Source: a virus | DNA: 43,098 nt | IMG/VR virus record: IMGVR_UViG_3300030451_004185 | Coordinates: 1-43,098 of that record | Direction: 5' to 3' (one strand) | In this document: in pieces, positions 1 to 43,098 of the stretch | Layout: every line of letters begins with the position of its first letter | Position numbering within the stretch: position 1 is the stretch's first letter | Notes under the pieces: model-generated | The model's input: the letters and a program-made list of their open reading frames with translations, nothing else | Told to the model about the DNA's origin: nothing | Databases searched by the model: none | Translations under genes and position numbers: made by a program

Positions 1-1
1 T

Positions 2-343
2 GATTCTACAAGTGGCGACCAATACAGATTTCAATTAGGCACATATGCATGGTTATTATCTCAAGATAAATACAAAGAAAAATATGAATACGAAGAGATA
101 GTATATATGGCTTTAATTGGATACAACAAAAACGATAGCAAAATTAACGAAGTAGAAGTACCAATGAACTTTGTTGAATTTGCTGAAAGATACTGGGAAG
201 AAGCAAAAATAATTGTTGATAGCACACAAGAACCACAACAATCTAAGACTGTACCTTTTATGTCTTGGGAATGTAAAAGTTATTGTAGCTATAGCAAGAT
301 ATGTAACAACCCAGCTAACCCTAACTACGAAGGAGCGAGTTAA
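2..343 (+). CDS. Cas4/RecB-like PD-(D/E)XK nuclease, C-terminal part only
   Basis: The open frame runs in from the left edge, so the N-terminus is missing. The first visible residues, DSTSGDQYRFQLGTYAWLL, resemble motif III of RecB/Cas4-family nucleases (D-x-K-x-G, then QL-x2-YA), although the usual Lys after the Asp is not where expected. Near the end a C-x3-C-x5-C cluster (CKSYCSYSKIC) fits the C-terminal iron-sulphur cysteines of Cas4/AddB-type enzymes. In phages such nucleases process DNA ends during recombination, which fits the annealing protein and SSB that follow. The stop overlaps the next start (TAATG). Family call is moderately sure; the catalytic half is not in view. Confidence 0.6.
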   Translation, partial: DSTSGDQYRFQLGTYAWLLSQDKYKEKYEYEEIVYMALIGYNKNDSKINEVEVPMNFVEFAERYWEEAKIIVDSTQEPQQSKTVPFMSWECKSYCSYSKICNNPANPNYEGAS

Positions 344-1044
344 TGAAACGTAAAAACCCAAACCGAAAAGCAACAGCAGTACAAGATGTTGCACCTCAAA
401 TACCAACTGATATAGCTGAAATGCAAAGTCGTGAAAACATAATGCGTAGTCTTGCAACTGCTAGGTCAGAAATACCTACACCTAAAACACAAGTTAAAAA
501 GAAAGGTGATGGCACAGATTATGTTGAAGAAGCATGGATGAGACATATGCTTGATAAACATTTTCCTAATTGGTCGTGGGTGCATGCAGGTGACAACCCT
601 GTTCAGTTTTTAGGTGGTGAATGGGTAACAGTATCTGGCACATTAACAATTAATGACAATGGTGTACAAAGATATTTCTTTAGTCCAGGTTCTGCAAGAG
701 TGCAGTTTAAAAAAGGACAACCACATACACCTGAAAATGTTGTAAACATTGATTATAATGTTGCAAGTGCTAACTCAAACGCATTGAAACGTGCAATAAA
801 CAGATTGTGCCATATTGCAGATGATGTTTATCGCAAACAAATACTTGATCTTGGTGATGAAGAACATGCTTTATTTAGAGAGTTGTTCGATGACCTAAGA
901 GATAGCAACAAAGATAAGATTGATGAGCTAAATAAATTGCAAAACAATCTTAACACAAAGATAAAAGCTGGTAGTATTAATATAACTAATTACGAACTAG
1001 CATTTAACGAAATAAAAAACCGATATGAAAAGGAGAGTAAATAA
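343..1044 (+). CDS. Rad52/Erf-like single-strand annealing protein (probable)
   Basis: 233 residues. The middle (about residues 60-160) has the look of Rad52-superfamily phage annealases: an aromatic-rich strand (NWSWVHAGD), then a V-x-V-x-G-x-L-T-I strand (VTVSGTLTI) and a helix with NALKRAINRL, comparable to the TDALKRA helix of Rad52-like proteins. The C-terminal third (about 175-233) is charged and helical, probably a coiled coil. Position between a Cas4-like nuclease and an SSB is the usual recombination cassette order. It would pair complementary single strands during recombination-dependent replication. Family assignment is from pattern memory and could be wrong in detail (Erf, RecT or Rad52 type). 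Confidence 0.5.
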   Translation: MKRKNPNRKATAVQDVAPQIPTDIAEMQSRENIMRSLATARSEIPTPKTQVKKKGDGTDYVEEAWMRHMLDKHFPNWSWVHAGDNPVQFLGGEWVTVSGTLTINDNGVQRYFFSPGSARVQFKKGQPHTPENVVNIDYNVASANSNALKRAINRLCHIADDVYRKQILDLGDEEHALFRELFDDLRDSNKDKIDELNKLQNNLNTKIKAGSINITNYELAFNEIKNRYEKESK

Positions 1045-1664
1045 TGGCTTTATTAGACATGGAAACAACTACGTTTGTACCTTCAGATAGACCACAACAA
1101 TCAAGAGAAATAGTTGCAGAAGGTAAGTACAAGGCAATTATTGTGGCTGTAGAAAGGAAGCAACAAGATAAAGTAATACCAAGTCGTACAGAAGATGGTG
1201 TTAATCATGTTGCTGATATGCTACAAGTCGAGTATAAAATTAGTGATGAAAATGCTAATCATGCTGGTAGACATATATGGTCTAGTCCTATATGGATATG
1301 GAAAGACACACCACATATTAAAGCTCTTGGCTTAGACACCCTTCTACATGTACCAAACACAAATAACAACTTTAGATATCATAAGTTTCTTGAAGTTGCT
1401 GGATATGATATAGAAGAAAAAGTAGTTGAAGTTGAAGATAGTAATGGTAAAACAGTAAAGCGTAAAGCTTATACATTACCTGTCGAACTTGACCTTGACC
1501 AAGCTTCTGGTACACAATGTGTAATTAGCGTTGTGCATGAGAAGTGGACAAATAAAGAAGGTGAAGAAATGACAACTGCTAAAGAAAGAGGCTTGTTTGA
1601 ATTAGAAGGTGCTAGTAAAGTAGAATTATCATCTAAAGATGATGATGACGATTTGCCATTCTAA
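1044..1664 (+). CDS. ssb: Single-stranded DNA-binding protein (DUF669-like) with acidic SSB tail
   Basis: 206 residues ending in DDDDDLPF (199-206), almost the DDDIPF tip that bacterial SSBs use to recruit partner proteins. The body begins with a G-x-Y-x-A-x-I strand (GKYKAIIVAVE, about 27-37) and a later strand pair with GRHIWSSPIW, as in phage DUF669-type OB-fold proteins. It would coat single-stranded DNA in replication and recombination and dock the helicase, nuclease or annealase through the tail. Start overlaps the preceding stop (TAATG). Confident about SSB function, less so about the exact family. Confidence 0.75.
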   Translation: MALLDMETTTFVPSDRPQQSREIVAEGKYKAIIVAVERKQQDKVIPSRTEDGVNHVADMLQVEYKISDENANHAGRHIWSSPIWIWKDTPHIKALGLDTLLHVPNTNNNFRYHKFLEVAGYDIEEKVVEVEDSNGKTVKRKAYTLPVELDLDQASGTQCVISVVHEKWTNKEGEEMTTAKERGLFELEGASKVELSSKDDDDDLPF

Positions 1665-1669
1665 AAATA

Positions 1670-1725
1670 AGTAGTTAGCTACTGATGGGGGGATAAGGCG
1701 AGTGGTTTACTCGTATCCCCCTATC
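1670..1725 (+). promoter_or_regulatory. Tandem RNA hairpins after ssb, no U-tract
   Basis: Two stem-loops abut in the 81-nt gap after ssb. The first is AGTAG-TTAG-CTACT (1670-1683). The second has a 12-bp outer stem (1684-1695 with 1714-1725, one G-U pair), a 3-nt AGG bulge and an inner CGAGT/ACTCG stem with loop GGTTT. The next bases are AATAAAAG, not a T-run, so this is not a normal intrinsic terminator. It may be an mRNA processing or 3'-stabilising element that sets ssb expression apart from the downstream genes. Confidence 0.6.
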
Positions 1726-1745
1726 AATAAAAGAAAGGAAAATAT

Positions 1746-1976
1746 ATGAAAATAAAAAGTAAATATTACAGAATAATGGAAGGTGCTAGATTAAATATAC
1801 AATACGAAATGTTTGATGAAATGTTTTCAAAAGAACATGGTGGAGATTATGACGATTTTATTACTTGGATTCATAGTAAAGATTGTTCTGAACAATTTCC
1901 TTCTAAGTACGACCATGATGTTTTTATTAGCGATTTTAATAAATGGTCTAAAAACAGAGGGTTATTAGGAGAATGA
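1746..1976 (+). CDS. Small protein of unknown function (76 aa)
   Basis: Start supported by AAGGAAAATATATG. The protein is mixed-charge and aromatic-rich (YYRIMEGARL, DDFITWIHSKD), with no signal peptide, membrane segment or motif that I recognise. It is the first gene after the tandem hairpins and overlaps the next start by 4 nt (ATGAGATG), so it is probably co-translated with it. Likely soluble and early. No function assigned. Confidence 0.7.
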   Translation: MKIKSKYYRIMEGARLNIQYEMFDEMFSKEHGGDYDDFITWIHSKDCSEQFPSKYDHDVFISDFNKWSKNRGLLGE

Positions 1977-2353
1977 GATGTCCTGCGTGTGGTTATACAA
2001 ATCAAAAACAACAAGCTGCTGTAGAAGTTAAAATCATATTTAAAGATATGCCTGAGTCTTTGAAAGAAAAACTTATAATGATTGGTAAAAAACTAAAACC
2101 TTTTATTGATAAGCAAACAATGTCAAGACAATGGAATCAATTTATGTATGCTATTGATATAGTAGACTACAGTATTGTTGATAGAACTGTTAATCAGTAT
2201 TTGCTATCAGAATATCACAAAGAAGGAAAAGGTTTTGCTTACCTCAAAGCAATGGTTCATCTTAATGTTAAGAATCACGAAAAACATAAAGCATATGAAC
2301 TTGCTAAACATGGTGCAAACCCACCACTAATAACAAACGAGGAGGAGGAATGA
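1973..2353 (+). CDS. Unknown 126-aa protein with N-terminal Cys pair
   Basis: Begins MRCPACGY, a single C-x2-C knuckle, so a complete zinc site would need other ligands or dimerisation. The rest is helical, with basic stretches (KLIMIGKKLKPFIDKQ) and a terminal acidic EEEE. Size and place among replication genes are compatible with a replication accessory or DnaD-like loader, but no family-specific motif supports that. Overlaps its neighbours on both sides (ATGA type), so it is part of the same operon. Confidence 0.7.
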   Translation: MRCPACGYTNQKQQAAVEVKIIFKDMPESLKEKLIMIGKKLKPFIDKQTMSRQWNQFMYAIDIVDYSIVDRTVNQYLLSEYHKEGKGFAYLKAMVHLNVKNHEKHKAYELAKHGANPPLITNEEEE

Positions 2354-2484
2354 AATTAATTAAACTTAGGTGTAAATGCGGTATGTTCCGTATTGACCAA
2401 GAAGATAGAAAATTGCTTCATGTGTGTGCATGGTGTGCAACAGAAGCTAATATACCCGTAATAAAAAAAGAAGGAGAAGAATAA
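2350..2484 (+). CDS. 44-aa zinc-ribbon microprotein
   Basis: Preceded by GAGGAGG, which is also the coding end of the previous gene; start overlaps that stop (ATGA). The protein reads MKLIKLRCKCGMFRI... and later HVCAWCA, so it has a C-x-C and a C-x2-C pair about 16 residues apart, a minimal zinc ribbon. Followed by a TAATG overlap with the next gene. Probably a small DNA, RNA or protein-binding factor. Function unknown; the ORF call rests on overlap structure, the ribosome binding site and the paired cysteines. Confidence 0.7.
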   Translation: MKLIKLRCKCGMFRIDQEDRKLLHVCAWCATEANIPVIKKEGEE

Positions 2485-2660
2485 TGGGAAAAATGAAAGA
2501 ATATGCACTAGAACTAGAAGAACAAAGTAACGATGCAGAAGCTGATTACTTTGAACACGCTATGAATAATCCGTGGCTAGACCTAGACATTAAAGAACAA
2601 AAGATACAAAAGCATCTTGAAGAAGAAGCAATTAAAAAAGAAAAAGAAGGAGGTAAATAA
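2484..2660 (+). CDS. Acidic small protein (58 aa), unknown
   Basis: Starts at ATGGGAAAAATG overlapping the previous stop (TAATG) and ends overlapping the next start (TAATG). Almost entirely charged and helical: EYALELEEQSND near the N-terminus and a Lys/Glu-rich C-terminus, with a MNNPWLDLDI segment in the middle. The AAGGAG sequence inside the end of the previous gene serves as ribosome binding site. No recognised family. Confidence 0.65.
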   Translation: MGKMKEYALELEEQSNDAEADYFEHAMNNPWLDLDIKEQKIQKHLEEEAIKKEKEGGK

Positions 2661-2881
2661 TGACAAATTATTACAGTAATCATACAAGTGAAATTGTAAA
2701 AAAAACAATAAATAATCTTGACGATAAATTTAATGATTTAAAAGATTCAGTATATGAACAGATTAAATATGCATTACAATATAGTTTAGATAATGTATCA
2801 TCTAATACTGCTGATTTAATACCTGGATTAGAAAATGCTATTGAATTAGTAAATTATTATCAAAAACAAAATAAACAATAA
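2660..2881 (+). CDS. Small helical protein, unknown (73 aa)
   Basis: Start follows GGAGGTAAATAATG. Heptad-like spacing of hydrophobic residues in the first 50 residues (EIVKKTINNLDDKFNDLKDSV) suggests a short coiled coil, followed by LENAIELVNYYQKQ. No cysteines, membrane segment or catalytic motif. It sits 11 nt before the DUF932 gene in the same operon. Function unknown. Confidence 0.7.
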   Translation: MTNYYSNHTSEIVKKTINNLDDKFNDLKDSVYEQIKYALQYSLDNVSSNTADLIPGLENAIELVNYYQKQNKQ

Positions 2882-2892
2882 GGAGGAGAACA

Positions 2893-3789
2893 ATGATCAA
2901 ACCAAAACAAGACTATCCATTTGAGTGGGATGTAAAAACAGGTCCAATATATGATGCTGGAAACGAACTAATAAAAGGTTTCCATGAAATATATAGAGAC
3001 GATACAAAAGAAACTCTTCATGTAGCATCTGAAAGATATTATCCAATATCTAACAGAGACTTTATGAATACAGTTGATGTGCTTGAACAAGAATATGGTT
3101 GCAAAGTAACAGGTGCTGGTTCATTTAAGAATGGTGCAGAAGTATATGTGCAAATGGAAAACAATGACTTCGTTAATGATATAATACCTGGCGATAAAAA
3201 TGGCGAAGTTAAAGGTTATGTTACACTTGCAAATAGCCACAACGGAGGACTCGCATTTAAGTTCTTTGCTGGTATGATTCGCATATGGTGTTCTAATACA
3301 TGGACTGCTGCTATTAAAAATGATAACATGAGACCTATGCTATCTGTAAAACATACTGCAACAGGTACAGAAAGAGTAAGGCAGTTTGCTGATAACATTG
3401 CTGAGATAGCTAGAATACAAGAAGCTAGTACTTATGCTATCAAAACAAAGGCTCTTGTACAAACATACAATAATCATGTTGAGTTTGGTATTGACTTATG
3501 GAGACTAGAAGAAAAACCAAGACCTTTTATGTATGTTATGGATGATGGTACAAAAGTAAAAAGGTGGACAGAACCTCAACATAGTACTAGAGGTATTAAC
3601 TTAATAGATAAACTTGGTGAATGCTATGAGAAATACAACGAAATCGAACATGGTAATTGGCGTATGTTCAATGCTGTGACAGATTTAGTCGATCATGGTA
3701 GCTCAGAAGCTAGAAAGAATAGTGGATATACGATGTTTGGCAGTGGCAACACTTTGAAACTTCGTGCATTTAATCTATTATTTAATTAA
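2893..3789 (+). CDS. DUF932-family phage/plasmid protein
   Basis: 298 residues; start follows AAGGAGGAGAACAATG. Sequence matches the DUF932 (phage/plasmid-like TIGR03299) pattern as I know it: an early YPISNRDFMN segment, a strand with EVYVQME, then GYVTLANSHNGG and the Cys-containing RIWCSNTW, and a C-terminal helical part with W-x-x-x-NAVTDLVDH. Biochemical role of the family is not established; it is common beside phage and plasmid replication and recombination genes, as here. Followed directly by a 188-nt structured non-coding stretch. Confidence 0.75.
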   Translation: MIKPKQDYPFEWDVKTGPIYDAGNELIKGFHEIYRDDTKETLHVASERYYPISNRDFMNTVDVLEQEYGCKVTGAGSFKNGAEVYVQMENNDFVNDIIPGDKNGEVKGYVTLANSHNGGLAFKFFAGMIRIWCSNTWTAAIKNDNMRPMLSVKHTATGTERVRQFADNIAEIARIQEASTYAIKTKALVQTYNNHVEFGIDLWRLEEKPRPFMYVMDDGTKVKRWTEPQHSTRGINLIDKLGECYEKYNEIEHGNWRMFNAVTDLVDHGSSEARKNSGYTMFGSGNTLKLRAFNLLFN

Positions 3790-3811
3790 GTTGTAACCCT
3801 TTTTAAAAGAA

Positions 3812-3963
3812 ATAGGCAATCTTTTACATCATTAATGTCTTGATTGACAAAGTTTTTTTAAAGAAGTCAAGCGAGGCTGATAAATGTGTCCTTTAGTATG
3901 TGGTATACAGGACTCCTATTATGTTAATGAATGGTTGGCGTCATTTCGTAAGAGATTGCCTAT
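3812..3963 (+). ncRNA. Structured RNA element: long outer stem enclosing two hairpins
   Basis: A 16-bp outer stem (3812-3827 with 3948-3963, one G-U pair) closes a 152-nt element. Inside are a further 7-bp stem (TCATTAA 3829-3835 with TTAATGA 3924-3930) and two 5-bp hairpins (TTGAC 3844-3848 with GTCAA 3866-3870; GTCCT 3888-3892 with AGGAC 3909-3913). No convincing ORF uses it: an open frame from 3884 lacks a good ribosome binding site and the real next start is at 3978. It could be a leader RNA, a processing site or an independent small RNA. Folding is by eye. Confidence 0.55.
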
Positions 3964-3977
3964 AAAAGGAATTAATA

Positions 3978-4177
3978 TGAGTAACAAAGAATCAAATGCA
4001 AACATCCGTTTTAATCGTAGTGAAATACAATGGTTAATACTTGCCCTACAATTCGCAGAAAAATGTTCTGAATTATGTAGTCAGACAGATATGTCTAACG
4101 CTTTTCAAAAATTGCGTGTAGATTTGGTCAAGATAAAGGATGCATTAATTGAAAAAGAAAATACAGTCGTTAGTTAA
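3978..4177 (+). CDS. Small protein, unknown (66 aa)
   Basis: I choose the ATG at 3978 (AAAAGGAATTAATATG) rather than an in-frame ATG at 3884, which lies inside the folded element upstream and has no ribosome binding site. The product MSNKESNANIRFNRSEIQWL... is short and helical with two Cys (EKCSELCSQ) and a C-terminal charged helix. Its end overlaps the next gene by 29 nt. No recognised family. Because it directly follows the 152-nt RNA element it may be regulated by it. Confidence 0.65.
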
Positions 4178-4367
4178 TTTAAATATCAACGATAAATTTG
4201 AAGTCGTTGGTTTAGATACAATTGGTAAGGTACTAAACACAAGCGATTTCGGTTGTCTAGTCATGTTAGAAAATGCAAAAGGCTACGACAAAGAAGGCAA
4301 TCCGACAGTAAAAAAAGAGCGTACTGTCATAGCAGCAGAAACAAAAGTAAGGAGATTAAATGAGTGA
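4149..4367 (+). CDS. Small beta-rich protein, unknown, TTG start (72 aa)
   Basis: The frame opens with TTG at 4149, preceded by AAAGGATGCATTAA, a good ribosome binding site at normal spacing; no earlier or better ATG exists before the conserved-looking body. Strand-rich sequence (NDKFEVVGLDTIGKVL, GCLVMLENA, KERTVIAAETKVRRL) resembles a small SH3- or Tudor-like barrel. Ends overlapping the helicase start by 8 nt, so probably co-translated with it. Could be a helicase accessory factor on position alone. Confidence 0.6.
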   Translation: MKKKIQSLVNLNINDKFEVVGLDTIGKVLNTSDFGCLVMLENAKGYDKEGNPTVKKERTVIAAETKVRRLNE

Positions 4368-5757
4368 ATTAAAACTTATGCCCCAATCACTAGAAGCAGA
4401 AGAGGCAGTAATAGGAATAATATTCAACGACAAAAACACAATAGAAGAAGCAAAAAAATATATCACAACCTTTGATATGTTTTACAACGAATCAAACAAA
4501 AGGTTATATCACAAATGCATGGAGCTTTATAGAAAAGAAAGCGACATCAATCCAATCACAATACTAGCATCACTAACAGAACAAGACAAAAAGAAATATC
4601 CTAATATAAATGCATACTTTCTAACTGGTCTTATGGAACTAGGCATGGCTCATCAAATGAAAGACTATGCTAAAATAGTTGCAGAAAAGTATTACAAACG
4701 TAAACTTATTAGACAAACAGAAAAGATACAAAAAGGTGCGTTTAGTGATAACAAAGAGTTTAATGAGTTAGTAGATGATATACATAAAATAAGTAGCAAG
4801 TTTCAATCTATTACTACAGGTAGAGATTTTGATCTTGAGCAATTAGTTGCAGATACAGAAACAAGTATATATGAATCTGTAAATCTAATTAAGTATGGTT
4901 ACAATAGTCTTAACAAACTTGCAGGTGGTATGACTCGTGGAGAAGTAACAGTTATAGGTGGCAGACCTGGACATGGCAAAACAACTCTTGTTGTAAACTT
5001 GTGTTACAATCTTCTCAAACAAGGTCTTAAAGTAATGATGATTAATAGAGAAATGAGTAACAAAGAAATGATGAAGAAGTTACTCGTACTATCTCATAAA
5101 GAACTATACTATAGTAAAATTCGTGGTGGTGGTAAAAATATGGATGAAAAAACTATTAAGAATCTATCAGAATCAATGAATAATATTAAACAATACAAAG
5201 ATAAATTGTTTATGTTTGACACATTGTTTACACTACAAGATAGTAATGCAGTTATTAATAAGTACAAACCAGATATTGTTATTGACGATTACATACAACT
5301 TATTAGAGTACAAAGTAAAAATGATGGAAGACGTTTCGAAATAGAAGAAATCATGCGTAGTTACAAAGAAACTGCTAAAAGATATAATTGTATACCTATA
5401 CTTGTAAGTCAGTTAAATCGTAATATAGAAGCTCGTATTGATAAAGTACCTAAGATGTCAGACCTCTCAGAAGGTGGTAGTATAGAACAGGTTGCAGAAA
5501 ACATTTTATTTGTGTATTATGAATACAAGGATAAGTACAAAGAATCAGAACTTGGTCCAGACCAAAATCAAATTGTAGCAGCAAAAGTTCGTTATGGCAC
5601 AGGTGGAATGATAACTATGGGATTCAATGGTAATAAATGTTTATTTCATGAAAACATTATTGTAAGACATGATAAAACAGAAATTATAGTTCCTGAAGCT
5701 TATCCGATTGAAGAGACTGCAAAAGGCGTTTTATCAATATTAAATGATAATGATTAA
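4360..5757 (+). CDS. dnaB: Replicative DNA helicase, DnaB type
   Basis: 465 residues, normal for the family. N-terminal domain begins MPQSLEAEEAVIGIIF, the classic DnaB opening. The RecA-like core has Walker A GGRPGHGKTT (200-209), the arginine-containing INREMSN strand (about 228-235, the H1a EM motif), Walker B DIVIDDYIQL (305-314), and motif SQLNRNIEAR (350-359) followed by MSDLSEGGSIEQ. It unwinds DNA 5' to 3' as a hexamer at the fork. No primase or DNA polymerase is seen in the window, so those come from the host or from the unseen part of the genome. Confidence 0.95.
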   Translation: MSELKLMPQSLEAEEAVIGIIFNDKNTIEEAKKYITTFDMFYNESNKRLYHKCMELYRKESDINPITILASLTEQDKKKYPNINAYFLTGLMELGMAHQMKDYAKIVAEKYYKRKLIRQTEKIQKGAFSDNKEFNELVDDIHKISSKFQSITTGRDFDLEQLVADTETSIYESVNLIKYGYNSLNKLAGGMTRGEVTVIGGRPGHGKTTLVVNLCYNLLKQGLKVMMINREMSNKEMMKKLLVLSHKELYYSKIRGGGKNMDEKTIKNLSESMNNIKQYKDKLFMFDTLFTLQDSNAVINKYKPDIVIDDYIQLIRVQSKNDGRRFEIEEIMRSYKETAKRYNCIPILVSQLNRNIEARIDKVPKMSDLSEGGSIEQVAENILFVYYEYKDKYKESELGPDQNQIVAAKVRYGTGGMITMGFNGNKCLFHENIIVRHDKTEIIVPEAYPIEETAKGVLSILNDND

Positions 5758-5965
5758 ATATAAACAAAACTTAGCACTTAAAAGACATGGTTGGAAAGCC
5801 GATGCAAGAAGAGCAGATAGGAATATATCATACTGCAATTCTTGTAATCAATGCTGGGAAAGTATAGAAACAAAAGAATATCTTAGAGGAACTCATAAGA
5901 TAATTTATTTAGTAGACTTTCCTACTTATGGCAAAAAGAAGGCAACATGTCCTAAATGTAAATAA
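5744..5965 (+). CDS. Zinc-ribbon small protein (73 aa)
   Basis: Overlaps the helicase end by 14 nt; the start may be either of two nearby ATGs (5744 or 5750). Two cysteine pairs, YCNSCNQC and CPKC at the very C-terminus, spaced about 37 residues apart, form a likely zinc ribbon. The N-terminus is basic (KYKQNLALKRHGWKADARRADR). Ends immediately before the nested stem-loop/terminator at 5970. Probably a nucleic-acid-binding accessory of the replication operon; exact role unknown. Confidence 0.65.
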   Translation: MIMIKYKQNLALKRHGWKADARRADRNISYCNSCNQCWESIETKEYLRGTHKIIYLVDFPTYGKKKATCPKCK

Positions 5966-5969
5966 TGAT

Positions 5970-6037
5970 AGAGGGAAGTCAGCCCTCCTCCTTCTTGGGT
6001 CGGATGTAGTGAGTCCGATTTTTTTTGACTTCCCTCT
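5970..6037 (+). terminator. Nested stem-loop with an intrinsic terminator inside and an anti-SD tract
   Basis: A perfect 12-bp outer stem (AGAGGGAAGTCA 5970-5981 with TGACTTCCCTCT 6026-6037) encloses a weak GCCC/GGGT hairpin (5982-6000) and a TCGGA/TCCGA stem (6000-6004 with 6014-6018) followed by eight T (6019-6026), a typical Rho-independent terminator. The first loop is CCTCCTCCTT, complementary to the AGGAGG (6043-6048) of the next gene. Outer stem and terminator cannot both be fully used during transcription, so this may be a switch or attenuator rather than a plain stop. Confidence 0.65.
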
Positions 6038-6052
6038 CGCTCAGGAGGCAAT

Positions 6053-6193
6053 ATGATAATAGCAGAAGTAATAGCACATCTACTTATAATATCCTTTTCT
6101 GTATTTTGTTTAGGAGTAGGTAGTGTTTTATTTATTATATCTATAAATGTATATTCAGATTGGAAAGAAAATGGCAAACAAAAGCAAAGCTAA
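6053..6193 (+). CDS. Single-pass membrane microprotein (46 aa)
   Basis: Start decided by a perfect AGGAGG six bases upstream. One long hydrophobic segment (about residues 6-33, containing LLIISFSVFCLGVGSVLFII) then a short polar tail YSDWKENGKQKQS. Overlaps the next gene by 23 nt. Small membrane proteins in early regions often alter host envelope or exclude other phages, but nothing here shows a specific role. Its ribosome binding site is complementary to a pyrimidine tract in the terminator element just upstream. Confidence 0.65.
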   Translation: MIIAEVIAHLLIISFSVFCLGVGSVLFIISINVYSDWKENGKQKQS

Positions 6194-6545
6194 AGGAAAT
6201 AGATTTGAATATCTGTTAAGAGATATGACAAAAGATATGGGTCTTAATTGCGTAAGAGCTTGGGGTAGTAATGGTCAGTCACTTGGTTGGCATGAAGAAG
6301 TTGATTTATTAATTGACGGAGTTATTAAAGTACAAGCTAAATGTCGTAAGAAGATTGCACAATGGATGATGCCATCTGATGAAGTAGATATACAAGTTAT
6401 AAAAGAAGATAGAGGCATACCATACGTTGTAGAACCATATGATAAATGGTTAGAAAGAGTAATAAAATTAAAACAAAAGGAGAAAAACAATGGCAATGTC
6501 AATGGATCAAGTCGCAAAAGAACTACAAAAAAACGGAGAGTATGA
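6171..6545 (+). CDS. PD-(D/E)XK nuclease, Holliday-junction-resolvase-like
   Basis: Start taken at ATG 6171 (GGAAAGAAA upstream); an in-frame ATG at 6147 has no ribosome binding site. 124 residues. Motifs match Hjc-like resolvases: KGNRFEYLLRDM (basic residue, Glu at about 12), a strand with RAWGSNG, the catalytic Asp in EEVDLLIDG (about 44) and Q-x-K in VIKVQAKCRKK (about 55-57). C-terminus is very basic. It would cut branched DNA during recombination or before packaging, completing the nuclease, annealase, SSB and helicase set. Confidence 0.65.
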   Translation: MANKSKAKGNRFEYLLRDMTKDMGLNCVRAWGSNGQSLGWHEEVDLLIDGVIKVQAKCRKKIAQWMMPSDEVDIQVIKEDRGIPYVVEPYDKWLERVIKLKQKEKNNGNVNGSSRKRTTKKRRV

Positions 6546-6711
6546 ACAATTACTAGCTGTTTGTCTTCACTGGTTAAAACAACTTGGGCATTTAAAACCA
6601 ATGAGTATTACTGAAAAAGATGATTTAGTTAATCAAATTCAGGAAGTATTACCCGTTCATGTTGTTGATGCAGTCAATAAAAATGTAAGTCTTTCTGACG
6701 AAGAACAGTAA
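6490..6711 (+). CDS. Small acidic helical protein, unknown (73 aa)
   Basis: Overlaps the nuclease end by 56 nt in another frame, but the ribosome binding site AAAGGAGAAAAACAATG is strong. Helical sequence with a single Cys-containing hydrophobic patch (EQLLAVCLHWLKQLGHL) and an acidic end SLSDEEQ. Last gene of the left rightward operon. No family recognised. Confidence 0.65.
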   Translation: MAMSMDQVAKELQKNGEYEQLLAVCLHWLKQLGHLKPMSITEKDDLVNQIQEVLPVHVVDAVNKNVSLSDEEQ

Positions 6712-6745
6712 AAAAAAAGTGGGTCAGCAATTAAGCCAACCCACT
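6709..6745 (-). terminator. Intrinsic terminator of the leftward late operon
   Basis: Read leftward, stem AGTGGGT/ACCCACT (6739-6745 with 6718-6724, seven bp) is followed by a run of nine U (6717 to 6709). The A-run overlaps the stop codon of the converging rightward gene. The hairpin could partly serve rightward transcription too, but without a downstream T-run in that direction. It lies about 70 nt past the last late gene stop. Confidence 0.8.
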
Positions 6746-6814
6746 AAACCCCACGAAAACGCCCTAACGCTCTCATATATATTTTATACAATAAATAATA
6801 TCATATACAAGTAA

Positions 6815-9800
6815 TTATTTTATTTTCTTTGGCATGCTCAAAGGAGGTACTATTGGACCTGGTAAAATATCAATACCAAAAGCATCATAATATTTTTTAG
6901 TAAATTGTGCTGATTTATATATGTTTTCTGTATTAACAAATCCTGGCAATGACCTTATATTAAGAGGAGATATATTAAAAGCTTGTTTACCCCAATCTAA
7001 TTGAGTATGATATTTTCTATTCCTCATACCATTACTATCAAAAAATATGTCAAGTAGTGAGTAAGCAACAAACATCGCACCTAGTCCAGCCGCACTACCA
7101 AACAACTTAACCCAATCATGAGTTTCTACTTCTTCTTCATCTGATAATGCTTTATATAACATATAAGTACTCATAAAAGTTGCACGAAGAAGTGGGCTAG
7201 TGAGTGCAGGACCCACCTTATTTACATTCGATTTAAACATAAAGTTTTTTAAAGTTTTCACACCTTGTGCAGTCGCACCTAATTTTGCCCAATCCATATC
7301 TATATTAAATAAAATTAAATCATAAAGTGCAGAAGTAAATCCATGCATAAGTAACATTTGAGCTCCTTTTGCTTTATTAGGATTTGCTATTCTCATTGCT
7401 TTATTTCTTTCTCTTATATTTGTTAGGCTATGTATACCTTTGACAGTAAGATATCCTAACGCTCCTCCCACAGTTGCCATAGTACCTACTGCTGCTGCAG
7501 GGGCACCAGCTATTGCAGTTGCACCATATAAAGCACCTATTGCAGGTCCCGCCACTTTAGCACCACTTCCCATAGCTTGAGTTAATAATGCTTTTAAAAA
7601 TCCATATCCAGCTTTTATGTTTTGTGTTCCACTGAAATCTTTAGGTGTGTATCCATAATTAGCAAGATACATTCTTTTATAAGCATGATAACCATAGGAC
7701 ATTCTTTGTGTAGACCATACTCTAATATGATGAAACCATTGCATAATATCATTACCAAACATATCTCCAACACCTTCAGCACCTAATGTAAAATCAAGTT
7801 GATTTACCATTTCTTGACCCCATTTAATAGCTATAGGGTCACTCTTATCTGTAGCTGCTCCTGATGCAATAGCATGATTTACGCCTATCATAAAAGAAGT
7901 TCCTCTTACTAATTTTTCTGTAAGACTCATAGACACATATTGTCTAAGATTTAATAGAAACTTACCAATACTTCTACTAGGACTTTCTCCTGGTACTGAT
8001 CTTAATTTTCCTGTAATAACCCAGTTAGCCATTGACCTAGTTACTTGTGTCCATTTGCTATTATTTTTTTCTATTATTTTTAATAAACCTTTAGCTAGAT
8101 TTTTTTCAGCTTGAGTTACATCTGGGTCTTTTGAATTAATAGCTTTTTTATATTTCTTTTTTAATTTATTAAAACTTTTTTGTTCTTCAGGATTTCCATA
8201 TTGTATAACATGAGTCTCAACAACATCTTCAAAACTTAATATTCCACTCTGAACAATTAAGGCTTGGTTTTCTTCTAATTGCATATCAATAAATCCAGTC
8301 AATGTAGAATCATAACCTACTTCCATAAATTTATTTACCATTGCTGCCATGTTAAGTGGTCCAGTCAACCATCCTCCAAGACTACTAAACGTATGTAAGC
8401 TCTTCATTCCTAAAACAAACTTACGCATAGACCTATCATTAACTTTACCTCCTGTTAATCTAGATAAGTCTTTCATGCTAAATCTCATACCTAAAAAACT
8501 TCCTTCAGCATTAATACTTCCGAAAGCTTTTCTGTATTGATTTACTAAGTAGTTTCTATATCCAGCATCATCAACGTCTGCATAAGCTTCTAACATTTTC
8601 ATTAAAGTCTCACCCCTAACAATATTTCTTTTTGTTCTAGCTATCATATCAAAAACGACACTAGAATCTTTTCTTACATATTTATAAGGTATGTATCCAC
8701 TTACAGATTTAAAATGTTTTTCATAAGGTCTTATAGCATCAGGTATATCATCATCTTTATATGCACTACCATCTTGTTCAGTATATCTTGATAATGCTTG
8801 TTGTAAATTAGATTTAGCTTTTAACAAACTACCTAATCTCTCTATTCTTGTGTTTCGTAATTTAGCTTCTTGAGCAGAAGGACTATCAGTTGGAAGTACA
8901 GCTATTTTTAACAAGCTTATTTCGTTATCTATATTTTCTAATGCACCAGTAATTGCTTCACCTAAATTGTGATTATAATACATTCTAGGATAATATCTTT
9001 TTACAAAATTACCTTTAATAATAGTTCCATCTTCTAATGCATATCTTTCTGATACATTCTGAACTTTATTTTTTAATCTATTCTGATTTCTTTCATATAT
9101 TGCATCTTCTATTAATTTTTGTTGGTCTTTAAAAGTTTCAAGTTCGTTTTGTATTTCACCAAATAAAGTTTCAGGAAAATCTATTTTATCTTTTTTAAAT
9201 CTTCTTACAATAGAATCATATTGTTGTTGTAAATTATTTAAAGAATTTTGATTGTCAAGTCCAACCTCTTCAAGTATAGTATCGATATGTTGCAAACTAG
9301 AATCGAATGCAGTTGCAATTAACATAGTAGATGTTCCAGTTTTTATTTTATTCATACCAAAGTCAACTTGAGGTAAGGTAACAGTTTCTGTTTCTCCAAA
9401 TTTAGTATTTTTTTCATATGTTATTTGATAAGGTACAACATAATCTGTCATACTAAATTCAGGATTTTCTTCTCTTAATTTTTCTAATACTTTTTTATCA
9501 AACTTTTTACCCTTCCATTGGAACTTAGTATCTCCTGAACTTTCATAAACCCCCACAGGAACTTCATTAACAAAACTATACACCTTACCAAAACCTTCTT
9601 CATCAGTTCTTATAAATGCTTTACCTAACATAATGTCTGTAACAAGTTGATGCAGATGTATGTCTTCGTTAATCATTCCTTTTCCTTTAAGAAAGGCTTG
9701 CATGGTTGTCATTAGATTATCATATATATCTTTTAAACCAGCTTTATTTCTTCTAATACCATCTACTTGAGGTATGTCTGTATCTGGGTGAGTAAGTTGA

Positions 9801-10513
9801 GCTTCAAGATGTGAAGGTACATCTATAGGTCCATTGTATGTAGACATGGCTCTATTTAAATACATAGGAAACTTGTATATCTGTTCCTTAAACTCCATAA
9901 CTTTTTTACTAACTGCACTTCGTAGTACAGATTTAGGTAAAGCAAATTCAAAAGCAATATTGCCTTTCATTAATCCTCTTGCATTTCCATCTTTATCTAC
10001 ATCAAAAGCTGGTGCTAAATAATTATATATAATACGAAGTTCTTCCATTGGTAACTGATATAAGTTTGGAAGTTTTGTAAAAGGATCAATATCGACAGGT
10101 CTACCTAATGCTCTTAGCTCATCAAAATTCATTTTAGCAGTTACATCAAAAATTATATCTTCAGCTAATGCTTTAAAATCAGGATTCATCCTAATGTTTG
10201 ACATTATTTTTGTTACTATTAAAGCTTGTTCTTTTTTTTGTTTTTCTTCAGTAGCAAAAGACCTATCTAAATATTTTTTTACTTTAGCCTCATTAAGAGT
10301 TCCTTGCCTTCCTAAGTCTGCAATATTCATAGTAGCATTTATAGCCCTATTTACAAAGTTACCTATTGCTTTATCTACTTTTTGTAATTTTGCACTAAAG
10401 CTTACATCTGCAAATGCTTTATTAAGCTCATCATAATGTAAGTTTGCAGCTTTTACATCATCGTCATTTAAAACTTCTTTTTCTTCTACTACTTTGCATT
10501 TATTATTTGCCAC
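6815..10513 (-). CDS. Large internal virion / DNA-ejection protein (1232 aa)
   Basis: Start is GTG at 10513, overlapping the 2571-residue gene by 11 nt, with AAGGA eight bases before. Long helical N-terminal two thirds with coiled-coil stretches; then Gly/Ala-rich hydrophobic segments in the last third (GPAIGALYGATAIAGAPAAA around residue 990 and AAGLGAMFVAYSLLDIFF near 1150) that could span or perforate a membrane. Size, position after the tail genes and association with another giant virion protein resemble the ejected proteins of podoviruses (T7 gp15/gp16, crAss-like cargo). It probably travels inside the capsid and helps DNA cross the host envelope. No enzymatic motif recognised. Confidence 0.6.
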   Translation of the reverse strand: MANNKCKVVEEKEVLNDDDVKAANLHYDELNKAFADVSFSAKLQKVDKAIGNFVNRAINATMNIADLGRQGTLNEAKVKKYLDRSFATEEKQKKEQALIVTKIMSNIRMNPDFKALAEDIIFDVTAKMNFDELRALGRPVDIDPFTKLPNLYQLPMEELRIIYNYLAPAFDVDKDGNARGLMKGNIAFEFALPKSVLRSAVSKKVMEFKEQIYKFPMYLNRAMSTYNGPIDVPSHLEAQLTHPDTDIPQVDGIRRNKAGLKDIYDNLMTTMQAFLKGKGMINEDIHLHQLVTDIMLGKAFIRTDEEGFGKVYSFVNEVPVGVYESSGDTKFQWKGKKFDKKVLEKLREENPEFSMTDYVVPYQITYEKNTKFGETETVTLPQVDFGMNKIKTGTSTMLIATAFDSSLQHIDTILEEVGLDNQNSLNNLQQQYDSIVRRFKKDKIDFPETLFGEIQNELETFKDQQKLIEDAIYERNQNRLKNKVQNVSERYALEDGTIIKGNFVKRYYPRMYYNHNLGEAITGALENIDNEISLLKIAVLPTDSPSAQEAKLRNTRIERLGSLLKAKSNLQQALSRYTEQDGSAYKDDDIPDAIRPYEKHFKSVSGYIPYKYVRKDSSVVFDMIARTKRNIVRGETLMKMLEAYADVDDAGYRNYLVNQYRKAFGSINAEGSFLGMRFSMKDLSRLTGGKVNDRSMRKFVLGMKSLHTFSSLGGWLTGPLNMAAMVNKFMEVGYDSTLTGFIDMQLEENQALIVQSGILSFEDVVETHVIQYGNPEEQKSFNKLKKKYKKAINSKDPDVTQAEKNLAKGLLKIIEKNNSKWTQVTRSMANWVITGKLRSVPGESPSRSIGKFLLNLRQYVSMSLTEKLVRGTSFMIGVNHAIASGAATDKSDPIAIKWGQEMVNQLDFTLGAEGVGDMFGNDIMQWFHHIRVWSTQRMSYGYHAYKRMYLANYGYTPKDFSGTQNIKAGYGFLKALLTQAMGSGAKVAGPAIGALYGATAIAGAPAAAVGTMATVGGALGYLTVKGIHSLTNIRERNKAMRIANPNKAKGAQMLLMHGFTSALYDLILFNIDMDWAKLGATAQGVKTLKNFMFKSNVNKVGPALTSPLLRATFMSTYMLYKALSDEEEVETHDWVKLFGSAAGLGAMFVAYSLLDIFFDSNGMRNRKYHTQLDWGKQAFNISPLNIRSLPGFVNTENIYKSAQFTKKYYDAFGIDILPGPIVPPLSMPKKIK

Positions 10514-13500
10514 AACCTAATTCCTTTTTCATTTGATTATGAGACATAACTTTATTATTTCTAACATTAGTTAAAGACTTTACATCTTTATATTGGTTAG
10601 ATAATATATCGTTATAATTTTTAAAATACTCTCTAATAATATCTGGGTCTAATGTAGTTTCTCCAAATTCTTTTACTGGAGGCATTGTTCTTAAATCTTT
10701 TCTTACTGAACCAATCTCTCCTCTTATAACTCCATTAAGATAAAAGAATGTTGCTGCTTTTTTATTAGCTTCATCAAGTACTGCAAACTTTTTTGACCAT
10801 GTATTATAAAAAGTTATAAAATCTTTAGAGTAATCCCAAGTCTTACTAGTCATTTTATCTAAGAAACTAAGTGATTCAGTTTCACCATTTTTCTTTTTAC
10901 TTTCAAATAACTTTGCTAAAGAATCTCCTAATTGTTGTGCATAAACTTGAGCTGATTTTAAATTAGAATCTTTGCTAGTGTCAGCTAAGTCTGCTAATTC
11001 ATCTTTAAATGTTTGAAATGTTTGTCTAGTAGCTAGTCTATGAACTTCTGTTGACAAATCATAATGAGTATTAAAAAACCTTTGCCTACCACCTGGAAAT
11101 CTATCTATAATAGTTGCAAGACTTACAGATATTTTTTCTTGCAAACTTGTAGGTTGGTCAGAATTTTCTGCAAACTTAGCATCAATTAGTAATGCTTGAA
11201 ATCCTTCTAATAATTCTTTTGCTTTTTGGTCTGAATCTGTATCTTGTTCTCCAAGCATTTCTATTAAAAATCCTTTTCTGTCTTCAACAAAAGCACTATA
11301 CATCATAGATTGGTCAAACAATGTATCAAAGTCAACAGCCATACCGCCACTTTGTCTTTGGTTATCAACTACACTATTTATACCTAATACTTTTTTTAAG
11401 AATCCTTGATTTAATACTTCTGTTACTTCATCTGGCAAAGGAGCATCAGGATTAGTTGGATCATAAAATAAATAATCTCTTATTTTCGTAACACTATATT
11501 TCCAATCTTTAAGTAATAAAACTTTTGGATGGTCTACAGATGCTTGTAAATATAATCTTAATAAATCTTCAAACTTACCTTCAAAAGGTTTTCCATTTTC
11601 GTCTATTACAAAATCATCTTTAACAATCATATCTAAAGGAGTGGCTTTTACTCTTATAACCCTACCACCAAGAGTAAAATCTAAATATCCATCTCTTCCA
11701 AACATACTATTTAATGCACCTGCAAATCTTGTTGTGTTTACAATCTCACCAATAGCAGTCTCTCCATATGTCATAACATCAATCATTTCTAATGTCCCAC
11801 TAATATTATCTAGTGTTCTTGCTTCATTTGAACTTCTATATTTACTTAATGCTAATCCTTTAGTAGGTTGTAATTGTTTTTTAAGCTGACCATAAAACTC
11901 ATCATCTAGCCATACTAAGTGTGCAGTATCATGGTCATGGTCTCCTTCAAATCTTTCTTTTACTTCTCTTGGACTTATAATAAATGAATCACCTATAGTA
12001 GGGTCTATTTCTTTTATTCTATATAATCCATATCCAACACTACTAGCAACTGGATGTCTAACAATCATAGTATAAAATTTATTTTTCTTTAACCAATTAT
12101 TAACAAAATTTAATCTTTCTTCACCAGTTCTTAAATTAGATGGATTACCAGCTCTTGAAAGAACTTCTTTTATTAACCCAGGGTTTGCACCTATAATAGT
12201 TTCTTTATCGCTTACTCTTCCTTTGAAATCTGCTCTAAAATCTAAGTGACTACCATTCATTTTAAAATCAGCTAAAGGTTTTAATACTTTGTTTTTTAAT
12301 ATTTCTTTTAAGAATTGATTAATACTTGGATGTCTACCTACACCTAAGTTTCCTAATTCTTCAACATTTTGAGGCACCACATCGTAAAATCTAAGAGCAG
12401 CTTCTTTTAATAGTTTATTAATAGCCTCACCTTCATTTGCATATTTTAATATTCTATTTATAATATTTTTAGGACTCATTGCATTTTGATCTATATTATC
12501 AAACTTGTCCATAATTGATTGTTGAAATAATTTGTCTTTTATATAGTAACTAAGCTGACTACTAAACATACTAGAGTTCTTTTGTTTAGGAGGGCTAAAC
12601 TGAATCATACCTATTGCAGTTCCTGGTAGTTCATGTACTGTATTCATATCAGTATAATCACCTTCATGTATTTTAGCTTCATCATTAGTCATTAAGTGGT
12701 CAAGCCTAACTGATTCACTATTATACAATTCAACATGTCCATTACTATCTCTTATAGCAGTAGCAATAACTTTACCTTTTTGGTCAACAAACTCTGCATA
12801 TTCATCGGGTCCTAAGTCTAATGTCATTTCTTGATGTTTTGCTGCATGAACATTATCTCCATCAGCAACATACTGCACAGTCTTAGCTCTTTTTGCATCA
12901 GGTTCTGTACCAAAATGTTCAGGATATTCTATTGCAAAAACAGACTCAGATGTAAGAGTTTGACCATCACCAATGTATTGCATTTCTCCGTCAATCATTT
13001 GTTGTAAAGGTACTGTAGTTGCTTTATTATTTGCAGTTTCACCTCCATTAGGTACATATCTTATACTTGTAGTAGCACTATCTATGTACATTACTTTTCT
13101 ACTAGGCAAAGATGGAGAAGTTGTAACAGGAGTAAAAGGTATTTTAATCCTTTTCATTATTACTTCTGGCTTCATAAACACATATTGTGAACCAAACAAT
13201 TCTTTTAATGCTAAATGTCTTTGTATAGCATGTTGCTGATACAACTTAAAATCACCTTTAAATACATGAAGAAATAATTCCTGTTCCTTCATGTTAAAAT
13301 ATTGAGGACTTAACATGTTACTAAACATTCTATTTATCTTATTCCACTTAGGACTATCTTTACTTTCATCATCTGGTTTTAATTTTAAGAATGGTTTTAA
13401 TTCTTCTCTTAAAAATGCTTTTATATTTTTTTGTGCATTTCTTGTTTCATCTGTAATACTTGCAAGAATTAGCTTACCATCTTCTCCTCTACTAGATATA

Positions 13501-16500
13501 GGAACTAAACCATTTTTAACGAATCCATCTCTATATAAGTTCCAAATTACATTTCCACTTATAAAACCATATATTCCTTTAACACCCCATTTTTGTCTAC
13601 CTGTTTCTGTTTTACCAAGTTTGATAGGTCTGTATATATCTTTAGCTTTCATCATGCTAAAAAAGTTTTTAGTTATAAATCTAGTATAAAATCTTTTTAA
13701 TCCAACTTCTGGTCTAGTATTACCATCAAATCCTTTTGGTCCAGTTGCTCTAAACTTTCCTATCTTTGGTTTTAACTTACCATCTTTATCAAAAGTATCT
13801 TTTGTTTCAGATGCAGCTGCATATATAATACCTTCCCATTCTACAATATCACCATTAACACTTCTATTTGAAGTACCACTATTTAAGTTATGTACTGCAT
13901 TAAAATATCTTCTAAACAATCTTCTTGGTGTTCCATCTCCACTTTTAATTTGTTCAGCTAAAGTAAATCCTTCAGGAGTAACTAAGTCAAAGTCAGGGTC
14001 ACTAAGAGCAATTAAAGAATTTTCAAAAGCATTTTCAGGGTCATCATTAATTAGTTGTATAACAGTATCATTTATTTTTTGTGCTTTTTCAGGAGTAATA
14101 TTATAATTATATCTTACCCAAAATGTTCTAGCTATCTTTGTATAATCTTTTACACTTTGATCTGTATTTTCAAGATTACCAGCAATATCTCCAATATTTT
14201 CTCTTACATATTCAAATGCATCTATAACAATAGTTTTAAACTCATCTTCCATTGCACTGTCACCTGTTAGAAAATCACCAATGCCTCTTGATATTTTATC
14301 CATAGTTCTTCTGTATGTCTGTTTAAACTTAGAACTATTTAATTTTGTTTCGCTCCAAAGTCTCCAGTTATCAGCAAACGGAGTTTTTTCCCAATATGGA
14401 TTAGTCATTTCTACAAACTCTAAAAATTGAGATTCAGTAAGACCATATTTATCTTTTGCTTGTTTCCAAAGTCTATGCATATTTTTATCAAATCTTTTTT
14501 TCTGACCACCAGTAAGTCTTATTTCATTTGAACTAGCAGTAGAAAACAATTCAGTATCTTCATCACTATCTATATCAGCATCATCTAAATCTTCAAATAA
14601 ATCATTTATACCTCTTCCAGTAAATTCGATAACAGCTTCTTTTGCTTCTTCTTCTGTAAATCCACCTTCGTCTTCTTGCTGAGTTTCTTCTGTAGTTTCT
14701 TTAGTCCCTCTAATAATATTATTTACATTTATTTCTACAGTCTCACTAGCGTCCATATCTTCAGGGTCTACATAATTTTCTGCATCAGCTGATTGAACTA
14801 AACTTTCTATATAACCATCATCATCAGTTTCTATATCTTCTTTGACCTCACTCATTCCACCTGTTGTTTTATCAGTTTTAGGGTCAAAAGATGCTTTTGG
14901 GATAGAGTCATTCTTTTTTATAAACTTTACAATTATACTGTCTTTATAATCATCTGGGTCTTCAGGCTTAATAAAAACATCATCACTCATATAAATATCA
15001 GAAAATATTTTTTCTATTTCATTTTTAAATTTATTTAATTGTTTTATATGAAAATCTAAATCTGATTTTATTTGAATAATTAATTCTATATTCTGACCTA
15101 TAGACCCCTTACTAATTTGTTTAACGCTAACAACTTTACTTGCTCGTAATATAGAAAATAAAGCTGGTTTTACTTTTTTTAATGCACCTACATATTTAGA
15201 CATCCATAGTCTTGGAATATCATATTCGTCTACAAGTTGTTTTATAGATTTTTTAGGTAAAGTAGAAGGGTCTTGTTCAGATTCTGTTTCTCTAGATTCT
15301 ATTTCTTTAATCTGTTCATCTATTGCTTGAATATCATCTTCAATAAATGTTCGTTCTAAATCTATTTCTTCATTTTCAAGTTGTTTTAATAAGGCATCTT
15401 TTTTTCTTTCAAGTTGTTTTTTTAGTTTAGATTCTTTTTTACTTCTATATTTTTTAGGGTCTTGAAATATATCTTGTTCTAAAACTTTGTCTAAAGCTTT
15501 TTTAGTTTTTGGTAAAACAGTAGGAGTATCCTCTTTAGATTTAGTTTCTTTTTGTTTAGTTTGTTGAGGCTCACCTTTTAATGATTTAATTAACTGTTCT
15601 TGTTTAGCAATAGCTTTTTTAACTGCTGGTGTTTGTTTACTAGTTTTGTATAAGTTTAATTCTGTTTGAGCAGATTTAATTTTAACTTTATTTAAATTTT
15701 CTATAGCAGTATCATAAGGAGGGTCACCTTCTCCTAAATCTTGTAATTCAAAATTTTTAATTTGAGCTTCAATATTGTTTATAGTTGATTTTAATTTTCT
15801 TAACTCAGCACTATATTGTTCTCTTTCTAATTTTACTTTAGGAGCTTGTGTTTGTTTTTGTACAGGCTTTGAACCTTTTTTAAATCCTTTTAATCCTTTT
15901 TGAAACTCCATTACTTCACTAGTCTGAGTAACAAATTGCATATTGCTGATACTAATTTTCTTTATTTGTTTATTAGGAAGTTCGACAACCATTATGTTGT
16001 TCCTTCCTTCTTTTGATAAAGTTCCAATTATTTTAGCTTTTGTACCACCTAATGCTGGAGTTCTTAAAATAACATCTTTTCCAATAACAGGAACATTTTC
16101 TTTTTTTTGTTGTGTTTCTATTATTTTCTTTTGTCTTTTCTTAGCAATAGTATCAGGATTACTTTCTTTTATTAAACGTCTTCTTTTTTCTTCAAGCTCT
16201 GCAATCCTATATCTTTTTTGATTTTCTGCCGCAACTGTTGGATTATTAGTTTCTTGCAACTCTCGTATTTCTATATCAATATCATTTATTTGCGACAGAA
16301 TAATATCTCTTTCAACATTATTATTTAATTTAGTATTACCTTCATATGCTTCAATACTTGCTTCATCAATATCAAACATTCCTTCACCAGGTAAGTCATC
16401 TATTTCTTCTGTAATATCTGTTTTAATTTCTGGGTAAGGATTGCTCCAACCATAATCTTCTAACATTTCAGGAGAAGCACTTAGTATTTCTTTTACATTT

Positions 16501-18218
16501 GATTCTAAAAGAGCTTGAGGATTACCAGCTAATATTTCAACTTCTCTTTGTTTTACTTCATCTACTGATACATCGTATTTATCAGCTATATCTTGTTCAT
16601 AATTTTCACTAGCCAACATACCAACAATTAAATCATTGTCGTAACTTTTAGGAACTGCTCTTTCTTCAGCAGTTTTATTACTGCTTTCAAGTTCAGTATC
16701 AGTAAGAGTAACACCATCTGTAGTTTTATTTATACCCCTTACTGCATCAGTTATATCTGCAAAACCTTTAAATGCAGTTCCATATATACCACCTATAATA
16801 GAACTTTCTATTATTTGTGCAATGCTCATATCATACTCAGGTATATTTAAAGTTTTCATATACTCTGCTGTAAATTCTTGAGCACCTTCTGTTGCACCTT
16901 CAAATCCAGCTGCTGATACGTAAGGTTTTTTTGAAAGACTTGCAAATAGAGATTTAACTACTGACTTTTTTGACTTAGGATTATTAATAAGTTTGTTTAA
17001 AGTACCAGCATATTTACCAAGAAAAAAATCTCCAAGAGTATTTGCACCTTCTAAAAGTGTACTATATGTACCATATCTTTTAGCAATACTTTCACTAGCT
17101 TGTCTAATCTCATCATCAGTCATTTGATCTATTGTTTTAGATACTCCGTTATTTAACTGTATTGTAAAAAGTTCGTTAAATCTTTTTGGATTATATGTAG
17201 AATGATTAGGGTCTAACATAGTCTCTCTTAAAGACTTTGCTCTAGATTTTGACCTTTGATATTCTTCTTGAATATCTAAAACCATAGCACCTGATTCTTG
17301 TAAGTAACCTAATCCAAGACCTGTTGCAGTAGTACCTCCTCTCATTAAAAAACCTGCTAAAGCAGTTTTAGGATTAGTCATCATTAAATTAGGAACACTA
17401 GATATTAAACTAGGTAATTGTTGAGGAAAACTAACAAAAGCATTATTCATTACATTCCATACAATCCTACCATAATCAGTTGCTTTAGTTGCATCATTCC
17501 ACATTTCTTCTGTAGACATTGTACCATAGCCTTTTGCCTGTGCTTGTTCTTCTGACTGTTTTTTTATTTGTTCAGATATAGCACCAAAATCTTTTCCCAT
17601 AAATTCACCAAGACTTGGCATATTTAAATCAACACCAGCTGACATGCTAGACAACAAAGCATCTACATTTTCTCCCATACTAGGATATACTGAATTATTA
17701 AAGTTTGATGTTTGTTGTTGAGCAAATCCTCTTATACCAGCTCTTGACCTATTCATATATTCATTTAAAAGAAAATTAACATCGTTTTTACTTTTATTTG
17801 ATAATGGTAAAGCTTCTGATTTTTTTTGTATTGTTTTAACTAAACCATACATATGGTCAGTCCAATAGTCTCTAGTCTCTTCTCTTCTACTTGCAGGTAC
17901 TGTTTTTTCATAACTAGGAGATGTATTAAGATTTGCTTCTACAAATCGACCAATAGAATTGTATAATTCTAAATCATCACTTGATTGAGTTCTGTCTATA
18001 TTGTGATAACTTTTACCATCAAACTTCATAGATGGTAAACCTTGTTGACTTAATATATCGTTATAAGCAGTTATAAAATTTTCATATGGTCTATGTTTAG
18101 TTTTCTCATCTCCAAACTCAAGGAAAGGGTCAAACTCAATAGTTCTTAAACTGCTTTGAGGAACATCTAGTTCCCCTGGTATTTCATTTCTCTTTTTTTT
18201 CTGAATTGGTCTTAACAT
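10503..18218 (-). CDS. Giant virion protein, candidate packaged two-barrel RNA polymerase (2571 aa)
   Basis: By far the largest gene. About residues 1-480: helical, with a hydrophobic patch near 250-310. About 480-1250: charged linkers and coiled coils. About 1250-2571: enzyme-like. Candidate catalytic marks of the two-barrel (double-psi beta-barrel) RNA polymerase fold, in order: GDGQTLTS (D1751, S1757; compare DG-x-G-x2-S of YonO/RDR-type barrels), K1794, SPPKQKNSS (K1878, K1880), RHP (R2054) and GDHDHD (D2093, D2095, D2097). In bacterial beta prime the R-x-P and DFDGD motifs lie 35 residues apart; here 39. Single-chain virion polymerases of this type are known in crAss-like phages. Proposed role: injected with the DNA to transcribe early genes. 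Virion location is inferred from neighbours; polymerase identity from motifs only. Confidence 0.55.
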   Translation of the reverse strand: MLRPIQKKKRNEIPGELDVPQSSLRTIEFDPFLEFGDEKTKHRPYENFITAYNDILSQQGLPSMKFDGKSYHNIDRTQSSDDLELYNSIGRFVEANLNTSPSYEKTVPASRREETRDYWTDHMYGLVKTIQKKSEALPLSNKSKNDVNFLLNEYMNRSRAGIRGFAQQQTSNFNNSVYPSMGENVDALLSSMSAGVDLNMPSLGEFMGKDFGAISEQIKKQSEEQAQAKGYGTMSTEEMWNDATKATDYGRIVWNVMNNAFVSFPQQLPSLISSVPNLMMTNPKTALAGFLMRGGTTATGLGLGYLQESGAMVLDIQEEYQRSKSRAKSLRETMLDPNHSTYNPKRFNELFTIQLNNGVSKTIDQMTDDEIRQASESIAKRYGTYSTLLEGANTLGDFFLGKYAGTLNKLINNPKSKKSVVKSLFASLSKKPYVSAAGFEGATEGAQEFTAEYMKTLNIPEYDMSIAQIIESSIIGGIYGTAFKGFADITDAVRGINKTTDGVTLTDTELESSNKTAEERAVPKSYDNDLIVGMLASENYEQDIADKYDVSVDEVKQREVEILAGNPQALLESNVKEILSASPEMLEDYGWSNPYPEIKTDITEEIDDLPGEGMFDIDEASIEAYEGNTKLNNNVERDIILSQINDIDIEIRELQETNNPTVAAENQKRYRIAELEEKRRRLIKESNPDTIAKKRQKKIIETQQKKENVPVIGKDVILRTPALGGTKAKIIGTLSKEGRNNIMVVELPNKQIKKISISNMQFVTQTSEVMEFQKGLKGFKKGSKPVQKQTQAPKVKLEREQYSAELRKLKSTINNIEAQIKNFELQDLGEGDPPYDTAIENLNKVKIKSAQTELNLYKTSKQTPAVKKAIAKQEQLIKSLKGEPQQTKQKETKSKEDTPTVLPKTKKALDKVLEQDIFQDPKKYRSKKESKLKKQLERKKDALLKQLENEEIDLERTFIEDDIQAIDEQIKEIESRETESEQDPSTLPKKSIKQLVDEYDIPRLWMSKYVGALKKVKPALFSILRASKVVSVKQISKGSIGQNIELIIQIKSDLDFHIKQLNKFKNEIEKIFSDIYMSDDVFIKPEDPDDYKDSIIVKFIKKNDSIPKASFDPKTDKTTGGMSEVKEDIETDDDGYIESLVQSADAENYVDPEDMDASETVEINVNNIIRGTKETTEETQQEDEGGFTEEEAKEAVIEFTGRGINDLFEDLDDADIDSDEDTELFSTASSNEIRLTGGQKKRFDKNMHRLWKQAKDKYGLTESQFLEFVEMTNPYWEKTPFADNWRLWSETKLNSSKFKQTYRRTMDKISRGIGDFLTGDSAMEDEFKTIVIDAFEYVRENIGDIAGNLENTDQSVKDYTKIARTFWVRYNYNITPEKAQKINDTVIQLINDDPENAFENSLIALSDPDFDLVTPEGFTLAEQIKSGDGTPRRLFRRYFNAVHNLNSGTSNRSVNGDIVEWEGIIYAAASETKDTFDKDGKLKPKIGKFRATGPKGFDGNTRPEVGLKRFYTRFITKNFFSMMKAKDIYRPIKLGKTETGRQKWGVKGIYGFISGNVIWNLYRDGFVKNGLVPISSRGEDGKLILASITDETRNAQKNIKAFLREELKPFLKLKPDDESKDSPKWNKINRMFSNMLSPQYFNMKEQELFLHVFKGDFKLYQQHAIQRHLALKELFGSQYVFMKPEVIMKRIKIPFTPVTTSPSLPSRKVMYIDSATTSIRYVPNGGETANNKATTVPLQQMIDGEMQYIGDGQTLTSESVFAIEYPEHFGTEPDAKRAKTVQYVADGDNVHAAKHQEMTLDLGPDEYAEFVDQKGKVIATAIRDSNGHVELYNSESVRLDHLMTNDEAKIHEGDYTDMNTVHELPGTAIGMIQFSPPKQKNSSMFSSQLSYYIKDKLFQQSIMDKFDNIDQNAMSPKNIINRILKYANEGEAINKLLKEAALRFYDVVPQNVEELGNLGVGRHPSINQFLKEILKNKVLKPLADFKMNGSHLDFRADFKGRVSDKETIIGANPGLIKEVLSRAGNPSNLRTGEERLNFVNNWLKKNKFYTMIVRHPVASSVGYGLYRIKEIDPTIGDSFIISPREVKERFEGDHDHDTAHLVWLDDEFYGQLKKQLQPTKGLALSKYRSSNEARTLDNISGTLEMIDVMTYGETAIGEIVNTTRFAGALNSMFGRDGYLDFTLGGRVIRVKATPLDMIVKDDFVIDENGKPFEGKFEDLLRLYLQASVDHPKVLLLKDWKYSVTKIRDYLFYDPTNPDAPLPDEVTEVLNQGFLKKVLGINSVVDNQRQSGGMAVDFDTLFDQSMMYSAFVEDRKGFLIEMLGEQDTDSDQKAKELLEGFQALLIDAKFAENSDQPTSLQEKISVSLATIIDRFPGGRQRFFNTHYDLSTEVHRLATRQTFQTFKDELADLADTSKDSNLKSAQVYAQQLGDSLAKLFESKKKNGETESLSFLDKMTSKTWDYSKDFITFYNTWSKKFAVLDEANKKAATFFYLNGVIRGEIGSVRKDLRTMPPVKEFGETTLDPDIIREYFKNYNDILSNQYKDVKSLTNVRNNKVMSHNQMKKELGCGK

Positions 18219-18220
18219 AA

Positions 18221-19555
18221 TTATCTTAGAAAACTACTATTTGCTTGGTTACGAACTGTTGTACTATCTGTAGGTAAGAATGTTTGATTCATTACTGTAT
18301 CTTCTGTATCAATTGTATCTGACTTACCCCAATTACCACCAAAACCATAAATTTGTGGAGAATTATCGTAAGTATAATCTAGACTTTGAATAAGTTTATC
18401 TACCATTGATAATCCATGAACATGAGCATCTTTAGTAACTTGGGTTCCATCATTATAATAATCTCTAATTACTTGTAGTTGATCCATTACAGTTGCTCTA
18501 TGCATTGGATGGTCAAAATCTCTAATTATATCTGCTGCAGTTTTATCATCATGTTTTGGTGTCATAGCATATTCTTTGTATGCTTCTCGCAATTTAGGAA
18601 TACTCATCAATGCATCAATAAGGTCTAATTTATTTTCAAGTTCTCTTTGTACTTGAAAGTTTGGTTCACTTCTTTCAGAACCACCGCCATATCTTTCATT
18701 AAAATTATTGCCATATCTATTTTGCATTTCTGCTAACTTTGGTGGTGTCATTGATGTATTTGGTCCAACAGTTTCTATATAAGTATCTATAGCAGTACTG
18801 ATATCTGAATCAAGTCCTTTAACTGTAGTAATATACTTGTTCATTGATTGACCAGCCATTAATTGATTTTCTTCTGCTAAAGCTTTAGTACTTTTATCTA
18901 ATCTATTTGTAAAGTTATCTACAAAGGTTTGTAACCTACCTTGTATGGTAGGGTCTTCAGAATCTTGCATAGCTTTTGCAATAGCAACATTAACTCCACT
19001 TATTCCTTCTTTTTTATATATAGAAGGCAATGCTTGTGCAAAATCAAATTCAATCTGTCTTATATCTTCTTGTTGCAATTCATCTAATCTAGTTTTTAAT
19101 TGACCAGATACATATTTATAACTTTCATCGTTTAACATATTAGTAGTTACTAATTTTTTAATATTATCTTGTATAGCAAACAAACCTTCTTTGTTATCAT
19201 CATCATCTAATTTTCTAATTTGCTGAGTAACTGCATCAATACCTTCATTTCTTTTTTGCATAAAATTTTTATGATTTAATAAGTTATTAACGCCTACTTC
19301 TAATACAGCTTTTGTTTGAGGTAAGAAAGCATCTGGCATATAATTTTTTAATATACCAATCTGTCTTTCTATGTTTTCAAAAGTGTTATCTCTTTCTACT
19401 GCACTAAAAGCTTTTTCTACTTGTTGCTCAATAATTCTATCATTGTTTCTAGCTAACTGAAAAACATTATTAGCACTTATACTTGCAGTTTGCCCAGCAT
19501 TTATTTGTTTTTCTTTTATTATTTGATTATTTATTCTATTTAATAAGTCAGACAT
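18221..19555 (-). CDS. Internal virion protein, coiled-coil (444 aa)
   Basis: Almost entirely helical, Gln/Asn/Asp-rich, no signal peptide or long hydrophobic segment; for example ENIERQIGILKNYMP and NKYITTVKGLDSD. Two nt separate it from the giant gene downstream. Set between a 285-residue Gly/Gln-rich protein and the giant virion proteins, it fits the middle-sized ejection protein of podoviruses (like T7 gp15 or P22 gp20 by position). Function inferred from context only. Confidence 0.55.
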   Translation of the reverse strand: MSDLLNRINNQIIKEKQINAGQTASISANNVFQLARNNDRIIEQQVEKAFSAVERDNTFENIERQIGILKNYMPDAFLPQTKAVLEVGVNNLLNHKNFMQKRNEGIDAVTQQIRKLDDDDNKEGLFAIQDNIKKLVTTNMLNDESYKYVSGQLKTRLDELQQEDIRQIEFDFAQALPSIYKKEGISGVNVAIAKAMQDSEDPTIQGRLQTFVDNFTNRLDKSTKALAEENQLMAGQSMNKYITTVKGLDSDISTAIDTYIETVGPNTSMTPPKLAEMQNRYGNNFNERYGGGSERSEPNFQVQRELENKLDLIDALMSIPKLREAYKEYAMTPKHDDKTAADIIRDFDHPMHRATVMDQLQVIRDYYNDGTQVTKDAHVHGLSMVDKLIQSLDYTYDNSPQIYGFGGNWGKSDTIDTEDTVMNQTFLPTDSTTVRNQANSSFLR

Positions 19556-19563
19556 ACTATCAC

Positions 19564-20421
19564 CTATGAGTATTCATTTTCAAATTTAGTTGCTCTTAAT
19601 ACGCCTCCAGTAATACCTGTAGGGTCTATAGCAGTTGAAGCAAGAGCAGCAACTTCAGTAAGAGTATTTCTAAGAGATTGTCTTTTAGCTTCTTTTACTT
19701 TTTTTATTTCGCCTTCAACACTTTTCATACTTGAAGATATTTTATCTGTAGCACCTATTGCTCTATCTTGCATATTATCTATTACTTCATTTAGTTTTAA
19801 ACGCTGAGAATCAGCAGTTGCTTCCAACCTAGTGTTTATATCTTGTAATAAGTTTTCTTTTAAACCTTGTATTTGCCCACTATTAAAGTCTGTATTTATA
19901 TTTTCTATTTCTTGAAACTGACCTCTGTTTTGTCTCATTGTAGATACAGCATCTGTTTGCATTCTTTGACTAAAGTCATCTTGCAATTGAAGCAAGTCAG
20001 AAGAAAATTGACCACCTATTTGAGTTTTTGCTGAACTCATTTCAGATAAAGCTTCTTCCATTTTATCAATAGTTTTATCATATGCATCTTGACCTGCAAT
20101 ATAACTGCTTACAGTCATAATACCTGAACCTACATTTAATGCTTTATTTACGCTATCCATACCTATACCCATAAATAACGGATTATTACTTTGATTTTTA
20201 CTTACAGTATCTGCATCCCCTGTACCACCAACTAAAGATGGTTGTTTATCATTAGTTGTTTTAGTCATTAAACTGCTTAAACCTTGAGAAATGTTTTGAC
20301 CAACTCTTCCTATGTAATCAACAATAGGACTTCCATTTTGTCCAAAAAGACTTCTATTATTTTTTAATTCATTATTTAAATATTGATTATCAATAAGATC
20401 ATTTAATTGGTTTGGTTCCAT
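19564..20421 (-). CDS. Internal virion protein, small ejection-protein-like (285 aa)
   Basis: Start placed at the ATG at 20421 because GGAGTACAAG precedes it; an in-frame ATG 42 nt upstream lacks a site and lies deeper inside the previous gene. Gly/Ser/Ala-rich stretches (ALNVGSGIMTVSSYIAG, about 96-112) could insert in a membrane, followed by long coiled coil and a C-terminal ALASTAIDPTGITGG segment. Composition and place resemble the smallest ejection proteins (T7 gp14, P22 gp7 or gp16). No sequence-level family match claimed. Confidence 0.5.
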   Translation of the reverse strand: MEPNQLNDLIDNQYLNNELKNNRSLFGQNGSPIVDYIGRVGQNISQGLSSLMTKTTNDKQPSLVGGTGDADTVSKNQSNNPLFMGIGMDSVNKALNVGSGIMTVSSYIAGQDAYDKTIDKMEEALSEMSSAKTQIGGQFSSDLLQLQDDFSQRMQTDAVSTMRQNRGQFQEIENINTDFNSGQIQGLKENLLQDINTRLEATADSQRLKLNEVIDNMQDRAIGATDKISSSMKSVEGEIKKVKEAKRQSLRNTLTEVAALASTAIDPTGITGGVLRATKFENEYS

Positions 20422-20827
20422 CTTGTACTCCTTTATCTTCTTTTCCAAAATTAAGTATATCACTCATTGCTTTTTTTACTTCAGGGTCATTCATTGCATA
20501 CAAAAGTTTTAAACTCTCTAACTCTTCAAAATGAATTGAAAACTTATCGTTAATAGGTATTCTTTCATTTTTATTAAACACATCTCTTGCAGAAGGTAAT
20601 TTAGTATTATCTATCATTCCTGATATTTTTGCATTTTCAAAAACTGAATTATATCTCTTTTCAAAGTCTTTAAAATTTTTATTTCTAATTGCTTGTAATG
20701 ATAAAAATGCATTAATCTCATCTACTCTTTGCATATTTTTTTTTGCTTGTTTAGCAGAATCTGTAGCTTCATCTAAAATGCTTCTAGTATCTCCTAATGC
20801 TTTATTAGCTATTCTTTCGTAACTCAT
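20399..20827 (-). CDS. Helical virion-associated protein, unknown (142 aa)
   Basis: The frame extends to a GTG at 20839, but ATG 20827 (MSYERIANKAL) directly follows the previous stop and is the better start. Helical throughout (RSILDEATDSAKQAKKNMQRV), with a loop around DNTKLPSARDVFNKNERIP. Its end overlaps the next start region by 23 nt. Sits between the tail stabilisation protein and ejection proteins, so probably a minor tail or internal virion component. Confidence 0.55.
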   Translation of the reverse strand: MSYERIANKALGDTRSILDEATDSAKQAKKNMQRVDEINAFLSLQAIRNKNFKDFEKRYNSVFENAKISGMIDNTKLPSARDVFNKNERIPINDKFSIHFEELESLKLLYAMNDPEVKKAMSDILNFGKEDKGVQDGTKPIK

Positions 20828-20828
20828 A

Positions 20829-20993
20829 TTATTTCTCACTCATATTTATTTGATATATTTTACCATTAAAGTTTATTTCTTTAACTAAACCTTTACTGCT
20901 TATAGCAATATTTTCTTGTGGGTTTACAGATGTATTACTGGTAATTGGTTGAGATTCGTGTCGTGAGGCTCTTATAGCTTTTTTATTTCTCAT
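20829..20993 (-). CDS. Small protein, unknown (54 aa)
   Basis: Starts at ATG 20993 overlapping the stop of the 1087-residue gene (ATGA). N-terminus is basic (MRNKKAIRASRHESQ), middle polar, end predicted as a beta hairpin (KGLVKEINFNGKIYQINM). Too short to classify; conserved overlap structure argues that it is translated. Confidence 0.55.
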   Translation of the reverse strand: MRNKKAIRASRHESQPITSNTSVNPQENIAISSKGLVKEINFNGKIYQINMSEK

Positions 20994-23900
20994 TTTATAC
21001 TCTTTTCTCTGTATATAACAGATATGTCATGTAACTCAAAGTTTCTAAATGCAAGACCATTGTCTCCACTGCTTTTTATCCTAAGCTGAATCGTATGAAC
21101 GTTTCTTCCACTAGACTTTGGATTAGGGGTTAATTTAATTGTATTATACCCACTTGGACTAGTAGTTAAATCGCTTGGGTCTACTGCTATAGCAACACTT
21201 TGTTTGTCTGCAAAGTATTCAAAACTTACTTTCCTTGTTCCAGACATTGTTCCTTTATATGTAAGATATATAGCTTTTATATTTTTTCTTTGACCAATAT
21301 CTGTAATTGAAAAATCTTTAGTTCTTATATCAAAAACTATAGTACTACTAGCACTATTATTTAATGAATAGCTATGAAAAGAAACAGCATTGCTACTATT
21401 TATACTTACTTGAGAAACTAAATTATCATGTAGTTCTAAATTACTTCTTTTATTTGCAGAGTCATTTAATCCTTCGTCAGACTTTGACCAAGACTCACCA
21501 ACAATATTATATATCCAACCATTACCATTATCAGCGTATACAATTATATGTTTTTCTTTTGGCTCATATGCTATTGTAAATGCTTTTTCATCTGAGCTAA
21601 CAGTAAGGTGTGATGCAAATACAGACCTTGATAGTTTTTTATCAATTAAATTAACAACCTGTTCTCCATCATAATGATATACACCATCAAGATTTACCCA
21701 TGCAACACCTTTATTTGTATAACATACACACTTACTACCAAAGACTCCCATATGTTTGTAAGTATCTTCAAGATATTCTAATGTTTTTGTAGCATTAAGT
21801 AAATACATTGTATTGTGTTTATACACAAGCAATCTATCAGCATAAGAAGCTAATGCAGTTACTTCATCACCATCATTAATATCTACATCTAAAAAATTTT
21901 CTGAAGGTATTACATCAGGTTTATTCGGTAGCGATTTGTATATTCTATCTCCATACAAGTTTCTTCTATAGTTAGTTTCACCTTTAAATTTTTCCCATAA
22001 TATATCTACATTGCCATAATACATTCTTCTATTAAGACTTACTGCACTTCTAAATCTAATTTCTTCTATAGTATTTAATGGGTCATAATCATACCCAGCA
22101 TTAATACTAAATGTATTAGATAAACTAGGGTCTATAAATTGTAAAGCAGTATGAGTATAATGATCAGTTGCAGTATCTCCTAATGACCAAGCATTTATAG
22201 ATGTTCCTTGACTTTTAATAACACCTTTTTCAAAATCACATTTAGCTAAAAGAAATGGGTCATCAATAACTTCTTCTTGTCTTTCTTTATCATACTCTTT
22301 ATAATAAATATTTGCACCAGTAATTCTTTTTCCTCTAGAACCAAATCCACCTGTAGAAAGTTCTCTTATTATTGTCTTTAAACCAAGTCGTTCATTTTGT
22401 AAAAATATACCATTTCTTTGACTATCAAATTCATAATAACCAGTTTCTTGAATTCTATCATATACCCAACTATAATAAAATTTATAATTACCATTCCAAG
22501 TTCCTCTTTTATCAACTACTTGCTTTATACTATCTATTGATATTACATCACTAGCTGAAGCAGCTACTGAATAATTTAGCCTAACAATAAAATCAGGCAA
22601 TGTACCTATAACAGGTGAGTTTTCAATATTAGATATTTTTGTAAGGTCTATAATAACATCTTTCCAACCACCGCCTTTATTTTCGTTTAACCAATCAGTC
22701 CCTAATACATAAATAAGATTATTACTTGAAGAACTATATGTGTGGTCATCTGTTATAATAAATTCTATACTAGTTAAAGCTGAGTCATCTGGTATTGCTA
22801 TTTTTGCAACTAATAAATTATCTGATGTTTGAAAATCAGTATTAAATAAATTATCCATTTCAATTCGATAACTACTAGCACCACTTGCAAGTTTTAAATT
22901 AAAAAGTTTTAAGTCAGTAGCATCATCTGTAACAGTTGCTAAGTGATGAAATAAATCTATATTAGTTATTTCTGCTATTTCATTTTGTGCTGTTTTTACT
23001 CCAACTCTATATTGAGTAGTATTATCAGGGTCATATATATTTAATAACAAAAATCCTTGTTGGTCATTATCAATTGAAGAAGGAGTTATTTGGTCTCCAA
23101 TTGTTCCATCGTCATTTACTTTATGTACTATAGGAGTAAAATCAGTATATTGCCAATTTACTCTACTCCATCCGCTATTATTTTGTGCAAAAACTCCTTC
23201 AATTTTAATACTTTTATTTGCAACAGAACTGCTAAACTCAGAATCTTTTCCCCATACACTATCATATGTTTCAGGCTTTACACTTATAAAAAAATAATTA
23301 TAGTCTGTCGCTCCTAAAGCTGTTCCAATTTGATATGCATTAATATTGCCAACTGCTGAAACAACACTTGAAGTAATAAATTGTTGAGCTCCATCAGAAC
23401 CTGCAATTGCTACTTCATTGTAAGTTGTTCCATATATATCATTCATTACTTGATTACCAACATCAGCAATTATACTTCCTATTTTAGTATGATTTTCTAC
23501 TCTTGATACTTTTTCAGAAGTCATTGAACCACTACTATTTAGAACAAAAGATATAGGGTCTGATTCTCCAAATGTTAAAGTTTCTAATGCATCATTTTCT
23601 ATAGCATCTATTTCTAATCCAAGAAATCCTCTTGTTGGATTGTTAGTAGAGGTTTCTATATTATCGTTAAATACAATTTTACCATTTGTTGGTTTTAGAA
23701 TAGAAGAATTTTGAGTTATTTCAGATATAGTATTTATTGTTGCATTAAAATATTTACGACTTACTGCACCAAAAAATTTTGTGTTATTAGTAGGCAAATA
23801 AGGACTGCTTGAATTTAAACTAAATGACCCATCGCTATATCTAATTACACCATCATATATTGCTATAGAAGGATACAATATTCCAGTGCTACTTAAATTA

Positions 23901-24253
23901 GTTATTTCTGCCCACGACCATGCTGAACCATTATATTCTAATCTATACAACTTATTGCCATCAGAATACAAAAGATGTTCTGTATTTACTTCTTGAAGCT
24001 CAGAATTATAATCACTTTTATAAGATACTAAGCTTTTAGAAAGAATTTTAGGAACTGTAATATTTGAATTAATGTTAGGGTAGTTACTAGTATTATAACT
24101 GCTAGTTTTATAACCACAAACTATTTCACCTTTTTTTAAAGTCACAACATTTAACAATTCTGCAAGCTCATTATTTTCTATATCACGAGCATCAGCATAA
24201 TTATTCATGCCACCATTATATTCAATTACATCAAATGTTTTACTTCTAGCCAT
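20990..24253 (-). CDS. Tail hub/stabilisation protein, P22 gp10-like (1087 aa)
   Basis: Opens IEYNGGMNNYADARDI, the G-G-x-N-x(5)-R-x-I start typical of phage stabilisation proteins that sit below the portal in P22-type tails. A long Ser/Asn-rich beta middle (about residues 150-600) is unusual in length and may be an inserted domain. The C-terminal half has the repeated strand signatures of the family, for example DEVTALASYADRLLVYKHN and GVAWVNLDGVYHYDG, suggesting a beta-propeller. It would plug the portal channel after packaging and connect to the needle and fibres. P22 gp10 is about 470 residues, so this version is more than twice as long. Confidence 0.7.
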   Translation of the reverse strand: MARSKTFDVIEYNGGMNNYADARDIENNELAELLNVVTLKKGEIVCGYKTSSYNTSNYPNINSNITVPKILSKSLVSYKSDYNSELQEVNTEHLLYSDGNKLYRLEYNGSAWSWAEITNLSSTGILYPSIAIYDGVIRYSDGSFSLNSSSPYLPTNNTKFFGAVSRKYFNATINTISEITQNSSILKPTNGKIVFNDNIETSTNNPTRGFLGLEIDAIENDALETLTFGESDPISFVLNSSGSMTSEKVSRVENHTKIGSIIADVGNQVMNDIYGTTYNEVAIAGSDGAQQFITSSVVSAVGNINAYQIGTALGATDYNYFFISVKPETYDSVWGKDSEFSSSVANKSIKIEGVFAQNNSGWSRVNWQYTDFTPIVHKVNDDGTIGDQITPSSIDNDQQGFLLLNIYDPDNTTQYRVGVKTAQNEIAEITNIDLFHHLATVTDDATDLKLFNLKLASGASSYRIEMDNLFNTDFQTSDNLLVAKIAIPDDSALTSIEFIITDDHTYSSSSNNLIYVLGTDWLNENKGGGWKDVIIDLTKISNIENSPVIGTLPDFIVRLNYSVAASASDVISIDSIKQVVDKRGTWNGNYKFYYSWVYDRIQETGYYEFDSQRNGIFLQNERLGLKTIIRELSTGGFGSRGKRITGANIYYKEYDKERQEEVIDDPFLLAKCDFEKGVIKSQGTSINAWSLGDTATDHYTHTALQFIDPSLSNTFSINAGYDYDPLNTIEEIRFRSAVSLNRRMYYGNVDILWEKFKGETNYRRNLYGDRIYKSLPNKPDVIPSENFLDVDINDGDEVTALASYADRLLVYKHNTMYLLNATKTLEYLEDTYKHMGVFGSKCVCYTNKGVAWVNLDGVYHYDGEQVVNLIDKKLSRSVFASHLTVSSDEKAFTIAYEPKEKHIIVYADNGNGWIYNIVGESWSKSDEGLNDSANKRSNLELHDNLVSQVSINSSNAVSFHSYSLNNSASSTIVFDIRTKDFSITDIGQRKNIKAIYLTYKGTMSGTRKVSFEYFADKQSVAIAVDPSDLTTSPSGYNTIKLTPNPKSSGRNVHTIQLRIKSSGDNGLAFRNFELHDISVIYREKSIK

Positions 24254-24395
24254 TCTTTTTTTTCATTGGAGGTTCTAATTTACCTTCACTTATAAGCTTC
24301 CTACTCCATTGATCCATTCCGTAAACCGCATCCCAATCTACTTCAAACTCATGTTCTGTATTAGCTTCTTCGTAATGTGTAGGTTTATCCATCAT
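24246..24395 (-). CDS. Small protein, unknown (49 aa)
   Basis: Start is ATG 24395 or the adjacent ATG 24392. Acidic first half (HYEEANTEHEFEVDWDAVYG) and basic end (PPMKKKNG). Overlaps the metallophosphoesterase stop and the tail protein start, so it is embedded in the late operon. A tail chaperone or adaptor is possible, but nothing in the sequence proves it. Confidence 0.55.
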   Translation of the reverse strand: MMDKPTHYEEANTEHEFEVDWDAVYGMDQWSRKLISEGKLEPPMKKKNG

Positions 24396-25452
24396 AATCT
24401 TTCCTTAAAAACGCAAGATATTCTGCGGCAACAATAGGATTAAATAATGTAGTAATTAATCTATTATCATCATCTTCATATCTTGGGTCTATAATTGTCA
24501 CAGGACAATTAAATATATTCTTATCATCTAATCCTAATTTTTCTGCATAACTATCATGTATCTTAAATGATGCAACTTGCAATGCATGACTTATTAATCC
24601 ACTAGCTGGGTCTTTTAAAACTTGATAGCCACTTACATGAGTATGACCACAAGTAAGTATATGGTCTTTCCAACCCATTTGTGCTGCTTTAGCTACACCA
24701 TGTGCAGTATTCCACATACTATTACCTTTAAAAGTATGCCTTGCATTTATTCTTATTTCTTTACCATTAGGAAACTTTAGATTCATTCTAGCACCCCAAC
24801 GCTCATATAAGCCATTGTGGTCACGCATTATAAATTCTAAGGGGTCACCATCACCTGACCAGACATCGTGGTTTCCTGCTACCAAATAGAGCCAATCAAG
24901 CTTATTTACAAAGTATTCACTAAGCTTCCAAGACTCTCTTGCAGATGTTGATTGCTGACCATACAATGTTGCTAGTCTTCCTATCCAATTATTTTGTATA
25001 TCACCAAGATTACCAGCAAACAATCCTTTTGTATTATTTATAACATCACTATAAGCAATTATTTGCGACAAGTCTGTACCATCGTCATCTACATGTGGGT
25101 CACCAAAATGTGCAATACCAATCGGTCCATCTATATTTATATTAATATTTACAAGTTGCCTACTATCTTTTGCTACTTGTTTTTGTTTATATAGTTTTAA
25201 CCTATGTCTTATTAAATCTTCTACAGGAATATCTTCATTAATAGGTTGTTCTACTACGAATGGATTTCTTTCTATTATCTCTGGTGCTAATGTTTTTCTT
25301 TTGCATCCACGACAAAACCATCTTTGTTTTTTCTTTGAAGCTTTATAATCAAAGCCATCTTTACGAATATCCCTTGAACCGCAATGAGGACACCCAATAA
25401 TATGACCATCAATATCTTTTACGATATGTGGCGTTGTATTTTGATTTGGCAT
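24385..25452 (-). CDS. Calcineurin-like metallophosphoesterase with N-terminal zinc ribbon (355 aa)
   Basis: Start at ATG 25452 (MPNQNTTPHI, TAGGGGTAAATAT upstream); a longer in-frame start would run into the endolysin gene. Zinc ribbon: CPHC (21-24) and CRGC (47-50), with KRKT after it, like the ribbons of IS1-type InsA proteins. Phosphoesterase motifs: GDPH (117-120), GNLGD (147-151), GNHD (193-196), H239, GHTH (269-272), a full set of two-metal ligands. Relatives include Mre11/SbcD nucleases and nucleotide phosphodiesterases; substrate unknown. Its place between lysis and tail genes is unlike a replication nuclease, so a late role (DNA processing, nucleotide signal breakdown) is possible. 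Confidence 0.8.
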   Translation of the reverse strand: MPNQNTTPHIVKDIDGHIIGCPHCGSRDIRKDGFDYKASKKKQRWFCRGCKRKTLAPEIIERNPFVVEQPINEDIPVEDLIRHRLKLYKQKQVAKDSRQLVNININIDGPIGIAHFGDPHVDDDGTDLSQIIAYSDVINNTKGLFAGNLGDIQNNWIGRLATLYGQQSTSARESWKLSEYFVNKLDWLYLVAGNHDVWSGDGDPLEFIMRDHNGLYERWGARMNLKFPNGKEIRINARHTFKGNSMWNTAHGVAKAAQMGWKDHILTCGHTHVSGYQVLKDPASGLISHALQVASFKIHDSYAEKLGLDDKNIFNCPVTIIDPRYEDDDNRLITTLFNPIVAAEYLAFLRKDYDG

Positions 25453-25462
25453 ATATTTACCC

Positions 25463-25936
25463 CTATATATGTAATGATCTTCTAAACCAACCATAGTAAT
25501 ACTTCATTAACTTTTTATTTGCCATGCAAATTTTAGCATAATGCATTACTCTAAATGCTCTAAGTCTATCTTTCTCTAAGGCTTGAACTGCTTTAATAGT
25601 CTTTGGACCGATGCGACCATCAACTTTTAATTTAGACAAACCTTTATGATTGACTGCTTCTTGAACAATTTTGACTGCTTTAAATTGACCAAAGTTCACG
25701 CACATGTCAAAATACATATCCATGAGTTGTTTTGGAAAATCTACTGCTCGTGACGGGTCCCAGTATTTTTCTTTATATATACTGACTGCCTCTGCTAATG
25801 TAAGATTTTCTATATCTACATTAGGATTGGCTCTCTGACTTATCCCATACTTTGTAGTTCCCCCTGGGTCAGAAGGGTCTTTGGTTAGCTTATCGCCACC
25901 TTCCCTCTCTATCACTTTTGCAATTATACTTTGCAT
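25463..25936 (-). CDS. Endolysin, GH108 N-acetylmuramidase with peptidoglycan-binding domain
   Basis: Start set at ATG 25936 (AAGGAGAGTTATG), giving 157 residues; the open frame upstream has no good site. N-terminal REGGDKLTKDPSDPGG (about 11-26) with TKYGIS is the GH108 signature, the Glu of EGG being the catalytic acid. C-terminal part has LKVDGRIGPKTIKAVQAL, as in PG_binding_3. No signal peptide, so it needs a holin. Nine nt downstream of the small membrane protein that may be that holin. Confidence 0.9.
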   Translation of the reverse strand: MQSIIAKVIEREGGDKLTKDPSDPGGTTKYGISQRANPNVDIENLTLAEAVSIYKEKYWDPSRAVDFPKQLMDMYFDMCVNFGQFKAVKIVQEAVNHKGLSKLKVDGRIGPKTIKAVQALEKDRLRAFRVMHYAKICMANKKLMKYYYGWFRRSLHI

Positions 25937-25944
25937 AACTCTCC

Positions 25945-26160
25945 TTATATCATTTTTAAGATAAATGTTATGACGAGTGGGGTTAGTACTGAAATTAACA
26001 TCCAATAAGATTTAATTTGTATTTTAAATTTTTCTAATTCATTTACTTTTCCATTGAGTTCAGATAAATGATTTTCAATTTTATTTACACGATTAAAAAT
26101 AGTTTTTAATCTTTCTTCACTTCGAACAACAATTTCTAATATTTCATCTGAATTTTTCAA
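25945..26160 (-). CDS. Holin-like/XhlA-like membrane protein, TTG start (71 aa)
   Basis: Starts with TTG at 26160, overlapping the TGA of the zinc-ribbon microprotein (TTGA); no in-frame ATG exists before the membrane segment. Charged coiled coil for residues 1-48 (VNKIENHLSELNGKVNEL), then one hydrophobic segment to the C-terminus (SYWMLISVLTPLVITFILKMI). This coil plus C-terminal anchor layout is that of XhlA-type haemolysin/holin partners. Directly precedes the endolysin, so probably releases it or regulates lysis timing. Confidence 0.65.
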   Translation of the reverse strand: MKNSDEILEIVVRSEERLKTIFNRVNKIENHLSELNGKVNELEKFKIQIKSYWMLISVLTPLVITFILKMI

Positions 26161-26237
26161 GGTTTACATCTTTCGCATAACCAACCATCAGTATTTTCTA
26201 TTGGTTGACCACATTCTACACAATAGTTTGGGTTCAT
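26157..26237 (-). CDS. 26-aa zinc-knuckle microprotein
   Basis: ATG at 26237 overlaps the previous stop (ATGA) and its TGA overlaps the next TTG start. Product MNPNYCVECGQPIENTDGWL then CERCKP: two C-x2-C pairs 14 residues apart, a complete minimal zinc ribbon. Strict head-to-tail coupling on both sides and the cysteine pattern make translation likely despite the size. Function unknown. Confidence 0.6.
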   Translation of the reverse strand: MNPNYCVECGQPIENTDGWLCERCKP

Positions 26238-26560
26238 TTTCTTTTTCTTTTTTTCTTTCCCCAACTTAATGGATTGAGATTTAATTCTTCTTCGTACCAT
26301 TTTAACTGTTCTTGCATCTTTGTTATTTTTACTTCTTCTTCTTCTATATGTTTTTCAACAAGTTCGGCAATGTCAGAATTAGCAAGTTCCATTCTTCGCT
26401 CAAGTTCTCCAATGCGATTTTCAATACGTATGTAGCCCAGCACAATGAAAGTAACTCCCACAATGATTTGCCCAAGCCACTTGATGTTAAGAGAAATCCT
26501 ATAATTATCGTCAAGTTTAGTGACTCCATATGACCTGTACGTCTTTGAATCTTCACTCAC
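26234..26560 (-). CDS. Membrane protein with coiled coil, lysis-cassette member (108 aa)
   Basis: I choose GTG at 26560: it overlaps the previous stop (GTGA) and has GGAG five bases before it; an ATG at 26581 lies inside the previous gene without a site. Membrane segment near residues 29-46 (LGQIIVGVTFIVLGYI), then a coiled coil (ENRIGELERRMELANSDIAE...) and a very basic tail KKKRKRK. Topology suits a holin partner or inner-membrane spanin. Lies between the lipoprotein-like gene and the holin-like gene. Confidence 0.6.
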   Translation of the reverse strand: MSEDSKTYRSYGVTKLDDNYRISLNIKWLGQIIVGVTFIVLGYIRIENRIGELERRMELANSDIAELVEKHIEEEEVKITKMQEQLKWYEEELNLNPLSWGKKKRKRK

Positions 26561-26829
26561 TTTTTCTCCACTTTTTCCCATTGTTCATGTTTATGACACC
26601 AGTTGTCTCCAACTAATATACCCCCATCTTCTGTAGTTCTTACATACCAATGCTTTGTACTATCTTGATCAATAATAATCATAAAGTCTGCACGAACAGT
26701 ATCTGAAGGACTAATATCAACTCCTACCACTGTCCATCCACCATTGCAAGAACCTAAGAATACAAGTCCACCAAGAATAAAAAATAAAAATAATAATATT
26801 TTTAGATAATCTTTCCAATCTTCATTCAT
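26557..26829 (-). CDS. Small membrane or lipoprotein, possible outer spanin (90 aa)
   Basis: Residues 9-27 are strongly hydrophobic and end in VFLGSC, which can be read as a lipobox (L-G-S-C, Cys at 28). The remaining 60 residues are hydrophilic with HWYVRTTEDGG and CHKHEQW. A lipoprotein next to a membrane coiled-coil protein and endolysin would fit a spanin pair, but the extracellular part is not proline-rich as many outer spanins are. Starts overlapping the pilin-like stop (ATGA). Confidence 0.55.
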   Translation of the reverse strand: MNEDWKDYLKILLFLFFILGGLVFLGSCNGGWTVVGVDISPSDTVRADFMIIIDQDSTKHWYVRTTEDGGILVGDNWCHKHEQWEKVEKK

Positions 26830-27320
26830 GGTTTATAATATTTATAAAAATCTTCAACATTTTCTATATCTACAACAACAAAGATTGGACTGACAATATC
26901 ATTACCTGTACCGCTCCCACCAATAATGGCATATGCATATAAACCATCTTGATAAGGACTTTTAATTGTATCGTTGTCAAACAAGTGTAAAAAACTTGTA
27001 TCACTAAATACTGGAACAAATTCAGCATCTAATAACTCCTGTGATTCAATTCTTCTATTATTATTATAATCAACAATCTCACCTATATTAGAAGTTCTAT
27101 GTGCTTGACTTGGAAATTTACCCATGCCATACAATTCTAATTGCTGATTATACCAAATAGTAGAAGCTTTAGTAATTTTTTCTAAATTTGCTTTTGTTTG
27201 TTTTGCTTTAGCTCCTTCACCAATACGACTAAACGCAGGTGCAGCAGTTGTAGCTAATGTAGCCATTATAGCCATTGTTACTGCAAATTCAGCAAGAGAA
27301 TTACCTTTATTATTAATCAT
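26826..27320 (-). CDS. Type IV pilin / pseudopilin-like protein (164 aa)
   Basis: N-terminus MINNKGNSLAEFAVTMAIMA has the class III signal peptide layout: short basic leader ending in Gly6, then Glu at +5 (E11) in a 20-residue hydrophobic helix and Pro at +22 (P28), exactly the conserved positions of type IV pilins and GspG-type pseudopilins. After it comes the usual helix AKAKQTKANLEKITKASTIWY. The C-terminal domain (about 60-164) is unfamiliar and has a GGSGTG loop. The +1 residue is Asn instead of Phe or Met. It could be processed by a host prepilin peptidase. Sits between the fibre-like gene and lysis genes, three nt from the former; role unknown. Confidence 0.65.
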   Translation of the reverse strand: MINNKGNSLAEFAVTMAIMATLATTAAPAFSRIGEGAKAKQTKANLEKITKASTIWYNQQLELYGMGKFPSQAHRTSNIGEIVDYNNNRRIESQELLDAEFVPVFSDTSFLHLFDNDTIKSPYQDGLYAYAIIGGSGTGNDIVSPIFVVVDIENVEDFYKYYKP

Positions 27321-27322
27321 AA

Positions 27323-28198
27323 TTAAGCGTTAGGTGCAACCCAAAACCATGCTTTGTTAAATTCTGTTGTAGCTCCTTGACTACCATTCCAACCATGTAG
27401 TTTAAGTTTAGTAAGTCCTGTTATATTCGTATTAAAAACAGCAGATTCATATAAAAATGTACTATCTATAGTAGTTACAGATTTATTAGTAATATCAATA
27501 AATATTTGATTAGAACCTTCTGTTTGATTATCAAATTGTATTTGAAAATTATAACCACCACCAGAAGTTGAAGAAGTAACATGTACATATAATTTTCCTC
27601 GAACACTAGTAGTACCTAAATCACTAAAATTAAATAAAGTCTCACAATCATTTAAATCAGAACCAATGTGACTATTCATTGCATACTTGCCATTAGGACT
27701 ACTAGCATTCCATAAAGGCAATGTTATCATCCTTGCAAAGTAATCTTCAAAATTTACTTGTAAGTCTTCAACTGATTTCTTTTGAGTTGTTCCACCAATA
27801 TCAACTATTACATTAGAAGTAGAAGTTATTGTGTCACCACCTGTTGATGCACCACCATCTAAAGCATTTAATTCAGCTGCAGTTGCAGTTACCAGTGTTC
27901 CACCTAGTTTTAACCCTTTTGCACTTGCATCATGTCCAGCTATGTCAACTGTTTCTGCACTAGAGTCTGCGGTTATTATTGCAGTACCATCAGCTTTTGA
28001 TACTTCAAATGCATTAGCATTATCATTTGCACTTGGTATTACTTCAACTTTATCTGTTGCTATTTTTAAAGCAGATACAGCACCATCAGTATCTGCACTT
28101 TCTAAAGCTTGTAAATTATTATTAATACCATCGCCATTATCTACGATTAATAATTGATCATAACTACTTGCTATTGATTGTCCTGTTAATTTTCCCAT
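27323..28198 (-). CDS. Tail fibre-like protein (291 aa)
   Basis: First half is Ala/Asp/Ser/Thr-rich with short repeating strands (ALKIATDKVEVIPSANDN, KADGTAIITADSSAETVDI, and the ATAAELNALDGG motif) that I associate with fibre shafts in marine phages. The second half (about 140-291) is a beta-rich domain with FNFSDLGTTSVRGKLYVHV and ends in KLHGWNGSQ...WFWVAPNA, likely the receptor-binding tip. Probably trimeric and attached to the tail. Followed by the pilin-like gene. Confidence 0.65.
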   Translation of the reverse strand: MGKLTGQSIASSYDQLLIVDNGDGINNNLQALESADTDGAVSALKIATDKVEVIPSANDNANAFEVSKADGTAIITADSSAETVDIAGHDASAKGLKLGGTLVTATAAELNALDGGASTGGDTITSTSNVIVDIGGTTQKKSVEDLQVNFEDYFARMITLPLWNASSPNGKYAMNSHIGSDLNDCETLFNFSDLGTTSVRGKLYVHVTSSTSGGGYNFQIQFDNQTEGSNQIFIDITNKSVTTIDSTFLYESAVFNTNITGLTKLKLHGWNGSQGATTEFNKAWFWVAPNA

Positions 28199-28208
28199 AA
28201 TAAAATCC

Positions 28209-28346
28209 TTATCCTGTTATATTTTGCCATTGTTCTGTTTCTGATTGCCAAAGAGATGTATTACCATTCCACAAATGAGTAATAGTAGCAACTATTGAAC
28301 TTGTTATTGCACTTGCGTATGATAATGCTAAAGATAAACTCTTCAT
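28209..28346 (-). CDS. Small protein with signal-like N-terminus (45 aa)
   Basis: ATG at 28346 overlaps the previous stop (TAATG). N-terminal MKSLSLALSYASAITSSIVA looks like a signal peptide or weak membrane segment; the remainder is Trp/Asn/Gln-rich with the similar units HLWNGNTSLW and LWQSETEQW. Sits between two structural genes. Probably a minor virion component; not recognised. Confidence 0.5.
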   Translation of the reverse strand: MKSLSLALSYASAITSSIVATITHLWNGNTSLWQSETEQWQNITG

Positions 28347-28654
28347 TAGCCTATGTAAGCTATTGCTTTGCCACTATTTAATGTAAATGTACTCCATCTA
28401 CCAAATATAGTAACACCAGCTCCAAAAGTGTCTCCACTAACTATTGCATCTCCAGCACCGCCAGATGTTCCTATATATGAACTATCTACTGGTGTTAAAG
28501 TAGTAAATGTACTATCTGCTATAAATTGAATAGCAACTATATCACCACTACTAGGTGTTGTGCTTCCACTTCCTGAATTATCAAATATCGAACCAGCTTG
28601 ACCTAATTGAATATTATTAGATTCTACTACTTGATACTTTCGTATATTTCCCAT
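28346..28654 (-). CDS. Gly/Ser-rich structural protein, decoration-like (102 aa)
   Basis: Start follows AGGAGAAAAAAG. Short polar N-terminus (NIRKYQVVESNNIQLG) then a low-complexity loop SGSGSTTPSSGD and beta strands (AIQFIADSTFTTLTPV, GVTIFGRWSTFTLNSGKAIAYIG). Pattern resembles small head decoration or fibre-associated proteins of marine podoviruses that I have seen, but I cannot name a family. Preceded by a 76-nt non-coding gap with hairpins. Confidence 0.55.
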   Translation of the reverse strand: MGNIRKYQVVESNNIQLGQAGSIFDNSGSGSTTPSSGDIVAIQFIADSTFTTLTPVDSSYIGTSGGAGDAIVSGDTFGAGVTIFGRWSTFTLNSGKAIAYIG

Positions 28655-28671
28655 CTTTTTTCTCCTATTCT

Positions 28672-28732
28672 TATGACTTACCGAGCTTGGAATTTCTCAT
28701 AGTCATATTGGTTATTAAAAAATTAATTTTTT
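28672..28732 (-). promoter_or_regulatory. Hairpins in an intergenic gap of the late operon
   Basis: One of the few non-coding gaps in the late operon (28655-28730). Contains TATGACT/AGTCATA (28672-28678 with 28701-28707) with a 22-nt loop and the 16-nt palindrome AAAAAATTAATTTTTT (28717-28732). Read leftward, the palindrome ends in a T-run and could act as a weak terminator for the genes before it. No clear promoter boxes seen. Confidence 0.35.
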
Positions 28733-29105
28733 ATCTTATTACTCCAGCACCTCGTGGAATAATAATTTTTGCTCCACCATTTCTATTCTTTTGATATTGC
28801 ATAACTTTTTTCAAAAATTCTCTCATATGGAATTGTCTTTTTTCATAATCGCCTAGTTGCTCAAATTGCTTTGCTTTTACATAATCTACTAAAGCAAGAG
28901 CAAGACTTTCATCTAAAGGCAATATAGATGATTCATCTACAGGTGCATCAGGTACTTTTGTATACCTTACTAATAGTCCGTTTGTAATACTAGCTTCTAC
29001 GCTATCAAATTTACCTGTTTCTACATTTTGTTCTAATATGGCAATATTACCACCTTCGACATAATAACCATATCTTGTTCCATTTATTCTTACTGGTTCG
29101 CTCAT
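28731..29105 (-). CDS. Probable virion protein, unknown (124 aa)
   Basis: Starts overlapping the previous stop (ATGA region). N-terminal beta part (EPVRINGTRYGYYVEGGNIAIL) followed by a helical part with YVKAKQFEQLGDYEKRQFHMREF, and a final PRGAGVIR. The layout, a small sandwich followed by helices in the connector region, fits head-completion or adaptor proteins, but no family was recognised. Confidence 0.55.
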   Translation of the reverse strand: MSEPVRINGTRYGYYVEGGNIAILEQNVETGKFDSVEASITNGLLVRYTKVPDAPVDESSILPLDESLALALVDYVKAKQFEQLGDYEKRQFHMREFLKKVMQYQKNRNGGAKIIIPRGAGVIR

Positions 29106-29386
29106 GTTTGATCCTTATCTACACTAGTTGGACCAACTACTCTTCCGATATTAGTATATGTTCCAGAATCACTATCAAGTATTGCTACATTTAAAACTTT
29201 TACTAAGCCAGGAATATTATCATCGGACAGATTATAATATCGTTGGTCTTTAACTAAATCTGTTTTTGCTATATTTACAGATTCTTCTATTAGGCTATTT
29301 ATTTCCCTCATACCATCTGTTATATAAGCTTTTGTAAAACCAAAATTAGTACTTCCAACTCTTTCCATTAATTCTTTTACTTTCAT
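29102..29386 (-). CDS. Probable head-tail adaptor, unknown (94 aa)
   Basis: Starts overlapping the previous stop (ATGA). N-terminal helices (MKVKELMERVGSTNFGFTKAYITDGMREINSLI) and the phrase VKDQRYYNLSDD, which is typical of small P22 gp4/HK97 gp6-like adaptors where helices are followed by a Y-x-L-x-D strand. C-terminus PTSVDKDQT. Position four genes after the capsid supports a connector role; call is inference. Confidence 0.5.
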   Translation of the reverse strand: MKVKELMERVGSTNFGFTKAYITDGMREINSLIEESVNIAKTDLVKDQRYYNLSDDNIPGLVKVLNVAILDSDSGTYTNIGRVVGPTSVDKDQT

Positions 29387-29550
29387 TTTTCATCTTCCCA
29401 ATTTTTTGCTACTAAGTCATCCCAAGTATCATTAATAAAGTTTTCATAACTAAATGTACCTAAAATTTTAATACTATAATTACTTGTTGCATCTGTACTA
29501 GATATAGAATATGAAGTTGTTGGTTGTATATCTATTTCTAGCCAACCCAT
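29383..29550 (-). CDS. Small beta-rich protein, unknown (55 aa)
   Basis: Starts at ATG 29550 overlapping the previous stop (TAATG) and ends overlapping the next ATG (ATGA). Sequence MGWLEIDIQPTTSYSISSTD and ...ILGTFSYENFINDTWDDL, acidic end KNWEDEK. The tight coupling on both sides supports it as a gene. Probably part of the head-tail connector set. Confidence 0.55.
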   Translation of the reverse strand: MGWLEIDIQPTTSYSISSTDATSNYSIKILGTFSYENFINDTWDDLVAKNWEDEK

Positions 29551-30434
29551 TAATTATCTCCTTCATCTTCTCTTCTTTGCCTCATGTAAGGCAAAAACAT
29601 TTTTTCATATCTATCTTTTAAAATTATTAATCTTTCTGTCATCCAATTATAATCTACCTTGTTAAACTCAATTGCATTTTGATACCAACTTAAATATGCT
29701 TTAATTTTTTCTATTTGAGCAGAAGCAAGTTCTATGTCTTCTTCTGTATTTATAAAATTTCTAAGTACACTAAAATAAAGGTCAGGATTTTCTAACTCTA
29801 TATCAGATGCACTATCAAAGTTTGCCTCAGTAATAGGGTCTCCATCTATTGATAAACCTCCTAAATTAGGTAATGAACTTGCAACCGCAGTTTCTGCCAT
29901 CATCTCTATTAATGTATTCATACTAGCATGACATACAACCATAGGATACATTCCTTCAGGGAAATTAGCTATTGCACCAGTTCCACTAGATAACCCAGTA
30001 ATCTGCCCTCCACTAACTGTTCCGTATATAACTTTATCTACTACAATATAACCAGCAGTAAGTTGTGAAGGTAAAACTTTTACTGCACTTCCTTCTCTAT
30101 AAAAAACTGGATACTCTTTAGTAGCCTTATATAGACTAGTAGAATCACTATAATCTCCTACTTGAGAAGGCATAATTTCTTTACAATCTCTATACCTACT
30201 ATCAGCAGCATCAACTCTTCTACTTACTCTTAATATGAAGTTATTATCAGTTAAGTTTACATTGCTACTAGCAACTGAATTTGTTTCTTCTCCAGCAAAC
30301 AGATATAACATTTCAGGGTTTATTCTGCTAATCTTATTAATAACATCTTTTACTGCATTATCCATATGAGTAGCAGTACTTTGACTACTAACTTGACCAG
30401 CCATATCTGATATTTGTTGATTCCATGTCGCCAT
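29550..30434 (-). CDS. Head-tail connector-like structural protein (294 aa)
   Basis: First gene after the capsid gene and its trailing hairpin; start has AAGGAG upstream. Helical start (MATWNQQISDMAGQV), a beta middle with RVSRRVDAADSRYRDCKEI and GYIVVDKVIYGTVSGG, then MVVCHASMNTLIEMMAETAV and a long C-terminal helix ending KMFLPYMRQRRE. Proteins of this size and arrangement follow the capsid gene in several marine podoviruses and are annotated as structural. Exact role (adaptor or completion) is inferred. Confidence 0.55.
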   Translation of the reverse strand: MATWNQQISDMAGQVSSQSTATHMDNAVKDVINKISRINPEMLYLFAGEETNSVASSNVNLTDNNFILRVSRRVDAADSRYRDCKEIMPSQVGDYSDSTSLYKATKEYPVFYREGSAVKVLPSQLTAGYIVVDKVIYGTVSGGQITGLSSGTGAIANFPEGMYPMVVCHASMNTLIEMMAETAVASSLPNLGGLSIDGDPITEANFDSASDIELENPDLYFSVLRNFINTEEDIELASAQIEKIKAYLSWYQNAIEFNKVDYNWMTERLIILKDRYEKMFLPYMRQRREDEGDN

Positions 30435-30453
30435 AATAAACTCCTTAGTTGAA

Positions 30454-30473
30454 TGAGGGGATTTCTCCCCTCA
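30454..30473 (-). terminator. Hairpin after the major capsid gene's upstream gap (weak or partial terminator)
   Basis: Stem TGAGGGG/CCCCTCA (7 bp, loop ATTTCT) lies in the 59-nt gap between the major capsid stop and the next start. Leftward, ATTCAACT follows with no U-run, so it probably acts as an mRNA 3' stabiliser or partial attenuator, keeping capsid mRNA more abundant than the genes after it. Folding by eye. Confidence 0.5.
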
Positions 30474-30493
30474 AACAACATTATAAGGTTAGG

Positions 30494-32077
30494 TTACTTC
30501 CAAACCGCATGAGCTTCAGGCATATTGCACTGTAGACCAGCCTCAGTTTGAATGAGGTCAATCCTTCTGTCAACACCTGTATTCTCAAGTGACTGAACTC
30601 CAACATAAATCGCAGTATCACGATTTACACCATTTCCAGCTAAAGGTCTGTACTTAACATGTTGCATATTTACAGCAACAATTGAAGCACCATTTTGAGC
30701 TGAATCAAGATGTATATTGCGAACTAAATTCATGTCTCCATAAGGAGTAGAGATAGTTGATACGTCAAGACCGAATTTCTTCTGCTTGCCAATCATAGCC
30801 ATGTCATAACGACCAGCACTACCACTAACACTAGCTACATTAGCACTTAAGTAACCACTGATCTTATGCATCCAGTTGTATACTTCAGTACTGCACATAA
30901 AAAGTGTAGCATTAGCATTGTTGTATCTTGGGTCTAAGAAATCACTCATGTCTTCTAAGAAGTCATCTTGAGACTTAGAAGTACTCCAAGAGAAGATATT
31001 ACCTTCTTGAAGAGCAAAGTCTACAATACCTTGAGTATAAGATGTTGTACCATCTTTATATCCCCTACCAAATAGTAGAGACTGCTCAATATCATACTTA
31101 TGCTCAATGAGTTTATTCTTCCATATTCTAGCCCACTCATCTGGAACAAGTTTAAGCTGAGTTGCTCTTGCAGTATTAGTCATCTGACAAGTAGTCTTAA
31201 AGATTTGAGTATACCCAGTACGAACTAGATATGGACTATCTTTAAAAGACTCAGGAAAAGAACTTCCTTCAGCGTGTGCAGAACCAACTGCATAGCACTT
31301 ATCTTGCTCTTTTAAATTAGCTAGAGAAATACCATCAAAAGTAGGTGTGCTATCGTCATAAACAGCTCCAGGTATTACATAATAACTACTAGCTACTGCA
31401 ACTGCAGGTCTTACAACTTTTAATTCAGCATAAACTGCGTCAGCATCTGGAGTAGTAGGTGCCCCTAATGATAGAACTTTACAAATCATGTAATCTCTAC
31501 TATCAGGAGATGCATTACCAGCACTACCATCAATTGCATAATCATCTTCAGCTGAAGTCAAACTAGCAGTTTCAATAACATTTACTGGAATCTTAATTAA
31601 CTGACCAACAAGAAAATGTTGTGGTTTAGTTCCAGGCGCACCTACTGCAATAGCAGTTTGACCAAGTATTGATTGTACATTTCCAGCAGATTTGAAATCA
31701 CCTTCAAATTTTGCATAGAACTCTTCGTCTTGTGCAAGGTCACCTGATGCCCATGAAAAGTCTGTATAGGATGTATCATCAGAACCAAAATCTGATGCAT
31801 CTAAATCCATAGCAACTAAGTATGCATAACGCTTATGCCACATAGAACGCTCTTCACTTGATTTGAACTCAGGGTCGTCTGTTGGATTATTTCCTACTTG
31901 AGAAATAAATCTAAAAAATGGGGTCTGGTCAATAGCTAACTCAGATACGGATGCACCGAAATTATATCGTCTTCGTAAATCACCAATCTTTGACTGATTT
32001 GGTGAAACTGTGACATCGGCACCGCCACCTGAAGGTGCTTGACCAAGATTTGATAGTCCAAATGGATTGTCTGCCAT
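30494..32077 (-). CDS. Major capsid protein (HK97-fold assumed, 527 aa)
   Basis: Start follows AAAAGGAGTTTAAAATG. Directly follows portal and scaffold genes, has the size and even composition of a coat protein, and its codon choice looks more GC-containing than that of its neighbours, as in highly expressed genes. The N-terminal half includes ASVSELAIDQTPFFRFISQ, a P-F-x-R-F-type phrase that I link to marine phage capsid proteins; later NATLFMCSTEVYNWMHKISG and MNLVRNIHLD look like the substrate-binding P and A domain core strands. Identification rests mainly on position and size. Confidence 0.75.
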   Translation of the reverse strand: MADNPFGLSNLGQAPSGGGADVTVSPNQSKIGDLRRRYNFGASVSELAIDQTPFFRFISQVGNNPTDDPEFKSSEERSMWHKRYAYLVAMDLDASDFGSDDTSYTDFSWASGDLAQDEEFYAKFEGDFKSAGNVQSILGQTAIAVGAPGTKPQHFLVGQLIKIPVNVIETASLTSAEDDYAIDGSAGNASPDSRDYMICKVLSLGAPTTPDADAVYAELKVVRPAVAVASSYYVIPGAVYDDSTPTFDGISLANLKEQDKCYAVGSAHAEGSSFPESFKDSPYLVRTGYTQIFKTTCQMTNTARATQLKLVPDEWARIWKNKLIEHKYDIEQSLLFGRGYKDGTTSYTQGIVDFALQEGNIFSWSTSKSQDDFLEDMSDFLDPRYNNANATLFMCSTEVYNWMHKISGYLSANVASVSGSAGRYDMAMIGKQKKFGLDVSTISTPYGDMNLVRNIHLDSAQNGASIVAVNMQHVKYRPLAGNGVNRDTAIYVGVQSLENTGVDRRIDLIQTEAGLQCNMPEAHAVWK

Positions 32078-32101
32078 TTTAAACTCCTTTTCTATTTAAA
32101 C

Positions 32102-32992
32102 TTAGCTAAATAGATTATCAGTTCCACTATCAAGGTTCTTTATAGCATCAAGTACTTTTTTATTTGGGTCCTGTTTAGTTTGTACAGAATTAACTGAACT
32201 AGAACTAGTAGGAATATTTCTAACATTTTGCATTTGCTGAAGCATATCTTGCCTCGTTGCATTGCTTACATTATTACTAATCTTATCACGATTTTTCATA
32301 TAATATATATCATCATATGTCATTTCATGTTTATTAGCCCAATCCATCATTTCATCAAACTGGTCGTCTGCAATATTCATGCGTTCTTTAAAAGCCTCAG
32401 CATCTTTTGCTTGTTTTTGTTGCAATGCTTGTTGCTGATTTTTTTGTTTTTCTTCGCCTAGAATATTATTAACTCTCTGTTCCACAGTTGAATTAATTAA
32501 CGAATTAAAATACTTGCCACTATCACCTTCGGGATTTTGAAATGCATCATTTACATCAAATTCAAAATCTTCAGGTAATTGAAGCCCGTTTTGTGGTTTC
32601 TTTCCATTTACTAAGTAGTCTTTAACTGTTTCTACCAAGCCTTCATCCTCATTCATACGAGAGAGGATAGGCATAAAAGGTTCAATCTCATCAAGTCTTG
32701 CTTTCATTTTTTGTGCTTCTCTTGAAGAGTCTTTGTACCTTTTCTCATAATCCACATATTGTTGTTCAGAGTCAGGGTTACCTTGTACAGGAGCCTGAGT
32801 TACCGATTCTTCTACTTGTGGTAGTTCGGAAACATCCTCAACATAATCATCGTCTTGGATAATTCCATTGACCTCTTGGTCTAGATCGGCAAAGAACTGG
32901 TTGTCATTGGAGCCAAAAATTGCTTCTTCTACTGCTTCTTCAGGTACAGTGTTTTCATCAATCTCTGGGTTTGCCATTGTTTCCATTTCCAT
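32102..32992 (-). CDS. Scaffolding protein (296 aa)
   Basis: Starts at ATG 32992 (AAAGGAAAGCAAATG), overlapping the portal gene by 35 nt; an internal ATG at 32977 also has a site. Acidic and disordered N-terminal third, long coiled coil in the middle (YEKRYKDSSREAQKMKARLDEI and a Gln/Lys-rich helix near 175-200), helical C-terminus with NKKVLDAIKNL. Position between portal and capsid and this composition are typical of phage scaffolds, which organise capsid assembly and are then removed. No protease domain seen. Confidence 0.75.
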   Translation of the reverse strand: MEMETMANPEIDENTVPEEAVEEAIFGSNDNQFFADLDQEVNGIIQDDDYVEDVSELPQVEESVTQAPVQGNPDSEQQYVDYEKRYKDSSREAQKMKARLDEIEPFMPILSRMNEDEGLVETVKDYLVNGKKPQNGLQLPEDFEFDVNDAFQNPEGDSGKYFNSLINSTVEQRVNNILGEEKQKNQQQALQQKQAKDAEAFKERMNIADDQFDEMMDWANKHEMTYDDIYYMKNRDKISNNVSNATRQDMLQQMQNVRNIPTSSSSVNSVQTKQDPNKKVLDAIKNLDSGTDNLFS

Positions 32993-35207
32993 TTGCTTTC
33001 CTTTGTTGTTGTTCGATTAAGCGTAATTTTTCCCTAGTGACTTCTTTATCACTATTCATTTTTCTTGCAGTGTCTTTCATCTTAACTATCGTATCACCTG
33101 CATTCTTACGCACTTCATTTTCAACTTGCATGACTTTAGCTTTAACACCTGACTGAACAAGTTGTCTTTCTAAAGTCTGCCTTATTCCTTCTGAATCCTT
33201 TACTTTCTTTTCAAGGTCAGAAATCTTACTCTGCATTTGTGCATACAGAGATTTACGTTCAGCAATTTTATCTTTTTGCTTAACATCAGTTTCAGCTAGT
33301 ACTGCAATATCGTCTACAACACCCAGCTTTAACAATTCTTTTAATTCTGATAAATATGCCCATCTATTTAATGGCAATGTACTTCCACCGATAATTCTTA
33401 TATCAAACTTTGCAGATGAATAATCCATAAATTTTCCTATAGCTTCACCCATATCATTGTACATAGGAATATTTATTTCTACTTGTTTATCTTCTTGCAT
33501 TGCACTTGGTTGTATTAATCTAAATACTTTATGAGCAGAATAGACAGCTTGACTATAATCTTTTACAACCTTACCACATTGCACTAATGCTGGTTCAATA
33601 GAAGATTTCATCCATTGTTTTACTCTTCTTGTACCATATTCATCTAATGCTAACATACCACGATATGTTTCAGAACCACCACTAGGATTTCCCATAGCTT
33701 GACTATATATACCAGCTAAATATTCCATTTCTCTTTTTCCATTTTCAACAATATTTGCAAATGAATTTGACAATGGCATAGGTTGAACAGGACTTGGAGC
33801 TTGATAACCATTATTTACAGGCAACAAAGCACCAGGAGACGCACTATAGTTTTCCCAATAATCTGTATCAATAGAACCTTCTTCATACATCCATCTTAGA
33901 CTAGAACCTAATGATGCATTGTGTACCAATAATTGATGTGCTTTATTTATTTCTTTTTGCTTACCCACAAGAGGAGAAACTGCACTAAGAGGGAATGGCG
34001 TACCAGTCCACTTATATGTGAAAGGGATAATCGGGTAGTGTTCACTTGGAAGGTCTCGTTCCTTAATGAACTGGTCGCCAACTATACAAGTAAGCTTTAC
34101 AGCTTTTTTGAAAAATTTAACTGCGTTTGTAATAAACTGAGAAGCTACTTCATCTTTTAATAATACTTGATATGCTTTTTCAGATAATACTTTGTTTTCT
34201 AATTTTATTAATTTTTGTTGAACATCATTAAACATTTGTGCAGATGTTTCTGCAAGGTTTGCTTCATTATTTTTAATAGCTTTTTCTATTTCTATTTTTG
34301 CTCTTTCAGGTAAAATTTGACCACTTTCAACAGATTTTTGTATTTGAACTTGCATTTCTTTTAATGAAACTTCCATTTCTCTTTGCATTTCATTTAATTT
34401 TACTTCAATCTGTTTTTGAGCATTTTGTAATTCTTTTTCACTTGGAGGTATTCGCATAAATACATTATAAAAAGCTCTGTTTTCTTTTTCAAAACATTCT
34501 ATATATTCTATAAGAGGACTATCAGAACCATCTAATGCATACGCTATATTTATATCATTACCTTGTATATCAGCACTAACAACATCATTTGGAGAATAAT
34601 TATATTCACTATGAGAACCTGTTGCTTTTTTAATTTTAGATGCATACTCTGGATATAGATTTATTAATTGCTCTTTAGGCAATAGTTTTCTACATAATAT
34701 AAAACTTGCATCTCTATATAATGGATCACGAGACTTTGGGTCTACATATAAATCAAAACTATTTGGGTTTTTGATAACAACTTCACCCATACCCCTGTCT
34801 GCATTAGCATCAACATCTACCATTAAATAGCCAACGCTTTTAGTTACTGCATCATTTATAACATTTGAATAGAGGGTAGCACCATCACTTTGAGACCATA
34901 TATAATCTGCAATATCACTAAACACAGCAGCAACATCGCTATCGCTACCCTCTTGAGCAATCGCCTGCCATCGAGGATTGTTCGCAGTTGCATAAAAATT
35001 TAACATTTCAACTACGGGTATTATCCTGTTTACTGTAAAAGTAGGCATCCCTTGCCCCTCTAAAGCTTCTACTTCTGCTTTAGAAAGTTGATTATCCAAA
35101 TAAAAATCATAACCTTCTTGATTCGTTGATTCCCAATCAACTCTATATTCGTCATTTACAGAATCAAAAAGTGTATGTATTCTATTTACTTTATCTTTTT
35201 GTGTCAA
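32958..35207 (-). CDS. Portal protein, P22-like (749 aa)
   Basis: Length matches the P22 portal family (about 725). N-terminal EGYDFYLDNQLSKAEVEALE then PTFTVNRIIPVVEMLNFYATANNPRW is the family's characteristic opening. A long central coiled coil (about 275-350, with LQNAQKQIEVKLNEMQREME) corresponds to the crown/wing insertion, and the C-terminus is again helical and charged (KISDLEKKVKDSEG...). Forms the dodecameric DNA channel at one capsid vertex and binds the terminase and later the tail stabilisation protein. Confidence 0.85.
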   Translation of the reverse strand: MTQKDKVNRIHTLFDSVNDEYRVDWESTNQEGYDFYLDNQLSKAEVEALEGQGMPTFTVNRIIPVVEMLNFYATANNPRWQAIAQEGSDSDVAAVFSDIADYIWSQSDGATLYSNVINDAVTKSVGYLMVDVDANADRGMGEVVIKNPNSFDLYVDPKSRDPLYRDASFILCRKLLPKEQLINLYPEYASKIKKATGSHSEYNYSPNDVVSADIQGNDINIAYALDGSDSPLIEYIECFEKENRAFYNVFMRIPPSEKELQNAQKQIEVKLNEMQREMEVSLKEMQVQIQKSVESGQILPERAKIEIEKAIKNNEANLAETSAQMFNDVQQKLIKLENKVLSEKAYQVLLKDEVASQFITNAVKFFKKAVKLTCIVGDQFIKERDLPSEHYPIIPFTYKWTGTPFPLSAVSPLVGKQKEINKAHQLLVHNASLGSSLRWMYEEGSIDTDYWENYSASPGALLPVNNGYQAPSPVQPMPLSNSFANIVENGKREMEYLAGIYSQAMGNPSGGSETYRGMLALDEYGTRRVKQWMKSSIEPALVQCGKVVKDYSQAVYSAHKVFRLIQPSAMQEDKQVEINIPMYNDMGEAIGKFMDYSSAKFDIRIIGGSTLPLNRWAYLSELKELLKLGVVDDIAVLAETDVKQKDKIAERKSLYAQMQSKISDLEKKVKDSEGIRQTLERQLVQSGVKAKVMQVENEVRKNAGDTIVKMKDTARKMNSDKEVTREKLRLIEQQQRKANGNGNNGKPRD

Positions 35208-35209
35208 AA

Positions 35210-35437
35210 TTATTTATCCTTAAATAAACCTTCGATAATATCAGCAATTAAATCAACACACTTTTCAAAAAAAATCTGTTCTTTTTCTTCAGATACAAAA
35301 GGTATGTCAATTTTTTTATTTATTTTACTAGCTAAATTTTCTTGAAACTCTTCAGACTGAACCCACTCAACTGCTTGTTTGCCAAGTTCATCAGCTTGTT
35401 TTTCCGCTAATTTTAATGCAATTAGTTTTAAACTCAT
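35210..35437 (-). CDS. Small helical protein between terminase and portal (75 aa)
   Basis: I choose ATG 35437 (MSLKLIALKL, GGAGAGAAAATG) over an ATG at 35461 that overlaps the TerL end and has no site. Helical, charged: ALKLAEKQADELGKQAVEW and a hydrophobic C-terminal helix FEKCVDLIADIIEGLF. Two nt from the portal gene. A packaging accessory is plausible from position; no family recognised. Confidence 0.6.
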   Translation of the reverse strand: MSLKLIALKLAEKQADELGKQAVEWVQSEEFQENLASKINKKIDIPFVSEEKEQIFFEKCVDLIADIIEGLFKDK

Positions 35438-35445
35438 TTTCTCTC

Positions 35446-36993
35446 CTATGCTACTACCCAAGATTTTGGTCTTGGTTTATGTTTTGAATATATTCCACGA
35501 CTAGAGGCAGAAAGGTTTTTAGGTGGGGATGCATATTTACATGCATAGGCTAATGCGTCAATAGTATCATCATGAGCCATTCTTGGTCCAAAAGTTAATA
35601 CTTCATGTTCTAAATCAAAATGACTTTTTTTTATGTGAATTGTGCCTATTGCAAATCTTTGAGCAAGTATTCCCTGTATTCTATCAAGTTTTGTTTGTCT
35701 AGTCCCAGGCTTTTCTTCTTTAAATTTTACACTAAAATCATTTCTTCTACGCATTTCACTACGCAAAGATTGAAATACAGGTTTTGACATTGTAGTATCT
35801 TCAACAACAAATAAGTTAGGATTATATGTATTTTGTATATCAAACATATAATCAACAATGCCTTTTTTATCTTCTCCTAAAATACCAAGTACAGGTATTC
35901 CTCTTTTTCTTATATAATCAAGAACATATAAATTATTTTCTTCATCTACTCCAACAACCATAATAACGCTATAATCAGATGTTGATCTTTGACTATCTGT
36001 AGCTGGGTCAACTCCAGCATATACATTAATAGGTTTTTCTTTGCCATCAATATAAATGTATGGTATTCCTGTATCTTCATCGATTTTATATGTACCATCG
36101 TGATATTTTAAATGATTTCTACTAAATATAGAATCTTCTTCACTTTGAACTTGCATCATATATTCTTGATAGAACTTATGAGGCATTCCACTATCAGAAT
36201 AAAATTTCTTTTTCTCTTCTAACTTACTAACAGGAAACCAACTATCCCATAAACTATTTCCTTTTTTATCTAATGCAGTATAAGTAATAACATCCCATGC
36301 AAATTTTCTTCTTTCTTTTTTAGCTTTTTCATTATTAGTCAAAAGATTATTAATAAAGCTATCAAAATGCACAGGTGTACCATTGATACGAAGCCTACCA
36401 GTATGAGGCTCCAAAGCAGGATAAACAACCGCAGTGATAAGGTTTCCATTTTTTGCTCTACTCTCTGGAGTAAGTGTATTATTCTCATCTTCAAAATCAT
36501 CCAATATTATTAGGTCATATCGTTTATGCAGTTTAGCACCACCACGAATACCTGAGATGTTAGATTTACAGACAAGTTTGCATCCATTCTGCAATTCAAT
36601 ATCTTCTTCAGTCCACTTCTTGCCTTTTTGCTGACCAAAGTAATAATGAATTTTCTCATTAAACTCTAAATGATATTTCACATAATCCATATTGCCTGTT
36701 GCAAGTTTTTGAGTAGCAGACACCCATCCATAAAATTGTGGCTCACTAGAGAAGAGAAAGTCATGGAGTATAGAGGCTTTGGTAAGTACAGTTTTTCCAT
36801 GACCACGAGGCAAAATGATAGCCACTTGTTTTTTATCAGGATTGTTAATAGTGTCTGCTACTTCGTAATGAAACGGAGGAGTTTCACTTCTAAGAAAATC
36901 GTCAGGTAAAAATAATTTACCAAATGATATTAAATCTTTTTTAGCTAACTGTAATGCTTCTTCTTGTACACTAATATTTTCAATTTTGTTCAT
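35446..36993 (-). CDS. terL: Terminase large subunit
   Basis: 515 residues. ATPase: Walker A LPRGHGKT (61-68), Walker B LIILDDFED (161-169), motif III region GTPVH (205-209). Nuclease: D329 in AGVDPAT, E398-D399 in VVEDT, and HDDTIDALAYA (474-484) with D475/D476 and D479. Drives ATP-powered packaging through the portal and cuts the concatemer. Overlaps the zincin-like gene by 14 nt. Motifs are complete, so the protein should be active. Confidence 0.95.
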   Translation of the reverse strand: MNKIENISVQEEALQLAKKDLISFGKLFLPDDFLRSETPPFHYEVADTINNPDKKQVAIILPRGHGKTVLTKASILHDFLFSSEPQFYGWVSATQKLATGNMDYVKYHLEFNEKIHYYFGQQKGKKWTEEDIELQNGCKLVCKSNISGIRGGAKLHKRYDLIILDDFEDENNTLTPESRAKNGNLITAVVYPALEPHTGRLRINGTPVHFDSFINNLLTNNEKAKKERRKFAWDVITYTALDKKGNSLWDSWFPVSKLEEKKKFYSDSGMPHKFYQEYMMQVQSEEDSIFSRNHLKYHDGTYKIDEDTGIPYIYIDGKEKPINVYAGVDPATDSQRSTSDYSVIMVVGVDEENNLYVLDYIRKRGIPVLGILGEDKKGIVDYMFDIQNTYNPNLFVVEDTTMSKPVFQSLRSEMRRRNDFSVKFKEEKPGTRQTKLDRIQGILAQRFAIGTIHIKKSHFDLEHEVLTFGPRMAHDDTIDALAYACKYASPPKNLSASSRGIYSKHKPRPKSWVVA

Positions 36994-38215
36994 CTATTTT
37001 TTCTGCTATTTCATCTAGTTGAGAAGCACTATATAAACCTACAGGAAGCATTGCTGGTAGGTTGTTATATAAATTTTCAATTTGTTTTGGACTAAATATT
37101 CTTAATAATTGATTATAAGGCTCTATATTTTTTACTTCAGAAGGTTGTATACGCCTTGACATCTTTGTAATTGCTTCTGGAGTTTCTTTTAACAAATATC
37201 TCATAGTCATTATTCTTGCAAATACTTCTGTAGGACTTTCTAAATATGATATATATTCTGAAGTTGATGGCACATATTTTTCTCGAAAACCGCTATAATG
37301 CATAGCACCAGGTTCAACTCTTGCACCTAATTCTTTTTTACTTGCTCGTCTTGCCATCCTAATAAATTTTTTAAACTCTTTTGGCAATCCCATATCTCCT
37401 CTTGTAATTGCATGTGTATATTCATGAATTAGTAAAGCTTTTCTGTAAACTTCAAAAGGAATGCCATATTCTCTTTCTACTTTTAAAGCATATTTAGAGT
37501 TTTGCATAAAAGATTTATTTAATATAATTTTTCTAGAAGGTTTTGGAAACCCTATAAAATCTAAGGCTTCTTTTTTCTCTGAAGCTATTTTTGCTAATTC
37601 TTCTCTAACTGCTTGTAATTCACTTGGGTCTTTTATATAATTTTTTAATTTAAAACCCGTTGGAGGATTTTTTGTCCAATCAACATCATCAAATGGTTTT
37701 ATACTACCATAACTATATCTACCAAAAGGTCCATCTGCACCCAGTGTTTCTTCAACAACTTGCAATGACTCATCAGTGCTATTTATTGCTTGTTTCATCA
37801 CAGGCTTATCATACACCATATTCTTTTTTAAATATTCAGCCGATGGTGTTCTTTGTGCATCCATCCAATCATTAACAAATGTTTTTGCCTCATCCATTTC
37901 TGACAACATTTTTTGAGTTTCTTCACCACTAGCAACTCTTTTATTAAAATCTCTTCTGTACTTTATATCTTGTAAAAATTGTACTTTATTTGACAATTCT
38001 TTTACAATAGGTTTTCCTAATTTACTTGCTTTTTTTGCTATAAGACCAAATGGTGCAAAAGATAACGCTATATCAGTTCCACTTTGAGGAACAAAAAAAT
38101 CTATAAATTCTTGCAGCCCTCTTTCTTGTTCTTTTGCTCTTTCTCTATCAGGGTGTTGACTAGGTAAAAGCTCAGCAACTTTCATTCCTAATGTTTTATG
38201 ATTTGGTTTATGCAT
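36980..38215 (-). CDS. Zincin-like metallopeptidase (411 aa)
   Basis: HEYTH at 264-268 is an HExxH zinc site, and the third ligand is likely Glu in LESPTEVFAR (E326 or E330), a gluzincin-like spacing of about 60 residues. About 260 residues precede it: an amphipathic N-terminus (IDFFVPQSGTDIALSFAPFG) that may contact a membrane, then coiled coil. Such HExxH domains occur in virion-associated and polyvalent phage proteins. It sits between small basic proteins and TerL. It could process virion or host proteins during assembly or entry. Substrate unknown. Confidence 0.6.
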   Translation of the reverse strand: MHKPNHKTLGMKVAELLPSQHPDRERAKEQERGLQEFIDFFVPQSGTDIALSFAPFGLIAKKASKLGKPIVKELSNKVQFLQDIKYRRDFNKRVASGEETQKMLSEMDEAKTFVNDWMDAQRTPSAEYLKKNMVYDKPVMKQAINSTDESLQVVEETLGADGPFGRYSYGSIKPFDDVDWTKNPPTGFKLKNYIKDPSELQAVREELAKIASEKKEALDFIGFPKPSRKIILNKSFMQNSKYALKVEREYGIPFEVYRKALLIHEYTHAITRGDMGLPKEFKKFIRMARRASKKELGARVEPGAMHYSGFREKYVPSTSEYISYLESPTEVFARIMTMRYLLKETPEAITKMSRRIQPSEVKNIEPYNQLLRIFSPKQIENLYNNLPAMLPVGLYSASQLDEIAEKIDEQN

Positions 38216-38330
38216 CTTCTTCGCTTTCGTCTACTTCAAAATCAACATCGAATACGCTCTGCCAATATGCATCTTCGTAATTAAAACCATCTATTATGTC
38301 GTCTTCGACAGAGCGTTTCGGTTCATTCAT
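38208..38330 (-). CDS. Acidic microprotein (40 aa)
   Basis: ATG at 38330 overlaps the previous stop (TAATG); its end overlaps the zincin gene by 8 nt. Product MNEPKRSVEDDIIDGFNYED... ends DFEVDESEEDA, net strongly negative. It lies next to three strongly basic small proteins, an arrangement that suggests a charge-paired partner or chaperone. No family recognised. Confidence 0.6.
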   Translation of the reverse strand: MNEPKRSVEDDIIDGFNYEDAYWQSVFDVDFEVDESEEDA

Positions 38331-38431
38331 TATTTGCTTTTCCTTTTACGTTTAGGTTTTGGCTTCATTGGACTTTTTTTCTTTGGTGGTCTTCCACGCT
38401 TTGAACCATAAGTTCCCTTTCCATAAGGCAT
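38330..38431 (-). CDS. Basic microprotein MPYGKGTYGS type (33 aa)
   Basis: ATG at 38431 with GGAGTTATAT upstream. Begins MPYGKGTYGSKRGRPPKKK, a short opening I recall from many marine phage genomes, then runs on as KPKPKRKRKSK. Extremely basic with an AT-hook-like GRPP core, so it probably binds DNA or RNA and may be packaged with the genome. Ends overlapping the next start (TAATG). Confidence 0.65.
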   Translation of the reverse strand: MPYGKGTYGSKRGRPPKKKSPMKPKPKRKRKSK

Positions 38432-38440
38432 ATATAACTC

Positions 38441-38716
38441 CTAACTACACTTGCAACGCCATTTGCGAAGTGCTTTGTTTATTCTACTATTTGGATCATT
38501 GGCAGTTTTCTTTCCTGTCAATCTTTTTTTCATGCCACACATTCTAGCACAAAAACTTTTACGTCTTGATTTAGCTTTACCTGTTGGATTTTTTTTAGTA
38601 ACAGGAGCTTTTAAATTACCACCTGTGGCTCTATTATAACTTGCACGACCTTTAGCATTAAGTCCGCCACTTTTAGACTTACCCTCTTTTCTTTGCCATG
38701 CTGGAGAACTAGGCAT
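38441..38716 (-). CDS. DUF6321-like basic protein (91 aa)
   Basis: Opening SSPAWQRKEGKSKSGGLNAK with GRASYNRATGGNLKAPV, then RRKSFCARMCGMKKRL and DPNSRINKALRKW, matches the DUF6321 family pattern as I remember it; full length for that family. Highly basic with three Cys near the middle and two at the end (CKCS). Common in phages of aquatic bacteria, role unknown. Probably a nucleic-acid-binding virion or packaging accessory, given its place beside terminase genes. Confidence 0.75.
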   Translation of the reverse strand: MPSSPAWQRKEGKSKSGGLNAKGRASYNRATGGNLKAPVTKKNPTGKAKSRRKSFCARMCGMKKRLTGKKTANDPNSRINKALRKWRCKCS

Positions 38717-38871
38717 TATTTGCCCTTCTTTCTAATTTTTTTAATTTTATTATTATGAGTTCTTGCAAAAATGTGAGTATCTGTTTCTCGTAAAAATCTT
38801 CCATAATATTTTTTACCACCAAACATCCAACTCACAACTCTTCCTTTTCCTTTTGGTATTTTCTTTTCCAT
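38716..38871 (-). CDS. Basic microprotein (51 aa), unknown
   Basis: Starts at ATG 38871 (AAGGAATAAAA region) and ends overlapping the DUF6321-like start (TAATG). Sequence MEKKIPKGKGRVVSWMFGGK, then KYYGRFLRETDTHIFARTH and a KIKKIRKKGK tail. Strongly basic with a beta-like centre. Part of a row of three consecutive basic proteins. Not recognised. Confidence 0.6.
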   Translation of the reverse strand: MEKKIPKGKGRVVSWMFGGKKYYGRFLRETDTHIFARTHNNKIKKIRKKGK

Positions 38872-38880
38872 TTTTATTCC

Positions 38881-39198
38881 TTAGTGTTTGCCATTCACTC
38901 GACTTAGTGAACCTTTTATTTCTGACACTTGATTATCAAGGTCATTTACATTTCTATTTAGGTCATCAAATTTCCTGTCTAATTTATCGTCTGATTGATT
39001 CCACCTATTTATAAGTTTAATTATCATACCTTCCATATTCTCAAGAGTCTCACTCTGACCCTTGTTTTCTATTTTTAGGTTTTGTAAAGCGTCTGCCTGC
39101 TCCGACCCTCTTTTGTTCATAGAGTAGACCATATACACTAACAAAGCCCCTACGACACCTATCATACCCGCTTCGCTGTAAATCGCTAGAAAATCCAT
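38881..39198 (-). CDS. Small membrane protein with coiled coil, holin-like (105 aa)
   Basis: GAGGTACG precedes the ATG at 39198. Residues 9-26 (EAGMIGVVGALLVYMVYS) form one membrane segment, then a coiled coil to the end (LQNLKIENKGQSETLENMEG..., LNRNVNDLDNQVSEIKG). Same layout as the lysis-cassette membrane proteins but 13 kb away, next to TerS. It could be a second holin or an antiholin, or anchor assembly to the membrane. Confidence 0.6.
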   Translation of the reverse strand: MDFLAIYSEAGMIGVVGALLVYMVYSMNKRGSEQADALQNLKIENKGQSETLENMEGMIIKLINRWNQSDDKLDRKFDDLNRNVNDLDNQVSEIKGSLSRVNGKH

Positions 39199-39212
39199 CG
39201 TACCTCGCTTTT

Positions 39213-39929
39213 TTATTCTTTGAGTTCTGGTCGCTTTGCATTTAATAATGAATCTTGATTAAATCCTTGAAAAACTGCACCTGATAACTGAGTTACCTTT
39301 GTGCCTTTTGGAACGACATCTGCCGCATCCCATAACATCTGTAAAGCCTTTAATCTATCTGCTGGTCGTTCACCAATTTCTAATTCGTCTTTTGCTTTAG
39401 ATATTAAGTACTTGAGATCAATTCCTAAATCTTTAAAAACGTCATCAAGTTCTTCTTTTATTGCCATAACAACTCTCTCTTGTTTAACTAAAATTGCAGA
39501 GCGTTCTTTTGCATATGCGACATTATTTGTCTTATATACCTTTAGGTAGGCTTCTTCAGGGTTCATACCATTTGCTACAAACTTAGCAAACAACATTTCC
39601 TGAGTCGTGAGGTTTTTTCTATCCTTTATAGAATCTAAGGTATTTTTATCACCACCGAAAGAATAAATATTCCTTCGTTTTGTAGAATCCATTTTAATAT
39701 TAGGTTTACAAATAAAAGTTCCTGTACAAGTACCAACGTATCGGTAACGAGTTTTACGAAATTTTACCCAACCTTGCCTTAGAATTTCGATAACAGAACC
39801 ATCATCGCACAAGACCCAATCTCCAATTTCTGAAACTTTCCAATCGGGTTGTATAACTAGGTCATCGGGTACTTCGGTAGGGTCGTCATAAACTTTATGT
39901 TCTATTTTTTTAACTGTATAACTACGCAT
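39213..39929 (-). CDS. terS: Terminase small subunit (probable)
   Basis: 238 residues. Residues about 100-200 match Terminase_2-type small subunits: a helix NLTTQEMLFAKFVANGMNPE, then EAYLKVYKT, a Lys/Arg helix with the V-x-x-AI-x-EELDDV continuation and a C-terminal helix bundle ADRLKALQMLWDAADV. The first 90 residues are an extra beta-rich part (GDWVLCDDGSVIEI, RYVGTCTGTFIC). Recognises packaging sites and loads TerL. Second gene of the late operon; the GGAG before its ATG is unusually close, so translation is probably coupled to the preceding gene. Confidence 0.7.
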   Translation of the reverse strand: MRSYTVKKIEHKVYDDPTEVPDDLVIQPDWKVSEIGDWVLCDDGSVIEILRQGWVKFRKTRYRYVGTCTGTFICKPNIKMDSTKRRNIYSFGGDKNTLDSIKDRKNLTTQEMLFAKFVANGMNPEEAYLKVYKTNNVAYAKERSAILVKQERVVMAIKEELDDVFKDLGIDLKYLISKAKDELEIGERPADRLKALQMLWDAADVVPKGTKVTQLSGAVFQGFNQDSLLNAKRPELKE

Positions 39930-40137
39930 CTCCTATTACAAATCCACTATCTATACTGATTAACATTAGCTCATCGTATTTGTTAGGGTCTTTTCCGAAG
40001 AATGGGGTTATACATTTATCTATATAAGTCATGTTTTCAGGCAGTTCTACTCGAGAACTTGTATCCAACGTTTCTTCTATTGATTCAACTTCGTCTTTAT
40101 CATCATCATACATAATTACTAACCTATATTTTTTCAT
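39922..40137 (-). CDS. First late gene, small acidic protein, possibly leaderless (71 aa)
   Basis: I choose ATG 40137 (MKKYRLVIMYDDDKD); the open frame continues to 40218 but across a likely promoter. No ribosome binding site is visible before this ATG, while a -10-like TATATT ends six bases before it, so the mRNA may start at or next to the ATG. Acidic: DDDKDEVESIEETLD and FGKDPNKYDELMLISIDSG. Overlaps TerS by 8 nt. No family recognised; may help TerS. Confidence 0.55.
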   Translation of the reverse strand: MKKYRLVIMYDDDKDEVESIEETLDTSSRVELPENMTYIDKCITPFFGKDPNKYDELMLISIDSGFVIGDA

Positions 40138-40142
40138 GCAAT

Positions 40143-40172
40143 AATATACACATATTTGAAAGGTCTTGACAA
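40143..40172 (-). promoter_or_regulatory. Leftward sigma70-like promoter for the late operon
   Basis: Read leftward: TTGTCA (40172-40167), 18-bp spacer, TATATT (40148-40143), each five of six from consensus. Start of transcription would fall about the A of ATG 40137. The -35 box overlaps the -35 of the rightward promoter by five bases because TTGACAA and its complement TTGTCAA occupy the same site. Boxes are direct observations; activity is inference. Confidence 0.5.
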
Positions 40173-40194
40173 ACATGCTTTTTTGCTTTAAATT
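40166..40194 (+). promoter_or_regulatory. Rightward sigma70-like promoter for the 96-residue early gene
   Basis: Perfect -35 TTGACA (40166-40171), 17-bp spacer, TAAATT (40189-40194, four of six). Directly overlaps the leftward promoter's -35, so only one direction can be occupied at a time. Inverted repeat TTGGGAAT (40193-40200) with ATTCCCAA (40246-40253) covers the likely start site and could be an operator or leader hairpin. Confidence 0.55.
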
Positions 40195-40393
40195 GGGAAT
40201 AGGGTCAGGCACACACAATACACAATATGCAGACCCAATATTTACATTCCCAAAAGATCAAACTTTAAAAATTGTAGCATTTTAGTATTCACTCCATATT
40301 GTGTGGTATCCCCCTATGCGTTGCTTTTCGAGATTCGGCAACCACTTGTTTTTCATAGAATCTCATTTAATCATAATATAGGAGGGCATCATC
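40193..40393 (+). promoter_or_regulatory. Structured 5' leader with several inverted repeats
   Basis: About 190 nt between promoter and start codon, no ORF. Inverted repeats: TTGGGAAT/ATTCCCAA (40193-40200, 40246-40253) around GGGTC/GACCC (40202-40206, 40232-40236); ACACAATATG (40220-40229) with CATATTGTGT (40295-40304), which would compete with the first set; GTTGC/GCAAC; and GAGATTC (40330-40336) with GAATCTC (40358-40364). AGGAGG precedes ATG 40394. Mutually exclusive folds suggest a regulated leader or an operator cluster. Confidence 0.5.
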
Positions 40394-40684
40394 ATGTCTA
40401 AGAATAATGAAAATCTAATCACAGTTTATCTTGCTAAAGCTAAGTCTGGTCGTTGGTACTATACCAATAGAACCTTCCAAGAGTCTAAGGTTAAGTCCAA
40501 GACTAAGGGTAGCTTTAACTATCTTAATCCAATCGGTAAGCAATCTCAGGAACCATTGGATGAGGATGCTATCACCACAGCAATCTTCGGCAAAGAGCTG
40601 AACGATTGGTCAAGGGCTGAGATGGAAGCAGAGTTTGGCTCCATTGCAAAGCTTGACACCAAGACAGGTCAATTATACCTATAG
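40394..40684 (+). CDS. Isolated early protein, unknown (96 aa)
   Basis: Own promoter, long leader, AGGAGG site and strong terminator make this a single-gene unit, the first rightward gene. Codons are richer in C and G (CTT, GGT, ACC, TCC) than those of neighbouring genes, suggesting high expression. Sequence: beta-like VYLAKAKSGRWYYTNRTF, basic ESKVKSKTKGSFNY, then acidic EPLDEDAITTAIFGKELNDW and AKLDTKTGQLYL. No membrane segment or catalytic motif. A host-takeover or virion-related small protein is plausible; family not recognised. Confidence 0.7.
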   Translation: MSKNNENLITVYLAKAKSGRWYYTNRTFQESKVKSKTKGSFNYLNPIGKQSQEPLDEDAITTAIFGKELNDWSRAEMEAEFGSIAKLDTKTGQLYL

Positions 40685-40693
40685 ACTTGTTAG

Positions 40694-40720
40694 CCTCCCC
40701 CTGATGGGGGAGGTTTTTTT
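40694..40720 (+). terminator. Strong intrinsic terminator
   Basis: CCTCCCCC-TGAT-GGGGGAGG (40694-40713), eight G-C-rich pairs with a four-base loop, followed by seven T. Ten bases after the stop of the 96-residue gene. The strongest terminator in the window. Confidence 0.95.
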
Positions 40721-40759
40721 ATTGTCCACTAAAATACGTAAACACAAAGGAAAACTATT

Positions 40760-40960
40760 ATGACTAACTATAAATCACAGAGTTTATTTTATCAAACAAC
40801 AACATATCTAGGGCTGATTGTCGTCATGATTATGATGATGTTGATGCACTTACTGTTGGATGAGCATAAGTCTGTAGTAGAGGAATTACGCTATTATAAG
40901 ATACACTCTACGTTAAACACTACAATGCCTATCGCTCCAACTAAAACGGAGGACTTCTAA
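40760..40960 (+). CDS. Single-pass membrane protein (66 aa)
   Basis: Start ATG 40760 with AAAGGAAAACTATT upstream. Residues 17-34 (YLGLIVVMIMMMLMHLLL) form a membrane segment with a Met-rich core, followed by a charged helix DEHKSVVEELRYYK and a polar tail. Overlaps the next start (TAATG). Unknown role; early membrane proteins often target the host envelope. Confidence 0.65.
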   Translation: MTNYKSQSLFYQTTTYLGLIVVMIMMMLMHLLLDEHKSVVEELRYYKIHSTLNTTMPIAPTKTEDF

Positions 40961-41133
40961 TGAGAGATGGGATAAACGCAGACCACTTCTTGATGATATT
41001 TGATACAAATAATAATGTGATTGATGTGTGCGATTCGTCAGATTCGTGCAAATGTATGATATGTGTTGATTCAAGTGAGAGATATAGACTCAATATGTTT
41101 GCTCAACATCAAGATGATACAAGTCATAGTTAA
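40960..41133 (+). CDS. Cys-rich small protein (57 aa)
   Basis: ATG at 40960 overlaps the previous stop; AACGGAGGACTTC supplies the site. N-terminus GINADHFLMIFDTNNNVIDV, then CDSSDSCKCMIC with four Cys in twelve residues, then a polar end. Likely a metal-binding microprotein. Ends just before the hairpin/terminator at 41147. Confidence 0.6.
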   Translation: MRDGINADHFLMIFDTNNNVIDVCDSSDSCKCMICVDSSERYRLNMFAQHQDDTSHS

Positions 41134-41146
41134 TTGTTACCCCGAA

Positions 41147-41206
41147 GACCAGCTAGGTGAGCATGTAATGGTGCTTATAAAGAACGCCTAGTTGGTCAAT
41201 TTTTTT
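41147..41206 (+). terminator. Long stem-loop ending in a T-run
   Basis: Outer stem GACCAGCTAGG/CCTAGTTGGTC (41147-41157 with 41187-41197, one G-U) encloses an AGCA/TGCT hairpin (41160-41163 with 41172-41175); AA and seven T follow (41200-41206). Functions as an intrinsic terminator by form. The inner hairpin plus unpaired ATAAAGAACG links it to the other nested elements of this phage. Confidence 0.7.
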
Positions 41207-41232
41207 CACAACCAAAAAAGGAAACTAACGAT

Positions 41233-41376
41233 ATGAATAACGCAATGGAAATAATAAAAGCACAAACCATAATATCAATCAACGGACATGAATATAAAGC
41301 AGAGATTGTTCAAGAAACTGATGATAATAAATATTATTTTAATATGGAGGAGACATCACATGGCGAAAATGAGTAA
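41233..41376 (+). CDS. Small protein, unknown (47 aa)
   Basis: ATG 41233 after AAGGAAACTAACGAT. Begins MNNAMEIIKAQTIISINGHE and continues YKAEIVQETDDNKYYF, a probable beta hairpin with acidic end. Overlaps the next gene by 17 nt in another frame. No family recognised. Confidence 0.55.
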   Translation: MNNAMEIIKAQTIISINGHEYKAEIVQETDDNKYYFNMEETSHGENE

Positions 41377-41548
41377 CAGAGCAATAAATAAACTAAAAAA
41401 CATATTAAGTTCAGTAGTCGAAGCTGAGGCTGGTGGTATGTTGTCGCAAGATGCATCATGGAATAAAGGCTATGTGTCAGGCATCAGACACTGTATATAT
41501 ATGCTAGAAACAAACGGAAGGAGAAATAAAAATGTGCGAAAAAAATAA
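41360..41548 (+). CDS. Small protein, unknown (62 aa)
   Basis: Start at ATG 41360, preceded by GGAGGAGACATCAC; an in-frame ATG at 41288 has no site. Helical N-terminus (RAINKLKNILSSVVEAEAGG) and the phrase WNKGYVSGIRHCIYMLE, a W-x-x-GY-x-x-GI pattern common in small phage proteins of unknown role. Basic tail NGRRNKNVRKK. Confidence 0.6.
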   Translation: MAKMSNRAINKLKNILSSVVEAEAGGMLSQDASWNKGYVSGIRHCIYMLETNGRRNKNVRKK

Positions 41549-41741
41549 ACAAATATACTTCTGTGTATATTGCAATGACCACTACACAACACATCGTAGA
41601 CATTGGAAGAAAAATATATATGATGAAACTATTTTAAAAAGTTCTGAAGTTCATTCTAAAGACCATGTAATACAAAGACAATGTAAAACATGCTATCAAG
41701 TCTTCGGAACAACACATGGATTGTTAGTTTACGATGGTTAG
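41532..41741 (+). CDS. Zinc-finger small protein (69 aa)
   Basis: AAGGAGAAATAAAAATG upstream; overlaps the previous end by 17 nt. Cysteine pairs FCVYC (11-14) and CKTC (51-54) with several His between (HYTTHRRHW, SEVHSKDH) allow a C-x2-C...C-x2-C zinc site. Probably nucleic-acid binding. Last gene before the structured intergenic RNA at 41750. Confidence 0.6.
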   Translation: MCEKNKQIYFCVYCNDHYTTHRRHWKKNIYDETILKSSEVHSKDHVIQRQCKTCYQVFGTTHGLLVYDG

Positions 41742-41749
41742 TGGTGAGT

Positions 41750-41859
41750 CTCGGTATAAAATCTCCTACAATTAGGTTTCCGAGCAAACATGGTATGGCT
41801 AGGGAAGTCTGTTTACGTCATGGCAGACTGAGGACTCCGCAAGTCGCCCTAGTCATACC
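41750..41859 (+). ncRNA. Candidate structured RNA: hairpin plus three-way junction
   Basis: In the 157-nt gap between two genes. Domain 1: CTCGG/CCGAG (41750-41754 with 41780-41784) around CCTA/TAGG. Domain 2: 13-bp outer stem GGTATGGCTAGGG/CCCTAGTCATACC (41792-41804 with 41847-41859, one mismatch read as G-U) enclosing AGTCTG/CAGACT (41806-41811 with 41824-41829) and GACT/AGTC (41833-41836 with 41842-41845). No U-tract (TATATAATTTT follows), so not a standard terminator. Shares AGGGAAGTC with the 5970 element and AGGACTCC with the 3812 element. Confidence 0.55.
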
Positions 41860-41898
41860 TATATAATTTTAAATAATAACGAAAAGAGGATAACGATA

Positions 41899-42276
41899 AT
41901 GAATAAAACAAAACAAAAAGGCATCGCATTGAGCGTTGCAATACTAAACGCAATGATATATGACCTAGTAATGATATGGCATAAAGAAATAGAACATCAT
42001 ACTGGTGTAGATATGAAACCACGATTTGACGAAAATCTAATTAAATATGTGAACACTGCTATGGAAGCAACAAAAAGCATGTTTGAAGTAATATCAGTAC
42101 CAGATAATGGTTTTAGAAAAGCTATAGATTATACTGTATGCAAAGAACTATTGTTAGAGTTTCAAAAAGCAATGGCTGATTTAAAACAGATAGATAAAAA
42201 AGATCTCAATGAAGATGGTTCATTTAAAACAAAAAGACCAACAATAGATGATGCAATAAATGGAGAGATGAATTGA
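41899..42276 (+). CDS. Unknown helical protein (125 aa)
   Basis: ATG 41899 with AAGAGGATAACGATA upstream. Helical with a moderately hydrophobic first segment (GIALSVAILNAMIYDLVMIW), followed by HKEIEHHTGVD and KPRFDENLIKYVNTAMEATK; end is polar. Overlaps the next start (TGATG). No recognised family. Confidence 0.65.
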   Translation: MNKTKQKGIALSVAILNAMIYDLVMIWHKEIEHHTGVDMKPRFDENLIKYVNTAMEATKSMFEVISVPDNGFRKAIDYTVCKELLLEFQKAMADLKQIDKKDLNEDGSFKTKRPTIDDAINGEMN

Positions 42277-42437
42277 TGGAAAAAGTATATGAACAAAGAC
42301 TAGTGTCAGTTGATGAGTATCAACAAATAAAAGAAAAACTAGTTTATAATGACAAAATAGCAGTAAGTCAATTGATTAAAGCACTTGCTGATGCAGAAAT
42401 ATTATATTTTGAAAAAAGGAGGGAACAAAATGGATGA
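42276..42437 (+). CDS. Small helical protein, unknown (53 aa)
   Basis: ATG 42276 overlaps the previous TGA; the site is GGAGAG nine bases upstream. Heptad-like helix throughout (SVDEYQQIKEKLVYND, SQLIKALADAEIL). Its last codons contain the AAGGAGG used by the next gene, with an 8-nt overlap. Not recognised. Confidence 0.6.
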   Translation: MEKVYEQRLVSVDEYQQIKEKLVYNDKIAVSQLIKALADAEILYFEKRREQNG

Positions 42438-42660
42438 ACATAATGAACATAGTATAGAAGATTTTGCAAAGTATTTAAGTGGCTTCGTAAATGATACAAG
42501 ATTAGAATTTAATTTAGCAAATGACAGATGGGCTACAAGAATACTAATAGAGGCATTATTACTAATTGCAGGTAAAATAGAAGGCGTATCAAAAAGAATG
42601 TTAATTATACATCACGCATTAGAAAATATAAATAAAACATTGGAGGAGAAAAATGGCTAA
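42430..42660 (+). CDS. Small helical protein, unknown (76 aa)
   Basis: Start at ATG 42430 (AAAAGGAGGGAACAAA), not the in-frame ATG at 42385, which lies in the previous gene. Sequence MDEHNEHSIEDFAKYLSGFV then ATRILIEALLLIAGKIEGV, amphipathic helices with a hydrophobic LLLIAG patch. Overlaps the next gene by 8 nt. Function unknown. Confidence 0.6.
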   Translation: MDEHNEHSIEDFAKYLSGFVNDTRLEFNLANDRWATRILIEALLLIAGKIEGVSKRMLIIHHALENINKTLEEKNG

Positions 42661-42889
42661 ATATTACACTAGTTCATCTAAAGGCAAAATATTAATAGCT
42701 GATATGGATACAAAGCATTTGTATTTTGCACATAAAAAATTAGGCAATACAATATTTGTAACAACAACTGATGATGGTCGCAGAGTTACAAAGCATGGTA
42801 AAGACACTCAAGAATACAAAGACTTGGCAGAAGAATTGTCTAAAAGACCAACACAAGATTACTTAACCCCTATATATAAATATAAATAA
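42653..42889 (+). CDS. Small beta-rich protein, unknown (78 aa)
   Basis: TTGGAGGAGAAAA precedes ATG 42653. Strands KGKILIADMDTKHLYFAHK and NTIFVTTTDDGRRVTKHG, then a helix QEYKDLAEELSKRP. Looks like a small sandwich fold. Fifteen nt before the ParB-like gene and probably in its operon. Not recognised. Confidence 0.6.
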   Translation: MAKYYTSSSKGKILIADMDTKHLYFAHKKLGNTIFVTTTDDGRRVTKHGKDTQEYKDLAEELSKRPTQDYLTPIYKYK

Positions 42890-42904
42890 AAAGGAGAAAA
42901 CCCC

Positions 42905-43098
42905 ATGAATACAATACCAATAGATAAAATCATATCTGAGGGCAATGTACGCTCAAAGGTAGTAAATGGTAAAAACCCTGCATATAAAGCTCTAAAGAAT
43001 AATATTGCGGCAATAGGTGTACAAACACCAATTACTTATCGCAAAAGCGGAGATAACTATGTAGTAATTAATGGTCATATGCGTGTTCAAATAGCAAA
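42905..43098 (+). CDS. ParB/Srx-like N-terminal domain protein, truncated by the window end
   Basis: AAAAAGGAGAAAACCCC precedes the ATG. The 64 visible residues match the ParB N-terminal fold: IPIDKIISEGNVRS (box I with N-V-R), a helix with KALKNNIAAIGVQTPIT (box II-like) and YVVINGHMRVQIA (the ING-H-x-R box). In phages such domains occur in CTPase partition-like switches, in modification enzymes and in nucleases; the rest of the protein is outside, so the role stays open. Confidence 0.75.
   Translation, partial: MNTIPIDKIISEGNVRSKVVNGKNPAYKALKNNIAAIGVQTPITYRKSGDNYVVINGHMRVQIA

Follow-up and report, generated by a model that had tools for sequence, protein, structure and literature searches.

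Among the relatives of the polymerase that transcribes all genes of cells, the single-chain two-barrel RNA polymerases are the simplest, and to our knowledge few of them have been characterised. The virion RNA polymerase (vRNAP) of N4 is related to the T7-type single-subunit RNAPs. The closest described systems to the locus reported here are the vRNAPs of crAss-like phages. According to a review, the vRNAP of phi14:2 drives rifampicin-resistant early transcription and the RNAP-associated cargo proteins of crAss phages are probably ejected (PMC10136315), and the same protein class was found by mass spectrometry in crAss001 virions (PMC10172136). In the phi14:2 record gp77, which is the protein of PDB entry 6vr4, is followed by the giant gene gp76, and both are noted as virion proteins by mass spectrometry.

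The stretch of viral DNA analysed here, hereafter the window, is 43,098 bases long and contains on its minus strand an uninterrupted frame of 2571 aa with an ATG start. The assignment of sub-domains within this protein (barrels, bridge helix, trigger loop) rests on element order and conservation. The features of the gene are:

10503-18218, minus strand: gene of the 2571-aa giant protein, whose C-terminal third is predicted to be a single-chain two-barrel RNA polymerase (ORF, family alignment, AlphaFold2 and Foldseek)
14109-18218, minus strand: N-terminal extension, residues 1-1370, fast-evolving (low conservation in alignments)
11184-13676, minus strand: polymerase core as modelled, residues 1515-2345 (best PDB match 6vr4_A)
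12564-13106, minus strand: beta-like barrel DPBB-B as assigned, residues ~1705-1885, with invariant D1751, K1779, K1794 and K1849 (strand-rich in DSSP of the model; placed by element order)
11901-12266, minus strand: beta-prime-like barrel DPBB-A as assigned, residues ~1985-2106 (DSSP of the model; hhalign aligns this block to crAss virion RNAPs)
12051-12059, minus strand: R-x-P motif, RHP, residues 2054-2056
11928-11942, minus strand: predicted catalytic D-x-D-x-D, here DHDHD, D2093/D2095/D2097
11700-11804, minus strand: candidate bridge helix, residues ~2139-2173, TYGETAIGEIVNTTRFAGALN (long model helix after DPBB-A; a weak match to crAss virion RNAP by hhalign, in the right order)
11511-11573, minus strand: candidate trigger-loop region, residues 2216-2236, LRLYLQASVDHPKVLLL (Q, A, V and D invariant; in-order match to crAss FLNAFVDNAKDP)

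A first-pass annotation had proposed a polymerase active site in this protein, and the positions it gave for D1751, K1794, K1878, K1880, R2054 and D2093/2095/2097 were all correct. D1751 lies in the context YIGDGQTLTS, R2054 in RHP and the three aspartates in GDHDHDTAHL (codons 11928-11942). The bare D-x-D-x-D pattern is weak evidence, with six overlapping matches at four separate places in the protein and about one in shuffled sequences. The combination of R-x-P with D-x-D-x-D 39 residues further on was found in only 0.2% of shuffles. Among the D-x-D-x-D sites of the 2571-aa protein only the one at D2093/2095/2097 is conserved, and this site is compelling because it is conserved across the family. 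The word "virion" in the earlier title is an inference and cannot be read from the sequence itself. In the N-terminal extension, residues 440-450 contain EGATEGAQEF, a motif retained in some relatives.

When the whole 2571-aa protein was compared with Pfam, PHROG and PDB sequences, nothing meaningful was found, and a tblastn search of INPHARED (50,697 phage records), for which the window protein and two of its remote relatives served as queries, returned no relatives. One match (E 0.4), to a gene of Sulfitobacter phage AX that is annotated as hypothetical only, was judged to be chance. Two scans of cellular genomes found no relatives either, and therefore no host was assigned. The family was instead assembled from IMG/VR, where a step-wise search gave about 42 other contigs, or 43 distinct contigs with the window. 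Close relatives share 33-47% identity across the whole chain, with one further copy at 94%, and remote relatives share about 20-30% in the core. No description of this family was found in the literature searched, though one may exist.

The three aspartates, whose retention in homologues the first-pass annotation had left to be checked, are present in 43 of 43 contigs. The Arg and Pro of R-x-P are kept in all 41 contigs that reach the motif, and D1751, K1779, K1794 and K1849 are each invariant in the 41 contigs that reach them. The choice of K1878 and K1880 as motif lysines did not hold, since Lys is found at these positions in 11/24 and 15/24 members; K1779, K1794 and K1849 are conserved instead. 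The loop around the aspartates reads DGDGD in 10 contigs, DYDGD in 10, DNDGD in 6, another sequence with G in the fourth place in 9, DHDHD in 7 and DQDHD in 1, so that DxDGD is found in 35/43 and DxDHD in 8/43. On the tree, the DHDHD and DQDHD rows cluster together within the DxDGD family. Since cellular RNA polymerases classically have D-x-D-G-D as their catalytic loop, the family as a whole shows the textbook loop and, judged from these sequences, the DHDHD of the window is a derived local variant of it. The change of the glycine to His in the window's clade could mean that the DxDHD loop is inactive and that the protein serves structure or ejection. However, this clade keeps the three aspartates and R-x-P as well as the Lys and Asp residues that are invariant in the other barrel, and the active phi14:2 RNAP itself has DFDID and not DFDGD, which makes a dead polymerase highly improbable.

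A template-free AlphaFold2 model of residues 1515-2345 (831 residues), built from an alignment of 24 members, reached a pLDDT of 82.5 and a pTM of 0.79. When this model was compared with the PDB by Foldseek, the top match was the phi14:2 virion RNAP, 6vr4 (E 1.1e-11, prob 1.0), followed by QDE-1 (E 3e-9), RDR2, the Thermus phage RNAPs P74/P32 (P23-45 type), bacterial (Thermus) beta-prime and AR9/phiKZ. The fold of this confident model thus matches two-barrel RNAPs, as had been anticipated for this region, with 6VR4 as the best match. RNAPs occupy the top of the PDB list and the overall fold of the catalytic core resembles that of known two-barrel RNAPs, although agreement with solved RNAPs is moderate by TM-score (0.49 to 6vr4, normalised by query length) and the rmsd values are high. 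A T7/N4-type RNAP was rejected as an identity, as there was no Pfam or PHROG match and the fold matches were to two-barrel RNAPs only. In BFVD, the best Foldseek matches were unnamed proteins (TM 0.78), with crAss polymerases next. Three of the BFVD entries, A0A516LSI3, A0A516LUR1 and A0A516M7V2 (TM 0.67-0.78, 14-24% identity, E 2e-49 to 2e-31), belong to the same family by fold and have no function name in the tables used.

BLAST and HMMER searches gave no match to crAss-like virion RNAPs. The family was also compared by hhalign with a profile of nine virion RNAPs, eight from Crassvirales and one from Flavobacterium phage Fpv1, which is not assigned to that order. The score was 40.9; among 200 column- or block-shuffled profiles the highest was 28.3, and the reversed profile gave 21.4. 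At the profile level the sequence similarity to crAss-like virion RNAPs is statistically supported. The aligned region is the block from R-x-P to DxDxD, with a 39-residue spacing identical to that of phi14:2; the spacing of 39 that had earlier been set against the known R-x-P motif is therefore also that of phi14:2. The second-best profile match, weaker alone and in the right order, pairs YGxxAIGEIxN...LQAAVDNxK of the family with GKxxxGIxAN...LNAFVDNAK of crAss and falls at the candidate bridge/trigger region. That the motif arose by chance in a large structural protein unrelated to RNAPs, a reading that can draw on the one or so bare D-x-D-x-D matches per shuffle, is already refuted by the conservation in 43/43 contigs, the RNAP fold match and a profile score above all 200 shuffles, and has next to no probability. 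Membership inside the Crassvirales RNAP clade was rejected as well, because the family and the crAss RNAPs form separate clades (support 100/100) on long branches. Taken from the sequences and the model, it is close to certain that the C-terminal third of the 2571-aa protein is a single-chain two-barrel RNA polymerase.

The gene lies in a leftward block of virion genes, of which the main features are:

6815-10513, minus strand: 1232-aa partner, whose gene overlaps the polymerase gene's end; candidate for a role in ejection or in association with the polymerase (gene order, AlphaFold2, Foldseek)
18221-19555, minus strand: 444-aa virion-block gene adjoining the polymerase (order conserved in closer relatives)
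20990-24253, minus strand: virion-block giant protein of 1087 aa (conserved in 7/7 compared contigs)
24385-26005, minus strand: metallophosphoesterase/exonuclease-like gene and GH108 endolysin (PHROG 7339 and 315, PF05838)
30494-38215, minus strand: head and packaging block with SU10-type major capsid protein (MCP), P22-type portal and terminase large subunit (TerL)

TerL, portal, MCP, the GH108 endolysin and several conserved giant proteins share the strand of the polymerase, and among the eight genomes compared the order terminase-portal-MCP...giant-polymerase-partner is retained wherever the contig reaches. The earlier expectation that the virion genes run leftward, that the early operons are separate and rightward and that giant proteins adjoin the polymerase is borne out in the window and related contigs, where the 1232-aa partner is always next. 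The family of this partner is directly downstream of the polymerase in every locus that extends past the polymerase gene. Its AlphaFold2 model is mostly helical (pLDDT 69.7), and its Foldseek matches are other fragments of proteins that also contain the polymerase core. BFVD A0A516LSF9/LUR3/M7T1, which are companions of A0A516LSI3/LUR1/M7V2, match the partner. In BFVD A0A516LW39 and A0A516LAI4 the polymerase core is in the second fragment and the partner fold in the third, and since these fragments are adjacent, the predicted structures suggest that polymerase and partner are probably naturally fused in these two proteins. A fold comparison of the partner with crAss cargo proteins gave no crAss match. 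Elsewhere in the block, the 369-aa protein at 24385-25494 (minus strand) consists of an N-terminal zinc-ribbon-like stretch and a metallophosphoesterase/exonuclease-like part and lies beside the endolysin; in phi14:2 a metallophosphoesterase likewise adjoins a glycoside hydrolase. No tape-measure gene was recognised in the phage.

The position of the gene also bears on whether the enzyme is packaged. A true two-barrel RNAP could be made late and stay out of the virion, serving late genes or acting inside the infected cell only, and non-virion two-barrel RNAPs of this kind exist in P23-45 (gp64), AR9 and phiKZ (PMC10770324). However, the gene is within the virion block beside other giant proteins and has a conserved giant partner, an extension of 1300-1500 residues would be superfluous for a cytoplasmic enzyme, and the phi14:2 counterparts at the same gene position are virion proteins. 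An unpackaged polymerase is therefore considered fairly unlikely.

The genes that a packaged polymerase would read are expected on the opposite strand, which carries the DnaB, SSB-like and nuclease genes:

107-6711, plus strand: rightward block, presumed early, with DnaB helicase (4360-5757), an SSB-like gene and a DUF932 gene; joined to 40394-43098 in the permuted contig G008
40219-40393, plus strand: divergent region between the leftward virion and rightward early blocks, with a leader conserved in five contigs

G008 is a circularly permuted relative that is about 95% alike over long stretches (loci L058-L060). In it the two rightward stretches of the window form one block, and the genome is about 49 kb. 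About 2.4 kb between the window ends, present in G008 and absent from the window, contain the larger part of a ParB-like ORF together with a portion of a Cas4-like exonuclease ORF. At 26546-31851, much of the stretch from MCP to endolysin has an identity to G008 of 78-83% or is interrupted, whereas most of the rest is about 95% alike, and an exchange of tail or receptor-binding genes is the likely cause. The DUF932 (PF06067) protein of the presumed early block is encoded at 2893-3789 (plus strand).

In the divergent region, 40260-40310 (plus strand) contains TTGTAG-17 nt-CATATT/TATATT followed by GTGTGGTATCCCCCTATG, conserved in five contigs. By its sequence this element looks like a sigma70-type promoter of the rightward block that the host could read. 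The window has no excess of TTGTAG-17-TATATT-like matches over chance, and a search of the intergenic gaps for a repeated virus-specific promoter turned up nothing but A-rich stretches, for example ribosome-binding sites. The rightward leader at 40318-40365 (plus strand) holds two interleaved stems, GTTGC..GAGATTC..GCAAC..GAATCTC, whose pairing could give an H-type pseudoknot. Compensatory changes preserve the second stem in the related contigs G001, G002 and G003; the first is preserved there by eye, with a one-base register shift. The pseudoknot may act in cis as an RNA element of the early operon. Strong intergenic folding was also detected on the plus strand of the rightward block at 41792-41860 (z -4.0), 41147-41197 (z -4.8) and 1670-1726 (z -6.0), the first of which, conserved in two related contigs, resembles a three-way junction. 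Rfam gave no match for the leader or for these three stretches. Shine-Dalgarno-type ribosome-binding sites precede many genes, especially the rightward ones (17/34 starts), which suggests without proving it a host outside Bacteroidota.

The content of the rightward block raises the question of whether the polymerase also, or mainly, primes phage DNA replication rather than making mRNA. The window and a 48.9-kb near copy have DnaB, SSB-like and exonuclease genes, and no primase or DNA polymerase was recognised among their scanned ORFs. QDE-1 and the N4 vRNAP illustrate that roles beyond transcription are possible for such enzymes. However, many small ORFs are still unassigned, nothing specific points to a priming role, and for many phages the host primase and polymerase are enough. 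Priming is accordingly regarded as unlikely.

Packaging in the virion together with transcription of the early genes is, as a joint proposal, very probable given the gene position, the large extension with its partner and the crAss precedent. Against it stand the moderate TM-scores, the lack of fold similarity between the partner and crAss cargo proteins, the negative search for a repeated virus-specific promoter and the TTGTAG-17-TATATT-like pair that the host could read. Under this proposal residues ~1515-2345, probably with the flanking C-terminal part, would fold as two facing double-psi barrels with a bridge helix and a trigger-loop region. D2093, D2095 and D2097 would hold the catalytic Mg, and K1779, K1794 and K1849 would supply the beta-like half with its conserved basic residues. 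Packaging, ejection or template engagement would be the task of the long, variable N-terminal extension together with the adjacent 1232-aa protein. The enzyme would be made late, packed in the capsid and ejected with the DNA, and in the newly infected cell it would transcribe the rightward block ahead of the host RNAP or in its place. Gene order and precedent make packaging, ejection and this choice of genes likely, and the enzyme is presumed to be catalytically active.

It was also considered whether the phage itself is a crAss phage. Profiles of the TerL, portal and MCP of the window lineage detected none of the phi14:2 counterparts at E 0.1, and the best BLAST matches of TerL are other phages. 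With these profiles missing phi14:2 and the polymerase in a separate clade, an identity within Crassvirales was rejected, and by these sequence comparisons the resemblance to crAss is limited to the polymerase and gene order. A somewhat favoured reading is that the family represents a second, independent lineage of ejected single-chain two-barrel RNAPs outside Crassvirales, in phages of about 49 kb, with a dedicated 1232-aa partner that is fused in some relatives and with one clade in which DxDGD became DHDHD, maybe altering metal use or fidelity. The family is diverse (43 contigs, with identity as low as about 20%), and its presence in phages that are not related to crAss by packaging or capsid genes would mean that virion transcription of the crAss type occurs more widely. 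The family also adds many new sequences to the question of how this enzyme class arose and offers in the DxDGD and DHDHD clades a natural test of the role of the glycine in DxDGD, and a function is assigned to a giant protein family that had no name in the databases searched.

Compared with known systems, the window polymerase is most like the crAss-like vRNAPs (phi14:2 gp66/gp77, PDB 6VR4; crAss001 gp50), as both are single giant chains with a two-barrel fold and 39 residues between R-x-P and DxDxD. As in crAss-like phages, the polymerase gene is last but one in the leftward virion block, a second giant gene is next and the early genes are on the opposite strand. However, identity is about 10% and the clade is separate and long-branched, the catalytic loop is DFDID/DFDVD in crAss and mostly DxDGD in the window family (DHDHD in the window's clade), the genome is about 49 kb rather than about 100 kb, and the 1232-aa partner has no detectable crAss counterpart. 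QDE-1 (the Neurospora RNAi polymerase) and RDR2, the second-best PDB matches, share the two-barrel single-chain catalytic core; they are cellular RNA-silencing enzymes rather than phage virion proteins and have no sequence match. The P23-45 vRNAP gp96 and nvRNAP gp64 are likewise phage single-chain two-barrel RNAPs (PMC10770324), but the RNAP of gp96 lacks a clamp and forms the N-terminal part of a tape-measure protein, whereas the window polymerase is C-terminal in its giant protein. YonO of SPbeta is, by its description, a similar single-chain relative of multisubunit RNAPs (PMC5467207). The virion RNAP of N4 and other Schitoviridae is also a giant, ejected single-chain polymerase of a short-tailed phage, an ejection that gene order and precedent suggest for the window phage too, but it is a T7-type relative whereas the window enzyme is predicted to be of the two-barrel kind.
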